Shown here piece by piece: positions 1-64,000 of a DNA stretch of 64,000 nt. Source of the stretch: Neckera pumila (Eukaryota; Streptophyta; Bryopsida; Hypnales; Neckeraceae). The stretch lies in the NCBI GenBank assembly GCA_963969595.1, contig OZ018410.1, positions 42,451,413-42,515,412 on the forward strand. The letters run 5' to 3'. The number at the start of each line of letters is the position of its first letter. The first letter of the stretch is position 1. The translations under genes and the position numbers were made by a program. The notes beneath the pieces are model-generated. The model was not told the DNA's origin. It saw nothing but the letters and a program-made list of their open reading frames with translations, and searched no databases.

Positions 1-1962
1 AATACATTATAGAGCTAAAAACAACTTTCATCCCTCTTTTATATAAGAAAAATTGTCTTCAAAATTAGCAAAAATCTTTGAAAAAATAATTCTTTATTAA
101 AAGTTCATTTCTCTTGAATATTGATGCAATAATCATCTAAATTTATTCTCTATAAATATTTGAAAAGAAAAACATGTCATTTCAACCTACTCTAGAAATC
201 ATTTCATATGTTATTTGAGTTGAATTTTTTTGGCATTTGAAACCTATAGTCATTATTAAAGAAAGCTCAAAATGATAGGTTGAAATTATAGTTTACTAAA
301 AAATAAATGGGGGGTCAAAAAATCACTTGGATACACATTGTTTATTATAGATACACTAAATGACCTCCCCATAAGTTATAGAATACACAATTTGTAATTT
401 TTGCACTTGGCCAAATGTATTGATTTTGTATCTAAATAGTTGCATTTTTTTATTTTTGAAGATGTGATATAGGGTGATTGCATGAAAGACTGGTACTGAA
501 ACATTGTCCCAGAAGCAGTGCCAAAGCTTCCTTTTGCAATAAGTTTTGAAGCATGACTTGCATGAACTTGAAATTTTTATTGGAGATTCTTCTTATGAGT
601 TTAATCATATCTTATATTTTTCAGAAATATTCAAAAATAATTTTTTATTTAAAAATCATATAAACTAATATGTCACATTTTGAGTTTTAGGAGTTTTTAC
701 TACGTAAGGAGTCCCCAAATTTAATGATATGGAGCTGAAATTTCTATGGTCTATTCCCATAGTAGGAAGTCATGTTTCTACTAAGGGGCATTAAAAAACA
801 TTTTATTTTATATCTTCTATGTCCATGCAAAGAGGGCTCCTTTGCGCGCGCAATTCTGAGCACTAAAGATGGTTTCAACATTATTTTTTTGGTGAAATCT
901 CATTACCATGAAGTCTTCCACAATGGCATTTTTTAGTTTTAAGAAAAAATTATTTTCCCTATTTTCTACAAATTAAAACGTCAAAGTATGTATTTTCTTG
1001 AAAATTTCAGCTCATCTTTTTTGTGAATAACTTTTGACCTAGATTTTTTAGGTTTGAAATTTTGGTGATGTGCTATTTTTAGTGTCATACTAATTATCCA
1101 TATTTTATTTTATTTTTAAAAATTTATATGCAAAAGCTCATAGTACTAGGAGTACTAGCCAAAATGGAACAAAAACAGAAGGTCATTCATGCAATGACCC
1201 TATACCATTTCTAGAAGCGGTTCTAGGCTCTTTTTTTTTGCGTAATTGTATAATGTAAATCTTCCATTTTTGTCACCAATAGTGATTCTAATATGCATGA
1301 TGAGATTACAAATTCACTTCAAATTTGTAGGAATTTCCACTCTTAGAATATGAAATCATCCCTAAAGGTCATGGACATTAATTTCATAATATTTTAGTAG
1401 CTTTGAAGTTAGAATTGAAGTAGTATCTACTTGACATTGATTTAAGATTGTGTTAGCTTTTTGTTATTTTTTCTGGAAATTCGATCAATATTATCATTAA
1501 CTTTGTCAATCTAATAAGTGATATGTGGAGATGCTTTGCATTAGCCTACTTTAATAATATTGATTTGAAAGCATTCATAGAGTAAGACTTAGTTTACTTT
1601 ACATGATTTGAGAATGCCTCTAATTTAGCAATCTTCTAGTCTGTAGAGAAGATGCCTTCTCGGGAAAGCCTCAAAAACCAAGTGAGTCCAAAGGTAGGAT
1701 TTTGTAAACTTCAAAATATATAAAAAATGGACCACTAATAAAGACAAGTAGTTCTAAAACATCCCTCAAAGATGATTGCAAAAATGAGTAGGTGGTTTTG
1801 TTCTATTTTGGCAAAAATTGAATCTGATGTTGAGTACTATGAGTACTAGAAGGAAAAGCTCAATGGTCAATTTTGGGCTATTGATTATAGTATAGATCTA
1901 TTGCACTATCAACAAGTGTCACTACACAATATACTGAAAAATGGATATATCAAGGTTTTATT
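1..1962. other. AT-rich intergenic region with a dispersed-repeat copy
   Basis: No coding region is supported here. About 480-1140 is one copy of an interspersed repeat (called R1 here). It shares long similarity with 60380-60970, including a segment around 'aggagtccccaaatttaatg' and another around 'tggtgaaatctcattaccat'. Related or partial copies occur near 3560-4220 and, inverted, near 55780-56560. No terminal repeats were recognised, so the class is unknown. Confidence 0.5.
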
Positions 1963-2070
1963 ACTAGAAGAAAACCTTATTGCTCACAACACAATCTACA
2001 TGACGTTTATGTTTTCTATAACATAAACATCATATAGATTGTGTTGAGAGCAACAAGGTTTTCTTCTAGT
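1963..2070. repeat. 108-bp foldback, two 51-bp arms with a 6-bp loop
   Basis: The left arm is 1963-2013, the loop 2014-2019 and the right arm 2020-2070. The arms are near-perfect inverted copies with only a few mismatches. The ends read ACTAGAAGAAAACC / GGTTTTCTTCTAGT, which resembles the ends of the CACTA-like element 125 bp downstream, so this may be a tiny foldback derivative of that family. A transcript would form one long hairpin. Confidence 0.8.
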
Positions 2071-2195
2071 GTATTTTATAATAAATCTACCATAGTAGAA
2101 AAAAACTCCTAAATTTGGCCATTTGTGCATAAGGATTTGATGGTGATCAGATTCCACCAAAAAAATGAGGTCAAAATCATCTTTATTGTTCAATA

Positions 2196-4715
2196 CACTA
2201 TAAGAAACTTGTGTTTTTTGTGATGTCAGAGCAAAAACACGCAATGTCCGACCCTAAATAGAATATGTCCGACAGAACATCCAAATGTCAAGTTCACAGA
2301 TGCCGCATAAATGTTGACTTCTATAGACATTGGGGATGACAAGCCAGGGTTTCATTGAAAACAAGTGTATGCTATCAATAACGGTGACGTTTTATTTGAC
2401 ATCAAATAGAGACATTCTATGATTTTTGAAGCATCCGAAACAACATGAATTGCCACGTCAGCAAGTTGACCCATTTTGACTTTAAATAAATAAAAATAAT
2501 TTATTGGGTCTGTTATAGAAATCTTGCCTGGGATTAAAAAAAAGGAGGATGGGTAGCCACAAGGCAGGCTTTGGAAAAAAAAAGGATGATGTGATGTTTG
2601 ATGTGGCATGCTTTGTAGAAATTGATTGACGTGGCATTAAATGATGCTGGCGTGGCATGCCACGTCAGCATAGGGATGTAGTGCTTTACATATTTTATGC
2701 TTTTTTTGGAGACATCGATAGAGACATCAATATGTTTTTGGAGACGTAGTCTAAGATGTCAAATGTCTTCGAAGATGTAACCTAAGACGTTACAACATAT
2801 TTGGAGACGTAGTTAGAGACATTAGGATGTCTATAGAGATGTCTACGGAGACTTCAAGATGTTTTGAGAGACATAACTTGGAGCAATTATAAACATGGCA
2901 GGGATGTCAAACGCATGTCACAATCAACATTAGACACCACTACCTTTGTCTCCCAATGAATGTTTGGAAGACACTGATATTCCACGAGAAGACATAGAAG
3001 TGGACAACTCCACTCTATCTTTTTGATGTCTTGTTGGACATCTGCGTGCTCCCCTCACAAAACCGTAATTCTTGCATTTTATATATTCCACATGGTTTGT
3101 CTTCCCTCCTACCACCCTACTTATATAAAAACCTTGTCTTCTCCTCTCTACATACTCACATCAAGTGGCTTTTAAAGCCACGTGAGATGGTGGCCAAATA
3201 TGTTGTATTTTATATGGCGTATTATATATGGTATGTATATGTTGTATGGCATATGTATATGTTGTATTTTGTATGTCAAATGGCCAAATATGTTGTATTT
3301 TGTATGTTATATTATGTGTGGTATGTATATGCTGTATGGCGTATATGTTGTATTTTGTATGTTATATTATGTGTGGTATGTATATGCTATATGGCGTATA
3401 TGTTGTATTTTGTATGTTATATTATGTGTGGTATGTATATGATGTATGGCGTATATGTTGTATTTTGTATGGCATGTATGGCGTATTATATATGACATAT
3501 TTTGTATGGTAAACTGTGTACTATATATTGTGTAGGACATATTATATTAGACATTATAGAATGCACCTCTGGGTGAATGCAAGAAACACTTGTACTATTT
3601 TTTGTCACACCTTGCATGCTGATTTGTTTTTTAGGCATAACTTTTGCCTATAGAATCCAAATGACTTAAGATTTATAGGAAAGATGCTCATGACCACTAT
3701 ACACCTTGCCTAATTTTTTGGCAATTTTCAAAAATGTTTTACTAAATAAAAACAGCCCCCAATTTTATGTCACAAATTCCAATTTGGAGTTTTTTAGTAC
3801 TATTTTGTACCCAAAAATCGAATTTGGAGCTGACATTTGGAGGAAATAGTCTTCTAGTAGACTTATAGCTATGTAGGGAAGGAATTCTAAAATTACTTAA
3901 TTATGTATTGTATGGAAGTTCACAAATAGAGCTTTTTTCTTCTTACATTTTAGAATATATAAAATATTATTTTGGTGGTTCTTTTGGTGAATGACCATCT
4001 CCATAGAGTTATTACAAATGGGAATTTTTATTTAATTAATTTAATTAATTTTACTATTTTTAACTAATTAAAGCATCAAAGTGTCTATTTTCTTGAAATT
4101 TGGCACTTTCTAGTTCTTCCACTTAGGGAATTTTTCTATGCTTTTCCTTCCCAGGGTTTCTTCATCTTAAAGGTATATACATTGACCATATTTTAAAAAA
4201 AAGTTAATTATTTTTCTATGCTTAAAGTACTTCAAAAAAAAAGCATCAAATAGTCTAGACGTTGGTCTCTGAAAACATCTAGACACCTAAACACCACTAC
4301 CTTGGTCTTTGAAAACATCTAGACGTCAAAGTGGACGTCTTCAACGACAATATTAAGATTCTTGGATAGCATAGAATTGTGCTGACTAGGTATGCCACGT
4401 CACTTTCCCCGACACCACGTCAGGTGTCACCTCAAATGCCACGTCATGGATAAAATGGATGAAAAAAAATCCTATGTGGCTGCCCGTGTTGGCGTGGCGC
4501 TCATGTGGCTGCCACATGTCAAACTTTTAGTACCCCGTTGACCCATGTTTTGTTGGATGTTTGATCAAAAACAATGTCTGGCAAAATTTTTGACGTTTTT
4601 TAGGTGTTAATCTTGATGTAAAAAAAACGGTGTCTACGTAGACATGAAAAAACATCTAACACAACATCCTGACGCAAAATCCAGACACAAAAAAAAACAC
4701 GGGTTTCTTCTAGTA
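2196..4715. mobile_element. CACTA-like element, non-autonomous, ATA target duplication
   Basis: The left end is CACTATAAGAAACTTGTG and the right end, read inward on the other strand, is TACTAGAAGAAACCCGTG. Both are flanked by ATA (2193-2195 and 4716-4718), the 3-bp target duplication expected of CACTA elements. Both subterminal zones carry many short GACGT/GATGTC/GAGACG motifs, another CACTA habit. No transposase reading frame is present. The interior contains a TATA-like segment near 3118-3126, a 55-bp minisatellite and an R1-like stretch at 3560-4220. The first base of the two ends differs (C versus T), so the exact right end could be a few bases off. Confidence 0.6.
3195..3530. repeat. 55-bp minisatellite inside the CACTA-like element
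   Basis: Units begin at 3286, 3341, 3396 and 3451, exactly 55 bp apart, with degenerate units on both sides. The unit is made of TATG/GTAT-like words. All three forward frames stay open through the core because the unit lacks TAA, TAG and TGA on this strand. The resulting Tyr/Cys/Val/Met-rich frames are a by-product of composition, not evidence of a gene. Confidence 0.85.
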
Positions 4716-4721
4716 ATAGTG

Positions 4722-6660
4722 TGTGGCCAAGGAGCCTTATATATACAAACGTGGAGGCCATAAAATAATGTGTTTTTAGATGCCTCTCATATGAAACATA
4801 CTTGCCAATTCTAGAAATAGACTACAAAAATTTAAACTCTACATCATTAATTTTAGGCACTTGATAGTGTAAGTTCAAAATCCCTAAACCTAAAAGTGTG
4901 ACAAATGAGAAAGATTGAATTTTAAGTATAGAATGATTTTTTCAAACTATAAAAAAAAGATTAAAAAAAAAAAATTTGAGACAACCATCTCTAATTTAAA
5001 TTTCAAGTTCATTGGGATTATACTTCAGAAGTTATAGTAGAAGACAACTTCGTCACGCATTATGTGACATAATTAAGGACCAATGTTTCTTGCAAATACC
5101 CACAAACATCATACAAGTGAAGCTTATAAATACTAAATCCCATTGTTTTGCACTTGCACAAGGTTTTAGAAGTCAAGCATCCAGGTATGAATAAGTTTGG
5201 GAAAATATTGCGAGTTTGAGGGTATTTATCGCCTCTAGTGTATTATAATGGGAGGTTGCCTTTTTCTTTGGTTTCAGATCCATTGTATGATTTTCCTTTG
5301 GATCTACTACATCTTCGTCTATGTTGTTTTGTATATTGTTTTGGAGTTTGTGATCAAGTGGGAGCTTGACATATGTGTAACTAAGATTTTTAGTAGATTT
5401 CTTGCATCACGTTGCTTTTGCATTATGTGGATTTGGAATTGAGGGTTGCTTGGCATAGCCATCATGCATTTAAAGATGTTGTATGTTGTGTTTGGATCTA
5501 GGGTTTAGAGAGGTCTTGTAATTTAGATCATCTGCTACAATTGAAAGAATCTACTTTAGATTGAGAAGCCATTTGGGGGTAAGTTTTGGAGGTGTTATAT
5601 TGGATTTGGTTTGGATTAGGTGTATGGGGTATATATTTAGAAGAATTTGTCTCTTTTTATTTCTTTGGTAGTGCAGAGGCATGTGAGTAGAGCAAAGTTT
5701 GTTTGTTGGAATAGGAGTTTTTATGTTTATGAAATGAGGATAGAGTAAGATGACAAGTTTGAGAAATTTTCAATTGGTATGTATATTGTAGGTTTTCATT
5801 GAATGTGTTAGGTGTATATTACATTAGAAAATTTTTTAGCCCTCAACGAGGCCGCTATTCTTGCACCCCCGTGGTGCAATTATGGAAAATAAAATAAAAT
5901 AAATTTGAAAATTTGAAATGTGATGTGGTCGCGTTGTTGCCATGTCAGCGTTGTTGGTGCCACGTCAGCGCCACGTCAAATTGAATATTTTTTTCATATT
6001 TTTTTTTCCTGTCATTGCCTCCCGTAGGTGCCGAAAATCACGCATTAGCACTCTTTTTGAAGGCTGAATATTTTTGAATGTAATGATGCTATAGAGTATT
6101 GAATGATGCTATAGAGTGTTGAATGATGTTTTTATTATAAAATATGTTGAAGTTGTAAGGTTCTTTGAAGCTGATTAGTTTGTTACTCTATTTGTGGCAG
6201 GCTAAAGGGTGTTTCAATTTAGAAATGTGTATTGTGTTTTTGTTGAAAAGTGGCAAGTGAATTTTCCTTGTATATTTTTTTTTTTGCATTTGAATATTTC
6301 CCTCTAACTTGTAATTGAATGAGTTGAAGTTTGAATCAAAAAAAACAAATTCAAAGTACTAAAGGATATAGTTTAATCAACCTATCCTTGATTAATTAGT
6401 TGTTTTGGGAGAATTACATAAGATTAAGATTACATCTTAATTCTCCTTCATATAAAACAATAGGCCCCATTTAATACTCCTTTGTGCGCATGTGGGTTCA
6501 AAAAAACACTATATAGGCTTTCTTTGAGGGAGCCTTGTTCAATTTAAGAGAGCAAGTTTTCTAGACTTTAGCAAAGACCCTAATAAAGGGAATCACAATA
6601 CCACACCTATGATTCCCCTAGTTCAATGAAGATTTCATATAGCCTAGTCTGATTGCATAA
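4722..6660. other. AT-rich intergenic region, no supported gene
   Basis: Short open frames near 5012-5194 and 5248-5442 have no recognisable features. A stretch around 5930-5970 repeats GCCACGTCAGCG-like words, similar to words at 2640-2665 and 4400-4500, which suggests more transposon debris. Nothing else is supported. Confidence 0.5.
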
Positions 6661-6858
6661 CCAACTTTCCTACCCTAAACTAGTGGAAGCTTTTGTATTC
6701 ATTGTTTGAATTGAGTAAGCCTTCTCCCAAATTTGATGATGAATAGACTTGTTGTTATTCCCCCTAAAGCTTCTTTGCTCAAAATTATGTCCACTAATTG
6801 AATCAAAGCAAAAGAATTTCTTACATTGAGTGATAATTGCATAACATTCATGAAGAAA

Positions 6859-7095
6859 CGGCATTATTCATCCTCTGAAAGAATCTTCACTGTGAACAAA
6901 AGTATTTTATTTTAACCATACCGATACCTTTTGGACTCCTATAAGTTGTCCTTCCGTCTCTTCAAGTCTGCACTGCGGTATGCTCTCCATCATCCTAATA
7001 GCTTCAAGTAAGCCTATACATGATTTCTTCAAATAGAATTGTCTTTCAACTAAGTTCAAGAATGTTACATAATCTGAACATTCTCTTTCATGCAA
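6859..7095 (-). CDS. Possible 3' coding exons of an unrecognised minus-strand gene (tentative)
   Basis: I do not recognise this. A minus-strand frame over about 6921-7095 reads through a peptide containing KKSCIGLLEAIRMME and EETEGQLIGVQK. It is followed by a possible donor (CCAAAAG|GTATCG) and, about 45 bases on, a good acceptor (GATTCTTTCAG). The join would add RMNNAVSS and a stop near 6850. The intron would be unusually short and no upstream exon was found. It could be a pseudogene piece or chance. It lies beyond the 3' end of the NPF gene on the same strand. Confidence 0.2.
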
Positions 7096-7937
7096 TTTGT
7101 ATGTCCAGGTTTAGATATAATTAGCACAGCACAATCCTAGCTTAGTCTTGAGATCAATCGCTTCATGGACAAGTCACAAACTCAAACAACTCAAAACATA
7201 TACCCTGGAGTTTCTAATTGCTCAACACAGAGGCGGCAGCAAATTTTGTAAAATTGACAAAAATTCTTGTCATCAGTTGCATAAATTTATACGTCTGAAT
7301 TATGTACAAATCAGAGTTCACATGGAGCTAGCCAAAGAGGCTTCAACAACAAAAAGCCATGTCGCAGCAAGGGCCACATCCACAACCTTCCAAGCCTGCC
7401 AAAAGCTACCTTCAAACCGTGGAACAGGAGAATTAAATACATCTCAATCATTCTTAAAACTGCGGCAATACCTAAAAGACAGCCACTTCAATTTCTTCGT
7501 CAAATTCTTGACCCGATCAGAAATGGCAATGCCAGAGCTTCCTTTGCTGAATTGCCAGCGGGAAATTCACTAAGCCAATACTTATGTTATAGTCGGCAAT
7601 GACCTCCACGTCTCCAATGATGGATCAAGTCCCACATTTTACAAGGCCAAATTCTTTGCCGAATTCTTGAGCCAATCGAAAATGGCAACATCAGCGTTTG
7701 CCAAAAAAAAACTTTGATGTAGCTGGAAATTATGGCAGAGGATTACAGAACGACCTAGCTCCAGTTGTGCAACAATGAACCGAATCCCACACATTGCAAG
7801 GCTCTTTTCGAAGGATGCTCTGAACTCTGTCAACGTTGAAGGATTTTGTGAATTCAGTCAAATCTCCGAAGCCCAATGAAGAGAGATATCAATCCTTCAA
7901 CTTATGCAACCCGAAGTGTGAGCTTGCAGAGAGAGGA
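7096..7937 (-). other. 3' flank / probable 3' UTR of the NPF gene
   Basis: This stretch lies directly downstream of the NPF stop codon on the minus strand. It is less AT-rich than the surrounding repeats. It holds degenerate internal repeats: 'gaattcttgagccaatcg' near 7660 resembles 'aaattcttgacccgatcag' near 7501. An open plus-strand frame over 7148-7573 has no family features and I do not count it as a gene. No polyadenylation signal can be assigned with confidence. Confidence 0.4.
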
Positions 7938-10900
7938 TCATACCAGGATCCGAGAATCCGGGATTTCAGGATACATCGTCTTCGTCCCCACCGTGGCGAT
8001 ATTGATGAACTCTTTATACTCATAAAACCTCACAGTAATCAAGTAAACAGCGAAGTTCATCAAGCTCAGAACAGCCATGAGCAAGTAGAAGTAATTCAAA
8101 TGGTTTTGATCAAGATTCTCCTCCTGCAACCATCCTTTCCCACTCACACTCTTCGTAATCCCATTCACAGCTTCCATAAACCCTCCATTCTGAAACAATC
8201 CCAAGGCAATTGGCAACATAGACACCGCCGTCCCCGTGCTCCGCATCCTTACCGGCGACTCGTAGTAGAAAAACTCAAACAACCCCGCGTGCGCAAAGAA
8301 GATCGCTGTGCCCATGATCACCAGAATCGGCAATTGCCAGAAGATGCTCAGCCCTGCACGGGAAGATCTCGCAACATCCAAACGAATGGTCTCTAGAAGC
8401 GCAGCATAGGCTAACCCTACCACGGAAAGCGCCAACCCTGTTCCAATGCGTTGTAAGTGCGATAAGCCGTGTTGGTTTCCAGTGAAGCGGTGGAGAATTG
8501 GCACCAGGAAGAAATCGTAAGCTGCGACTTCGAGCAAGACTACGGCGATGGCGATGGCGGACAGAGTAGCGGGCGGCATTAAGTAGTGCGTGGAGCCGAT
8601 GCGACGCTCCATGGTGTAGCCTTGTGCTGTGGTCCAGGTTTGGACTTGCGCAAGGACCATGTAGAGAAGCATGGTGCTGAAGGCCATGGGGAGGCAGCGG
8701 AGGAGGCCCTTCAGTTCTTCAACCTGAGTTACGGTACAGAGGCGCCAGGGGCTGGGATTCATGGTGCCATCTGAAATTGCAGCTTTATCCAACCATCTGC
8801 AAAACCAGACCAGGGATTGAAATTAGCGTAGCTTCTGATTGTAATTCATACCGACTTGAAAGGAAATTCAGGATTTGAATGAATCAGGGACTAATCGACA
8901 TGAGTAATTCAAGCTCGAGTGATACTTACGACGAGGGAGAGTTTGATCATGTTTGAAACACTGATAAATGACTTAAAGGACGCTGGTCACGTTTTCGTGA
9001 TTTAAGCTTAAGGACTCCAAACTTTTGAAGGAATTTCAGAATTGGAATGAGAGAGGTCAACCTATCAACATGAGTGCTTGATGTGCTTGATGGGAGAGTA
9101 TGTTTACGTGATTTAAGGTTAACAAATTCTTGAACGAATTTCAGACTTTGAATAAAAGAGGTCAACCGATTGACCTAATTGATTCAAGCTCGAGTGCTTC
9201 CTTCCAAATCCGGAGAGTATGAGATCACACATACCTCAATCCCTTGGTATGTCGCAGCACGTAATACGGCATTCCCTCTTGCACCTCCTCGTCCTCATGC
9301 AACTCCCTTCCATCCTTCGTCACATTCAGCTTCCGATTTCTCACCGCCACCACGACCACCTGCACCATCCTCACCACCGCATTCCGCCCTCTATTTTTCT
9401 GATGCCTGTACCGCCCACTCCCCGCCAGAAACCCCAGCGTGGCCAGCACCATGGCCAGTCCGAGGGCTGAAAAAGACCACGTCCAGGACACATTCTCCCC
9501 GAGGTGTACCACGAGCGTGGTGGCCACGATCCCGCCACAGGTGATGGAGACCACCAGCCAGTTGAAGAAGGAAGGGGTCTGGGAGCGCTCCAGGGGATCC
9601 TCCTGGTCGAACTGGTCGCCGGCGAAGGAAGAGAGGCAAGGGCGGATGGAGCCCGCGCCGATGGCGATGAGGTAGAGGGAGAACATGCAGACGGTGTATT
9701 GGGTAGGGGTGGCGGGGGAGCAGGTGGTCGGGGAGTTGGGAATGCAAGAGGGGGCGAGAGGAGGGACGGCGGAGGAGATGATCAAGAGGGAGGCGCCCTG
9801 GGAAACGGGAATGGGAGTGTTAATGTGTGGAAATATATCAGAAGGTTGATCAGAGCAATACCCTGATGTCAAGGTTTGGATTTCATAAGACTGATCAAAG
9901 CAAAAACCCTAATGCATGTCAAGGTTTGGATCTCATAAAATTGATCAAAGCAAAATCCTGACTGATGAGGTTTGGATCTCATCAGATCAGATTGATTCAA
10001 GCAAAACCCTAATTTCAAGGATAAATCCAGGACCTCGGAACATTATAAGGTTGAACATTATAAGGCAGAATCCCAGATGTCATGGTCTGGATTTCATGAG
10101 ATTGATCAAAGGAAAACCCGAATGTCAAGGTTTGAATCTCACAAGATTGATCGCATCATACAGTCACTAATGTACACTAAAACGTGGGGTCCCAATTTTT
10201 CCACTGTGTCAGAGTTCGAATGTGTGAAAAATGTGCGATAATCAACGACATTATGGCAAGCATGCAGGATATTTTTAGAGTGTCACTTTCGAGACCGTCA
10301 TAATAAAGAATCTGTGATTTTGTAAACCGTGCTATTTAATGCATGGTAATGTGGCCAGGTTTTCTAGGATCTATCTGCCTTTGCGAGTGGATATAAGTTA
10401 CTACTACTGGTGAGTGTGTCAGTCTGTAATCTGAGATGGAGGAAGTCCATGGCAATTAGGGTTGGTGTGCATAACATACCACAAGCTCGATGAGCATGGC
10501 AATGACGATGGTCCAGAAATTGCCGAGAAAAGCGTCGGACATGAGCCCTCCCAGCAACGACGTGAGATACGAAGCGCCCCAGTAGTTGGACAATGCAGTA
10601 GCTGCAGGGATGGCCGTCATGTGCATGGGACCCAGCAAGTATAAGCTCAAGTTGAACGCAATTCCCAAGTTCACCACCGCCTCAAACATGGCGGCCCCTG
10701 CAGTACGTGGACACAAAACACATTCAATTCACTATCTTAACAACTGGTCACTCCCATAAACAAGCCGCAGCATACTCTTCAACAAACGCTTTCAATATTG
10801 GAGAAGGATAACAGTTTAATTTCATCTTCATGCTTTGCGATTACAGATCGACTCATACAACTTCATGGTTCTCATTTGGAAGACTCAGCTCCCTCCATTA

Positions 10901-11374
10901 GAGAATTGAGAGAGGATGGCCAAATCAACCACCAGTTTGACCCGGACCCTCCTAGCTATTGTTTTTCCCATTTCAACAGTGGAAGCTAGCATTGAAGAAT
11001 TGCCTGCTAAACTACTCTGATGCAAGTGAGCTGGTATTGCAGATGAGCTTTTGGTTCAAGTGCAATGATAGAATGATGCAATGGTATATTCTTCTAAGTC
11101 AGGTCGACTCACCAAATAGAGTTGGTGCGGCCTTCCATCCTCCCGTGGTGGCCATGTTGGCAGGGCGTCCTTTGAAATCCACGGAGCCATCTGCGGTCGT
11201 GGTAATGGTGGGCTCGTTTGTAGGCTCGGAGGCCACACTATCTACTCGACTACTCGGCTGCCGTTGCTGCACCTGGTTCACCAAAGTTAACCGAAGGTCA
11301 CGACTGATGTTACGTTGTTCAAGCTTTTGCTGCTGCTTCCCTTTGTTTCTAGCTTGACACGCCAATACATACAT
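7938..11374 (-). CDS. NRT1/PTR family (NPF) transporter, four exons, 633 aa
   Basis: This is a plasma- or vacuolar-membrane transporter of the NPF/peptide-transporter family, whose members move nitrate, peptides, hormones or glucosinolates, usually with protons. Exons are 11113-11374, 10480-10697, 9235-9797 and 7938-8796. All introns are GT..AG (415, 682 and 438 bp) and the phases join perfectly (1, 0, 2). An in-frame TGA directly precedes the ATG. Hallmarks in order: SVDFKGRP then TTGGWKAAP before helix 1 (residues ~64-85), HMTAIPAATALSNYWGAS, LGGLMSDAFLGNFWT, LYLIAIGAGSIRPCLSSF with AGDQFD, then LRHTKGLRWLDKAAI spanning the last splice, WRLCTVTQVEELK, and QGYTMERRIG. Length is close to the usual ~570-620 aa, with a long polar N-terminus. 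The ExxER/K proton-coupling motif of helix 1 is degenerate (A90-M-F-E93-A94). The substrate and subfamily cannot be told. The family call is near certain. Confidence 0.93.
8850..9200. repeat. Degenerate tandem repeats in NPF intron 3
   Basis: Roughly three diverged ~130-150-bp units share phrases such as 'ttcaagctcgagtg' (near 8908 and 9183), 'cgtgatttaag' (near 8995 and 9107) and 'gaggtcaacc' (near 9053 and 9159). They fill most of the 438-bp intron. Confidence 0.6.
9838..10160. repeat. Minisatellite-like repeats in NPF intron 2
   Basis: Five or so imperfect units of about 45-60 bp share 'tcaaggtttggatctcat', 'aagattgatcaaagc' and 'aaaaccctaatg'. Spacing is irregular. They explain short open frames in this intron and are not coding. 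Confidence 0.75.
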
Positions 11375-12508
11375 TCATTTCTACCGTATTCTTCGTGTTC
11401 AGCAATAAAGGAATTCATGTCGCTTACCCTCACTAAGGCAGAGGATATGTAATTTGACTCCTGTTACCCAGAGCAACTCAACTCCTCCAACACTTGGTGG
11501 CCTTTCGAGATCGATTAGCAAGCTACCATGACTTGGATTAATGTCTATCGTCACTAATTTTTGAATGGAAACGGCGCTGTCTACTATCCCTTCAACACTG
11601 ATCGACTACCGATTAGAATGATTGCGTCAGAAATCATACATTGAGTGACAAAAATTTGATTTCACGATAGTTTGACTGGCTCTCATAGCCCAAGTGAGCT
11701 CTACATTGATCTCCCCAAAACCACACTCCTAAACATTTTAAAATGCTTCAAGGGACGCTAATAGTACCTTTTTCGTAAGCAAATGTTGTAGAATTTCAGA
11801 ACGTAATCCGAATGATTAGCTAGAATATCGAAAAGCATCACTCACTGGTCAAATGCACAACCTTTTAAATTATGATTACAGTCCCCTGATTAAACAAATT
11901 AATTACAGCACTCCTACACCACTCCGGGCAAAACAAACTGAAGGCCAATCAACAGACTCTGACCAGCTCCTAGCTCCACTGGAAACGAAAAGAATAAAAA
12001 TAAGTATCCACGAGCTTTCAACACACACACACACAAGACATTGCAAACTTAGGAACCGAAAGTCACCTGCCGAGTCTCGCAAGGAACCCACTCAGCCGGA
12101 GAGCACACAAATGCCATGACCACAGCACCACCGCCACCAGCTCCCTCCGAGCGAGCTCACAGACAGGATCCGCCCTCCTTGACACCACAATACCCGGAGG
12201 ATCATGCAATGTATAGAATACAAGAGCCATTGATATATGGGATGCGATTGATTTCACGCCACAGACTGGGAGAGATCGAGACCAGTCCGGTGCAATAAAT
12301 TCCCGTGGGGATGAATTTAGAGGTGCAGAACTGCAGAGAGATAGAGAGAGAACGGGGTTGCAATAGAGGCTTCCGAGCTCCGTTTCGAACGCGGAGCAAT
12401 GTACCGGTAATCAGTGTGAGTGTGTGTGAGTACGTACCTGCATTTGCTACCAGCTCACATCCACCGGGCCCATCCCATCAGATCAGATATCTAGCTCCAT
12501 CAATATAT
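11375..12508 (-). other. Upstream flank / possible 5' UTR of the NPF gene
   Basis: No separate gene is supported. A perfect donor-like site on the minus strand (AAATGCAG|GTACGTACTC) at about 12440 could end a non-coding first exon of the NPF transcript. A matching acceptor upstream of the ATG cannot be chosen by eye. A short AC microsatellite lies near 12029-12043. Several short open frames on both strands here have no recognisable features. Confidence 0.35.
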
Positions 12509-13125
12509 TCACCACGTATGTTATTGGAGCTAGAAAAGTGGGTAAAATGTACCAAAACTTCTAAAACTAAACTCGTTTTTTGCTACAAGAAATGTGAATA
12601 TTTAACAAATGTTGTTGGATTTGAGATTTTAGCGCAGTTAGCAGAGAGCAACTTCAGCTAATTATGAAAATCTCATTTGGGGTCACTTCTCTCCACCACG
12701 TATATATGTTGCTTGTATTTCCCGGTAGCAGTCGGCGCTCACAAAGGGGGCTCAATGTACCAAAGCTTCTATCAAAACTTCGTTCTTGCTACAATTGTGA
12801 ATATTTTTAAGTGTTAGATTTTGAGATTTTAGCGATTTTAGCAACATTGAGATAATTATGAGAATCTCATTTTGGGACCACTGCTCTTCTCCACGTATGT
12901 TGTTTGTAGCTAGCAGTGTTCACAAATGTGGTTAAATTTAGCCAAGCTTTTGCCAAATCTTGGTTCTTGCAAAAAAGAAATGCAAATATTTCAGTGTTAA
13001 ATTTGAGAATTTAACACATTTAGCAGCGTTTTCAGCACCTTGAGCTAGCTAATTATGAAAATCACATTTGGGACCACTGCGAGTCTTCACCACGTATGTT
13101 GTTCGTTGCTAGCGTTGTACTGTTG
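12509..13125. repeat. ~195-bp tandem array upstream of the NPF gene, 3.2 copies
   Basis: Units start near 12509, 12695, 12890 and 13089 (partial). Each begins with CCACGTAT..GTTG and runs through 'tgaatattt', 'gagattttagc' and 'aattatgaaaatctcat', ending in a 'gggaccactgc'-like word. The repeated CACGT core resembles ACGT-type bZIP/bHLH sites, so the array could act as a promoter module for the minus-strand NPF gene. That role is inference. Confidence 0.8.
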
Positions 13126-15590
13126 GCATGAATTGAATGAGTGAAAAGCATGTGAGTTGGTTTAAATTTTTTTTTTTTTTTAAAAAGCATGTGAGGTTGA
13201 AGGTGCGCACCTGCTTTTAATTTCCCTTGCTGCAGCTGCACTGCTGCTGTGCTGCACCACCGTCCTGTGATGAAGTCCCAGACCCGCTGTCTGTCTGGAT
13301 CTCTGTCTGTTGCAGTTGCAGGCCGTGCAAGGACTACTGCCCTGCTGCAAACTACAATATTATTGTGCTCAGTTTGAAGAAGCTTCTTCTCGTCCTTGAC
13401 CACGAATTTTATTTTCAATTTTCCAGGGTAGTGGTAGTGTTAACTGTTAAGTGTACTGTATAACCTGTAATCTTGACTGGAGTAAGATCGCTCTTACGTG
13501 ATGAAGATCTTTCTATCCAAGAATTTGCAGATCATGGATGAGGCTTCATTCATTCATCCAAGTTTATGTAGGTTTAATCAATTATGGCAATGTTGTTTTA
13601 CTGTGAGATATTATCTTTTACGAAAATTTCATCCATTCAGAGTTGAAAAAAAAATTGTAAAGTTTTGCTACTCAGTGAAATCGACACAATTGCTGAATCC
13701 CTGGGCCTAACTCAGGTAGCGACTTGAATGTTGATGGTACCCCGCAATGGTAGTGGAGATTTTGTTCTAGAATGCTAAGCAAGGTGCTTCAGGTTCAAGA
13801 CTATTATTCCAATTTTTACACAAATAAGAGAAACTTTGTTGGAGAAGAGCTATATTCTGATATTCCGATATTACTTTTTCTGATATTACTTTGTTCAGGA
13901 ACATGGACATGAAAGTAATGTAACTTGTATGCTTTTAATATTAATACATCACAGTAGTTGCTGACATGTCCACCCTTACCATCAAATTCTTAAGTTATGG
14001 TTGCCAATGGAATGTTGCTGATGGAGTGTTGCTGATAACATCAAAATCTAAGCAAGCAGACTGGTGAAGATTGTGTGCATGCACTCTTGAGCTTTCTGGT
14101 GGTGCACAGGACTGAGCTTGCAGTTACTGAACCATGACTGGAGTTTGGGTTACACAAAGTCAGTTTGGTTAGATTGACACAAATGAGAGCACCAAAATTG
14201 TGACTTTCTGCTACACAAAGATGTAGAAATTAGAACTGTTGTAGCATACGGTTTGCCCTACCTACAGCAAGGCATGTACTTAAGGCCACTTACTTCCAAA
14301 CATGCTTCAACAAAATGCATTGGATGTTGCTCAATCAAGTGTCTCCAATGAAGAACTGGACTGAATATGAGATGTAGAGGTTTTCTCTCCACATCCAATC
14401 TAGGGTGGCACATCTCCACTTTCAATACATACAAACTCTAAGAAAATTTACCACACACACACACACTAGAGAGTTGTAGAAAATTTAGTACATTGAGACT
14501 AAAGTGACTAAATAATGTCCTTGTAGGGCATTCGTCACATTAGTCACAACATACTAAGACTTCTACACCACTTACTTCTTGATCCCAAAATGTAACTACG
14601 GCTTCCATATTGTCGTTGTTGTCATCGCGTTGGCCTTTGACTTGTCAAAACCCAAACCCAATGACAACAAGGGGCTGTAAAGATCTCCTATACAAACCAA
14701 AATTTTGCCAAGATAAAGGACAAATCTACAGGCCCTGCATCTCTACATGCACAACTACAATTCTATTGGGGTTTGAATTTCACCCAGCCATACGTTCTGA
14801 CCATTTCAAAAATCCGTTGGGAGGGCTATTTTAGCACTGGGCAAGAAATACTCTTAGTCCAGTGTCCACATTGGACGAGCATTTTTCTTTTATGATACAA
14901 AGGTGTAACTATGACAACAATAACTTACACACAACATTGTTCACCAATAAACTCCCTTTTAACTTGAAGAAGAGTCGAGCACTCTAGGAAAGAGTTTCAT
15001 GAGGTGGTCAATCTTCAATGGCCTACACTAGGAATAATTCCGTGTATTCCAGCTAATATTTTTGGAACTTCAACAATGTTTTCAAAAGCATGTACTCTGT
15101 TCAGCAATGTTGTGTTAGCCAAATTTTGGAGGGACTCTCAAGGACTGGCCATGATTGTAGCTTTGTATGGCAAACAAAAAAATCTGCACAGGACTGATAC
15201 TGTACTCTCGACTCAATTGCACAAAAATCATTTGGAGTTTTCCCAGAGAACTGATGCATATGATAATGTCATGATGAAATAGGGAAGCAAAGTGCTAGTG
15301 AATGCATACAAAATGTACAGCACTGTGTTGCCTCTGTAACTCTCCCAATTGAAAGAGATCCCGAAGCCGCTCCCCTCCTTGCCCGGCAGTACTGTACCTA
15401 CTGTAACTTAACTCTAGCCAAACCATTTCAATAGAAATCCTGCCAATCTTTGCAGACTGACCTCCATTCATTCTTTTGTTGTAGGTGAGCGTACATACAC
15501 CTGAGCTTTATCACTTCCTTCTGAACAAGTTTTTTTAACACTTGAAGGACATTTAACAAAAATTAAAAATTAAAAAAAAAAAATATTATT
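13126..15590. other. Intergenic region, no supported gene
   Basis: A poly-T run lies at about 13168, a CTGCTG-rich stretch near 13230-13260 and a CA microsatellite near 14452-14466. Open frames near 14610-14834 and 15004-15282 (plus) begin with ATG but show no motif, membrane segment or splice context I can support. Composition is less AT-rich than the transposon zones, so an unrecognised non-coding transcript is possible. Confidence 0.4.
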
Positions 15591-15952
15591 ATTATTATTA
15601 TTAGGACCAGGCTTCAGATGCAGTGGAATTTGGCCCCTCCAAAAATGAGGGCTTTTTCTCTTCCGGGCGTGGTCGGTCACCTGAACTACCTTCTGGGAGG
15701 AGGAGCGTTGGGCTCCGGTTGGTAGTTGTTAGATTTTGAAAAATTTAAAATTGCTAATAAATCTGTGCTCAGATTTGCTTTCCGCCGCGGCCTCGGCTAT
15801 TGGTTTGGTGTACTTTTTCCCCTGCAATGGAAATTGTCCATGTGTTTCAAAGGAAAAAAAAAGAAGGACATTTTTTTTTGGGAAACCCGGAGTTCTTTCC
15901 AAAAAAAGACCCATAACAAACGGCACAACACTGAGGGTCGAACCCTAGAGCC

Positions 15953-16528
15953 TTAACCCCTAAAGGACCGGAGGGGTGTCCAGATTTCCAAAATTGTGAA
16001 GATCTATTATAAAATGCAACTTAGAAGAATATTTTAATGATGACTCTCAAACAATAGTTGTAAAATGCTATTTATAGATCACATCCAAATGGTTAGATCA
16101 ACAAAAATACATACCAATATTTTTCAATAAAATTTGAAGCCAGAATTTGGAAATTCCTTCTAAAATCAATTGTAGATTGAATATTTATGATTTTTAAAAG
16201 ATTTTTTTTTCTATAAATTCAAAAGATTGAGTTCTAACTACAGTGATTTTTGAAGATTTTCATTTGATTTTTTGATTCAAGTCATTTTTGAAAGGTCATT
16301 AATTGAACTAAAAAAGTTACTTTTGGAGGCTAGACCTCCTGGTACCTTTTGAATTATAGAATATTTGCAGAGCAAAATCTTTATAAATTGAACTGTACAA
16401 ATGTTAAAGAACTAATACAAGTATCTTCCGACAAAATTGATGGATGAAAAAACGCATTTCAGTGAGTTTAGGATGTGTTCCGTTCATTCATTGTTCAAAA
16501 TCTGCTCTCATGGTCCTTTAGGGGTTAA
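15953..16528. mobile_element. MITE of the TTAACCCCTAAAGGACC family (copy A, 576 bp)
   Basis: The left end TTAACCCCTAAAGGACC and right end GGTCCTTTAGGGGTTAA are exact inverted copies over 17 bp. The interior is AT-rich and non-coding and differs from the longer copies. An (ATT)n run lies just outside at about 15583-15602. Confidence 0.8.
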
Positions 16529-17089
16529 AGGACATTTCATGTTAGGGCTTAATCAAACTTGAATACAATTAATAGTAAAATTTGGTTGCCCTACACTAAT
16601 TTCTTGACATTCATACTATCATACTACTAAATCACATTGACCTCAATAATATCGTGTTTTCAAACAATGTAAAATAGAATAGTACAATAATACAATTGCT
16701 GTTGGTGATATTAGAAAGGATCAACAAAGTGACATTAGAGAGGTGAATGGTATTGGTAAACTATGATAGTATGGTGAATGCGTAGCATAGCAAGTGCCAA
16801 CTCTAAGCTCTATACTATATAACTATGTACAATTTTTGTAGAAGGATGTAGTAATGTAGGAACCATGTGGGTTGCATGGATTGGTGCACTAGTTTATGGC
16901 TCAGGTTTAGAGAATGGCATGTATTACCGGCATCTGGACAAGTAGTGAGTCATAAGGCAATTTCATTGTTAAAGCAACCCACTAATTTCACTATTTAGTG
17001 TTGATTTCTACATTAAAATACTATTTCAAATTTGATATTTCTTAAATATGTTAATATATGTCTAAAATTCAATCTCATTTATTTCATAA

Positions 17090-18140
17090 TTAATCCCTGA
17101 AGGACCAAGGCCTTTTTTTTGCCAAAAAACACTCAAAACTGCCATTTCTATAGCAAAGAGTAAGAAAATCTGAAAATTGTGTTTTTTTTGCACATTTAAC
17201 CATAGGATCTTACACCTAACTAGTATGAGAATGTGTGGAAAAAATTTCAGAATTTTTGGCCGCACAAATTGCAAGATATTTGCGTTTAAAGAGAAAAACC
17301 CCAGTTTTTCAACACATTGGGGGACTAGAATTTTTGACATTTAACATTTTTAACTTTAACATTTTGCACTGCAGAGTTTTGAATAGAAGTGGCATTAGAT
17401 GAGATTCGGGGTTTTTGGAAGGCTCTGAGTTTCCCTGCTGTCTATTACGATCCCAGACTGCGGGAACACATGCGGGAACACAGTAGCAGCAGCTGGCTGA
17501 CATGGCACAGCGACTGCCACGTCATTTTTTGAATTTTTTTTTGAAATTTTTTTTTTTGACACACCCGTACCGGTGTTCAATGAATCTGGGCAGATCAAGG
17601 AACGGGCCTGAAACGGCCCTCCAAGACCCCCAAATATCATCTAATGATACAAGGTAGAAGGAAAATCTAAATAATTAATATCTCTAAAATGGAAATAAAA
17701 TGTACTATTTCCAATGGTGACATTTCTTTAGCAAGAAAATTATATGAAGCTTTTTTTTGTGAAAAATTATAAAAATTGCATTCAAAAATGAATCCTACAA
17801 GTTATTTTTTCAAGAACTCAAGATGCTCTAATTGCCTGAAAAACAAGATTGTCCATAATTTTCTCATAACAAATCCAAATGGAATGAATCAAATCTTTCC
17901 AGAGAGACAAAAATATAATCCATGAGAAAAAAAATTCAAATTTTTGAATTTTTATTTTGTTGCCCCTTCTCCCTCCCTCTTCCAAGTTCCAAGCTATTTG
18001 AGGCATAACTTTTGTTCCTAAGCATCAATTGAAAAATATTATATTCCCACAAAGCTAATTAAAACAAAATTTCAGCCCGTAGGTACCTTCTCAAAATTCC
18101 CATTTGTCCCCTGAAGGGACAATGGTCCTTTAGGGGTTAA
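17090..18140. mobile_element. Same family, copy B, with another MITE nested inside
   Basis: The left end is TTAATCCCTGAAGGACCAAG and the right end is GGTCCTTTAGGGGTTAA. The interior ('aaaacactcaaaactgccat', 'aaacaagattgtccataa', 'cccatttgtcccctgaaggg') matches copies at 59284-60213 and 61197-62125. A 254-bp element of a different family sits inside at 17393-17646. No transposase frame is present. Confidence 0.85.
17393..17646. mobile_element. CATTAGA-type MITE nested in copy B (254 bp)
   Basis: The ends read CATTAGATGAGATTCGGGG and, inverted, CATTAGATGATATTTGGGGG. It is the sister of the element at 47657-47908. It interrupts sequence that is continuous in the other copies of the host element, so it inserted later. 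Confidence 0.75.
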
Positions 18141-20810
18141 TAATATCAAATTGAATTTTACATGATTTTTCTTAGAAATTTATTTGTAAAAATCATAATA
18201 ATCATACACTAAAAGTGTTTAAAGTAGTATGAGGTTTTTTAGTAAAATAAAAATAAGAGTGGAAAATATCATGGTGTAATTGATGTACTTTTTAATCTCA
18301 CACCAAGAAAAATTTGATAGGAAAAGTTTAAAAGTGGCGTCTTTTGAGTTTTTAAGATGATATCTTCAAATTGTTACAAAAATTACAATTTTAGCAATCT
18401 TGGAAAAAATTAAAATGAAATAAAAAGTTGGTTATAGAAGCTACTTTTTCTTAGTTAAACATGCAAACATTTAAAATAAAAAACTACGTGAAAATTCAAG
18501 TTTTGACTTTCAAAATGTTTGAGGGGCTTGCAATCATTATGTCTTATAAAGGTTAATTTCCTAAGGTGGGTCCACGCAAAATTGCACTCTGCCTAAAACC
18601 GCCATCATCACCTTGTGTACATCTCTAAAATCATCACCTTGTGTTCAACTCCCAAATCAATAAGTACATATGTTGAAATGATTTTAAAACATCTACCTAA
18701 CCAAAACTTTGACCCTTCATAACTTTTACATTTCAATGTTGCATTCTTTGGTGCGTTGGAACTCCTTTCACTTGCAATCAAGAAAATATAAAAATTTGAC
18801 CAATCTACTAATAGTAATTACACAACAGCAGAAAGTGGCGGTTTGGGGAAGAACCGCCTTAAAAAATGCAAAAAAACAATCCATAGTAGAGCAATGATGC
18901 TATTTACATCCATGATCATGGACTAAATATGTGAAATATAAATAAGAAATCATTTTCTCATCCAAATATGCATATCACCCTAAAAAAGTTATATCATTCT
19001 ATTTTGTAACTAATTTGGTAGTTGTTCAATAATTCATTTTAGAAAAGTGATAAGTATTACTAAGCATTTGTTCAAAATGTTTGATGTATCATTTGAGATA
19101 AAAATTACTCAAGTGTATCTTTGCTTATGAAAGATCGGATTAAGACCGCAAAAATCTATTGTCTCAAATGTAGTTTTATAAATGCTCAAATTTAATTTTT
19201 TTTGCTCATATAGCATTGGTAGATGTTTTGATATCTTATGGAATGAAGATTATAAGACTTATATAATACTCTTTGATTTACCTATACTATTGAATCAACT
19301 TTCTCCATATTTATCATTGGATTACTACAAAATACCAATCTGTACTACAAACTATGAGGCTTTGTTGTAATCTTTCATGAACTTGTTGCATCATCGACAA
19401 AGATCAATGCAAACTTTTCAAATAGAAATCAATTGGCTAATTTATGTGAAGTAGATAAATACAGTAAGAATCCTTTGATCATTAATAATCTTTGAAGACT
19501 GAAGTAATTTGGTTGTTGGTGATTTGGGCATCTTTTGTAAGATATATTTGTAACATTTTGTAGAGAATTATCTTTTGTGTCAAAAAATTTCTATAGAATG
19601 CCGCAAATTTGGTTTTCCGAAAATGAAAAATAATTACTTGAAATATAGCATCTTTTCAACAAATAAAGTGGAATAGGCTACTAGATTTCTTCAATAGAGC
19701 AATAGGCAATAAATTTTATATGCTTGAATTTCTAAATCCTAACTATATATGAATTTAACATCTACATTGGTAAATTTTTACTTTTAGATAAAGTGCACAA
19801 ATATCTTAAATTTGCATAATTTATTTTGAATTAAAACTTGCAATGAAACTAAACATTTTAAAGTTTTAGATTTGCCTTTGTTCTTTTTTTTGCAACATAA
19901 CAACTTGCACTTTTCATTTTAATAAATTACAATTCATATTTACAAAATGCTCTTTTGAAAATTTATAAATCACATACAATGACAAGTATAACCTTCAACA
20001 CAATGATCCTACTCTTAATAAATAGACATGGGATTGAATTGTTGATATCTATATGTAGGCAAAGGGAACTAGCTCTAGCTCCAAAGGTAAAGTCAAACAA
20101 CTTTGTATAAATTCTATCAAAATTGTTGGTGAATAATGGAGTACATTGGGTTATGGGTAAAGCTAAGAAAAAATGTTGTTGTTGTCATCCATGAGGCCCT
20201 GCACATAGCAAGAGATGCGGGTGGCTTTGATAATGTAGCAACTTACACCAAGGGTGCTTGGAAAAGATTGAGCCAACTTTCAAGACCACCCGATTGGTTT
20301 GTCACTTGCTTGTTTCTTTAATCACATCGAACCTAGATTCTATCAGTGATAAATATCTATATAAGTTTGATGTTTGTGTTTTTAAGTAAATAAAATAATT
20401 TTTTTGAATTTATTTCAACTATTTTTCCTTCGTACACTAGAAGTTTCAGAATTCTTAAAAAGTTTTCATTCAATTAATTTTGATGAACCCCCAAAATGAA
20501 AGATCGGAATTAAGTCCCTTGATCTTATCTTTTTTGAACTTCAAACAAGAATAACAAAAGATACAATAACTTAGTTCAGTTTCAAGACAAGTATAGTGTT
20601 TATTGTTGAACTTTATCTCTAAGTTAGAAGCACTTAATTGCAATATGTTCCGTTCTCCAATACCTAAAAATTGGCCTTGAATGAACACTTCAAAAACTCA
20701 AATCCTCACCACAATAAGTTTTTAGAAGTAGATCTTGTAAGGTATTCAAAATTCAAAATTTGCAAAATTTTAGCCAAATTTGTGACCTTTGGTAGTCATA
20801 ACATTAGAGG
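18141..20810. other. AT-rich intergenic region, no supported gene
   Basis: 'atgaaagatcgga' occurs at about 19128 and 20497 as an isolated direct repeat, too short to call LTRs. A plus-strand frame at 20136-20321 contains HEALHIARDAGGFDNV and looks mildly coding-like. It lacks flanking exons and I treat it as possible pseudogene debris. Confidence 0.4.
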
Positions 20811-21107
20811 AAATTTCAGGCCTCTAGAGTGCTACAATTTTGCTCAAAAAATTGTTTTTCCCCTATTTCCGCCCTACTGAAATTGCAGGGCCGCAAGAAC
20901 CCAAAATATTGAATAAAAACTTATTAATTTTTTTTTAATCTTAAAAAAGTGTTTAAAAAAAAAAAAAAAAAATCTGCAAATCTTGATTGCTTTGACAAGC
21001 AATTAGAGACTCTGATTGCTCACCAAAAGCATTTTCAAAGTTGACAGGCCATGCAAAGAATAGCATGGCATGTCAACTTCAAACAACCCTTTTTAGGGCT
21101 GAAATTT
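20811..21107. mobile_element. MITE of the AGCCCT..AGGGCT family (diverged copy)
   Basis: The ends are AAATTTCAGGCCTCTAGAG and, inverted, AAATTTCAGCCCTAAAAAGG. Interior phrases ('gttgacaggcca', 'agcatggcatgtcaactt', 'tgattgctcacca') match elements at 47045-47358 and 48601-48960. A poly-A run lies near 20954-20971. Confidence 0.6.
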
Positions 21108-21248
21108 TTTCTAAAGGAAGTTTTGAGGTGGAGTGCTTAAAGAATGCCTTCTAAGTACTAATCCTTGATTTTCAAAGGGACACACCTCTCATAACATTTT
21201 ATAAGCAGTTTTTGTTGAAAGATTAGGAGAAATTGCATCTAATCCATT

Positions 21249-22180
21249 TTAACCCTTAAAAGACCAAATAATTTTTTTTTGGCAATATAGTGATTTTGGA
21301 CAGCTCACTACAATCAGAAATTATATTTCTTTCTTTGAAATTTTCACACAAAGCATGCCTAAGGAATAGCTTTAAGGCGCAACAATTTTCATAACTTTTG
21401 ACTAGATGGTTAATAAGTTATTGTATGATATGTAATTTTCATTGATCTTTGGGCAATTTAAAAAATTCTTAAAAAATCACTTTTTTAAGAAATAAAGTTT
21501 TGAAATTGGTTATCCAAGATTTGTATATATATAGAAAGCTTTGAATCATTCTATTGTAATTAATGCAATGAAAGTTATGAGGATATTTAGTTTGCAGGTA
21601 GTTATGGAATCTCTACTCTAAAATAAATTTTGAAGTCCTTTATTTAACTCAATTTTCAACATTTTTGAAAAAAAATAAAAAAAATAGGGTGTAGATTGTT
21701 TATTACAACATTACCACAGTTGGGATTGGCATTTTTCAACTCCATAATTAAATTCTTGAAATTTAGTATTTTGAATCATTCTCTACTTCTTTCTACTTAC
21801 TTTTTTTTTCCTATATCTTGTACAATTTCAAATAATATAATTTTTTCAAGCACGTAGGCAACTTGATTTGAAAAATGAATCCAAAAAAGCACCACCATTT
21901 TGAACATTTTTTCATATAAATGTGCCTTGTAAAGTGCAGCTGCCTGGTGTTTTGCAGAGCAAAAAAAAAGTTTTTTTTATCAATTCAAATGCTAATATCT
22001 TGCAATCTACATGGTGGAAATTTTTGAAACTTTTCCTCATCTTCTCAAACTAGCATACTAAAAGATCCTACGGTTATATATGTCCCAATTTTTTTTCTTC
22101 TTCTAAAACTTGGTACTTATACTAGAAATGGCAATTTTAGAGCATTTTGGGTGAAACATAGTAAAAAACTTAGGGGTTAA
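21249..22180. mobile_element. TTAACCC-type element, second subfamily (copy C)
   Basis: The left end is TTAACCCTTAAAAGACC and the right end is ACTTAGGGGTTAA. The interior starts 'ttggcaatatagtgattttg' and matches 39716-40654 in the same orientation and 57416-58345 in the opposite one. The length is 0.93 kb with no coding capacity. Confidence 0.75.
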
Positions 22181-23244
22181 TTCATATTCTTTAGACTCTC
22201 ATTGAATTATTTATGAATTTTGAAGTTGGGAATGGAGGTGCTTTGAAACTATCCCCATCTTGAAATGTTTATCATAGGTACATTAAAACTTTAATATGTA
22301 TTTGTGGTTAAGAGCCCATTTTAGTATTGGAAATTAGAATTGTCAAGTACTTAGGTTAATTTAGTGTCATATTCCTTGAAAATAGCAAACGTGTTTCAAA
22401 GTACCAAAATAGTTACATAAGTAGGCTTAGTACAAATTCCAAGGACTCAAAATTTGTGCACTTTAATTTCCACAAAGGACAAAAGTATAATCTACACCCT
22501 TCTCTTTTTGGGACTAAATTTTTTGAGAATAAACTTAAAATACTTGAACTTCTCAATTTTCAAAACTATCATTAGTTGAAAGCTACACAAAATAGTGAAA
22601 TTAGGTTGCCTAAACAATTAGGTTGCCTTACCCCCAAAAGTTACTTCATGACTCACCTCTTGTCCACAAAGAGGCACATGTGACTATCTAAGCTCATTCT
22701 TGATATTAATGTAGGAGGCTCAGAAATGGAGCATCTAAGGGCTAGTCCGCCTTTTTCATGTATTTCCTTGGACGAAAATATTTTTAACTCATTTTTCAGA
22801 TAAAGAAAAATTGACGAGGAATCTAATTCAAGTGGTTTTGTATTTTTCTGAGCTTTTTGAATTACTTATGAATTTTCAAATGAGTTGGGTTGTAGGTTCC
22901 TATTTGTGAGCCAAGGTCTTTCATAAATGGTTCACCTGCAATTCTAAATAAAAATGGGGAAAGCAAAGAGAATGATTGGCTCTTGCAATTAATAATGCTT
23001 TTTTCCTTGATTCATTCAATGACTATACTGGTCAATTTCAGAACTAATTCATGTCCATTTCACAGCCATTTGTAGGGTCCATTCTTAATGCCTGCTCTGT
23101 TTTACAGCCTCCTACCTTACTGCGTCCACTCACCTTGGTTACTCCGCTTCTCCATGTGAAAGTGCATGCTTACTCCTGGTATTAGTGCATCCACAGCACT
23201 CATCCATTACTGCCACTAAAGGGACAACATTCTTTTTGGCAGGG
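22181..23244. other. Intergenic; dispersed repeat shared with 61.1-62.4 kb
   Basis: About 22728-23010 is similar to sequence split between 61080-61196 and 62126-62370. Shared phrases include 'agcatctaaggg', 'ggtccgcctttctcatg'-like words, 'gaattacttatgaatttt' and 'gagaatgattg'. Here it is uninterrupted; there it carries a MITE. No gene is seen. Confidence 0.6.
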
Positions 23245-23799
23245 TACTGTACAGTGGCCTACCACAAAGATACGTGATTTCACCTTCAGCTTTGAAGAGA
23301 AATATCTCTTTATTGAAATTAGTTTTTTGCAAACAAATTGTACCATCACACTCTCACCTACCAAGGTAGTTATAGCAAAAAGATAAAATGCAAAAATCTA
23401 ATTACAATAAAGAATTATTTATTTTCAAACTAAGTATAAAATTTTGCCAAAACGGAAATCTTTTTAGAGGGAATTGTGAATTTTTTTGGAGATGCTTGTT
23501 GGAGAAAAGATGTGCGTATGGAGGTTTCTTATATATCTCTGCAATTGAATTAAAAAAATTCATCACCAATGTTCTTCAATAAATTTTCATGTAAAACCAT
23601 GAAAATTAATTTAAAAATTCACCAAAAATGGAGTTTTAGTTTTTTGAAACCGAAATTTGGTATGGTTGATTGGGATTGCATAAGATATCAAAATCAATTA
23701 TGCAAAACAAAAAAATGTCAATTTTGTTTTACATTATGCAAAGAAAACTGATTTTGCAAACTGCCATCACTTATCTTTTTGGTAGGCCACTGTACAGTA
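23245..23799. mobile_element. TACTGTACAGTGGCC MITE (555 bp)
   Basis: Terminal repeats of about 28 bp, TACTGTACAGTGGCCTACCA.. and its inverse, differ at one base near the inner end. The interior is AT-rich; about 23520-23700 resembles 58360-58500. No coding frame with features is present. Confidence 0.85.
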
Positions 23800-24013
23800 G
23801 CAATAATAAATAAATTTTTATACAGTGTAAAATGTCGAGAAATTAGTTAGGGACAACCAAAATCCACTACTCAGTTTAGCTTTTCCATGGCCTAGGGCCT
23901 TCCCTTGTTCACTTCAAGTTTCCTTGTACACATCTGAGTGATTGAATTTCTGGAGATGTACCAGTGGTAAGGAATTCCTTGGCATCAAAAGGATGGCATC
24001 TGAGTGGCAAACT

Positions 24014-24290
24014 ACTATACTAAAAATGATATTTAGTGTTGGCAACACTAATTACGAACCTTGACACTAAATATCATAAGTAAGTAACACTAAATCTAAT
24101 TTCTAACACTAAATATGTTCTATGGTAAATCTGAAATCTGAAAAGGTTTACATTTAGTGTTAGAACACATTAAAAAAATGAACTTGCAAAGGAAAAAATT
24201 GAAGACAAGTAAAATTGAAGACAAGTAAAATGGCTGGTAGGGGGGTAAAACACTAAATGTCATACTACACTAAATATCATTTTTAGTGTA
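24014..24290. mobile_element. 277-bp MITE with repeated ACACTAAAT words
   Basis: The ends are TACTAAAAATGATATTTAGT and its near-perfect inverse (ACTAAATATCATTTTTAGTGTA). The octamer-like word 'acactaaat' and variants recur throughout the interior in both orientations, giving many nested small hairpins. Confidence 0.8.
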
Positions 24291-24381
24291 CTGATCATGT
24301 TTCAGAACCATCCTTATACAGATGTTCATATGCCATCATGAACACTGGAAGTGAGGAAGGAAAGGAAAAGCTACATAAGTT

Positions 24382-24571
24382 CTATTTGACTCTGATCTCC
24401 AGAATCAAGGTCAAACAGAAGTTTTGGCACGGGTTCAAACGAGCTGAGACCATGGTAGACGGAATAGTATCAAAACGAGCAACGTCACCTACAGTGCAAT
24501 CCTCTTGTTTGAACCACCTTTCGGACTTGGTGTAATTACCATCAATTCTTAAACCAGCATACAATCGAAAC
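24382..24571 (-). CDS. Possible terminal coding exon, unrecognised (tentative)
   Basis: I do not recognise this. On the minus strand an acceptor (AAATTTTAG|G) is followed by 62 codons and TAG. The peptide contains RLYAGLRIDGNYTKSERWF and EDCTVGDVARFDTIPSTM, which reads like a real protein in composition. It would need an upstream exon ending in phase 2, which I could not place. The opposite strand is also open over most of this span, so chance is possible. Confidence 0.25.
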
Positions 24572-24928
24572 CTAAAATTTCGAATTTATTCGGAAGCACA
24601 GGAGGTATTCAGCTACTCCACTCGTAAACATTTACATCCAAGCAGATGACGCAATCCACAAGGAAGAAAACCAGAGTGTACAATCGATCATCACCACGAT
24701 AAAAAAATTTGCTCCAGAAAAGAAGCCCTGGTAGATAGAGCAGTGACTCAGGACCTGAATATAAACAACCAAAAATATGAAACTCCATTCCCTATGGAAT
24801 CCAAAACTCAAGATTTAAAGTGATCTAGCAAAAACCGTGCACAGCACATAGCGGGTGCTTGGTTTCTTCAAGTAAAAAAAATGAGTACAGGCAAGCTTCA
24901 CAGCACTTTCTTTGCGCTCGGCTTCATT

Positions 24929-25540
24929 CTACTTCTCATTGCGCCTGCACCCACTCCTTCCACAATTTGTGATGTTTTCTTCAAATATGGACACAAGAAA
25001 CCTCTGGCCTGCAGATCAAGTCCCAAGAACATTATTTCGTTTGACACAAATATAATCAATAAGTTTGACTGCACACTGCAGACAAGGAGTTCATACACGA
25101 GTTCTTAGAATACATGAAATGCTCTAAATTTGAAACTTCTCACATGTGGTAGTATGCATGGTCTGTGATCACAAAAACAAACATATTTCACACGTTGACT
25201 ACAGGAACGCGCTTTACAAAAAACCTCCCATATTTTACAGCTATTGCCAAAAAATCCTGCGAACAATGCTAAAACGGATGAAAACATTTTGCTTGGGCAA
25301 AACTGTTGGTTCACATCGAAGGATCTTACCGAGGCCCAAGCAGAGCGGCACGGACGACCTACTCAGGTCATCGTTGTCTCGAGTGGCCTTATGAATAGAG
25401 GTCACCCCCAGACCCACAATAGTTGCATTGACACATCGAAGACTCTGATGGTGGTACCTGAAATCATATATACAAACATCATCTAAGAAGCGAAGTCTTT
25501 GATGCAGATACATCCTCATTTTGGGGGCAGTTACCATCAT
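24929..25540 (-). CDS. Possible two-exon small protein, 96 aa (tentative)
   Basis: I do not recognise this. Exons would be 25330-25540 and 24929-25008 with a 321-bp GT..AG intron (donor CTCG|GTAAGATCC, acceptor GATCTGCAG) and matching phase 1. The joined frame starts MMVTAPKMRMYLHQRLRFLD, includes VNATIVGLGVTSIHKATRD, and ends ENITNCGRSGCRRNEK. An in-frame TGA lies upstream of the ATG. A competing acceptor (TATGATTTCAG) at about 25460 could make the first part an internal exon. It may belong to the same transcript as the candidate at 25692-26211. Confidence 0.25.
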
Positions 25541-25691
25541 CAAAAAATTAAAGCGAATTTTATGTAGGTATCAAGAGCAAAAAGAAGAGAGAAAGTAATA
25601 AGATTATCAATGGGAAGAATTCACCTGCAAGTAATTAATCACGCCGTCGCTGCTCCGAAGTTGTTTCCTCAATTTTTGCACCATTGCATGT

Positions 25692-26211
25692 CTATCTGTC
25701 CGCCACCTGATACTCATCTGTATCATCTTCCAAATGACGACACAATTTGGTTGCTGGCTGAAAAGGCTCCGTTGGATAAGAACGATTAGATTCGAAGCTG
25801 CGAAGTCTGAATTGAGGTTGAAATGCAGACAAAGTCCCTGCATCATCCCCACAAGTTGTTGCTCGGGGGGCCTTCCAGGATAGCTGTGAGCCAGTGCCAT
25901 CTGTAAGAGCAGAAGAAGCCTGTTCTGATCAGAACGTCTAGTATGTTCATCTCACAGGCAGATTCTTCCAATTCATACATACAAAATATTCGACAATATT
26001 TGGCAGTAGTCGGCTCACAAATTTCACGCCTATCTAACAAGACATCAGATATCACAGAATTAACATTACATGAAGTAGGCCAAACCAATCTAACAAGACA
26101 ACCCTGGTTCTCATTCAAATGAAGCAGGGAAAAAACTGAAACCCTAAACCCTACATCCAATTCCAGTAACAAGGTACCAGGTGACAAATTATTGTCAAAT
26201 AGCTCCTTCAT
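25692..26211 (-). CDS. Possible two-exon protein, 154 aa, unrecognised (tentative)
   Basis: I do not recognise this family. Exons would be 25956-26211 and 25692-25900. The ATG is preceded by an in-frame TGA. The donor is TCTGCCT|GTGAGATG and the acceptor, CTTCTGCTCTTACAG, is strong; phase 1 joins with phase 1. The product begins MKELFDNNLSPGTLLLELDV, carries CLVRLVWPTSCNVNSVISDV, and ends in an acidic tail, CRHLEDDTDEYQVADR. No membrane segment or catalytic motif is seen. The main doubt is the 55-bp intron, short for a plant. The second exon also has another open frame beginning MALAHSYPGRPPEQQ right at the acceptor, so a different transcript is possible. The region is less AT-rich than its flanks, which supports a real gene here. 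Confidence 0.35.
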
Positions 26212-26416
26212 TCGACGAGCTCTTCATTGCGCGACCCCACCACAAACAACGACCACAAACAACGACAGTCAAAGTGTGAACGCAGAGGACATTAAGCGCC
26301 GAAGTGGTGAAGGTCTTACAAAAAACTCTGTCACAGTGGACGCTCTTCCCGAAAGTTTACAGTTTCAGTAAGTTACGGTAAACAAACCTCACGAAAAAAC
26401 TCCTAGCGCAGTCATT

Positions 26417-26422
26417 CACGTG
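26417..26422. promoter_or_regulatory. G-box (CACGTG)
   Basis: A palindromic CACGTG lies about 200 bp upstream of the candidate ATG at 26211. Such sites bind bHLH and bZIP factors in plants. A single hexamer is weak evidence. Confidence 0.25.
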
Positions 26423-26593
26423 TGAATACAGACGCGCCACAGTTGCGTAGCATTCTTAACAGAAATCCGTAGGTGTTTACTAAGCCCAAGTGGGAAGAGG
26501 CCTTTCTTGTGCTTCATTTCATTACTTGACATCACTAACAAAAGAATCCATCTTCACCCCTAAAATCCGGTCTCAAGTACAAGGCAATTCGAG

Positions 26594-26827
26594 TCACTTC
26601 TCAACCACAACATCAAAAGTATTGTAGCTAGTGGGGTGGCGCCAAAAGCAGTGAGCATGGGGATAGACGTAATATCGAGAACCTCTGCTGCAAGATGTTT
26701 CTATCCGAGACATCTTATACAAGAGACATCTACAGTAGGGGTTGCCTGAGTAGATTGCAGGGGTTCCCGATACTACATTCTTCCCGTGAGCATGTGCCAA
26801 AGCAGAAACTAAGCTTAAGAATAACAA
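26594..26827 (-). other. Cysteine-containing open frame with a hydrophobic start, no ATG (tentative)
   Basis: The minus-strand frame reads LLFLSLVSALAHAHGK, resembling the end of a secretion signal, then a short chain with GNPYCRCLLYK, ETSC and YPHAHC, ending VVVEK and TGA. No in-frame ATG precedes the hydrophobic run; a TAG lies about nine codons before it. It would need an upstream first exon. It sits just downstream of the 3' end of the 26960-29067 gene on the same strand. I do not recognise a peptide family. Confidence 0.2.
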
Positions 26828-26959
26828 TTCCGCTTGGTGAGCAGTAGGCTACTAGGCTTGGTCACAGAATCCCCACAATTGTCACAACTGTCGCTGGGCA
26901 GAAGGAACGCCTGTGCTCTTGGTGCTATTAAGGTAATCAATGGCAGGTACGCAGGCAGG

Positions 26960-29067
26960 CTACGCCCATCGCCCTCCGCCAGCAACTAACGTCAGCAGTC
27001 TCACAAAGGTGAGGGCGTACGGGACAACGAGAGACCAGCCCTTGTGATTGCTAGGGGAGTTTGTGATAGTGGGCAAGTGCGTGACGCCCAGAACCCATTG
27101 CAGGATGGCAGCCACCATAATGAGAGCTCGCATCAGAGTGGCAACCCAATGTGCTGCTGCCGCCACAACCTTGGCCCACGAGAGAGCGGACAACACCAGC
27201 AACAACAAGTCGACGAAGCCACACAGAAAAGTGAACACTCCATATCGGGGTGATGTCGTTCTGGAATGTTCCACTCGCCAGTAGTGGACGTTGACAGAGC
27301 TCGCCACAATCGCCACCAGACACGAGATTGCTGCAGCCCAGATTGGCACGCCCCTCAAGTAGCTGCTTCCTATCAAGTGGAACTGTGGCGTGATGGCGAT
27401 GATCGCGATCCAAACTAACACGAGCAGCGCTTCCAATGCGCTGGCTATCATCAGCCTGTGCTTCGGTAGCGACAGGCGACCATGGATCGGCTCCAGGGTC
27501 ACGACGATGAAGCGATCTTCTAGTGACATCGGACAACTGACTTTGCAGCAGAACGACGACAACGGGAGCTTGGTTTGTGTGGAATCGACCATGTACCCAC
27601 GCATGGCTCGCCTTGTGAGAAGAGCGCTGGAGAATGCATCCGTTCGGAATAAAATGACAAGCGCGCTGGACAAGAGGAACGCGCAGAGGCGCGATAGCCA
27701 CCATAGTGCTGGATCGAACTCGGTATCGCTGTGGACTGGGGTGTCCTCACCGACTAGGCCTTTGCGGTAGCAGACGGTGAAGGGATTCTCGTTTCCACGC
27801 TCTTCGTCATCTTTGACAGTGCTGGTCTCGGAGATCGTGGGTGCCCATGTCACGCTCTCTTCGTTTGCTGGCTCTACGAGCATTAGCCCAGTGTGTCCTT
27901 CGGCAGCGAAAAGGATGGAAGCGCCCTGAGCGAGCGCTCTCCTGCAACCAGGTCGGCGGTAATCCTCGGGACCTAGAGCGCCTTGAATGCCTGCGCCTGC
28001 GTCCTGGTAGTATGCACCGTTGGCGTTATGGCAATTGCGGCCGAAACAGGAACTGCAGATGAGGGCATCGTATGTGTCGTCGACGCGGAAGACTGTTCCA
28101 GGAGCCACGGTGGTCAAGTGCTTGCTCACACCGTCGATGCGTTCGAATTTTAAGCATTTGCACGCCACCAAACATGAACATTTTGTGATTACGGCCTTGG
28201 GATCACGTGGGGGAGGGCATAACCACGCCACAAGCAGCAATTCCGCCCTCTTGGCCGTCGTTGCTCCGTAGTATGAAAACATCTGATGTGCCCACGCTTC
28301 CGAATTCTCTTCCACCAGCATGAGCACTTGACTGAGCGAGTGTTGGTCGCCAACAGCTAAAGTCTTCACGCTCTCCTCTGATTCCCCTCCCAATAACGTC
28401 AATAAGTCTCTTGTGTTCGTCTCCGCGTCCAACCTCCGCCGCATTATTGTCGTTACGAGCGCCGTGACGAGGCCCAAAGCCGTGAGACCGGCGTCCAAGA
28501 AATTGGCCGTGTCCGCAAGAAGAAGATTGGATTCCTGAGCGCGGACTAGCGGTACCCTGCACCCCAATGCTATCACCAACCATCCTCGCACTCCAAGTAT
28601 CCTGCAGCATCGAGGGATAGGAATATGTATTATCATGAGTGAATATATAAAACGCGGTGGCAATGGAACCGCCCTTAAATCGGTGGAAGCAACTTCAAGA
28701 ACAAGAATTTCAGGTAGACCCTTGTGAAAAGGGACTTTGCTTCAATCTGGAATTTTGACCCATGTGAAAAGAAATTGCACCTAAAATTGCATCAGCTGCA
28801 ACCCTAAACTCTAAACCCATAAATAAATAATCCTCCTGGCTCATGCACACGTATGTAGATGATCAATCGAACAACAGGAAAGAACTTACAAAACTAACTA
28901 AAGGAGAAGAATGAATGATCCATTGGAGTGCTTGGAAACACAAAGAAAGTGCAGATCGCAGAAGTGTCAAACCTGTGAAAGTCGTGCGGCGGAGATGCTG
29001 GAGCTGATCCGAAGAGATTGAAGAACGAGGCTGTCGTTTGGGAGAAGAGTTCACAGCCAGCAGCCAT
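26960..29067 (-). CDS. Unrecognised multi-pass membrane protein, two exons, 578 aa
   Basis: Exons are 28973-29067 and 26960-28601. Donor TTTCACAG|GTTTGA and acceptor ATGCTGCAG|G join in phase 2 to give ..PPHDFHRILGVRGW... The first ATG follows an in-frame TGA upstream. I do not recognise the family. Visible features: hydrophobic stretches near residues 61-85, 332-350, 416-435, 449-468, 485-507, 518-537 and 556-574, suggesting about seven membrane spans with most at the C-terminal end. Between the first and second is a long soluble part with clustered cysteines (CSCLVACKC near 173-181; CSSCFGRNC near 214-222), possibly metal-binding or disulphide-linked. Then comes an acidic stretch (KDDEERGNE). 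Exon 2 is much richer in G and C than its surroundings and is long and uninterrupted, so coding status is convincing. The start could shift if another 5' exon exists. Confidence 0.75.
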
Positions 29068-29485
29068 CTCAGCTAATTCCGCTGCAAGCAAGGCTTGCGG
29101 ACATTGGAGAGCACCGCTTGGCGAAACCAAAACACGAAGGCTACACGATCAACAGGTCGTCTTGCAAGCATCTGAAGCAGGATTGTAAGCCTGGTGCACG
29201 CGTTTGAACGTGCGTGATTGCTGTATAGTATTATCGATCTTTCTATAACCTATATCTTCGCATCCTCAAACATCGGTGTCCGTTTGCGCCAATTTGATTC
29301 CGTACAGACTCTGTAGTCGGTAGGAAAGCTTTTGAATTTGGTGCAATTGCTGACTTGAAGTGATTGGTCTCATGATTGATTTTTTTAACCCTGTACGGTA
29401 GAACCTCTTTAAACTAATGAGTCCTGGATCGGTTTCAAATGGTCTGACAAGATTACATTAGGGAGGTTTATTAGCTTAGGGCATC
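29068..29485. other. Upstream flank of the membrane-protein gene
   Basis: This is the probable 5' UTR and promoter side of the minus-strand gene ending at 29067. No TATA box or other element can be assigned with confidence. Confidence 0.3.
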
Positions 29486-29661
29486 CTAAGGGACACTTTA
29501 CACCAAGAGGCTGGGTCATTCCCCTTGAGGCCAATTGCACAAATTTCAGCCTTTTGTCCAATCACAAGTGAAGATCTCAACCCTTTGTCCAATCACAAGT
29601 GAGGATTTCGAGTCTCGACACAGGAAATTGGCCCGGCCTCTTGGTGTAAAGCGTCCCTTAG
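29486..29661. mobile_element. CTAAGGGAC MITE (176 bp)
   Basis: Terminal repeats of 26 bp, CTAAGGGACACTTTACACCA.. and its inverse, differ at one or two bases. The interior holds a direct repeat of 'ttgtccaatcacaagtga', each copy with a CCAAT word. Confidence 0.85.
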
Positions 29662-31414
29662 TCAACCACGGTATATTGGCCCACATGGTATATTTTTAAA
29701 TTTTGAATGGTGTATAATTAGAACTTGAAATTTGTATCATTGGAAGCGCATCAAAAGCACTTTGAGTAGGTGCAAGAAATTCAAATTTGGACATTGGACA
29801 ACCACTTCAAAAGCAAGATTCAAGTTACAAATTATAGAGTGTCTTAACAAATCACAGTTACCAAAACAAGATTTGGCCATTGAAACTTTTAAAAGGGGCC
29901 TCTTTTAGAGTGTCAATGGCCATGTCTTGCTATGGTAACCGTGATTTGCTAGGACACAATATTCCCCAAAATAGGGAAAATATATCACTTTTTCAATTAA
30001 AATCTCCTAAACCAAAATGTATGAGAAGTTAACAAAATTGACTTTTAAATATAAATTGACTTAAATTTTTTTGAAAAATAAGGGATACAATGACGATCTA
30101 AAATTTTACAAGTAGCTTTTTTGGTTTTGGCATTGGATTCATAATTCAAAAGTTATGGCCTTAGACAAAGACCAATTTTTAAAAACGCTACAATAACAGT
30201 CGGTCTTTCTTGCAATCACCCAAAGGTCAAAATTATATTTTATTATATTTTCATAAAAATATACTGCAGTTGTGGGTGTTGTAGGTGTTGTGGGAAATGT
30301 ACAATACATGAAGACACACATCATACTACTAAAATGACAACGACCTCTATATTATCACAATTCAATTTTGAATAATATCATAGAAATTTGGTTGCTTTTG
30401 TAATAGCCACAAGATACTTTCTACTATATATTATGTATTCTTTTCGTTAAATATTTGAAAATCAAATGTATACTTCTAAAAAGATTTCAAAGAAACTTTT
30501 CAAACAACAAAACTATAGATAAACTCCATGTCTTTTTAAAATGTGATATTAAAAAATAAAAAGGCACCAACCGCTAGCATTGTTCTACATATTCAAATGT
30601 GAAGATTCTACTTACATTATTCACTTGATTAATTTATTCTTATTGCAATGTTTTCATCTTTGCAAAGGTTATTTTGTAAAAATTATGATATAAAGATTTT
30701 CTTTAGTTACTTTATATTCCACTATATAAATTTTTTAAAAAGAATATTGTGTGAGGATGTCAATATTTTCATTTAAAGATTATACATACTTTGTTTATCT
30801 ACATTCTATTACATGAAAAATTGATGAAAGTAACATATTTAATGCGTAGCAAAGCAAGCGCCAATCACTAGTATTGTATAAAACAACAGTCATGACATGA
30901 ACTTGTTTGGCTTCATTTCATAGCTAATGTCTTATAGCATCATGATTCCATGGCCATGTCAGGGCTTCATTTTATTCTTTTTGTCGTTTGGCCTCATAAT
31001 TCCATGGCCAAGTTGTGTCTAAGTGACTCTTCACACCCTACATTGGTCAAAATATAAATAAATATATCACCATTAGTTGATGACGCAGTACGCTAAATCC
31101 ATCCTACAAAAATAGGCCATGCAAAGCAAATTTATCCCCGGAAAAAACACAAGATTTTTTTATTTTGCATATGATACAAGGGCCTTTATATTTGCAAATC
31201 AAAGGCCCCAAATTAGCTAGGAGAAGTAGAAAACATAGAATTAATGCAATACAAAATAGGGGGCTTTTTTTTTACAGTTACCATGCATTGGCATTGGATG
31301 GTCCACTTTGTGGGATGGATTTAGCGTCTTGCATTGATGAATACAAGAGAATTGTTGATAACTTTATGTTCTTAGGACTTTTTCAACAATTGTCAAGTGA
31401 CTAACTTTATGGCA
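29662..31414. other. AT-rich intergenic region with a foldback and a dispersed repeat
   Basis: An imperfect inverted repeat at about 29848-29952 pairs 'aaatcacagttaccaaaaca' with 'gctatggtaaccgtgattt'-like sequence across a short loop. About 30880-31090 is a dispersed repeat ('tagctaatgtcttatagcat', 'tcttcacaccctacattgg') whose second copy is split around the nest at 39558-42047. A plus-strand frame at 31165-31404 has no recognisable features. Confidence 0.5.
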
Positions 31415-31743
31415 AATTTCGTTAAAATGGCGGTATTCCCAGTGCCATACTTTCCTAAGTTTCCTTGTGCCATATTCCCTATGCCATTTTTTCAGACCGT
31501 CCGTTATGAACATCTAGAACAGGTATAGATTCCAAACATCTAAGATTGTTGTAGATTTTAAACATCTAGAAACTGTATAGATTTCAGACTGACCGTTCTA
31601 AAAAATCTAGGATTGGTATAGATTTTAGATATCTAGAATATGCGTAGATTTTCAGAATGTACCACAACTATAGATTTCAGAACTGCCGTTCTGAACTGAA
31701 ATAACTTGCCAATGTAATGGAATGCCGCCATTTTAACGAAATT
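31415..31743. mobile_element. AATTTCGTTAAAATGGCGG MITE (329 bp)
   Basis: The ends AATTTCGTTAAAATGGCGGT and the inverse form 25-bp terminal repeats with one mismatch. The interior repeats 'tagatttca'/'tagattttag' words. A shorter relative is at 52778-52966. Confidence 0.85.
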
Positions 31744-32238
31744 CACCATCTTTCAACACACTACAATGAGAAAACATGGGCTTACAATATTTCACCTATT
31801 TCAAACAATGTTCAGCGTATTAATAACATATGTGCAATTGAGTGATGGTGGAAGAAGGTTATTTTCTCTAATAAGGGAATAGAAATAATGACAATTGCAC
31901 TATTTTTGGTTAATTTTTCATCAAGTTTGGAATGAGTAAAAACTAAAGAAGTATAGATTACAATCTAACTTGTTTTTGATAAATAGGCAAACCTATTTTT
32001 GAGAAGTGTAAAACTAAAAATGGATTATTCCTACTTGTTTTTAAAAATAAATACCACTTGCTTGCTTGTTAAATTAATAGTTCTTTTCTCTTACATGTTT
32101 GCTTGTTAGATTTATATTTGTTTTTTCTTACTTGTTTGGTTGTTAAATAAATAAGTACTAAGTTGTTAGAATATGTCATAATTATGAATATATCAAGGTG
32201 GATTTACTAATAAATGGTTGTCTTCTTTTATAATTTAG

Positions 32239-32659
32239 ATGCACTGGAGCTTTTGGGGCTTATCGACACCCATTATGCCATGGTAGCAAGCTATGAGAGC
32301 CGGCTTGCTACCCTAGATGCGGAGGTATTGAGGTTTCTTAAAATTTTCATCCATGCTCTTCTTGATTTTGGGCGGGCCGGCAATGCGGAGCGTAGACTTG
32401 AATCTCATTTAGAGTCTCAAGTCTTCTTCATGTCTACAGTGTACTTTACACCAAGGCAAATGGACACTGTTCTTGCCTTCCCGAGCAAGAAAGGTCTACC
32501 CTTACAAGAAGTCTTGGAGGCGAAATTTGAGGATGGAAAAGAAGTGTGTTCTACCTATGCATTGGCACCAATTCTAATGACGCACTTCAATGTCCAAAAA
32601 GGCTTCAAACACTCCAAAGAGCACCAAGATTACTACAAAGCCTTTTGCAAGGTTTGGAG
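32239..32659 (+). CDS. Orphan coding-like exon, about 140 codons, unrecognised
   Basis: I do not recognise the family. The frame is open for 421 bp between an acceptor (TTATAATTTAG|AT) and a strong donor (TTTGGAG|GTATGT), phase 1 in and phase 2 out. The peptide reads like a folded helical protein: DALELLGLIDTHYAMVASY, LATLDAEVLRFLKIF, then VLAFPSKKGLPLQEVLEAKF. The next acceptor (TGATGTGACAG at about 32800) would add only RKRR and a stop inside a tandem-repeat array. No 5' exon or start was found. GC content is clearly above the flanks. It may be an exon of a gene with distant partners or the remnant of a captured gene. Confidence 0.4.
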
Positions 32660-32789
32660 GTATGTTTTATATTTTATGTAGTAATTATTAGTATTATTAC
32701 TAAATTTAATATGTATCAAAATATATCAATCACTTCATGTGTTCTTTGAATGTATTATGCATTTTTAAATTTGTCTTTTGGTGCATTTT

Positions 32790-33450
32790 GATGTGACAGA
32801 AAGAGGAGGTAAATTTTGTAAGTTTAAATTCCGGGTGATGTCTGGGCGAAGTTGTATATGGACCTGAATCCAAGCTGTGCCAATAAATGAAAGTTGCTGG
32901 GAGAAGTTTGTGCAATGTCTTGTAGACTGATCCAAGCAACCAATCCATAGCAATTTCACTTCTTTGACAGAAGGAGGAGGTGATCACTGTCAAGAAGTTT
33001 CAATTCCGGGTATTGTGTGGGCGAAGTTGTATATGGGCCTGAATCAAAGCTGTGCCAATAAATAAAAGTTGCTGGCCTGCTGGGAGTAGTACTGAGTCTC
33101 TTGTAGACTGGTTCAAGGGTGATGCATGCAACCAATCCATGGCAATTTGGAGTGATGTCGCTTCTTCGACAGATGTCCAGAGTTATATCGAAGTTATGCC
33201 ACAGTCACCTGTGAAATAAAGTTGCTGGGACTCTGGAAAATGCTTGGACTAATTGTACAGTGTCTCTAGACTAGTCCAAGGGCGATGCATGCAACCAATC
33301 AATGGCTTTGGACTCATGTCACTTCTTAGACACTCAGATGAAGTTGGATCAGAGTTCAGTTTATGCCAAATCTCTGAATGAAACCTGCTGGGACTTTGGG
33401 AGATGTTTGGACTATTTGTACAGTGTCTGTGGATTGGTTTCTTTTCAGAA
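32790..33450. repeat. Degenerate ~160-195-bp tandem array, about four copies
   Basis: Marker phrases recur: 'accaatccatggcaattt' at 32939, 33131 and 33294, 'cgaagttgtatatggg' at about 32847 and 33013, 'gctgtgccaataaat' at about 32874 and 33049, and 'tgtacagtgtct' near 33254 and 33417. The units lose similarity toward the right. Confidence 0.75.
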
Positions 33451-33669
33451 TTAATGACTAGTCTCTTTACAAAAACAGCAAAAAAAAACAGACTGATGAG
33501 GAACACAAACACAGTAACGCAACACCAAACAAACAGCCTGGGATGACCTCAGAGTATTAACCTTCACCAAACATTGACGAACCTGACAGACAGTTTTGGG
33601 GTCCTTGCCCTCTGCAGATTAGTAAGTTCAGAATAGTCTGGCTGCTCAAAAAAAGCATGCGCTACTTAC

Positions 33670-33848
33670 AAAAAAATCGACAAACAGGACGCAGCAACAG
33701 CAAGCAAAACTCCCTTTCTTGTCAGCTGAACAGGACCCAACTTAAGAAGCACATATTTGTAACCACCCAGAGCAGCAGGAAGTTTTGGTAAGCCCTCTGC
33801 CAAGGGCAAAGGTCTCCGTGCCTGCATCACTGGCGGTACTACAGCCAT
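33670..33848 (-). CDS. Candidate first coding exon of an unrecognised minus-strand gene
   Basis: The ATG at 33848 follows an in-frame TAG. The frame runs 59 codons to a perfect donor (TTTTTTT|GTAAGT, phase 2). The peptide contains MAVVPPVMQARRPLPLAEGL, GGYKYVLLKLGPVQLTRKG and then a hydrophobic run VLLAVAASCLSIF, which could start a membrane helix. Codon use is GC-richer than the flanks. No second exon could be placed; the downstream minus-strand sequence is the tandem array at 32790-33450. It could be a truncated gene. Confidence 0.3.
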
Positions 33849-34778
33849 GCGCACATGAGGCTAACGGGGGCGTGCAATGTTGCAGGTGAGGGTGCGGAAA
33901 CGCGGGTTTGCTCTCACTGAGCCCTCATAGGCGAGGCGAACAAAATATGAGGCTTGCCTCCTCATGGTTTTTTTATTGCGTGTTTTACCTGGGGGTGAAG
34001 AAAGCAACGCCAAACTTAGTATGTCTTTTCATCTCTCCATCTCCTTCCTTGTCTCATTCTTCGGCAACCTTCTCGTTTGTGTCTTTTGGCATAGACAAGT
34101 TTTGTATTTTTTCACGTGAGCTCGTTACCAAAAGGCGGAAAAGCGATTTCCACAAACCTTCGGGGTGGGGGCCCACCTGTTCAATTTGGACGTCTAACCA
34201 AGCCCTCAGAGCGAATTGCCATTGGGGGGCTGGAGGGGTCCAGAACTCCAAGCCTAGACCTCCGGCCTCCAACTCTGTGAAACTGGAGAACATAACTGGA
34301 CCTTCTGGACTCATGGTTGGAGCTTTCTTTTCCAACTGTACCCTTCTTGAAGATTTCAGTGTTTTTTCAAAGTTCTGCCCATGGTAACCTGGATGGGCCT
34401 CCAATTCTGGCCCCCAATGGCAACTGGCTCTCACAAGTGATCATGTGTGCAGCCCTACACATAACATTACTAATACATAACATTACTAATACATAACATT
34501 ACTAACACATAACATTACTAATAGGGACGATCCCTTCCCCTTTGGAGGAGGAATCATTCCTCCCTATATACCTGGAATGCAATATAGTTTAAATCTAAAC
34601 AATGTAATTGGCTCATAGTGATCAAAGTTATGACTTGAGGGAAGCAAGCCATTGGCAGAGGGTATTGATCTACCACATGGCAATTCATAAGTCGAGCCAG
34701 CAACTGGCTACAATGTGTGAGGAAATGTTTTGGGGTTCCACATCTGATGGGAGCAGAAGGGAACCCCCCCTGTGTTGG
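33849..34778. other. Intergenic region with a weak inverted repeat
   Basis: 'gaattgccattggggggc' near 34212 and 'ggcccccaatggcaactgg' near 34411 form a weak inverted repeat about 200 bp apart, which explains open frames on both strands over 33908-34434. No gene is supported. Confidence 0.4.
34459..34522. repeat. 16-bp repeat, four tandem copies
   Basis: ACATAACATTACTAAT is repeated at 34459, 34475, 34491 and 34507; the third copy has one C for T change. Near-identity suggests recent expansion. Confidence 0.95.
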
Positions 34779-35520
34779 TTAACCCTGGAATGCCACGGGC
34801 ACCATTCCGTGGCATTTTGATGACAATATTGTTGAGCCAAGAGAGTTCAAAAGCATTTTTTCATCCTCCTTTTCCTTGTTGACCTTTCACATGAGGTTAT
34901 GAAGAGTATCTAATTGAGTTTGTACTCTTTCCAATTTTTGTCTTCATGGAAATGAGAAGCTATTAATAAAACGGATCACAAATTATGTTATTTTAGAGTA
35001 TTTTGGGAAGTTGTTGCTCCTTGCTTTAAATCTTAAATTTCTCCACAAAAATGATATTTTTTGAGTTTGAGCCCAACTAACAAAATGAAGGTCATCTACT
35101 CTAGTTTCTACTCCAATTTGAATTTTGAAAAAATTCCTAATATTGCATATTTTATTGCAATTTGAACATTGGGTGTATTTTCAATGTCTATTATTTTCTA
35201 ATTATAGAATGACACGGAAATTGAGTTTACACCATGATGTTTGTCATTGTGATATACACTTATGGTGAAATTTTCAGATTTTTTGAAAAAAAATTCTATT
35301 TAATATGATTTTCTTCACTTTTTCTTCAAAAATTCTTTAAAAAATTAATTTTTCACAAAAAAATCTAAATTTTTTTTGAAGTAAAGAAGACATATACTTT
35401 CATCTTTGAAAAATAAAAATAAATTTTTTCATACATATCTAGTTGCAAATTGGTAGCAAATTGAGTGATGGATAGTGAAGTTTGAAATCAATGGTCATGG
35501 GTCCGTCATTTAGGGGTTAA
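34779..35520. mobile_element. TTAACCC-type element, third subfamily (742 bp)
   Basis: The left end is TTAACCCTGGAATGCCACGG and the right end is GTCATTTAGGGGTTAA. The interior ('atagaatgacacggaaattg', 'catatctagttgcaaattgg'-like words) is shared with 62645-63388 and more distantly with about 49070-49555. It ends just before the duplicated TIR locus begins. Confidence 0.65.
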
Positions 35521-35539
35521 TAATATTATGCACCCCTAC

Positions 35540-35789
35540 CTCCGTTCCTAAGGGACAGATTCACGGAGTGAGACATGAAAGTGTCTTTTAATTTATGTGT
35601 TGCAGTTGATGAAGCATTCCGTCCGAGTTAGTTCTTGACTTTTGAACCCACTCGCAGTTTCGCGGCAGCAAGAAATTCACTGAGTGAGAGAAGAAAATGT
35701 TAAGTCGCAGCAAGCGCGTAACTGAACATCGACAGCATTTGCAAGTGGGACAACAAACGTGGTGGTGCTCAGCCTGTCGGTACTTAACT
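35540..35789 (+). other. Left edge of the duplicated TIR locus
   Basis: From about 35600 the sequence matches 42440 onward: 'gatgaagcattccgtc', 'gaacccactcgcagtttcg', 'cagcaagcgcgtaactgaac'. This marks the start of the block shared by the two TIR loci. It is probably promoter-side DNA. Confidence 0.7.
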
Positions 35790-36690
35790 TAGCTCAGTCT
35801 GGTGATCGAGAGCGAAGTATTTTTTCTTCACAAGGAAGAAATCAGTGTCTCGAAAATCCCCTTCACTTGAGCCTCTTTGATGATCTGCTTGAATATGCAG
35901 ATCAAGTTGGCTTAGGGTTCCGGCAATTGTGTCAAACTTGTCTGTTGTTCTAGCTAATAGTATCTTTGCTGTGTTGATTTGCAACACAGTCTTGCAATAG
36001 GGATTTCTATTTCTGTACCGAATCGGGCGTCACTGAGCCGGAAGTGTTTAGTCTGGAAGGAAAACGGTGTCTGGAAAACAGTCCATGAGCAGAGCATCTC
36101 GTGCCTCTTTGATGACCGGCTTGAAAGGAGAGCGAGTTTAGCGTTCCTTCAATTGTTCCAATCTTGTCTGTAACCCTAATAGTTTCGTCGAAGTATTGAT
36201 TTTCAACTCAATTTTGCAAAATTCGATCATTTCTATTTCTGTACTGACTCTTGTCTCGCTGAGGCTGAGGTATTCGATCTTCAAGGAAGAAAATTGCCTC
36301 AAGAAACATCCTTCAGCAGAGCCTCTTCTGCCTAGCACTTTCATAGCCGGCTTGAACGGAGAGTTAGTTTAGGACTCCGACCATTGTTCCAAACCTGTCT
36401 ACAATCCTACAAGTTTTGTCGACGTATTGATTTTGAACACAAGCTTGCAAAATTCATTTCTACTTCTGTACCGACTCTTGTCTCACTGAGGCTGAAGTGT
36501 TTCGCCTTGAAGGAAGAAAGGTGTCTGGATAGCATCCGCCAGGAGAACATTGCCTGCCTCTTTGATAACAGACTAGAATGCACAGTTATTACTTACTTTA
36601 CAGTTCCAACAATTGCTCCAACACTGTCTAGTATTCTACTAGTTTCGTCGAAGCTTCCTGGTTTAGGGTTGATCCAGAATTTTCAGAGCC
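35790..36690 (+). repeat. ~225-bp degenerate tandem repeats upstream of the first TIR gene
   Basis: About four units share 'tttctatttctgtaccgac', 'cttgtctcactgaggctga', 'ggaagaaa..gtgtctgga', 'gcctctttgatgaccggct', 'gttccgacaattgttcc' and 'agtttcgtcgaagtattga'. One marker falls near 36015, 36238 and 36466, giving spacings of about 223 and 228 bp. The array reaches almost to the ATG, so it forms the 5' leader, the promoter or both. Confidence 0.8.
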
Positions 36691-36703
36691 TCCGTCCTTT
36701 GCC

Positions 36704-38587
36704 ATGTCCACCACAGTAGAAATCGAGCTGGTGCCGTCCGAAGAGGATCGCCTCCTCGAACCTGTCCAGGAGGCCACTACAGGAGACATCGAGCTGGTCC
36801 CATCCAAAGAGGATCATCTCCTCCAACCCGTCCAGGAGGCCTCCACAATAGACATCAAGCTGGTGCCGTCCGAGGAAGATCGTCTCCTCGAACCCGTCCC
36901 CGAGCTTCCGCTGCAATCCAAGCACTCGATCTTTCTAAGCCACAGCGGAGCCCAAAAGAACTTCGTGGAGCAATTGTGCTTAGACTTGGAGTACCAACTC
37001 CACCACACGCCCTTCTTCGACAAGCGTCCCGACAGTCTTCCCAAGGGCGAAGTCTTCGCGCAGTACATCTTCCAAGCGGCGCAGCAGTGTGAGCTCGCGA
37101 TCGTGGTGGTGTCGGAGGAGTATTTCAGTCGCAGCAAGTGGCCCATGCTGGAGCTTTCGGTGCTGGTGCACTCGAGTAAATGCAAGATTTTACCCTTGTT
37201 TTTTGGCCTGTCATGCAAGGAGTTCGGGGATGCTGAGCGAAGAGAGAGATGGTTCCAGACGTGGGACGCCTGGGCGCAAATCGATCCTCGTGTGAGTGTG
37301 AAAGATTGGAAGCTTGCGTTGCGGGAGGTGGGTCGGAGAAATGGGCTGGAGTTTGTGGCGGCAGTCGGGGAGGTGGGCTTTCGGACGGAGGTTTTGAAGA
37401 TTGTTTCTGCCATCGTGCCGGCCGAATGGGTGAAGGTGGGGAAGGAGAAGGTGAGCAGCCAACCCTAAATAAATATTTTGGTCAAGTTTCAAGCCTCTAG
37501 AAAATTGAAGTAAACAGATAGAAATTTTATTAGGTAGTACCTAATAAACAAAACAAGTATGCAAAATTTGTTACAATTGGTAGCCTCAAGCTGATCTCTA
37601 AAGCCATCCCAGTAAAAAATGACATATGAAATGAGAAGTTAAGTTTGTGGCAAAATCAAGCGAAAGAATCTAGTAGCCGTTGTTGTACACTAGTGATGTC
37701 TGAATTTTTAGTCACATGTAAAGAAATTGGTGCTAAACTTAGGTGAAATCTGAAAATGATATTTGAATACTGTTTTTAAAAAAATTTAAGAGATTATTAA
37801 TGGCATTTTTTTTTTCAAAACATGAAACTACATTAGTATTACATAACATTTAGTAGCTCTACAATGATGGTGTGCTATATTCCACACCCCAACAGTGTTT
37901 CATCAGTAGCTACTGATAAATTGGACAGGTGGAGGATGTAGAAGCATACCATCACTATAGAACCAAGGCAAGATCAACACATGCTATTGAATGTTATGTA
38001 TGATGTTTTTTTTTCTAAACCCTTGATTAAGCATGAATGAAGAAGAAAATTTAACCATTGCGGTTATGTCTTGAAAGTACAACCTTCTTATAGAAATAGC
38101 ATCCCTTGCTACTTTAAAGGCTTGATATATTATTTATTATACCAAGGTTCTACTTTTTTATTATCTAGTTTGTCATTTCATTCATTGTTAAAATTTTGTG
38201 ATGTGATATTGTTTGGATTGGCGATAATCTAACATTGTTTTTTGTTGTGATTTTATCCTTAAAGAATCTCGATTTAGTATTGTTGTAAAGATAGATAGTA
38301 TCTAATTTTGTCAATTGTTTATTTTAAATAGGCTTTAGTATATTTATAATGTATATTATTAACATGGTGATTTTTGTGTTTTGAATCATGAACAGGTTCC
38401 TCCACATGTGCCTATTTTCAATGGAAGAGGAGTATTGTCCAACATACTTTTCATTATTCTCAAAGTTATTGGTGGGATAGTTGGTTATGTAGTTATTGCT
38501 ATTTTATTTTTTCTCTTGTTTGTGAAAATCATTGTCCCTATCTTTGACTATTTTACATTACCAAAAGACTTTCCCAAAGGCTTTTGA
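36704..38587 (+). CDS. TIR-domain protein with acidic repeats and C-terminal membrane anchor, 312 aa (first copy)
   Basis: Exon 1 is 36704-37450 and exon 2 is 38396-38587; donor GAGAAG|GTGAGC, acceptor CATGAACAG, phase 0. Residues 6-71 are three 22-residue repeats of the form DIELVPSEEDRLLEPVQEAS. Residues ~72-243 are a TIR domain: IFLSHSGAQKNFVEQL, the BB-loop region FFDKRPDSLPKGE, CELAIVVVSEEYFSRSKWPM, then LELSVLV with Glu150 at the place of the catalytic glutamate of NAD-cleaving TIRs, and ILPLFFGLSC. Exon 2 adds a hydrophobic stretch (~266-299) and a short tail, FTLPKDFPKGF. There is no NB-ARC, LRR or kinase. The expected role, by family, is immune signalling through NAD+ cleavage; here probably anchored with TIR in the cytosol. 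Unspliced reading would end five codons past the donor. Exon 1 is GC-rich, exon 2 AT-rich. An AATAAA follows the stop at about 38609. The TIR call is firm; the membrane exon rests on the splice sites and on its conservation in the second copy. Confidence 0.82.
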
Positions 38588-38639
38588 TGTTAGGTACATG
38601 TTTATTTCAATAAACAAATGATGGAATTTCAAACAATTA

Positions 38640-39122
38640 ATGTACTTTTTTCAATGGTGATATTGTTCCAGCAAGATATCATAACCTTGTGACCCTTTTT
38701 ATTTTTTTAAATTGTGAAAATTGAGTCCAAAAATGAGTTCAACAAGTTATTTTTTCAAAAAAATGCTCTAATTGCTTGAAAAACAAGATTGTCCATAACT
38801 TTCACATAACAAATCCAAATGGAATAAATCAAATCTTTCCATGTAGATAGAAACATAATCTATATGAAAAAGAATTAAAAAATTTTATTTTCAATTTTTT
38901 TTGGAGGGTTATTTTCTGCCTGCTGAACTAAAAAAAGGTTTTTTTGTACCATGTTATTTGCTTTCTTGATTTCAATTGAAATAAAAGTTATAATTAAAAA
39001 AGAAATGTGTTTTTCTAACTTCACAAAAAAATTCAGAAAATCACAACAAATATTGAGACCATAGGAGCCTATCCAAAATCCATTTTGTCCCATGAGGGGA
39101 CAATGGGACTTTAGGGGTTAAA
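38640..39122. mobile_element. Truncated TTAACCCC-family element downstream of the first TIR gene
   Basis: The right end GGGACTTTAGGGGTTAA and the inner part ('aaacaagattgtccataact', 'ttgtcccatgaggggacaat') match copies B, 59284 and 61197. The left half is missing; similarity starts at about 38645. It lies directly after the 3' UTR. Confidence 0.65.
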
Positions 39123-39715
39123 CTAAATTTTTATATTTGTACCATTAAGATAGGTGTTTGTTTTATTTTTTGTGGTGTATTGAAATGTAAAAGGTCTTGG
39201 TTTAAAATGACGGATGCTCTGATGTGTGATTAATTAGTGGTTAAGTGAACCCAAATAAAATAAATATTACAAAGTTAATTTATTAAATATAAATAAATTT
39301 GGGTTTGAAATAGTTTTTCAACTTTCTAAGGTCAAAATTGTGTTTTTATTACGTAGTATATTTTATTATATATTTTTTTAAATATTACAATTATGGGTGA
39401 TGTAGATGAAGTCACACAAATTATATAAAAAAATCATTGCAACTCCACTTGTTTGACTACATTGCATAGCTAATGTCTTGTAGCATCATGATTCCATGGC
39501 TTCATTTCATTGTTTTAGTTGTTTGGCCTCATGACTCCATGGCTAAGTTGTATATAAGAGCATTGCCAACGATTCTTGCTATGCTTGGTTGGCCCTAGCT
39601 TGGAAGTAGCCGAGAGCATTTTCCTCCCCCACTGCATTGTCAGATATGAAAAGTGCAAAGGCTCGCCAAATATGACACTCCAAACACCAGCATACCAATC
39701 TTGCTAGTTGTTGAT

Positions 39716-40654
39716 TTAATCCCTAAACCACCCAAGCACCATTTTTTGGCAATATAGTGATTTTGGGCAGCTCACTATAAACAAAACTTTTATTTTTGTT
39801 CTTTGAAATTTTCACACAACACTTTCCTAAGGAATAGCTTTAAGGCCCAACAATTTTCATAACTTTTGACAGCATGGTTAAAAAGTTATGGTATGATATG
39901 TGATTTTCAATGTTTGGCGGGCAGCTACAAAAATTCTTAAAAAATTACTTTTAAAAAAAATAAAAATTTGAAATTGATTCTCTAGATTTATATATACATT
40001 GAAAGCTTTGAATCATTCCATTTTTATTAATGAGATGAAAATTATGATGAGTTTTAGTTCATGGGTAGTTATGGAATCTTTACTCTAAAATAAACTTTGA
40101 AGTCCTTTATTTAACTCAGTTTTTAACATTTTTGAAAAAAAACAAAAATATTGGGTGTAGATTGTTTTTTACAACATTACAACTGTTGGGATTGGCAACT
40201 TTCAATTTCAAAATTAAAATTTTGACAATTTAGTAGTTTGAAGCATTAGTAGTTCTCTACTTCTTTCTACTTACTATTTTTTTTCCTATATGTTGTACAA
40301 CTCCAAATGATCCAAACTTTTTCAAGCATGTATTCAACTTGTCTAGAAAAATGAACTTAAAGAGTAACCACCATTTTGGACAATTTTTTTATACAAATGT
40401 GACCTTGTGAAGGGCAGCTGCCCGTTTTTTTGCAGGGACAAAAAAAGGATTTTTGTCAATTCAAATGTTATTATCTTGCAATGTACGAGGTGGAAATTTC
40501 TGAAATTTTTTCCACATCTCAAACCAATTTACTATAAGATCCTGTGGTTACATGTGTCCAAATTTTATTTTTCTTAACACTTGGTACTTGTATTAGAAAT
40601 GGCAGTTTTGGAGCGCTTTTGGTGAAAACATAGTCAAATACATTTAGGGGTCAA
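39716..40654. mobile_element. TTAACCC-type element, second subfamily (copy D), nested
   Basis: The left end is TTAATCCCTAAACCACCC and the right end is CATTTAGGGGTCAA. It is highly similar along its whole length to 21249-22180, for example 'ttggcaatatagtgattttg'. Confidence 0.75.
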
Positions 40655-40779
40655 AACACATACTACGTATTTTTTTTGGTTGTAATCCTATTCAATAGCT
40701 TATGGGCCAATGTACCATCTTGGGTGGCGTGACAACTTTTCTAATGAATGAGCATGGGGGATGTGAGTGGGGAGTGATA

Positions 40780-41966
40780 CTACTAGAAAAGGGCCCCTAA
40801 TCAACAAAAGATTAATTGATTTGTATTGATTTTGACAAAAATAGAAATCTATATGCTGAGCTAGACGCTCTTTTTTGGACAAAAATAGCAATCAGCAGAA
40901 ATATGTTAATTGTGACCCAAATCAAAATATGCTTAGTTGATTTGGCTTTACTATCCGTTAAAAGTACTCTAAGTGATATTTCAGACCCCATTTAAGCATA
41001 GTAGAACACCTTTTTTCAAAGATCTTTGAACTAAGAAAAAATAGAATATCAAACCAAATTTCATCTTACAAAATTCATTTGAGGTTTTAAGCCTCCAATC
41101 AAAAGTTATGGGCAAATTTCAAAGAGTGGTTGGAAGGGATATCTTTATTTGACAATTAAAAACTTCTTCTTTGAAATTTGCTCATAACTTTTGATTGAAG
41201 GCTTAAAACCTCAAATGAATTTTGTTAGATGAAATTTGGTTTGATATTTCACTTTTTTTTAGTTCAAAGTTTTTTGAAAAAAGTTGTTCAATTGTACCTA
41301 AATAAGGTCTAAAATTCTACTTACAGTATGTTTTCTACTTTTGATTTAACTATGAGCACTTGAGCTCCTACTCATCCTAATCAAACATATCTCACATGGT
41401 TTGTACTACCTCCTACCACTCCACTTGTATAAAGAGCTTGCCTTCTCCATTCGTCTTACAACAAGGTAAGTGACACTTCAAGTTCAAATGTAAAGTATGT
41501 ATTGAGTTGTTTTGAATATAGTATTCAATTTTTTAAAATTAAATTAAATTTTAATCTAGTTAAATTTTAATCAATTTTATTCTTAATTAATTTTTAAATT
41601 ATATTTAAGTTTTAAATTGTAATTAATTTAAAATTTAAAATTAAATTTTGATTAAATTTTATTTTATTATTATTTATTTTTTAATTTAAAATGCAAGTTT
41701 AATTAAAATTTAAAGTTCAATTTTATAGTCCTAATCACATGGCTAGCTTGCTGATGTGGCAGCCTTGCTTGCATGGTGTTTTTTGCCTATGTGGCAGTTC
41801 ATGTGGCGGAAATTTGAATAATAAAAATTTGACCAAATTACGAACAAAAATCAACATAGATGTGTGGATTATTGTCTGAATCGAAATGTCCTAATCAATT
41901 GTCCTAACCAATATATATAAGTTAATTTTCATGTTGGATTAGACACTGTTTTTTCTTGCAGTGCAT
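40780..41966. mobile_element. CACTA-like element with a long internal foldback, nested
   Basis: The left end is TACTAGAAAAGGGCCC and the right end, inverted, is CACTGCAAGAAAAAACAG. The match is partial and no clear target duplication was found. Its segment at about 41395-41470 (CACATGGTTTGTACTACCTC, then a TATAAA-like box) matches about 3090-3155 of the element at 2196-4715, linking the two. Confidence 0.5.
40940..41370. repeat. Long inverted repeat (hairpin), arms about 190 bp
   Basis: The core arms 41022-41133 and 41172-41281 pair with few mismatches: 'gcctccaatcaaaagttatg' against 'cataacttttgattgaaggc', and 'aaaccaaatttcatcttac' against its near-inverse. Weaker pairing extends outward through 'agaccccatttaagcat'. 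The loop is about 40 bp. Confidence 0.85.
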
Positions 41967-42354
41967 AAGGCCGAACGAGAGGTGATGTCTAGAGCCTGCG
42001 TCAGACCGTTTGGTGAACCCTACTTCGCGAGAAACATTGGCAATGCTTTAAGTGTCTCTTCACACCTAGTGCACCCTACATTTGTCAATATGTTAATATA
42101 TATCACCAAATGGTTGAGCTAGTTCCGACCTGAAGGTCATTATTGAAATTAAATTAAGTTATTTCAACAATTCGATGCCTTCATTCACAAGAATATTAAA
42201 TGGGAGGCAAATTTATTATTCTGAAATTTGTATGAGGCCCATTCTCTAGAATAGATAGTTCGGCATTTGCAGAATTTATATATTTGTTTCCTCACTGTCT
42301 CTCAAAGTAAGAAACTTTGAGACTTTTATCGACTTTTATTTTTTATTTAATTTT

Positions 42355-42600
42355 TGCCTGCAGGTTGCGTGTCGCACCTTTACTAACCGAGTGAGAGATG
42401 AAAAACTGTCTCTTTTACGTGCTGTTCCCTTACTACACGGTTGATGAAGCATTCCGTCGGAGTTCTTTCTTGACTTTCGAACCCACTCGCAGTTTCGAGG
42501 CAGCAAGAAATTCCCTGAGTCAGACAAGATAATGTCGCAGCAAGCGCGTAACTGAACTTCGACAGCAATTGCAAATGGGACAACATGCGCTCAGCCTGTC
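42355..42600 (+). other. Left edge of the second TIR locus
   Basis: This matches 35540-35789 in the same orientation, including 'gatgaagcattccgtc' and 'cagcaagcgcgtaactgaac'. It fixes the start of the duplicated block. Confidence 0.7.
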
Positions 42601-43340
42601 AATACTAACTTATTTCATTCTGGTGATCGAGAGCGACGTATGCTGTCTTCATAAGGAAATTTAGTGTCTCGCAAATCTCCTTCACTTGAGCCTCTTTAGT
42701 GGTCTGCTTGAATGCAGAGTTAGCTTAGGGTTCCGACAATTGTATCAAACTTGTCTGTTGTTCTGGCTAGTAGTATATTCGCTGTAGTGATTAGCAACAC
42801 AATCTTGCAAGAAGCATTTCTATTTCTGCACCGAATAGTGCGTCACTGAGTCTGAGGTATTTAGTCTGAAAGAGCATCTCGTGCGTCTTTGATGATCGGC
42901 TTGAACGGAGAGACCTTCCTGGTTCTGTACCGGCTCTTGTCTCACTGAGGCTGAAAGTGTTTAGTTTTGAAGGGAGAAAATTGTCTGAAGAAACATTCTT
43001 CCGTAGAGTATCTTCAGCCTAGCTCTTTCATGGCCGGCTTGAATGGAGAGATAGTTTAGGATTCCGACCATTGTTCTAAACCATTGAACACAAGCTTGCG
43101 AAATTCATTTCTATTTCTGTACCAACTCTTGTCTCACTAAGGCTGAAGTATTTCGTCTTGAAGGAAGATAGGTGTCTAGACAGCATCCGCCAGCAGAACG
43201 TCGTTTGCCTCTTTGCTGACCGACTTGAATGCAGAGTTACTTTAATTTAGGGTGCCGACAATTGCTCCAACCCCGTCTACTATCTTACTAATTTCGTCGG
43301 AGATTCCTGGTTTAGGGTTGATTCAGAATTTTCAGAGTCT
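42601..43340 (+). repeat. Degenerate tandem repeats upstream of the second TIR gene
   Basis: The same unit as 35790-36690, but shortened by deletions: the 'tctgtaccg..cttgtctcac' marker falls near 42828, 42924 and 43116. It ends close to the ATG with 'ggtttagggttgat.cagaa', conserved with the first locus. Confidence 0.75.
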
Positions 43341-43352
43341 CCGTCCTCTGCC

Positions 43353-46052
43353 ATGTCCACCACAGTAGACATCGAGCTGGTGCCGTCTGAGGAGGATCGT
43401 CTCCTCGAAACTGTCGAGGAGACCATCACAGTAGACACCGAGTTGGTGCCATGCAATGAGGAACGTCTCCTTGAAACCGTCCAGGAGGCCTCCACAATAG
43501 ACATCGAGCTGGTGCCGTCCGAAGAGGATCGTCTCCTCGAAACCGTCCTGGAGCTTCCGCTCAAATCCAGGCACCCGATCTTCCTAAGTCACAGCGGAGC
43601 CCAAAAGAATTTCGTGGAGCAACTGTGCTTGGACTTGGAGCACCAACTCCACCACAAGCCCTTCTTTGACAAGCGTCCCGATAGCCTTCCCAAGGGCGAA
43701 GTCTTCGCGCAGTACATCTTCCAAGCGGCGCAGCAGTGTGAGCTCGCGATCGTGGTCGTGTCGGACGAGTATTTCAGTCGGAGCAAGTGGCCCATGCTGG
43801 AGCTTTCGGTGCTTGTGCAGTCGACTAAACGCAAGATTTTACCCTTATTTTTTGGCCTGTCGTGCAAGGAGTTTGGGGATGCGGAGCGAAGGGAGAGATG
43901 GTTTCAGACGTGGGACAAATGGGCCCAAATCGATCCTCGTGTGAGTGTGAAGGATTGGAAGCTTGCGTTGCGGGAGGTGGATCGGAGAAATGGGCTGGAG
44001 TTCGTGGCGGCAGTCGGGGAGGTGGGGTTTCGGAAGGAGGTCTTGGGGACTGTTTCTTCCATCTTGCCGCTCGAGGCGGTGCACGCGGACGCGGACGCGG
44101 ACGTGGTGGAGGTGAAGGTGAGCATCAGCGCTAACCCCTTAAGTCCTTATTTGAGCTTCTTGGAATTTGTTTTGATTTGAATAAGTAGCCAAGATTTTGA
44201 TAAGTTTCATCAAAGTTTTTTTATCGTAACTGTACAAATTCAAATTGAATGTGTTAGAGATCATACGTGCAAAGAAAACACAACAATATCACTTATAGAT
44301 TGAAAGATTATAATATTTGATTATAAACGGGTTAAAACTGTGAAAGTGATTTGATGTCTTTCAATCTTCTATTCACACGTTAGATCTAAAAATTTGGCTT
44401 TCAAGAAATTATAAGCTTAACCCTTAAACGCCGGGTTGGTGGCCGTGAAAATCACCCTTTTGCAAAACCGTGGGAACAATTGGCTTAAAAAAATGAAAAA
44501 GTATTCATTGGAAGTCAAACTACTGTAAAGGACCTTCCTTTCCACAACAAAATTTGGAGGATGAATAGTTGTGTTTCTGTCCTACACAGGAGATTCTCTT
44601 GTCATTCATTGGACGCAGAACGTCCACCTCGACGTTCAAGGGTTAAAGGACATAATATGCATAATCTGAATCACTTTACAGCTTCTTCAAAATCTACTCT
44701 GCATTTAAATGAATTTCTAATGTGATTTTTTCTTGAAGATCTAGGCTAGTATATTTGAGGCTCCTTCCAAGAGCCCTTAACACAAAAAGAATCAAAATTT
44801 ACTATAGACACCCATGCACAAAATCTTGAATAGAAAAATTATAAGTTTTCATTTTCAAAATTGGATTTTTGATGCTAAAACTAGACTCCAAAAGAAATTT
44901 TCAAAAACATAAACTACTAAAAATAGTAATTAGGTAAGGTTTTATTTAACTTCAAAGTTTAGTCTACACTTGAATTTGGTGCCTTGAGCATTTAGGGGCT
45001 AAATTAGCGTAAGAAGAGGACATCATAATATAGAACTACATTAGTATTATGATGTCCTTTCCTTGGACCCTCAATTAAGCATGATTGAAGAATAAGCTTT
45101 AACCATTGAAGCTATGTCATGAAAGTACAACCTTTTGAAGGACAAAAGGTAGAGCCACCCATTCCCAACCAGTGATCCATTCCCAACCAATGACCCATTC
45201 CCGACCTATAGGTGCACATATTTTTTACCAAGCTTAGAATGTTTGTTTTTTTCCTTTTCAAGTTTGGAATTGTTAAATACATGACACCTGTCCCAAGCTG
45301 TGAAAAATAAAGTAGAAAATAATGATTAGAGAAAAAATTATTGAATGATCAGAATTGGAAGAGTCTAAAGGTTGGCCATGGGTCTAGAGCACTTTTTGCC
45401 TCCCAAAATTCATAGTAATTTCAGTTCAAGCAATAAAATTACCAAATTTTTTGCAATCCTTATCATTTGTATTGATGTACCTCTAAAAAATATTTGTTTT
45501 GCCTTCACTACTCCAGATCATGTTGAAATTTCTCATTTGGTCGGTTATGGGTGATTCTACCTTAATAACCCTTTATACTTCTATGCAATAATCTACTACT
45601 CATTATAACAATATTCTATTTTTCCGTTACTTGGTCCTTCATTCATTTATTGGATTATTCCTTGATGTGATATTGTTTGGAGTAGTAACAATTTAATATT
45701 GTTTTTTGTTGTGATTTCATCCTTTGAGAATTTAAATGTAGTAGTATTATAAGGATGGAGAGTACCTAACTTTTATCATTAATCTATTAGAAATAGGCTT
45801 TACTACATTATTAACAAGATTTTTGTTTTTGTTTTGAATCATGAACAGGTTCCTCCACACATGCCTATTCTTGATCGAATAGGAATATTGTGTAGACAAT
45901 TATTTGGAGGACGTTTTTTTATTCTCAAAATTATTGGATGGATACTTGGTTACATAGTTATTGCTATTTTATTTGCTATCTTGGCTTTTAAAGTCATCTT
46001 TCCTATCATTTTTTATTTTGTGTTACCAAAAGGCTTTCCCAAAGGCTTTTGA
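43353..46052 (+). CDS. TIR-domain protein with acidic repeats and C-terminal membrane anchor, 322 aa (second copy)
   Basis: Exon 1 is 43353-44117 and exon 2 is 45849-46052; donor GTGAAG|GTGAGC, acceptor CATGAACAG, phase 0. The layout equals the first copy: three 22-residue repeats (residues 6-71; the middle one diverged, DTELVPCNEERLLETVQ), a TIR domain (~72-241) with FLSHSGAQKNF, FFDKRPDSLPKGE, SKWPMLELSVLV (Glu150) and LPLFFGLSC, and an Ala-Asp linker (HADADADV). Exon 2 follows with a hydrophobic run (~279-312) and the tail FVLPKGFPKGF. Between the copies the TIR domain differs at only about a dozen positions, such as T102K, E138D, C160R, A189K and G210D. The 1731-bp intron is longer than in the first copy because it carries MITEs. 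The 3' flank with AATAAA and 'gatggaatttcaaac' is conserved. Unspliced, the frame would run 20 codons past the donor. Expected role: TIR NADase/immune signalling at a membrane; inferred. Confidence 0.82.
44417..44646. mobile_element. 230-bp TTAACCCTTAAACG MITE in the intron of the second TIR gene
   Basis: The ends are TTAACCCTTAAACGCC and, inverted, TTAACCCTTGAACGTC. The interior is the reverse complement of the element at 53198-53422. It is absent from the first copy's intron. Confidence 0.8.
44646..45001. mobile_element. Possible second TTAA..TTAGGGG element in the same intron
   Basis: It starts at GGGTTAAAGGACATAAT, overlapping the end of the previous MITE, and closes with GCATTTAGGGGCTAA. 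The ends match the family only loosely. Confidence 0.35.
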
Positions 46053-47044
46053 TGTTAGGCACTTAAATATTTCAATAAATGAGTGATGGAATTTCAAACA
46101 ATTAATGTGTTTTTTTCATTGAGAAAATGAGGATTCAAAATTCAACCTATAGCAAACTTACTCCAATTTCTAACTTTAATATCAAGCCATATTTTGCCTA
46201 ATACAAAATATAGATTGAAAGTTTTTCATATGCATAATTATTCAAATCTCCAAAAATTGAATGCAAAATTTCTAAATCATTTGACAAGAGATGATTAATG
46301 ATTTCAATAAATAAGTGCTGGAAATCACAAGCCTCTACTACATTAAATACAACCATATTCAAGATAATTCAAAGTTCTAGTTACTTATTTATGTGTTATT
46401 TCTAAATTGAAATGTTATAAATTTGTGTACAAGTCAAATAATTATTATCCAACTTCTGTCCAATCTAATATACTTTATTTTCTAATGTTTGGCATACAAA
46501 ATTGAATACCGTACTTTATTAGCAATTTCGGCACTCAAGAGCCAAATATTTAATTTAAATAATAAAAAATGTTTAGGCAAGACTAAAATTTAGTTTATGC
46601 TATGTAGGCAACCATTCAAAACTGAATAAGGTATAGATAAATGGTAAAGTTTGGATACTTCATTCAAAATTTTAAAGAATACAAGAGGTTATTTGTTCTT
46701 AGAATATATAGATTAATGAGATAAGATTGTCATTAATGGCTAATATATGTCACTAAAGAAGGATACCATGGTTCTTCCTCTGTCAATTGTAATTCCCAAA
46801 TATTAGGCAAGACATAGGGATAATAGAGTTAATTATAATGTATATGCAATGAGGGACTAGGAGCCAAAGTTTGAGATAAACACAAGACAAAAGTCCTTGA
46901 AGCATTCCCTTGTACAAACTAGGATTTAATTTACAATTAACCCTGATTTCTTAAAAAAACTAGGCAAAAATAATTTATATTATTTTTCTATCAAAGCTGC
47001 TAGGAAGATACAATAGTTTCCATTCTATTATTTATCATACAAGC
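46053..47044. other. AT-rich intergenic region, no supported gene
   Basis: The first ~60 bases are the conserved 3' flank of the second TIR gene. The rest shows no open frame of note and no clear terminal repeats. Confidence 0.5.
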
Positions 47045-47358
47045 ATTAGAAAAAGAATCAGCCCTTCAAAGGGCTGCTCCTGGATCCCTTTAGTATCCTA
47101 AAATTTTGTTTATTGAGTCTAAAAAATTATTTTTTCCCCTATTTTTGTGCAGCTGAAACTACAGTGACAGTGGGGCAAGAACCCAGATTTACAAATAAAA
47201 AATTATTATAATTTATTTTTAATAATAATTAACTTTAAAAAGAAAATGGAAAAATTGCAAAATCTGACTGCTCACCAGGGGGACTTTTCCAAGTTGATAG
47301 GCCAAGCTTGAAATAGCTTGGCATGCCAACTTAGAGCGGCCCTCCGAAGGGCTGATTC
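47045..47358. mobile_element. ATTAGAAA..AATCAGCCCT MITE (about 314 bp)
   Basis: The ends GAATCAGCCCTTCAAAGGGC and, inverted, GAATCAGCCCTTCGGAGGGC are near-perfect terminal repeats, each itself palindromic. Interior phrases match 48601-48960 (inverted) and 20811-21107. Confidence 0.8.
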
Positions 47359-47656
47359 AAATGGTCACTGTTGAGATCTTGTTCTTGTAGTAGAAACCAA
47401 CTATTCATGTTCCACTCAACGCTTTTTTTTACTGTAGAGCCTATATTCTTAGTAGCATGCCATTGCATTAAATTTAGAGGGACAGGGTATTTTTTTCCTT
47501 TCATTCAGAATTGGAAAATTTTTGTCCGAAAATAAAGTGTTGCTTCCATTGTTGTCCTCATAACTGGAATCAATTCTATTTCTCTCCATCCTATAGTTAA
47601 CATGGGTGTCTCACATAGGCGGTCTTTGCCACCATCAAATTGTAGATTGGAGCAAT

Positions 47657-47908
47657 CATTAGAGGGGATTTGGGGCCTTTAGAAGACTGCGAGTTATCTT
47701 GCATTTCCAAACTGCAAGAATGCAAGATATCTGCTAGCTGATGAGGCCAAGACCATGCCATGTCATTTTTGAAAGCAAAAAAAAATTTGCTTAAAATTAT
47801 ATTTGGAGAAAAAAAATTCTGACAGCTCGTACTACTATTCACAAAATTGAGCCAAGTAGGAAAACGGGCCTGAAACAACCTTCTAAAGGCCCCAAATCCC
47901 CTCTAATG
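47657..47908. mobile_element. CATTAGA-type MITE with perfect 29-bp terminal repeats (252 bp)
   Basis: 47657-47685 and 47880-47908 are exact inverse copies beginning CATTAGAGGGGATTTGGGGC. Perfect ends suggest a young insertion. The relative at 17393-17646 is more diverged. Confidence 0.92.
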
Positions 47909-48600
47909 GCTCATTATCTTTTTGTTCAAACTTTGTCAATATTAGCCCAAAAAGTATGTCAAGAACATTTTTTTCCTTTTGATGGTCAACGAGACAATAT
48001 ATATTGAAGAATGGATAATTTTCATCCAATTTCTTGTATGCAACTTTATTAATGCTATATCTACATCAATGAGTTGAATTCAAGACATTTTAGTTTGTTT
48101 TTTTAATTTATATGAGGTTGTTAATTAAAAATATGATATACTAGAGTTAACCGTAAAGTGGTCTGGATTTTATTTGGAGTTGCATGCTAAATTTAAGCTA
48201 TGGTCCCCAACAATATATGCATTTTAATTATTGTTTTTCACTACTACACTAGTGATGGTATTTTGTGTTACCCACACTACTTGCTTTCAAAATGCCATAA
48301 ATTATTACTCTTGATGAATATTTTTACCAACTACATTCATTGAGAACTGCAACTTTAGAACATATTAGTACCTATACTTTTGGTAAAAATATTCATGAAG
48401 AATAATAAGTTATAACATTCTAAAGTCAATTAGTGTAGGTAACATTATTTACCATCATTAGTGTATTGGACATCTTGATTAAGCCCAAAACTCATTGTTT
48501 ATGTCTTGAGTTACAATCCCTAGTCGAGTCCACATGCCATGTACTTGTAAGTTTTTATTAAAACTATAGACAAAATTCAAAAGAGCTCCTTTCTGGACCC

Positions 48601-48960
48601 ATTAGAAAAAAAATCAGCCCTCCGGAGGGCCTCTCCAGATTGACATGCTAAGCTATTTCAAGCTTGGCCTGTCAACTTGGAAAAATACCCTCGGAGAGCA
48701 GTCAAAGTGTATGCCTGCTTGCCAAAGCAGTAAGATTTTTCAGATTTTTTTCAGTTTTTAATATATATATATATGATGATGATGATGATTATCAATTTTA
48801 TTAATTTTTTATTTGTAAATTTGGATTTCTGCGTCATTGTCATTGTAGTTTCAGCTGCGCGGAAATAGGAGAAAAATAAACTTTCAGACCCAATAAACAA
48901 AATTTCAGGTCCTAAGGGGTCTGGGGAAAGGCCCTCTAGAGAGCTAATTTTTTTTCTAAT
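48601..48960. mobile_element. ATTAGAAAAAAAATCAGCCC MITE (360 bp)
   Basis: 31-bp ends (48601-48631 and 48930-48960) match with a few differences. The interior is the inverse of 47045-47358. It contains a short AT run and a GATGATGAT run near 48763-48790. Confidence 0.8.
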
Positions 48961-51317
48961 GCTAAATAGAGTTTGATTCCTAGTTTTCAGTTTTTTGTTG
49001 TCTAAAAGATTAAAAACCCCACTTTCCTTCCACTTTACAAGTAATTCTACCATCTATTGTATTTCAATGTTTTGAACTTTTTCCCCTTAAAACTTGATTT
49101 TGACATTCAAAACAATTATTTTTTGCTTTTGATAAAAACTAAATGATGAAGCTTCTAAAGTTTAGTTTCTACTCCATTTGGAAATTTTAAATCAATTATT
49201 TAATTAAAGCATTTTAGTAAAGTTTGAAATTGAATCTCTATAACCATGGAGTGAGACAAAAGAATTCTTTATATTGTAATGTTCCAAATTGTAAACTACT
49301 TCTATTCTGAAAAAATTTAATTTTTTGAACATGACTTGTATTTTATACGAGTCTTATTTTTTATTCACGAATTCATGGTAATTTGAAATTTTCACAAAAA
49401 GATTTAAAAAATTTCAGAAAAATATTAGATATGTGATTTCATCTTTGAAAAATAAAACCAAAAATTTTACTCTTAAATAGCAAAAAAATTGAGGATACAT
49501 AGTAAAAGACATTCAAGTTTGATTATATGTCATAGGCTCTATCCTTTGGGGGCTATGTTCAAAGACGCAGAGGCTTCACTTTAAAAGTTACACCTACCAT
49601 GAATTTAAATTTGAGACTTTGAATAGGCCCATACTTAAAAGTGAATTAATGCTAACATGCCAAAGCCAATTTTCATGCAATTGTTTGTTCTAATTAGTTA
49701 CCACATTCCAAATTACTATACGTTGAATTAAAGTAGACATACCCATTACCATCCATCTAACAATTTTGCCTTTAGTACTAGATGTATTTATTTATTCTCG
49801 ATAATGTATTGTATGGCACCAACATATGAGGACAAAATTAAATGTTAGGTGGTAATGGATTTAGGATTCAATAAAATTGAAGTAAATGATATATTTTTAT
49901 GAAGATATAAGCAAAAATTGTTCAAAAATTCAAAAAACAATTCACGTATTAAAGGATTAGGAGCTGCAATGGAAGCAATGGAAGAATTGAATTTTCAACA
50001 TGTTTGGCTTATTTAGGTGGTAACAAGACATGCGGGCCCTAAAGAGTTACCAACAAAATCATATATTGAAGAAAGTTAAGTTAGTTGGCTCTATTATAAA
50101 GATTAGCGTATTTTTTGTATAGTCTTTATCTCAAAAACATTGAAAACATCTATGTAGGTGTCTTCTTAGTAACATTAGCATTGAGATAGGAGGCGTCTAT
50201 GAATAGAAATTGTTTTATTAATATTTAATAGTATTCATTTCTAAAACAATGAAAACAAAAATAAATTAAAAGATGTAATCTACTTGAAAAATACTCGTAA
50301 TTTAAACCTAATGTCTAGATCTTTTTTAACGAGGTTGATACTCTTCAACTTCCTCCTCTAAGCTTGGTTGGCTAGAGTTTGAGGATTGAGGGATTTGTAT
50401 CTTATATTACAGGTGTAGAAATGGAGTCCTTCATTTCTTGAATGCAAATTTGCACATGCTCAAACAATAGATCTTTCCAATCATCATTGTCTAAATTGTA
50501 TGTAATTTTGAATTGATAGGCTTGGTAAGATGATAATTTTCTAGGAATAACTAACTTCAACATTTTTCATGTCATTGTCCTTGTTAATGTATTTTCTATT
50601 GTATGTTGTATTCCATCAAATAAGGGTTTGCAGTGGCCGAGGCATGGGTCAATTCCAATTTTTTTTAGAAAAACATGCTTTCTTCTTGAGACTACTTAGA
50701 GAAGTCTAAAAAGAAGTGGTCCATTAGTCACATCTCTGGAGTATTATTAGACACTTGTGATAACAAGGGAACACCTATTAACTAAAAAGATTGACATGAA
50801 AACTGAAATATCATGCTACAAGCCATATATCCCAAACAAAATAATTAGGAGAAAATTTGACACCATAGTTACACTAGTACATGAAAGTCCATCTAGAAAA
50901 AACAATATATAAGCTACACAAAATAATGAAATTAGGTTGCTTTAACAATTAGGTTGCCTTCTCTTAAGAAAGTTATTTTACAAGCCAGGAAAGTCATCAA
51001 ATACTTCTACAAATATTTCCATTTGTACATATGGAAGTTTATGAGTCCCAATTACAACAATACCTGAATAATTCAAGGTAGTACATTTTTGAATATACAA
51101 TAATAGTAAATATTTAAACGTCAAGAATTTAGTATGGGGCAACCAAATTTCACTATTTTTGTGTAGTATATTATGGTTTGAAAATCACCATTCTAATTAT
51201 ATGGTGAAAATTACAATTCACATGGGTCCAAATTCATTTTCAATAAATCATTGAAGAACCTTGCATGTGCTGATCAATAAGTAGATCAAATTGGACAAAT
51301 GAAAGTCTTCATATGAT
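48961..51317. other. AT-rich intergenic region with a diverged element
   Basis: About 49070-49555 resembles the interior of 34779-35520 and ends 'tatcctttgggggcta', a decayed family end. The rest (49.6-51.3 kb) shows no supported gene or terminal repeats. Confidence 0.4.
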
Positions 51318-51643
51318 AAGGGAGGAGGTTCTTAAACCGTTCAGGCTCTAAAATCGCCCACCTCCTCAATGTTCACTACTTGTACATGTTGCTTTTTGCA
51401 ATGTACAAGCTGTGAACATTTGAGGAGGTGGGCGATTTTAGAGCCCTCCGAAGCGTCAAAAATTTGAACTTCAAAAATTCATAACTAATTCCACAAAGCT
51501 CCAAAAACTATGAAACGACTTGGGTTGGATGTCAATTTCATTTGTCTTTGAAGGAAAATTTACTAAAAAATATTTCAAGAAGTTTCACCTCCTCAAGTTT
51601 AAGTTTAAGTTCTTAAGTGAGCGCTTTATGGACCTCCTCCCTT
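51318..51643. mobile_element. AAGGGAGGAGGT MITE with a strong internal hairpin
   Basis: The ends AAGGGAGGAGGTTCTTAAA and the inverse AAGGGAGGAGGTCCATAAA bracket 326 bp. Within it 51344-51445 folds into a hairpin of two ~44-bp arms (GGCTCTAAAATCGCCCACCT.. and its inverse) with a ~12-bp loop. Confidence 0.8.
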
Positions 51644-51767
51644 GTACTCAAAAGTGCACAAAAACCATGAAGCTCAAATTTTACAACTAATGCATGTTCG
51701 CGTCAATGCTTCCTATTGAAACATGCAGTAAGTGCAACACATTGATCTATAAAGGGTGATTCCAAGT

Positions 51768-51940
51768 ACATAACCGGTTGTTGAGTTTTCAACACTCACG
51801 TGGCACCGTCCCATTGGCAACCCATCACCATTGCCATTACAAGTTGTAACTCATAACCTTCTCTGCTTTCAACTTGCTTCCTACACCCATGGATCACGAA
51901 GATCAAAGGTTGTGATTGAAAAGTGAACGACCGGTTATGT
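51768..51940. mobile_element. ACATAACCGGTTGTT MITE (173 bp)
   Basis: The ends ACATAACCGGTTGTTGAG and, inverted, ACATAACCGGTCGTTCAC continue into 'ttttcaa'. Immediately after it, 51943-51980 is a separate palindrome bounded by GATAACC / GGTTATC. Confidence 0.65.
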
Positions 51941-51980
51941 CCGATAACCTACTCGCCGCTACCGCGGCTCATCGGTTATC

Positions 51981-52777
51981 TAATACATAATTATTCTTTC
52001 TGGACAATCTAGATCAATTTCCAAAAAAACTCACTCAAAAATCATCTCTGGGAGAGTGCACACTCCCACTGAAAGGGAAGAATGGAAACCTCACTTCTAT
52101 GGAAAATCGCTAATCCATCCACATATATAATGCTTTCTGATGCGAAGATGAACTATTGCTACTTATTGATCACTTTAAAATGCTCCTACACAACAAGGTT
52201 TAGCAGCAGTACAACCATTGTGTTCCGTCAAATCTGTCTCAAAAAGTAGGATGTAGAACCTGTTAAAGCAAGAGTGCCTAGCAAAATCTTGAGTGTAAAA
52301 TACTTCAATTGACTTGAAAAACTCCGGTAAGTGGGCTAATAGAAGATGAGAAGCCCGTTTGTCCCCAAAGGCAATGTCATTAGAGAGAATTTAGTATAAA
52401 TCCTTCATAAACCCTAAACACGCTTTCAAATCGCTAGTTCTATTACAACAGAAAAAAATGCAAATTCTAGTGTTTCCCTAAAGAATAACCTACATTTTTT
52501 AATGTACAACAAAAGAAAGGAAACTGATTTACTTGCAGATGGAACTAGTATGATTGTACATCTAGATGACGGCATTGTAGTAAGGTTTTCCCGTGCTCTT
52601 GCTCCAAATAACGGTTGTCTCTCTCGAAGTTGATCATGTTACTAAACTTGAGGGCCAAAATTTCTTTATACCGGCCGGAGGGATATTTTGAAGAAGAACT
52701 AAATTCAACATGTCTATGTTCTTGCGTGCAGCCAAATTCAATCTATGAAGGCATAAAAGAACGTCAAGAGCATCAAT
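51981..52777. other. Intergenic region, no supported gene
   Basis: No motif or splice structure is seen. A plus-strand frame starting at 52615 runs into the next MITE and is not counted. Confidence 0.4.
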
Positions 52778-52966
52778 GGGCAATTTCATTAAAATGGCGG
52801 TATTCCAAGTGCCACTTTGACGGTGTGCCATTTTCACCATCTAGGAGAGGTATAGATTTCAAAATGGCCATCCTGAACCATCTAGGACTAGTATAGATTT
52901 AGAATGGCCAATCTAAATTGTTTTCACACCATTTTAAAAAATATCGCCATTTTAATGAAATTGCCC
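52778..52966. mobile_element. GGGCAATTTCATTAAAATGG MITE (189 bp)
   Basis: The ends GGGCAATTTCATTAAAATGG and its inverse extend to about 23 bp. It is related to 31415-31743: same 'attaaaatggcggtattcc' end and the same 'tagatttca' interior words. Confidence 0.85.
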
Positions 52967-53197
52967 ATATCAAAAGTCTTGTGATGGTGGAATGTGCTCA
53001 TAATAGAGTTAGTCACCTCAGCACTTTCATATTAAAGGACTTGCCCACGTGAAACCTACCTTGTAATCAAGTACGCTCCCAAATGATGTCAAATTCCAAA
53101 TTATCCACTTTGCTGCCGCGTACTGCAATCATATTGTAGGAGATCTAAAATGCAGGATTTTTAAGTTAGATACACAATACATTTTACACGACATAAC

Positions 53198-53422
53198 TTA
53201 ACCCTTAAACAACGAGGAGGCCATTTTGTGGCCGATGAATGACAGAGAATCAAACTGTACAGGATAGAAATGCAATCATTCATCCTTGGAATTTGTTGTG
53301 AAAAGGAGAGTTCTTCTACAGTAACTTGACTTCCAATAGATACTTTTGGATTTTGTGATGATGTCACACGGTAATGAAAAAGGATGATTTTCAGGGTCAC
53401 CCCTTTGTCGTTTAAGGGTTAA
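53198..53422. mobile_element. TTAACCCTTAAACAACG MITE (225 bp)
   Basis: The ends TTAACCCTTAAACAACGA and, inverted, TTAACCCTTAAACGACAA. The interior is the reverse complement of 44417-44646. Confidence 0.85.
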
Positions 53423-55026
53423 GTATATCATGGCAGTCTTAGCTTGTGCAGCAAGTCGACTATTTTGACATTTCTTCACACGTTGTACAGTTCCCGGAAA
53501 CCATGCAGACAACGTCCGAATCCATTGGGAGCTGGGCCTTGAGAGACGTGCTTGCATGGCAACTATTATTACAAAGATGTTAGCTCAGGCGGATCATATA
53601 ATATTTCCAGCTCTGTCTTTCCATATGGACTCTGTGCCGTTGCCACAGCCAAAACAAAAGAAAAAGTAATATTTTAATGCATAAAAAACTTCAAAATTCA
53701 ATAACTTTCACCCGGCAGCTCCAAATGTCATGAAACTAAGCCCTTCCACCCCTCCTCGCCAAGAGTTTTCCAACAATACCAAGAATGTGACCAAATTCAA
53801 AGTAAAAGTAATTTTCTAATTTTTTGACCCATAAATATTTTGCAATTCAATAGCTTTTGTGCCTTAGTTCGAAACATCACGAAACCAAGCCCATGCTCCC
53901 CTCCTCGTCAAGGGCTTTCCGATGATACCAAGCATGCCACTGGGGGACGCACACTCTGGGAGATCTCACCATAATAAAACAAACAAACAACTTGTCTTAA
54001 GGTATGGATGTTCTTGAGCTTTCTCCAACGTGCTTTGGTTCAATTCATCTTAGGGTTAGACGTATGTTTTCTCTTTATAAAATAATAATAATGATAATAA
54101 TGATAATGATGATAATAATATTAATAATAATGTTAATACAAAAATCAATCCATTTTGAGGGTTTTTTCTCCTAATTTCAATACGAAGCAGTTTTAATCTA
54201 GTTTCAAACAACAAACAATTGATCATTAGTCACCACTCTAATTATATTCCAAAATTTGTTTAAAAAAAAGTCTTGATCATCAATTTGAAAGAGGTTTTCT
54301 GTACATTCCAGTGCTCAAGGTATATATCATATGTCCATCGTCGTTTGTAGAGTTTGATTTTTGTTATACGTGCAAAAAATGTGATTGATATGGATAAATT
54401 ATGATATAGTGGATTCAAGTTCAAGCTTTGTTCAAACTCCCACTTCTCTTTCTATATTTTTTTGCTTATTGTTTTTTGAATAAAACCAAGAGCTCTAATG
54501 TAGAAGCCTTATACATCAACGTCTCTAACCATACTATAATTGAGGTCCACTTCTCAATTTGTTTCAAGTCCCAAGTCATATGAAATTCTCAAAGTTTGAT
54601 ATGCCAAGAGTTGAAAACCAAGACTTGTAGCCTTACACTAAGTTCAAAGTACCAAATTCTAGTTTACTTTAAACGCCTACATCCGTGGTAGTACTTTGCA
54701 AAGTTTTTGTACCAAGGAGTTGTAGCTTGAAATAAGATTTGATAGTTTGTTTTAGCAAAACCCAATTCTTGCTCAATGTTCTGACCCTTGTGAAGAATAT
54801 GGAAATAATATCACTAAATCAAAACATCCACCCTTAGGGATTGGTCTTTTGAACAATTTGTTTACTTTCAATTCAAAGCATAATGTGCCAAAAATGGAAG
54901 TTGACTTTTTGGCCAATTTTTTGACCTATTTTTGCTATAGAATACAATACATGTGGAACGTAGGATGCAAAGTTGGGACTTTAGTCTCTACATTATGGAG
55001 CTCCAAATCCGAAATATAATATTTTT
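53423..55026. other. Intergenic region with a two-copy repeat and a microsatellite
   Basis: Two diverged ~130-bp units near 53690-53810 and 53830-53945 share 'cccctcctcg.caagag' and 'caataccaag'-like words. An AATAATGATAATAAT microsatellite lies at about 54081-54135. No gene is supported. Confidence 0.45.
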
Positions 55027-56636
55027 TAACCCCTAAAGGACAAGGGGGTTTAAGGAAGACATTGGTTTGTTAATCAAAAATGAAAATGAATTTTTTGTTT
55101 TTTGAACTTCAACCATTCAAAACTGTAGTAAATTATTTATCAATGTGTAGGAAAAACTTCAACCCATTTCATTTCGTAGATTGAAAGACTATAACATCCA
55201 AAGTTTGAAAAGAGTTTTTTTCATCATTGTCCAATAGGGACAATAGACTGCGGGCCCTCTTGGAGATTTTTTTTTCTTCTACAGAAGATTGAGTCTCTTC
55301 ACCATTTAATTGTATGTCCTCTTAGGTAAACTCATACAAAATTTTAGAAGTAAATTCAAATTCTAACTCTCTCTCTCTCTCTCTATCTCTCTAAGTCACC
55401 ATGCAATATGAAGCGGACTAAAAAATTGGCAATACACTAGCCAATTTTTGAAGGTTTTTTTGTGCAAGGAGAATTTTTTTGGTGGGAAATCCAAATGGTG
55501 AAAACATACATGACGCCATCTTCTACAAGCACAACATTTTTCATAGCAAAAATTACAATTATGTATACTAATTTCCCCTCTTCCTATATCCATGGTCCTT
55601 GAGACTTCTAGAAAATAGAAGGGAAGAAATGGCCACAAGCTGTGCTTCCCATCCCCTCCCCTCCACCCACCAACTGTTTTTTTTCCCAATCTGTGCCCAA
55701 CAACTGCCCCAAGCTACTCCAAGCAGCTGAGGCCTTTTCAGACACGATAACCCCTCACTAATCTACTTGTCAAATTTGCTCAAATTTTTTTCCCTAGAAA
55801 GGTGGTCAAAATATGCACCTCGGTAATTGCAAGACACATTTGCCAATTTTATTGTGTTTTACAGTATTTATGCCTTTTTTTCTAGAATATTTTAAAATTA
55901 GAAAAATAATTTTTAATCTTTTTATAAATATGACCAATGTATACACCTATAAGATGAAGGTGACCATCAAAGAAAAATTATAGAAAAATTCTCTAAATAG
56001 GAGAATTAAGTCTCAAGAAAATAGATACTTTGATGTTTTAATTAGGAAAAAATAGAAAAAAATGAAATAAAGAAAAGAAAAATTGTCCATTTGTAATAAC
56101 TTTATGGAGATGTTCATTCACCAAAAGAAGCACCAAAATAATTTTGTACATGTTTCAAAATGCAAGTAGAAAGAGGCTCGCTCTATACAACATGTAATTA
56201 ATTATTTTCTTAAATAATTTGAACTATAGCTAAAAGTATACTAGGAAACCATCTCTACTTAATTTTAGCTCCAAATTTCTTTTTTTGGGTAGAACTTTGT
56301 TTAAGAAAAATAAAAAAATAGGCAAGTGTGATATAAATTGGGGGGGACTTTTTGATAGTAAAGTATTTTTTAAAGACTCCAAAAAATTAATCAAGGTGTA
56401 TAATATTCATGAGTACCTTTTTATGAATTTCAAGTCCTTTGGAGTCAAAATTCAGAAATCATGGCCAAAAAACAGTTCAGCTTGCAAGAGGTGATGCAAA
56501 ATAGGACAAGTGTTTCTTGCAATTATCCACCTTCTATCAAAATATGAATAGCGTTCATTAAAAAATGAATTTCCATGTACCTACCCAAGATTTCCTCCAT
56601 ACGTTCAACGGTCATTCGGTCCTTTAGGAACTAATT
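55027..56636. mobile_element. Possible long TTAACCCC-type element containing an inverted R1 copy
   Basis: The left end TTAACCCCTAAAGGACAAGG is clear; the proposed right end CGGTCCTTTAGGAACTAA is imperfect. Between them, 55780-56560 is an inverted R1 copy, and a TC microsatellite lies at about 55367-55394. The two ends may belong to separate elements. Confidence 0.35.
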
Positions 56637-57415
56637 GCTCTTCTACAATCCAACAGGGTAGGGATTTAGCCTTGAATTGGAATTTGTAGAATTGAGACAT
56701 GGGACATAATCAAACCACCATGCCTAAACTCATTTGTAAAATAGAGATAGCTTTGATAATATATCACATACCAAGTATCCAAAACAACCTCACTATAGTG
56801 TATAGTGTATAGTGTCATCTAGAAAGTAAGGTAATCCCAATTTCAACTTCCAAGAATATCTTTCAAAATTTGAACTTTTCAAACCTACTTTTCAAAACTA
56901 AGCTACAAATTTTTTAATTTTACGCAATCTTCATGAACACGCCAAATTTCAAATTTAAAGAACCAGAAATTCTAGTTTTGATAAATCATTTTTGTGTTTA
57001 CCATTCTGATACAAAATAATTGATTGAAAATAATCCGTGATGAATTTTTAAAAATTTTATATGTGATTATTTAAGAAACATCAATGTACTCTTTTCACTT
57101 TTGAGAAACATACCCATACCTAGAATTTTTTTATATTACTGAGAATTCAATGTGAAGGTGTTGCCTTCCCAAATTTTATGAAATATGTATTTTTAACTTG
57201 TAATTATATTTTAGTAATAGATCCTTGTATTATGAGTATTTCTAGACCTTTGAGCATGATGCCGCAATTAGTTTGTCAAATCCCATTTATAATGTAGATA
57301 AATTTATTGTACAAATTTTTTATTAATGACACTTTGACATTGACTTCTCTATAATGTAGAATTTCCTAGGTAATGATTTTTTTCCCTGAATGTAAAATGT
57401 GCACATTGATGTTCC
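56637..57415. other. AT-rich intergenic region, no supported gene
   Basis: There is a short triplicated 'tagtgta' word near 56796-56814. Nothing else is recognised. Confidence 0.4.
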
Positions 57416-58345
57416 TTAACTCCTGAAGTTCTTTGACTATGTTTTCACCAAAAATGCTCCAAAAATGCCATTTTTACTACATTCATCAAATTTTAGAACA
57501 AAAACATTTTTTGCATATGTAACCATAGGATCTTATTCTAAAGTGGTTTGGAAATATGTGGTAGAAATTTCAAAAAAATCCACCATGTGGATTGAAAAAT
57601 CCACCATGTGATGTGCATTTGAATTGACAAAAATTTATTTTCTAGTTCTTTCCAATGGTCAGATTTCATCTTACAAACTTTTTTCACAAAAATCAGTAGA
57701 TTCTACAACTTGTTGCTCTCTATAATATGTTGAGGGAATAAGTTAGGAATACATACAAAAAATTTCAAAACAAAAAAACTTCATATTCAAAAAAATAGGA
57801 CGTGGAAAGAAATAGATTATGATTCAAAATACTAAATTGTTAATAATTAAGTAATAGAATTGTAAAATTCCAATTTAAATGGTTGTAATGTTGTAATAAA
57901 CAATCTACATCCAATGGCTTCATTGTTTTTCAAAAATATTGAAATTTGAGTGAAAAAATGGACTTCAAAGTTTATTTTAGAGTAGAGATTCCTTAAGCCC
58001 GCAAACTAAAACTCTTCATAACTTTCACTTCAATTGTTGAAATGGAATGATTCAAAGCTTTTCTTACACAAATAAATCAAATAAACCAATTTCAAATTTT
58101 TGTTTTTGAAAAAAGTGATTTTTCTTGATTTGCCTGGACTGCCCATTCACAAAAGAAATAACATATTAGGCCATAACTGTTGACTCAAATTTCTAAATGT
58201 CATGAAATTTAGTGCATATGAAAGATATTCCTCATCCCCACCTTCTATCAAAACTTCAACCTAAAATATGGAAATCTCTAGTCACACGTACCTGCCCAAA
58301 ATTTCTATACAACAAAAAAATGCATGCTAGTCCTTTAGGGTTTAA
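57416..58345. mobile_element. TTAACCC-type element, second subfamily (copy E, inverted)
   Basis: The left end is TTAACTCCTGAAGTTC and the right end is TAGTCCTTTAGGGTTTAA. The interior is the inverse of 21249-22180 (for example 'caccaaaaatgctccaaaaa' here against 'ttagagcattttgggtgaaa' there). Confidence 0.65.
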
Positions 58346-59263
58346 GTATTTGCACAATAGAATTTAAAAAATTCATCACCAATATTTGTCAATCAAATAT
58401 TTTGTATCACAACGATAAACACAGAAAATAATTTTTCAAAAATGAAGCTTTTATTTTCAGAGCTTTTATTAAAATTTGGTGTGTTGATCAAGATTGCATA
58501 ACACAAAAAATTTAACAGGTTAGTTTTGAAAGTTGGGTCTGAAAAGGTCAAATGTTAAAAGAAACAAAGAGGGAAGTTTTATCAAAGCGCTGTCTTTGGG
58601 GTGTTTTTATAACCAGATTGAATAAACATTGTAATGGCCTTAGTACTGCTTGAATGCAGTTCTCCCAATCCTTGATACAAAATCTAGACATCTAAGAAGC
58701 TCTCAAGCGCACTGTTCTGAGCATCAAATGGAGTGCAACTTGGCCGTCGGATACATATATGTAGTGCGGATACAAATATGGAATGCAGGATACATGTATA
58801 GATGTCAAATACAAAATACAAGATACATGGACAGACTTCAAATACGGATTTGGAATACATGCTACGAATACAGAGATGTATAAATGAAATAATCCATATT
58901 GAATGGTGGCAAGCCTACCAAAATACGAAAGGGGGGGTTGTGGCAGGATGACCGGGTGGGAGGGTCACTGGGTGATCGTTTGTACCCCTTTTGGAAAAAA
59001 TTAACAACAAATGGGATGTTACAACTCCTTTGGACCTCCTTTGAAAATCCATAACATTTTGGTTGGAAATTGACAATTCTTCACAATGTATTCAAAAGAT
59101 GCAGTAACTACATTTACACTATTTAATATGTAGAAGAAGATATAAATTGAAAAGGGAGAAGGTTATGAGTTGCAACTTGTGATGGCAATAATGGCAAGTT
59201 ACCAATGGCATAGAGCCACAAGGTCATTGCAAGAAAGGACAGTCCTATTTACCATCACAATCA
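58346..59263. other. Intergenic region with short GATACA-type repeats
   Basis: About 58750-58870 repeats degenerate 'gatacaaatatggaatgca'-like units of 20-40 bp, which keeps one plus-strand frame (58650-58883) open. The earlier part resembles the interior of 23245-23799. No gene is supported. Confidence 0.45.
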
Positions 59264-59283
59264 CTACAAGAGAATGGGGTGTT

Positions 59284-60213
59284 TTAACCCCTAAAGGACC
59301 AAGGCCCTTATTTTGCCAAAAAAACACTCAAAACTGTCATTTCTATAGCAAAGAGTAAAAAATTTTGAAAATTGTTTTTTTCTTACATCTAATTTTAGGA
59401 TCTAATACCTAACTAGTATGACAATGTGTAGAAAAATTTCGGAATTTTTGACTGCACGGATTGCAAGATATCTGCGTTTAAAGTACAAAAAACAAGTTTT
59501 CAGCACATTGTGGGACTAAATTTTTTGAATTTGAACATTTTTAACTTTAAATTTTTGCACTACCAAGTTTTAAGCTTTAGATCTTTATAGTGGGGAACTG
59601 AATTGAGAGCCTAGCAAAAAAAAACTAAAATAAAAAAAACTGAATTTTCATTATTAAAAAAATTGTTATGTAGAAGTATGTACGAGATAGAAGGATAATC
59701 TAAAATATTAATATCTTTTATATGGAATTAAAATTCACTAATCCCTACGGTGAGATTGTCCTAGCAAAAAAACTAAACCACATGGAACTTCTTTTTTTGA
59801 AAAATTGTAAAAATTGCATTCAGAAATGAATCTTACAAGTTAATTTTTTCAGGAAGATGCTCTAAGTGCCCGAAAAATAAGATTGTCCATAACTTTCTCA
59901 TAACAAATCCAAATGGAATGAATCAAAACTTTACATATAGACAAAAATATAATCTATAGAGAAAGAAATTCAAAAAAAATAAAGTATTTTTTGCAAAATT
60001 ATTTTTGCTCCCCGCTCTCCCCTGTTTTGAGCTTATTTGGGCATAACTTTTTTTCCCGGGCATTGATTGAAAATTTTTTATATTCCCACAAAGATTATCA
60101 ATTTTTCTATCTTCCAAAAAAGTTTTAAGAAATCAAGACAAAAATTCAGCCCGTAAGTACCTGCCCAAAATCCCACTTGTTCATTGAACAAACACTTGGT
60201 CTTTTAGAGGTTT
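59284..60213. mobile_element. TTAACCCC-family element (copy F, 0.93 kb)
   Basis: The left end TTAACCCCTAAAGGACCAAG is intact and the right end CTTTTAGAGGTTTA is diverged. The interior matches 17090-18140 without its nested MITE, and 61197-62125. Confidence 0.8.
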
Positions 60214-60353
60214 AGTGAGTTTTTAAGTATAGTCCAAGACATAAGATTTTAAGAAATGACCTTTAAGGCTGTTTCTAATAAAATCTTGCTGAAAATTGCC
60301 TCAAAGGTCATTATTTAAAACCTTAAGTCTAGGACTATACTTAAAAACTCACT
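60214..60353. repeat. 140-bp foldback abutting copy F
   Basis: The arms start AGTGAGTTTTTAAGTATAGT and end with the inverse ACTATACTTAAAAACTCACT. Pairing continues through 'aaatgaccttt'/'aaaggtcatt' to a loop of about 35 bp. Confidence 0.85.
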
Positions 60354-60380
60354 TAGAACACCCCATTCTTGTGTAGCGAA

Positions 60381-61196
60381 TGAGAGTGACTTTCTTGTCA
60401 TCCTCTATAATTTTTGAAGCATAAATCCCATGAACTTGAATTTTTTATAGGAGATGTCTAATTTGATGGTAGTCAAATCCCTTTTTTTTAGAGATAAAAA
60501 AAAAATCATTTTTGTTTTAATGTCACACTATGAGGTTTTGAGGGGGTTACTACGTTAGGAGTCTCCAAATTTAATGATCTAGAGCTGAAATTTTCATGGT
60601 CTACTTGCATAGTAGGAACGTATAATCTTACTGAAGAGAATCTAAAAATATATTATTTTGTATCTTCCACATGTGTGCAAACAACACTTCCATTGCACAC
60701 AATATCTAAAAAACAATGAAGATGGTTCTAAGACCAATATTTTGGTGAAATTTCATCACTATGAATTCTTCCCAAATGGCCAATTTTTTTCGTTTTTTTT
60801 AGAGCGCTTTGCTTATTTCTTACAAATTAAATGTGAAACCACGTTGGAAGTATTTATTTGCATGAAATTTTGCACTTTTCTAGTTCTTCTACTTAGAGAA
60901 TTTTTCCATGTTTTTTCTAGAATACCTTCTTCTTAAAGGTGTATATATTAAACATATTTTCACATTTTTTCCTAATTATAAAGTACTCCAGGAAAAAAAA
61001 TGGATATTGTGCAAAACGATACAAAAATTGAATGCCCTTTCTTGCAATGATCCAACAATAAGGTAGGACGCTTTGAAAGCAAGCATCTAAGGGTTGGTCC
61101 GCCTTTCTCATGTTGTTTCTTGGATGGAATTACTTTTAGTTCATTTGTCAAACAAAAAAAATTGATTTTGATTGTAAAAAAAGTTGTTTTGTACTT
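60381..61196. other. R1 dispersed-repeat copy
   Basis: About 60400-60970 is similar to 500-1140; about 60830-60960 also matches 4080-4200. From about 61080 the sequence switches to the repeat shared with 22728-23010. No gene is seen. Confidence 0.5.
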
Positions 61197-62125
61197 TTAA
61201 CCCCTAAAGGACCAAGGCCTTTTTTCTGCCAAAAAACTCTCAAAACTGCCATTTCTAGAGCAAAGAGTAAAAAATTAAAATTTTTTTTTTTTTGCACATC
61301 TAATCATCGGATCTTATACCTAACTAATATGAAAATGTGTGGAAAAAATATCGGAATTTTTGACTACACAGATTGCAAGATATCTGCGTTTGAAGTGAAA
61401 AATACAAGTTTTTCAGTATATTGCGGAACTAGATTTTTTGACTTTGAACATTTTTAACTTCAAATTTTTTGCACTACAGAGTTTTGAACTTTAAATCTTT
61501 ATAGTGGAGAATTGAGTTGAGAGTCTAGTAAAAAAAAGATATTCAAAAAAACTTAATTTTCATTCTTAAGATAATTGTTAAGTAGAAGTAGGTACAAGAT
61601 AGAAGGAAAATCTAAAATATTAATATCTTATATATGGAATTAAAATGCACTAATCCCAAAGGTGAGATTGTTCTAGCACAAAAACTAAACCATGTGGAAC
61701 TTTTTTTTTTTTTAAATTGCAAACATTGCATTCCAAAATGAATCCTACAAGTTATTTTTTTCAAGAAGATGCTCTAATTGCCCAAAAAAGCAAGATTGTC
61801 CATAACTTTCTCAAAAAAAATCCAAATGAAATGAATTAAAGCTTTACAAATAGACAAAAATATAATCTATAAGGAAAAAAATTAGAAAAAAAGAATAATT
61901 TTTTTGCAAAATTTTTTTGCTGCCCTTCACCCTTGTTTTGAGCTTATTTGGGCATAGCTTTTGTTCCTGGGCACCAATTGAAAAAAAATTTATATTCCCA
62001 CAAAGCTTATCAATTTTTCTATCTCCAAAAAAAGTTTCAAAAAATCATGACAAAAATTCAGCCCGTAGGTACCTGCCCAAAATCCCATTTGTCCCTTGAG
62101 CGGACAATGGTCCTTTAGAGGTTAA
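61197..62125. mobile_element. TTAACCCC-family element (copy G, 0.93 kb)
   Basis: The left end is TTAACCCCTAAAGGACCAAG and the right end is GGTCCTTTAGAGGTTAA. It interrupts a dispersed repeat that is uninterrupted at 22728-23010. Confidence 0.85.
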
Positions 62126-62170
62126 AGAATTTTCGAATTACTTATGAATTTTCCAATAAAAATATTTATA

Positions 62171-62280
62171 AGTCCATATTTATGACCTTAGGTTGTCCAT
62201 AGACTCATAGGTCCCTATTTATGACCCTAGATTGTCTATAGAGTCATAGGTCCCTATTTATGACCCTAGGTTGTCCATAA
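62171..62280. repeat. 38-39-bp tandem repeat, about three copies
   Basis: Units start at 62171, 62209 and 62248 and share 'ccctatttatgaccctagg' and 'ttgtccata'. The single-unit relative at 22895-22930 suggests local expansion here. Confidence 0.85.
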
Positions 62281-62644
62281 ACCGTTCACGCACAACTTCT
62301 AGAGAGAAATGGGAAAAGCAAGGAGAATGATTGACTCTTGCAATAAAAAAATTTCTATTGATTCATTCAATGACTACAGAAGGTCCATTTAATAACCACT
62401 CGCTTTTAGAGCAAAAAGTCAACAACGGGTTATGAAAATTGAAAATGCTAATACACTCTTGGTGGCAAAACCTTCAAGTTGTGATTGACTTATACATGAC
62501 TTCACTATCAATTTAGTCTTGGTTCTCAATAAAATTTGAGTTGTGGAAGTGAATATCTCTCCAATTGAGGGCCGAAGAGGTTCTCCCCTTTGACATGCTT
62601 TCTCTCCAATTTCTTGCCTATGTGCTAAGATATCCATTTGCAAA

Positions 62645-63388
62645 TTAGCCCTTGAAGGATGCTAAAAACAATGGATATCACTTGAAATTTGTAAATTAGC
62701 CCTTGAAAGATGCTGAAAACATTATTTTGTCCTTTAGATGACTTCACCTAAATCTGTAGGAAGAAAAAAATATTTTTTCCTCCATTTTTTTCTGGAAAGT
62801 TGCTTGAATACATTTTGAGTGAATAATATTGCAAATAATTCCATCTTTATGGTATTATTGACTTTTCTATAGGAAAAGATGCTTAATCCACAGATCATCT
62901 CTGTATTATATTTTGGCCATTTCTCGTTGTGATTTTTTGATATAAAACTGGTATTTTTGAATTTGAATTTAACTTTTGAAGTGAAGTTTATCAAGTGCAA
63001 TTTGTATTCTAATTGGAAATTTCAAAAATTCAAAAATTTCAATATTTTATAGCAATATCAATTTTTGTTTTATATCCATGGTTTGTTGATTGTCTAATTT
63101 TAGAATGACATAGAAACTTTGGTTTTATCTTTATAACTATCATGCACTACAATATATATCTATAGTGAAAATATCAAACTTTTAGTATATTTTAGGTTTG
63201 ATATGGATATTCTTCATTTCTTCCAACATCATTCAAAAAACTTAAAATTTGAAGTGGTACATGATTTAATCTTTGCAAAACAAATATAAAAAGTTTCATT
63301 CATATCTAATTGCAAAATGGCAACAAACATAGGAAGGGATAGGGAGGCTTGAAAATTAATGGTCACGGGCTTGTCTTTTAGGATTTAA
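62645..63388. mobile_element. TTAGCCC-type element, third subfamily (744 bp)
   Basis: The left end TTAGCCCTTGAAGGATGC and the right end GTCTTTTAGGATTTAA are diverged. The interior matches 34779-35520, and the length is nearly equal. Confidence 0.5.
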
Positions 63389-64000
63389 CCTTTGTTCATT
63401 ATTTTAGTGTATTGTACAATGGAGGGATAAAAAGATATGTCATTACACTTTGTACCATTTAAAGAATTTTGCATAATGTAGAATATAGTTAATATTCTTG
63501 GTATGCATAAATATCAATACATTCTTATATAATTTCAATCAAATATACCAAATTCCAATTTTAAAAATAACAAACTCCATTTCTATTGAATTTTGCAAGT
63601 AAGTTTAAATGGTTTTACATTATATTTATTGAAACAAGTTCGTTATGAATTTCAAACTTTGATTGCAAAGATATGTAGAAAACATCTATGCCCATATCTT
63701 TGTTTTTCAAAAAAATCTCAAGAAAGATTAAAAGTTCTCACAAAAAAATTTCAATGTTGGGATGTCACATGCCAAAATTTTATAGAATGAATATTTAATT
63801 ATTGTAACCAGATTTTGCTATTTGAACCTTATACTACAACTAGTCTTGAACCTTGAAGTATAATTTTACAATTCATGAGACAAAATTTTGTTAATATATC
63901 TTATGCATATCATCTTTTTCTTGGTTATAAAATCGTGTATCTTTTGTTCCCTACATACATACACTACGCTTTATTTCCCTTATGAACAAGTTTTTTTATT
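63389..64000. other. AT-rich intergenic region, no supported gene
   Basis: No coding, RNA or repeat feature is recognised. A plus-strand frame at 63593-63790 has no motifs. Confidence 0.4.

Follow-up and report, generated by a model that had tools for sequence, protein, structure and literature searches.

TIR domains are of a kind that can signal infection by cutting NAD+. As a rule, the TIR proteins of plants are treated as soluble enzymes or as the heads of receptors, with TN13 and RPP1 as examples in the literature on membrane-anchored ones. The term "TIR-only" has been applied to proteins that are shorter than 400 residues and have no other Pfam domain (PMC9806590, excerpt), and in a study of RPP1-TIR, RBA1 and TX14 the TIR condensates reportedly did not overlap with membrane markers (PMC10972746, excerpt). 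Of the short additions to TIR proteins listed in a 2022 review, one is "transmembrane" (PMC9153377, excerpt). A Phe-Arg-Gly motif in the AA loop marks the TIR-NB-LRR proteins (group 2), group 16 has a Gly in strand A, and group 21 has a Cys at the start of helix C and a Pro-Gly BB loop (PMC7075850, excerpt). In the flax TIR-NB-LRR protein L6 the membrane anchor is N-terminal (PMC7414095, excerpt); plant defence is, by the title of the same paper, activated by induced proximity of a TIR domain.

The DNA analysed here, a stretch of 64,000 nucleotides (the window), carries two tandem TIR genes on the + strand, at 36704-38587 (copy 1) and 43353-46052 (copy 2). On balance, these duplicates seem to encode a tail-anchored TIR-only plant protein. 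Its parts are familiar, and the combination of TIR, acidic repeat and predicted tail anchor in a plant is little described. The term "tail-anchored" occurs in none of the best 20 of 166 papers matched on plant TIR domains and NADase.

Gene layout and surroundings

Each gene consists of two exons separated by a putative intron (Table 1). The translations and exon boundaries agree with the coordinates given in a preliminary description of this DNA, which had also proposed a tandem duplication with a shared two-exon layout; the donor, acceptor, phase, stop and AATAAA signal are the same in both copies. The predicted spliced products have 312 residues (copy 1) and 322 residues (copy 2) and are identical in 249 of 322 aligned columns, the exon-1 products being 84% identical. 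A tblastn search of the window for a third copy gave nothing beyond matches with E >= 3.1.

Table 1. Positions in the window of the features of the two gene copies
Feature	Positions	Strand	Remarks
5' flank common to both copies, copy 1 side	35605..36703	+	36237-36703: 367/429 aligned bases identical
231-bp tandem repeat	35974..36569	+	inside copy 1 5' flank
Copy 1 exon 1	36704..37450	+	acidic 22-aa repeats (residues ~2-66) and TIR (Pfam TIR residues 73-216); translation, Pfam
66-bp tandem repeat, copy 1	36708..36899	+	TRF, 2.9 copies; codes for N-terminal acidic 22-aa units
E150 codon, copy 1	37151..37153	+	aligned with Trp-x3-Glu glutamate of flax L6 TIR
Copy 1 putative intron	37451..38395	+	GTGAGC...AACAG
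Copy 1 exon 2, stop included	38396..38587	+	predicted hydrophobic anchor, LPKDFPKGF end
AATAAA signal, copy 1	38609..38614	+	conserved 3' UTR, 22 bases past stop codon
Matching 5' flank, copy 2	42440..43352	+	copy comparison
Copy 2 exon 1	43353..44117	+	acidic repeats and TIR domain; translation, Pfam
66-bp tandem repeat, copy 2	43357..43553	+	TRF, 3.0 copies; codes for acidic 22-aa units
E150 codon, copy 2	43800..43802	+	translation, copy alignment
Copy 2 putative intron	44118..45848	+	donor at 44118
Copy 2 exon 2, stop included	45849..46052	+	predicted hydrophobic anchor, LPKGFPKGF end
AATAAA signal, copy 2	46074..46079	+	conserved 3' UTR, 22 bases past stop codon

An NPF transporter gene adjoins the pair and marks the DNA as that of a plant, with no bearing on the non-seed origin implied in the preliminary description. 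A prokaryotic or viral origin was considered and rejected, no relative having been found in genome_contigs, viral_contigs or plasmids by contig scans, which reach close relatives only. Pattern matches numbered 4 in viral_contigs and 120 and 159 in genome_contigs, and tblastn confirmed none of the genome_contigs matches. Scans for tRNA and Rfam families gave no match.

The TIR exon and its relatives

The profile scan places both TIR_2 (48.5 bits, 1.5e-12 in copy 1; 51.4 bits, 1.9e-13 in copy 2) and TIR (6.6e-08 in each copy) over the curated Pfam cut-offs, in agreement with the preliminary assignment of a TIR domain. No further Pfam family exceeds its cut-off in either copy when the exons are scanned separately. 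The acidic repeat described earlier is resolved as three units of 22 residues (66 bp). A catalytic-type Trp-x3-Glu motif (W146, E150) is kept in both members of this sample of two and aligns with that of flax L6, 31 of 92 columns being identical along that stretch; its glutamate is presumably the catalytic one in L6. Read by eye, the AA loop is S-H-S-G (FLSHSGAQ) in both copies, with no Phe-Arg-Gly motif. Strand A has a Ser (FLS) and the BB loop is LPKGE, both assigned by eye without the alignment of PMC7075850. The structure model of exon 1, calculated from two sequences, has a mean pLDDT of 34.4, too low for use.

The best match in the PDB is the TIR domain of flax L6 (E of 2.6e-05 and 3.8e-05), aligned up to residue 214 or 215. 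L6 is membrane-anchored, as is predicted here, but the hydrophobic part of the pair is C-terminal. The pair further differs from L6 in its AA loop (S-H-S-G versus F-R-G) and in that no NB-ARC or LRR was found. Its frame ends in exon 2 with neither of these found downstream, so that the lack of Phe-Arg-Gly and of these domains separates it from the TIR-NB-LRR proteins. The same frames and Pfam scans yielded no NB-ARC-like or TPR parts, which sets the pair apart from the TIR-NBARC-TPR (TNP/XTNX) type. NB-ARC was absent from the 19 stretches scanned with Pfam (the four exons included, one frame scanned twice), which take in a minority of the 118 frames. No frame of at least 120 residues starts between 37469 and 43352 or beyond 44180.

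By length and by the absence of another Pfam family over cut-off, both products fit the TIR-only definition (PMC9806590, excerpt). They resemble the plant TIR-only proteins RBA1, TX14 and BdTIR in being shorter than 400 residues, in their catalytic-type glutamate and in that NB-ARC and LRR were not found; what sets them apart is the hydrophobic segment at the C-terminus and the acidic repeats at the N-terminus. With one TIR and a short predicted membrane segment they are also similar to the TIR-plus-transmembrane class, for which the excerpt of PMC9153377 gives no example of this layout from plants and is silent on acidic repeats. Since the products fit the TIR-only definition and "transmembrane" is already a listed addition, the pair is regarded as a variant of the known TIR-only type.

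As in bacterial TIR proteins, including the Paracoccus TIR 3h16, TIR_2 outscores TIR and a W-P-x2-E-L motif is found. PADLOC PDC-S66 matches the two copies at 2.3e-08 and 3.4e-09, and NCBIfam Retron_TIR (Retron_TIR_antiphage) at 5.7e-05 and 2.4e-05, far under its cut-off. The PDB alignments of the bacterial TIRs, however, end at residues 172-173, short of the stretch common to L6 and RPV1, although those of RUN1 and AT1G72930 also stop early.

The second exon

As had been described, the GC-rich TIR exon (G+C 57% in both copies; second exons 33% and 32%, introns 30% and 32%) closes with an identical donor, AAG/GTGAGC, in both copies. Both donors agree with the consensus at 8 of 9 positions, and 14 of the 3218 GT sites of the + strand reach 8 or 9. 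The acceptor CATGAACAG is in matching phase and the junctions are phase 0. Acceptors that yield at least 40 in-frame residues number 3 in 37500-39600 and 6 in 44200-46800, among which only the pair 38396/45849 gives a matching product in both copies. On both strands of the AT-rich DNA of the window, 24 of 1587 CAG/TAG sites open at least 60 codons, and two of these 24 frames, namely exon 2 of copies 1 and 2, attain a 19-residue Kyte-Doolittle mean of 2.7, a threshold fixed after the two frames were known.

Exon 2 of both copies codes for one long hydrophobic stretch followed by an LPK(D/G)FPKGF end. These elements had been recognised correctly in the preliminary description, but the start of the tail had not; it reads YF(T/V)LPK(D/G)FPKGF. 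The 19-residue hydropathy peaks, 3.06 in copy 1 and 2.94 in copy 2, both lie inside exon 2. The maxima of the exon-1 part are 1.29 and 1.15, respectively, and residues 1-70 reach at most 0.29. The one hydrophobic segment is thus found close to the C-terminus, and the N-terminus lacks one, as expected of the sequence of a tail-anchored protein. AlphaFold2 modelled copy 2 exon 2 (two-sequence alignment) as one helix spanning residues 6-58, with a mean pLDDT of 73.7 and with block 31-40 at 92. A lone hydrophobic peptide is easily modelled as a helix, and AT-rich DNA easily encodes hydrophobic peptides. Copy 1 exon 2 gave 0 matches in the PDB by sequence; its similarity to a phlebovirus glycoprotein Pfam model (12.9 bits versus a cut-off of 25) was dismissed as a chance hydrophobic match.

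Conservation between the copies

The omega of the TIR domain between the copies is 0.21 (95% 0.10-0.42; 168 codons), indicating that the TIR frame, which is intact, is under purifying selection. Exon 2 as a whole is nearly neutral (dN 0.256, dS 0.323, omega 0.79, 95% 0.41-1.75), and its parts have omega values of 0.98, 0.68 and 0.97 (the third value being that of the final 12 codons), with wide intervals throughout. Its DNA identity (146/189) is not above that of the final intron stretch (147/182) or the 3' UTR (58/72). Inside exon 2 the copies differ in length by 12 bases, with the frame kept.

The homologous 3' block gives a 546-column alignment that is 74% identical. The best 37-nt window of this block, 38558-38594, covers the tail, the stop and the first UTR bases with one mismatch; one so good occurred in 1.8% of 5000 column shuffles, the 37-nt width having been picked after the tail was seen. 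Among the 12 best windows, the next without overlap have two mismatches and cover the acceptor and exon-2 start (38371-38416), including an identical 30-nt run at 38377-38406. Simulated neutral change left exon 2 stop-free in 22% or 11% of runs, depending on the starting copy, and hydropathy changed as little as observed in 2.5% or 3.0% of the stop-free runs. Four further measures stayed at 5% or higher, with 10% or 9% for hydropathy correlation, 11% or 8% for changed residues, 8% or 6% for second-position changes and 26% or 11% for peak hydropathy. In a simpler simulation, 23% of runs were stop-free and 4.7% were both stop-free and had a peak hydropathy of at least 2.9. The two-part anatomy, the TIR homology, the splice sites, the frame and the hydrophobicity are kept in both duplicates.

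Interpretation

In the preferred reading, exon 1 would supply the cytosolic part of the protein, composed of the three acidic repeats, which probably serve for flexibility or binding, and the TIR with its catalytic-type glutamate. Splicing would add the single long hydrophobic helix of exon 2 and a very short, weakly basic tail, and post-translational insertion of this helix would leave the TIR domain on the cytosolic side. The tether would pack TIR domains onto one membrane surface, favouring self-association there and NAD+ cleavage with it. To judge from its sequence, the protein is probably an NADase, and a role in immunity may be supposed. That NADase signalling would take place on a membrane had been proposed in the preliminary description; the glutamate that it would need is conserved.

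Exon 1 might instead be the whole gene, a soluble TIR-only protein, and exon 2 a hydrophobic frame that arose by chance in duplicated AT-rich DNA. This would agree with an exon-2 omega indistinguishable from 1 and with conservation no better than that of the flanks. However, nowhere in the 3' block is conservation better than at the acceptor and at the tail with its stop, the indel is in-frame with no stop in either copy, and the combined test of length and hydropathy singled out 2 of 1587 candidate acceptors, both at these genes; a chance frame is considered very unlikely. Both parts might also be used in alternation. In each copy the frame continues beyond the donor, to a stop at 37468 (copy 1) or 44180 (copy 2), and intron retention could give a soluble TIR of 254 or 275 residues while splicing gave the anchored form, making splicing a switch between cytosol and membrane. 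Yet the read-through ends are unlike in length and sequence (SSQP in copy 1, SISANPLSPYLSFLEFVLI in copy 2). Because of this difference, and because intron part 37501-38000 is at background identity between the copies (46-59% per 100 bases), there is no sign of selection on the read-through end, and a two-form gene appears improbable.

TIR-NB-ARC-LRR genes usually have their TIR in the first exon, and the copies could be decaying fragments of such genes that have lost the downstream part, consistent with nothing NB-ARC-like and no frame of at least 120 residues being found downstream. The intact TIR frame and the purifying selection between the copies speak against decay, as does an AA loop without the Phe-Arg-Gly of TIR-NB-LRR proteins (motif from PMC7075850, excerpt), and this origin is held to be extremely improbable. 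A non-enzymatic scaffold or adaptor, collecting other TIR proteins at the membrane, is suggested by reports that some single-domain plant TIRs may be adaptors (group 21) and that some plant TIRs are unable to cleave NAD (PMC7075850, excerpt). Against this, both copies retain E150 and W146 while their exon-1 products are no more than 84% identical, although two copies are few; a scaffold is judged unlikely.

Implications

More tentatively than the tail-anchored protein itself, a family of tail-anchored TIR enzymes may exist in a plant lineage. Its TIR would be under purifying selection and its anchor fast-changing except at the junction and the last residues; duplicates might reach different membranes, and tethering would replace NB-ARC/LRR in gathering TIRs. 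Surveys of TIR-only proteins based on Pfam domains could have missed such an anchor.

A natural, gene-encoded tail anchor would, if confirmed, offer a simple system in which to ask if crowding on a membrane is enough to activate a plant TIR, and at which sites TIR products are needed. Seed-free plants are said to lack EDS1 (PMC11218826, excerpt), and if the host is seed-free, the pair would be informative on TIR signalling in the absence of EDS1.

Organization of the tandem genes

The window carries two TIR genes in tandem, an arrangement that is real as sequence. Each gene (copy 1 and copy 2) is predicted to have two exons. Exon 1 is 249 codons long in copy 1 and 255 in copy 2. The N-terminal portion of this exon consists of tandem 66-bp units (2.9 and 3.0 copies, respectively), and two Pfam profiles exceed their cut-offs in the exon: TIR_2 at 48.5 and 51.4 bits, and TIR at 33 bits in each copy. 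The exon has a G+C content of 57% and ends in AAG/GTGAGC in both copies. The putative exon 2 begins after CATGAACAG in phase 0, runs for 63 and 67 codons to a stop, and has a G+C content of 33% and 32%. The predicted spliced products of 312 and 322 amino acids are identical in 249 of 322 aligned columns. The preliminary description had reported a TIR exon with this donor and a second exon encoding a hydrophobic segment. Both are confirmed at the level of sequence.

Features of the window
Feature	Position	Strand	Basis
NPF/NRT1-type (NRT1/PTR) transporter gene pieces	7941-9872	-	Pfam PTR2
Tandem repeat with a 231-bp unit (2.6 copies), 5' flank of copy 1	35974-36569
Copy 1, two-exon TIR gene	36704-38587	+	translation
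Units related to the 231-bp repeat, ahead of copy 2	42690-43302
Copy 2, two-exon TIR gene	43353-46052	+	translation

The duplicated unit takes in the 5' flank, from 35605 (copy 1) and 42440 (copy 2), and stops shortly past the 3' UTR. The 231-bp flank repeat is possibly regulatory. Upstream of copy 2, a TATAAAG at 41428 is followed by a donor at 41466, the sole site to score 9 of 9 among 3218 GT sites, and by TTGCAG at 41956; positions 41428-41961 might be a leader exon or a separate transcript. Between the genes, 40965-41328 aligns to itself in inverted orientation at about 80% and is foldback or MITE-like. A dispersed repeat family occurs at 17090-18140, 38639-39122, 59282-60212 and 61195-62125, the member starting at 38639 adjoining TIR copy 1 on its 3' side.

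The putative second exon

The donor, acceptor, phase, stop and AATAAA are all preserved in both copies, and the 12-base internal length difference within exon 2 is in-frame. Against a donor consensus, both donors score 8 of 9, and 14 of the 3218 GT sites reach 8 or 9. Counting both strands, AT-rich DNA of the window has 1587 CAG/TAG sites, of which 24 open a frame of 60 codons or more. The acceptors of copies 1 and 2 are the only two of these 24 to pass a hydropathy test whose threshold was fixed after the fact, and they count as one event because they are homologous.

The aligned 3' block of the copies is 74% identical over 546 columns. Its most conserved 37-nt window, a width chosen once the tail had been seen, holds the tail and stop; an equally good best window arose in 1.8% of 5000 column shufflings. 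The acceptor and the start of exon 2 form the next separate cluster of conserved windows. When neutral evolution was simulated (4000 runs per start), the frame stayed open in 22% of the runs that started with copy 1 and in 11% of those that started with copy 2, and among these a hydropathy change as small as that observed occurred in 2.5% and 3.0%, respectively. Four further measures in the simulation (hydropathy correlation, residues changed, second-position changes and peak hydropathy) did not fall below 5%.

Omega between the copies is 0.79 (0.41-1.75) for exon 2, or 0.97 over the final 12 codons alone, compared with 0.21 (0.10-0.42) for the TIR domain and 0.35 (0.20-0.58) for the whole of exon 1. 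DNA identity in exon 2 (146/189) is not above that of the intron end (147/182) or 3' UTR (58/72). The putative exon is therefore weakly constrained overall, except at its two ends and in its hydrophobicity.

The TIR domain

The top PDB match is flax L6 (E 2.6e-05 and 3.8e-05), followed by bacterial TIRs (E at least 2e-04) and other plant TIRs. The Trp-x3-Glu of L6 aligns with W146 and E150, which are invariant across the two copies. Alignments with plant L6 and RPV1 extend to residue 214 or 215, whereas those with bacterial TIRs end at residues 172-173. However, the plant proteins RUN1 and AT1G72930 also end early (161-172), roughly like the bacterial TIRs, and TIR_2 outscores TIR in exon 1, so that the sequence leans only weakly toward a plant-type rather than a bacterial-type domain. 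This question has no bearing on the anchored-TIR reading. No relative was found in prokaryote, viral and plasmid sequence collections. The copies have S-H-S-G in the AA loop, where the TIR-NB-LRR group has F-R-G (PMC7075850).

Other features of the window

The transporter piece at 7941-8822 has NPF2.10 and NRT1.1 as its top PDB matches, and this NPF/NRT1-type gene marks the DNA as plant. The frame at 10459-10728 resembles the start of the transporter gene by eye and has no Pfam match. A Pfam scan likewise found no match for an open frame of 593 residues (26963-28741, minus strand, 55% GC). The frame at 32214-32678 (plus strand) has a weak, sub-threshold match to KIND (18.8 bits; cut-off 26.7).

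Proposed anchor topology and activation

The AlphaFold2 model of exon 2 is a single helix at residues 6-58 (mean pLDDT 73.7); together with hydropathy, it suggests that the protein has one anchor, at the C-terminus, followed by a short tail. Both predicted products fall within the TIR-only definition of PMC9806590 (under 400 amino acids, no other Pfam domains). In the classification of PMC9153377, the first TIR architecture class includes proteins with short transmembrane regions. The plant receptor L6 is membrane-anchored at its N-terminus (PMC7414095), whereas the putative anchor here is C-terminal. Searches of openly licensed papers found no described plant family combining acidic repeats, a TIR domain and a spliced-on C-terminal anchor.

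Induced proximity of a TIR domain in a chimera activates defence (PMC7414095), and TIR-domain proteins are activated by condensation (PMC10972746). The predicted tail-anchored protein would have its TIR side toward the cytosol, and crowding on the membrane may activate it.
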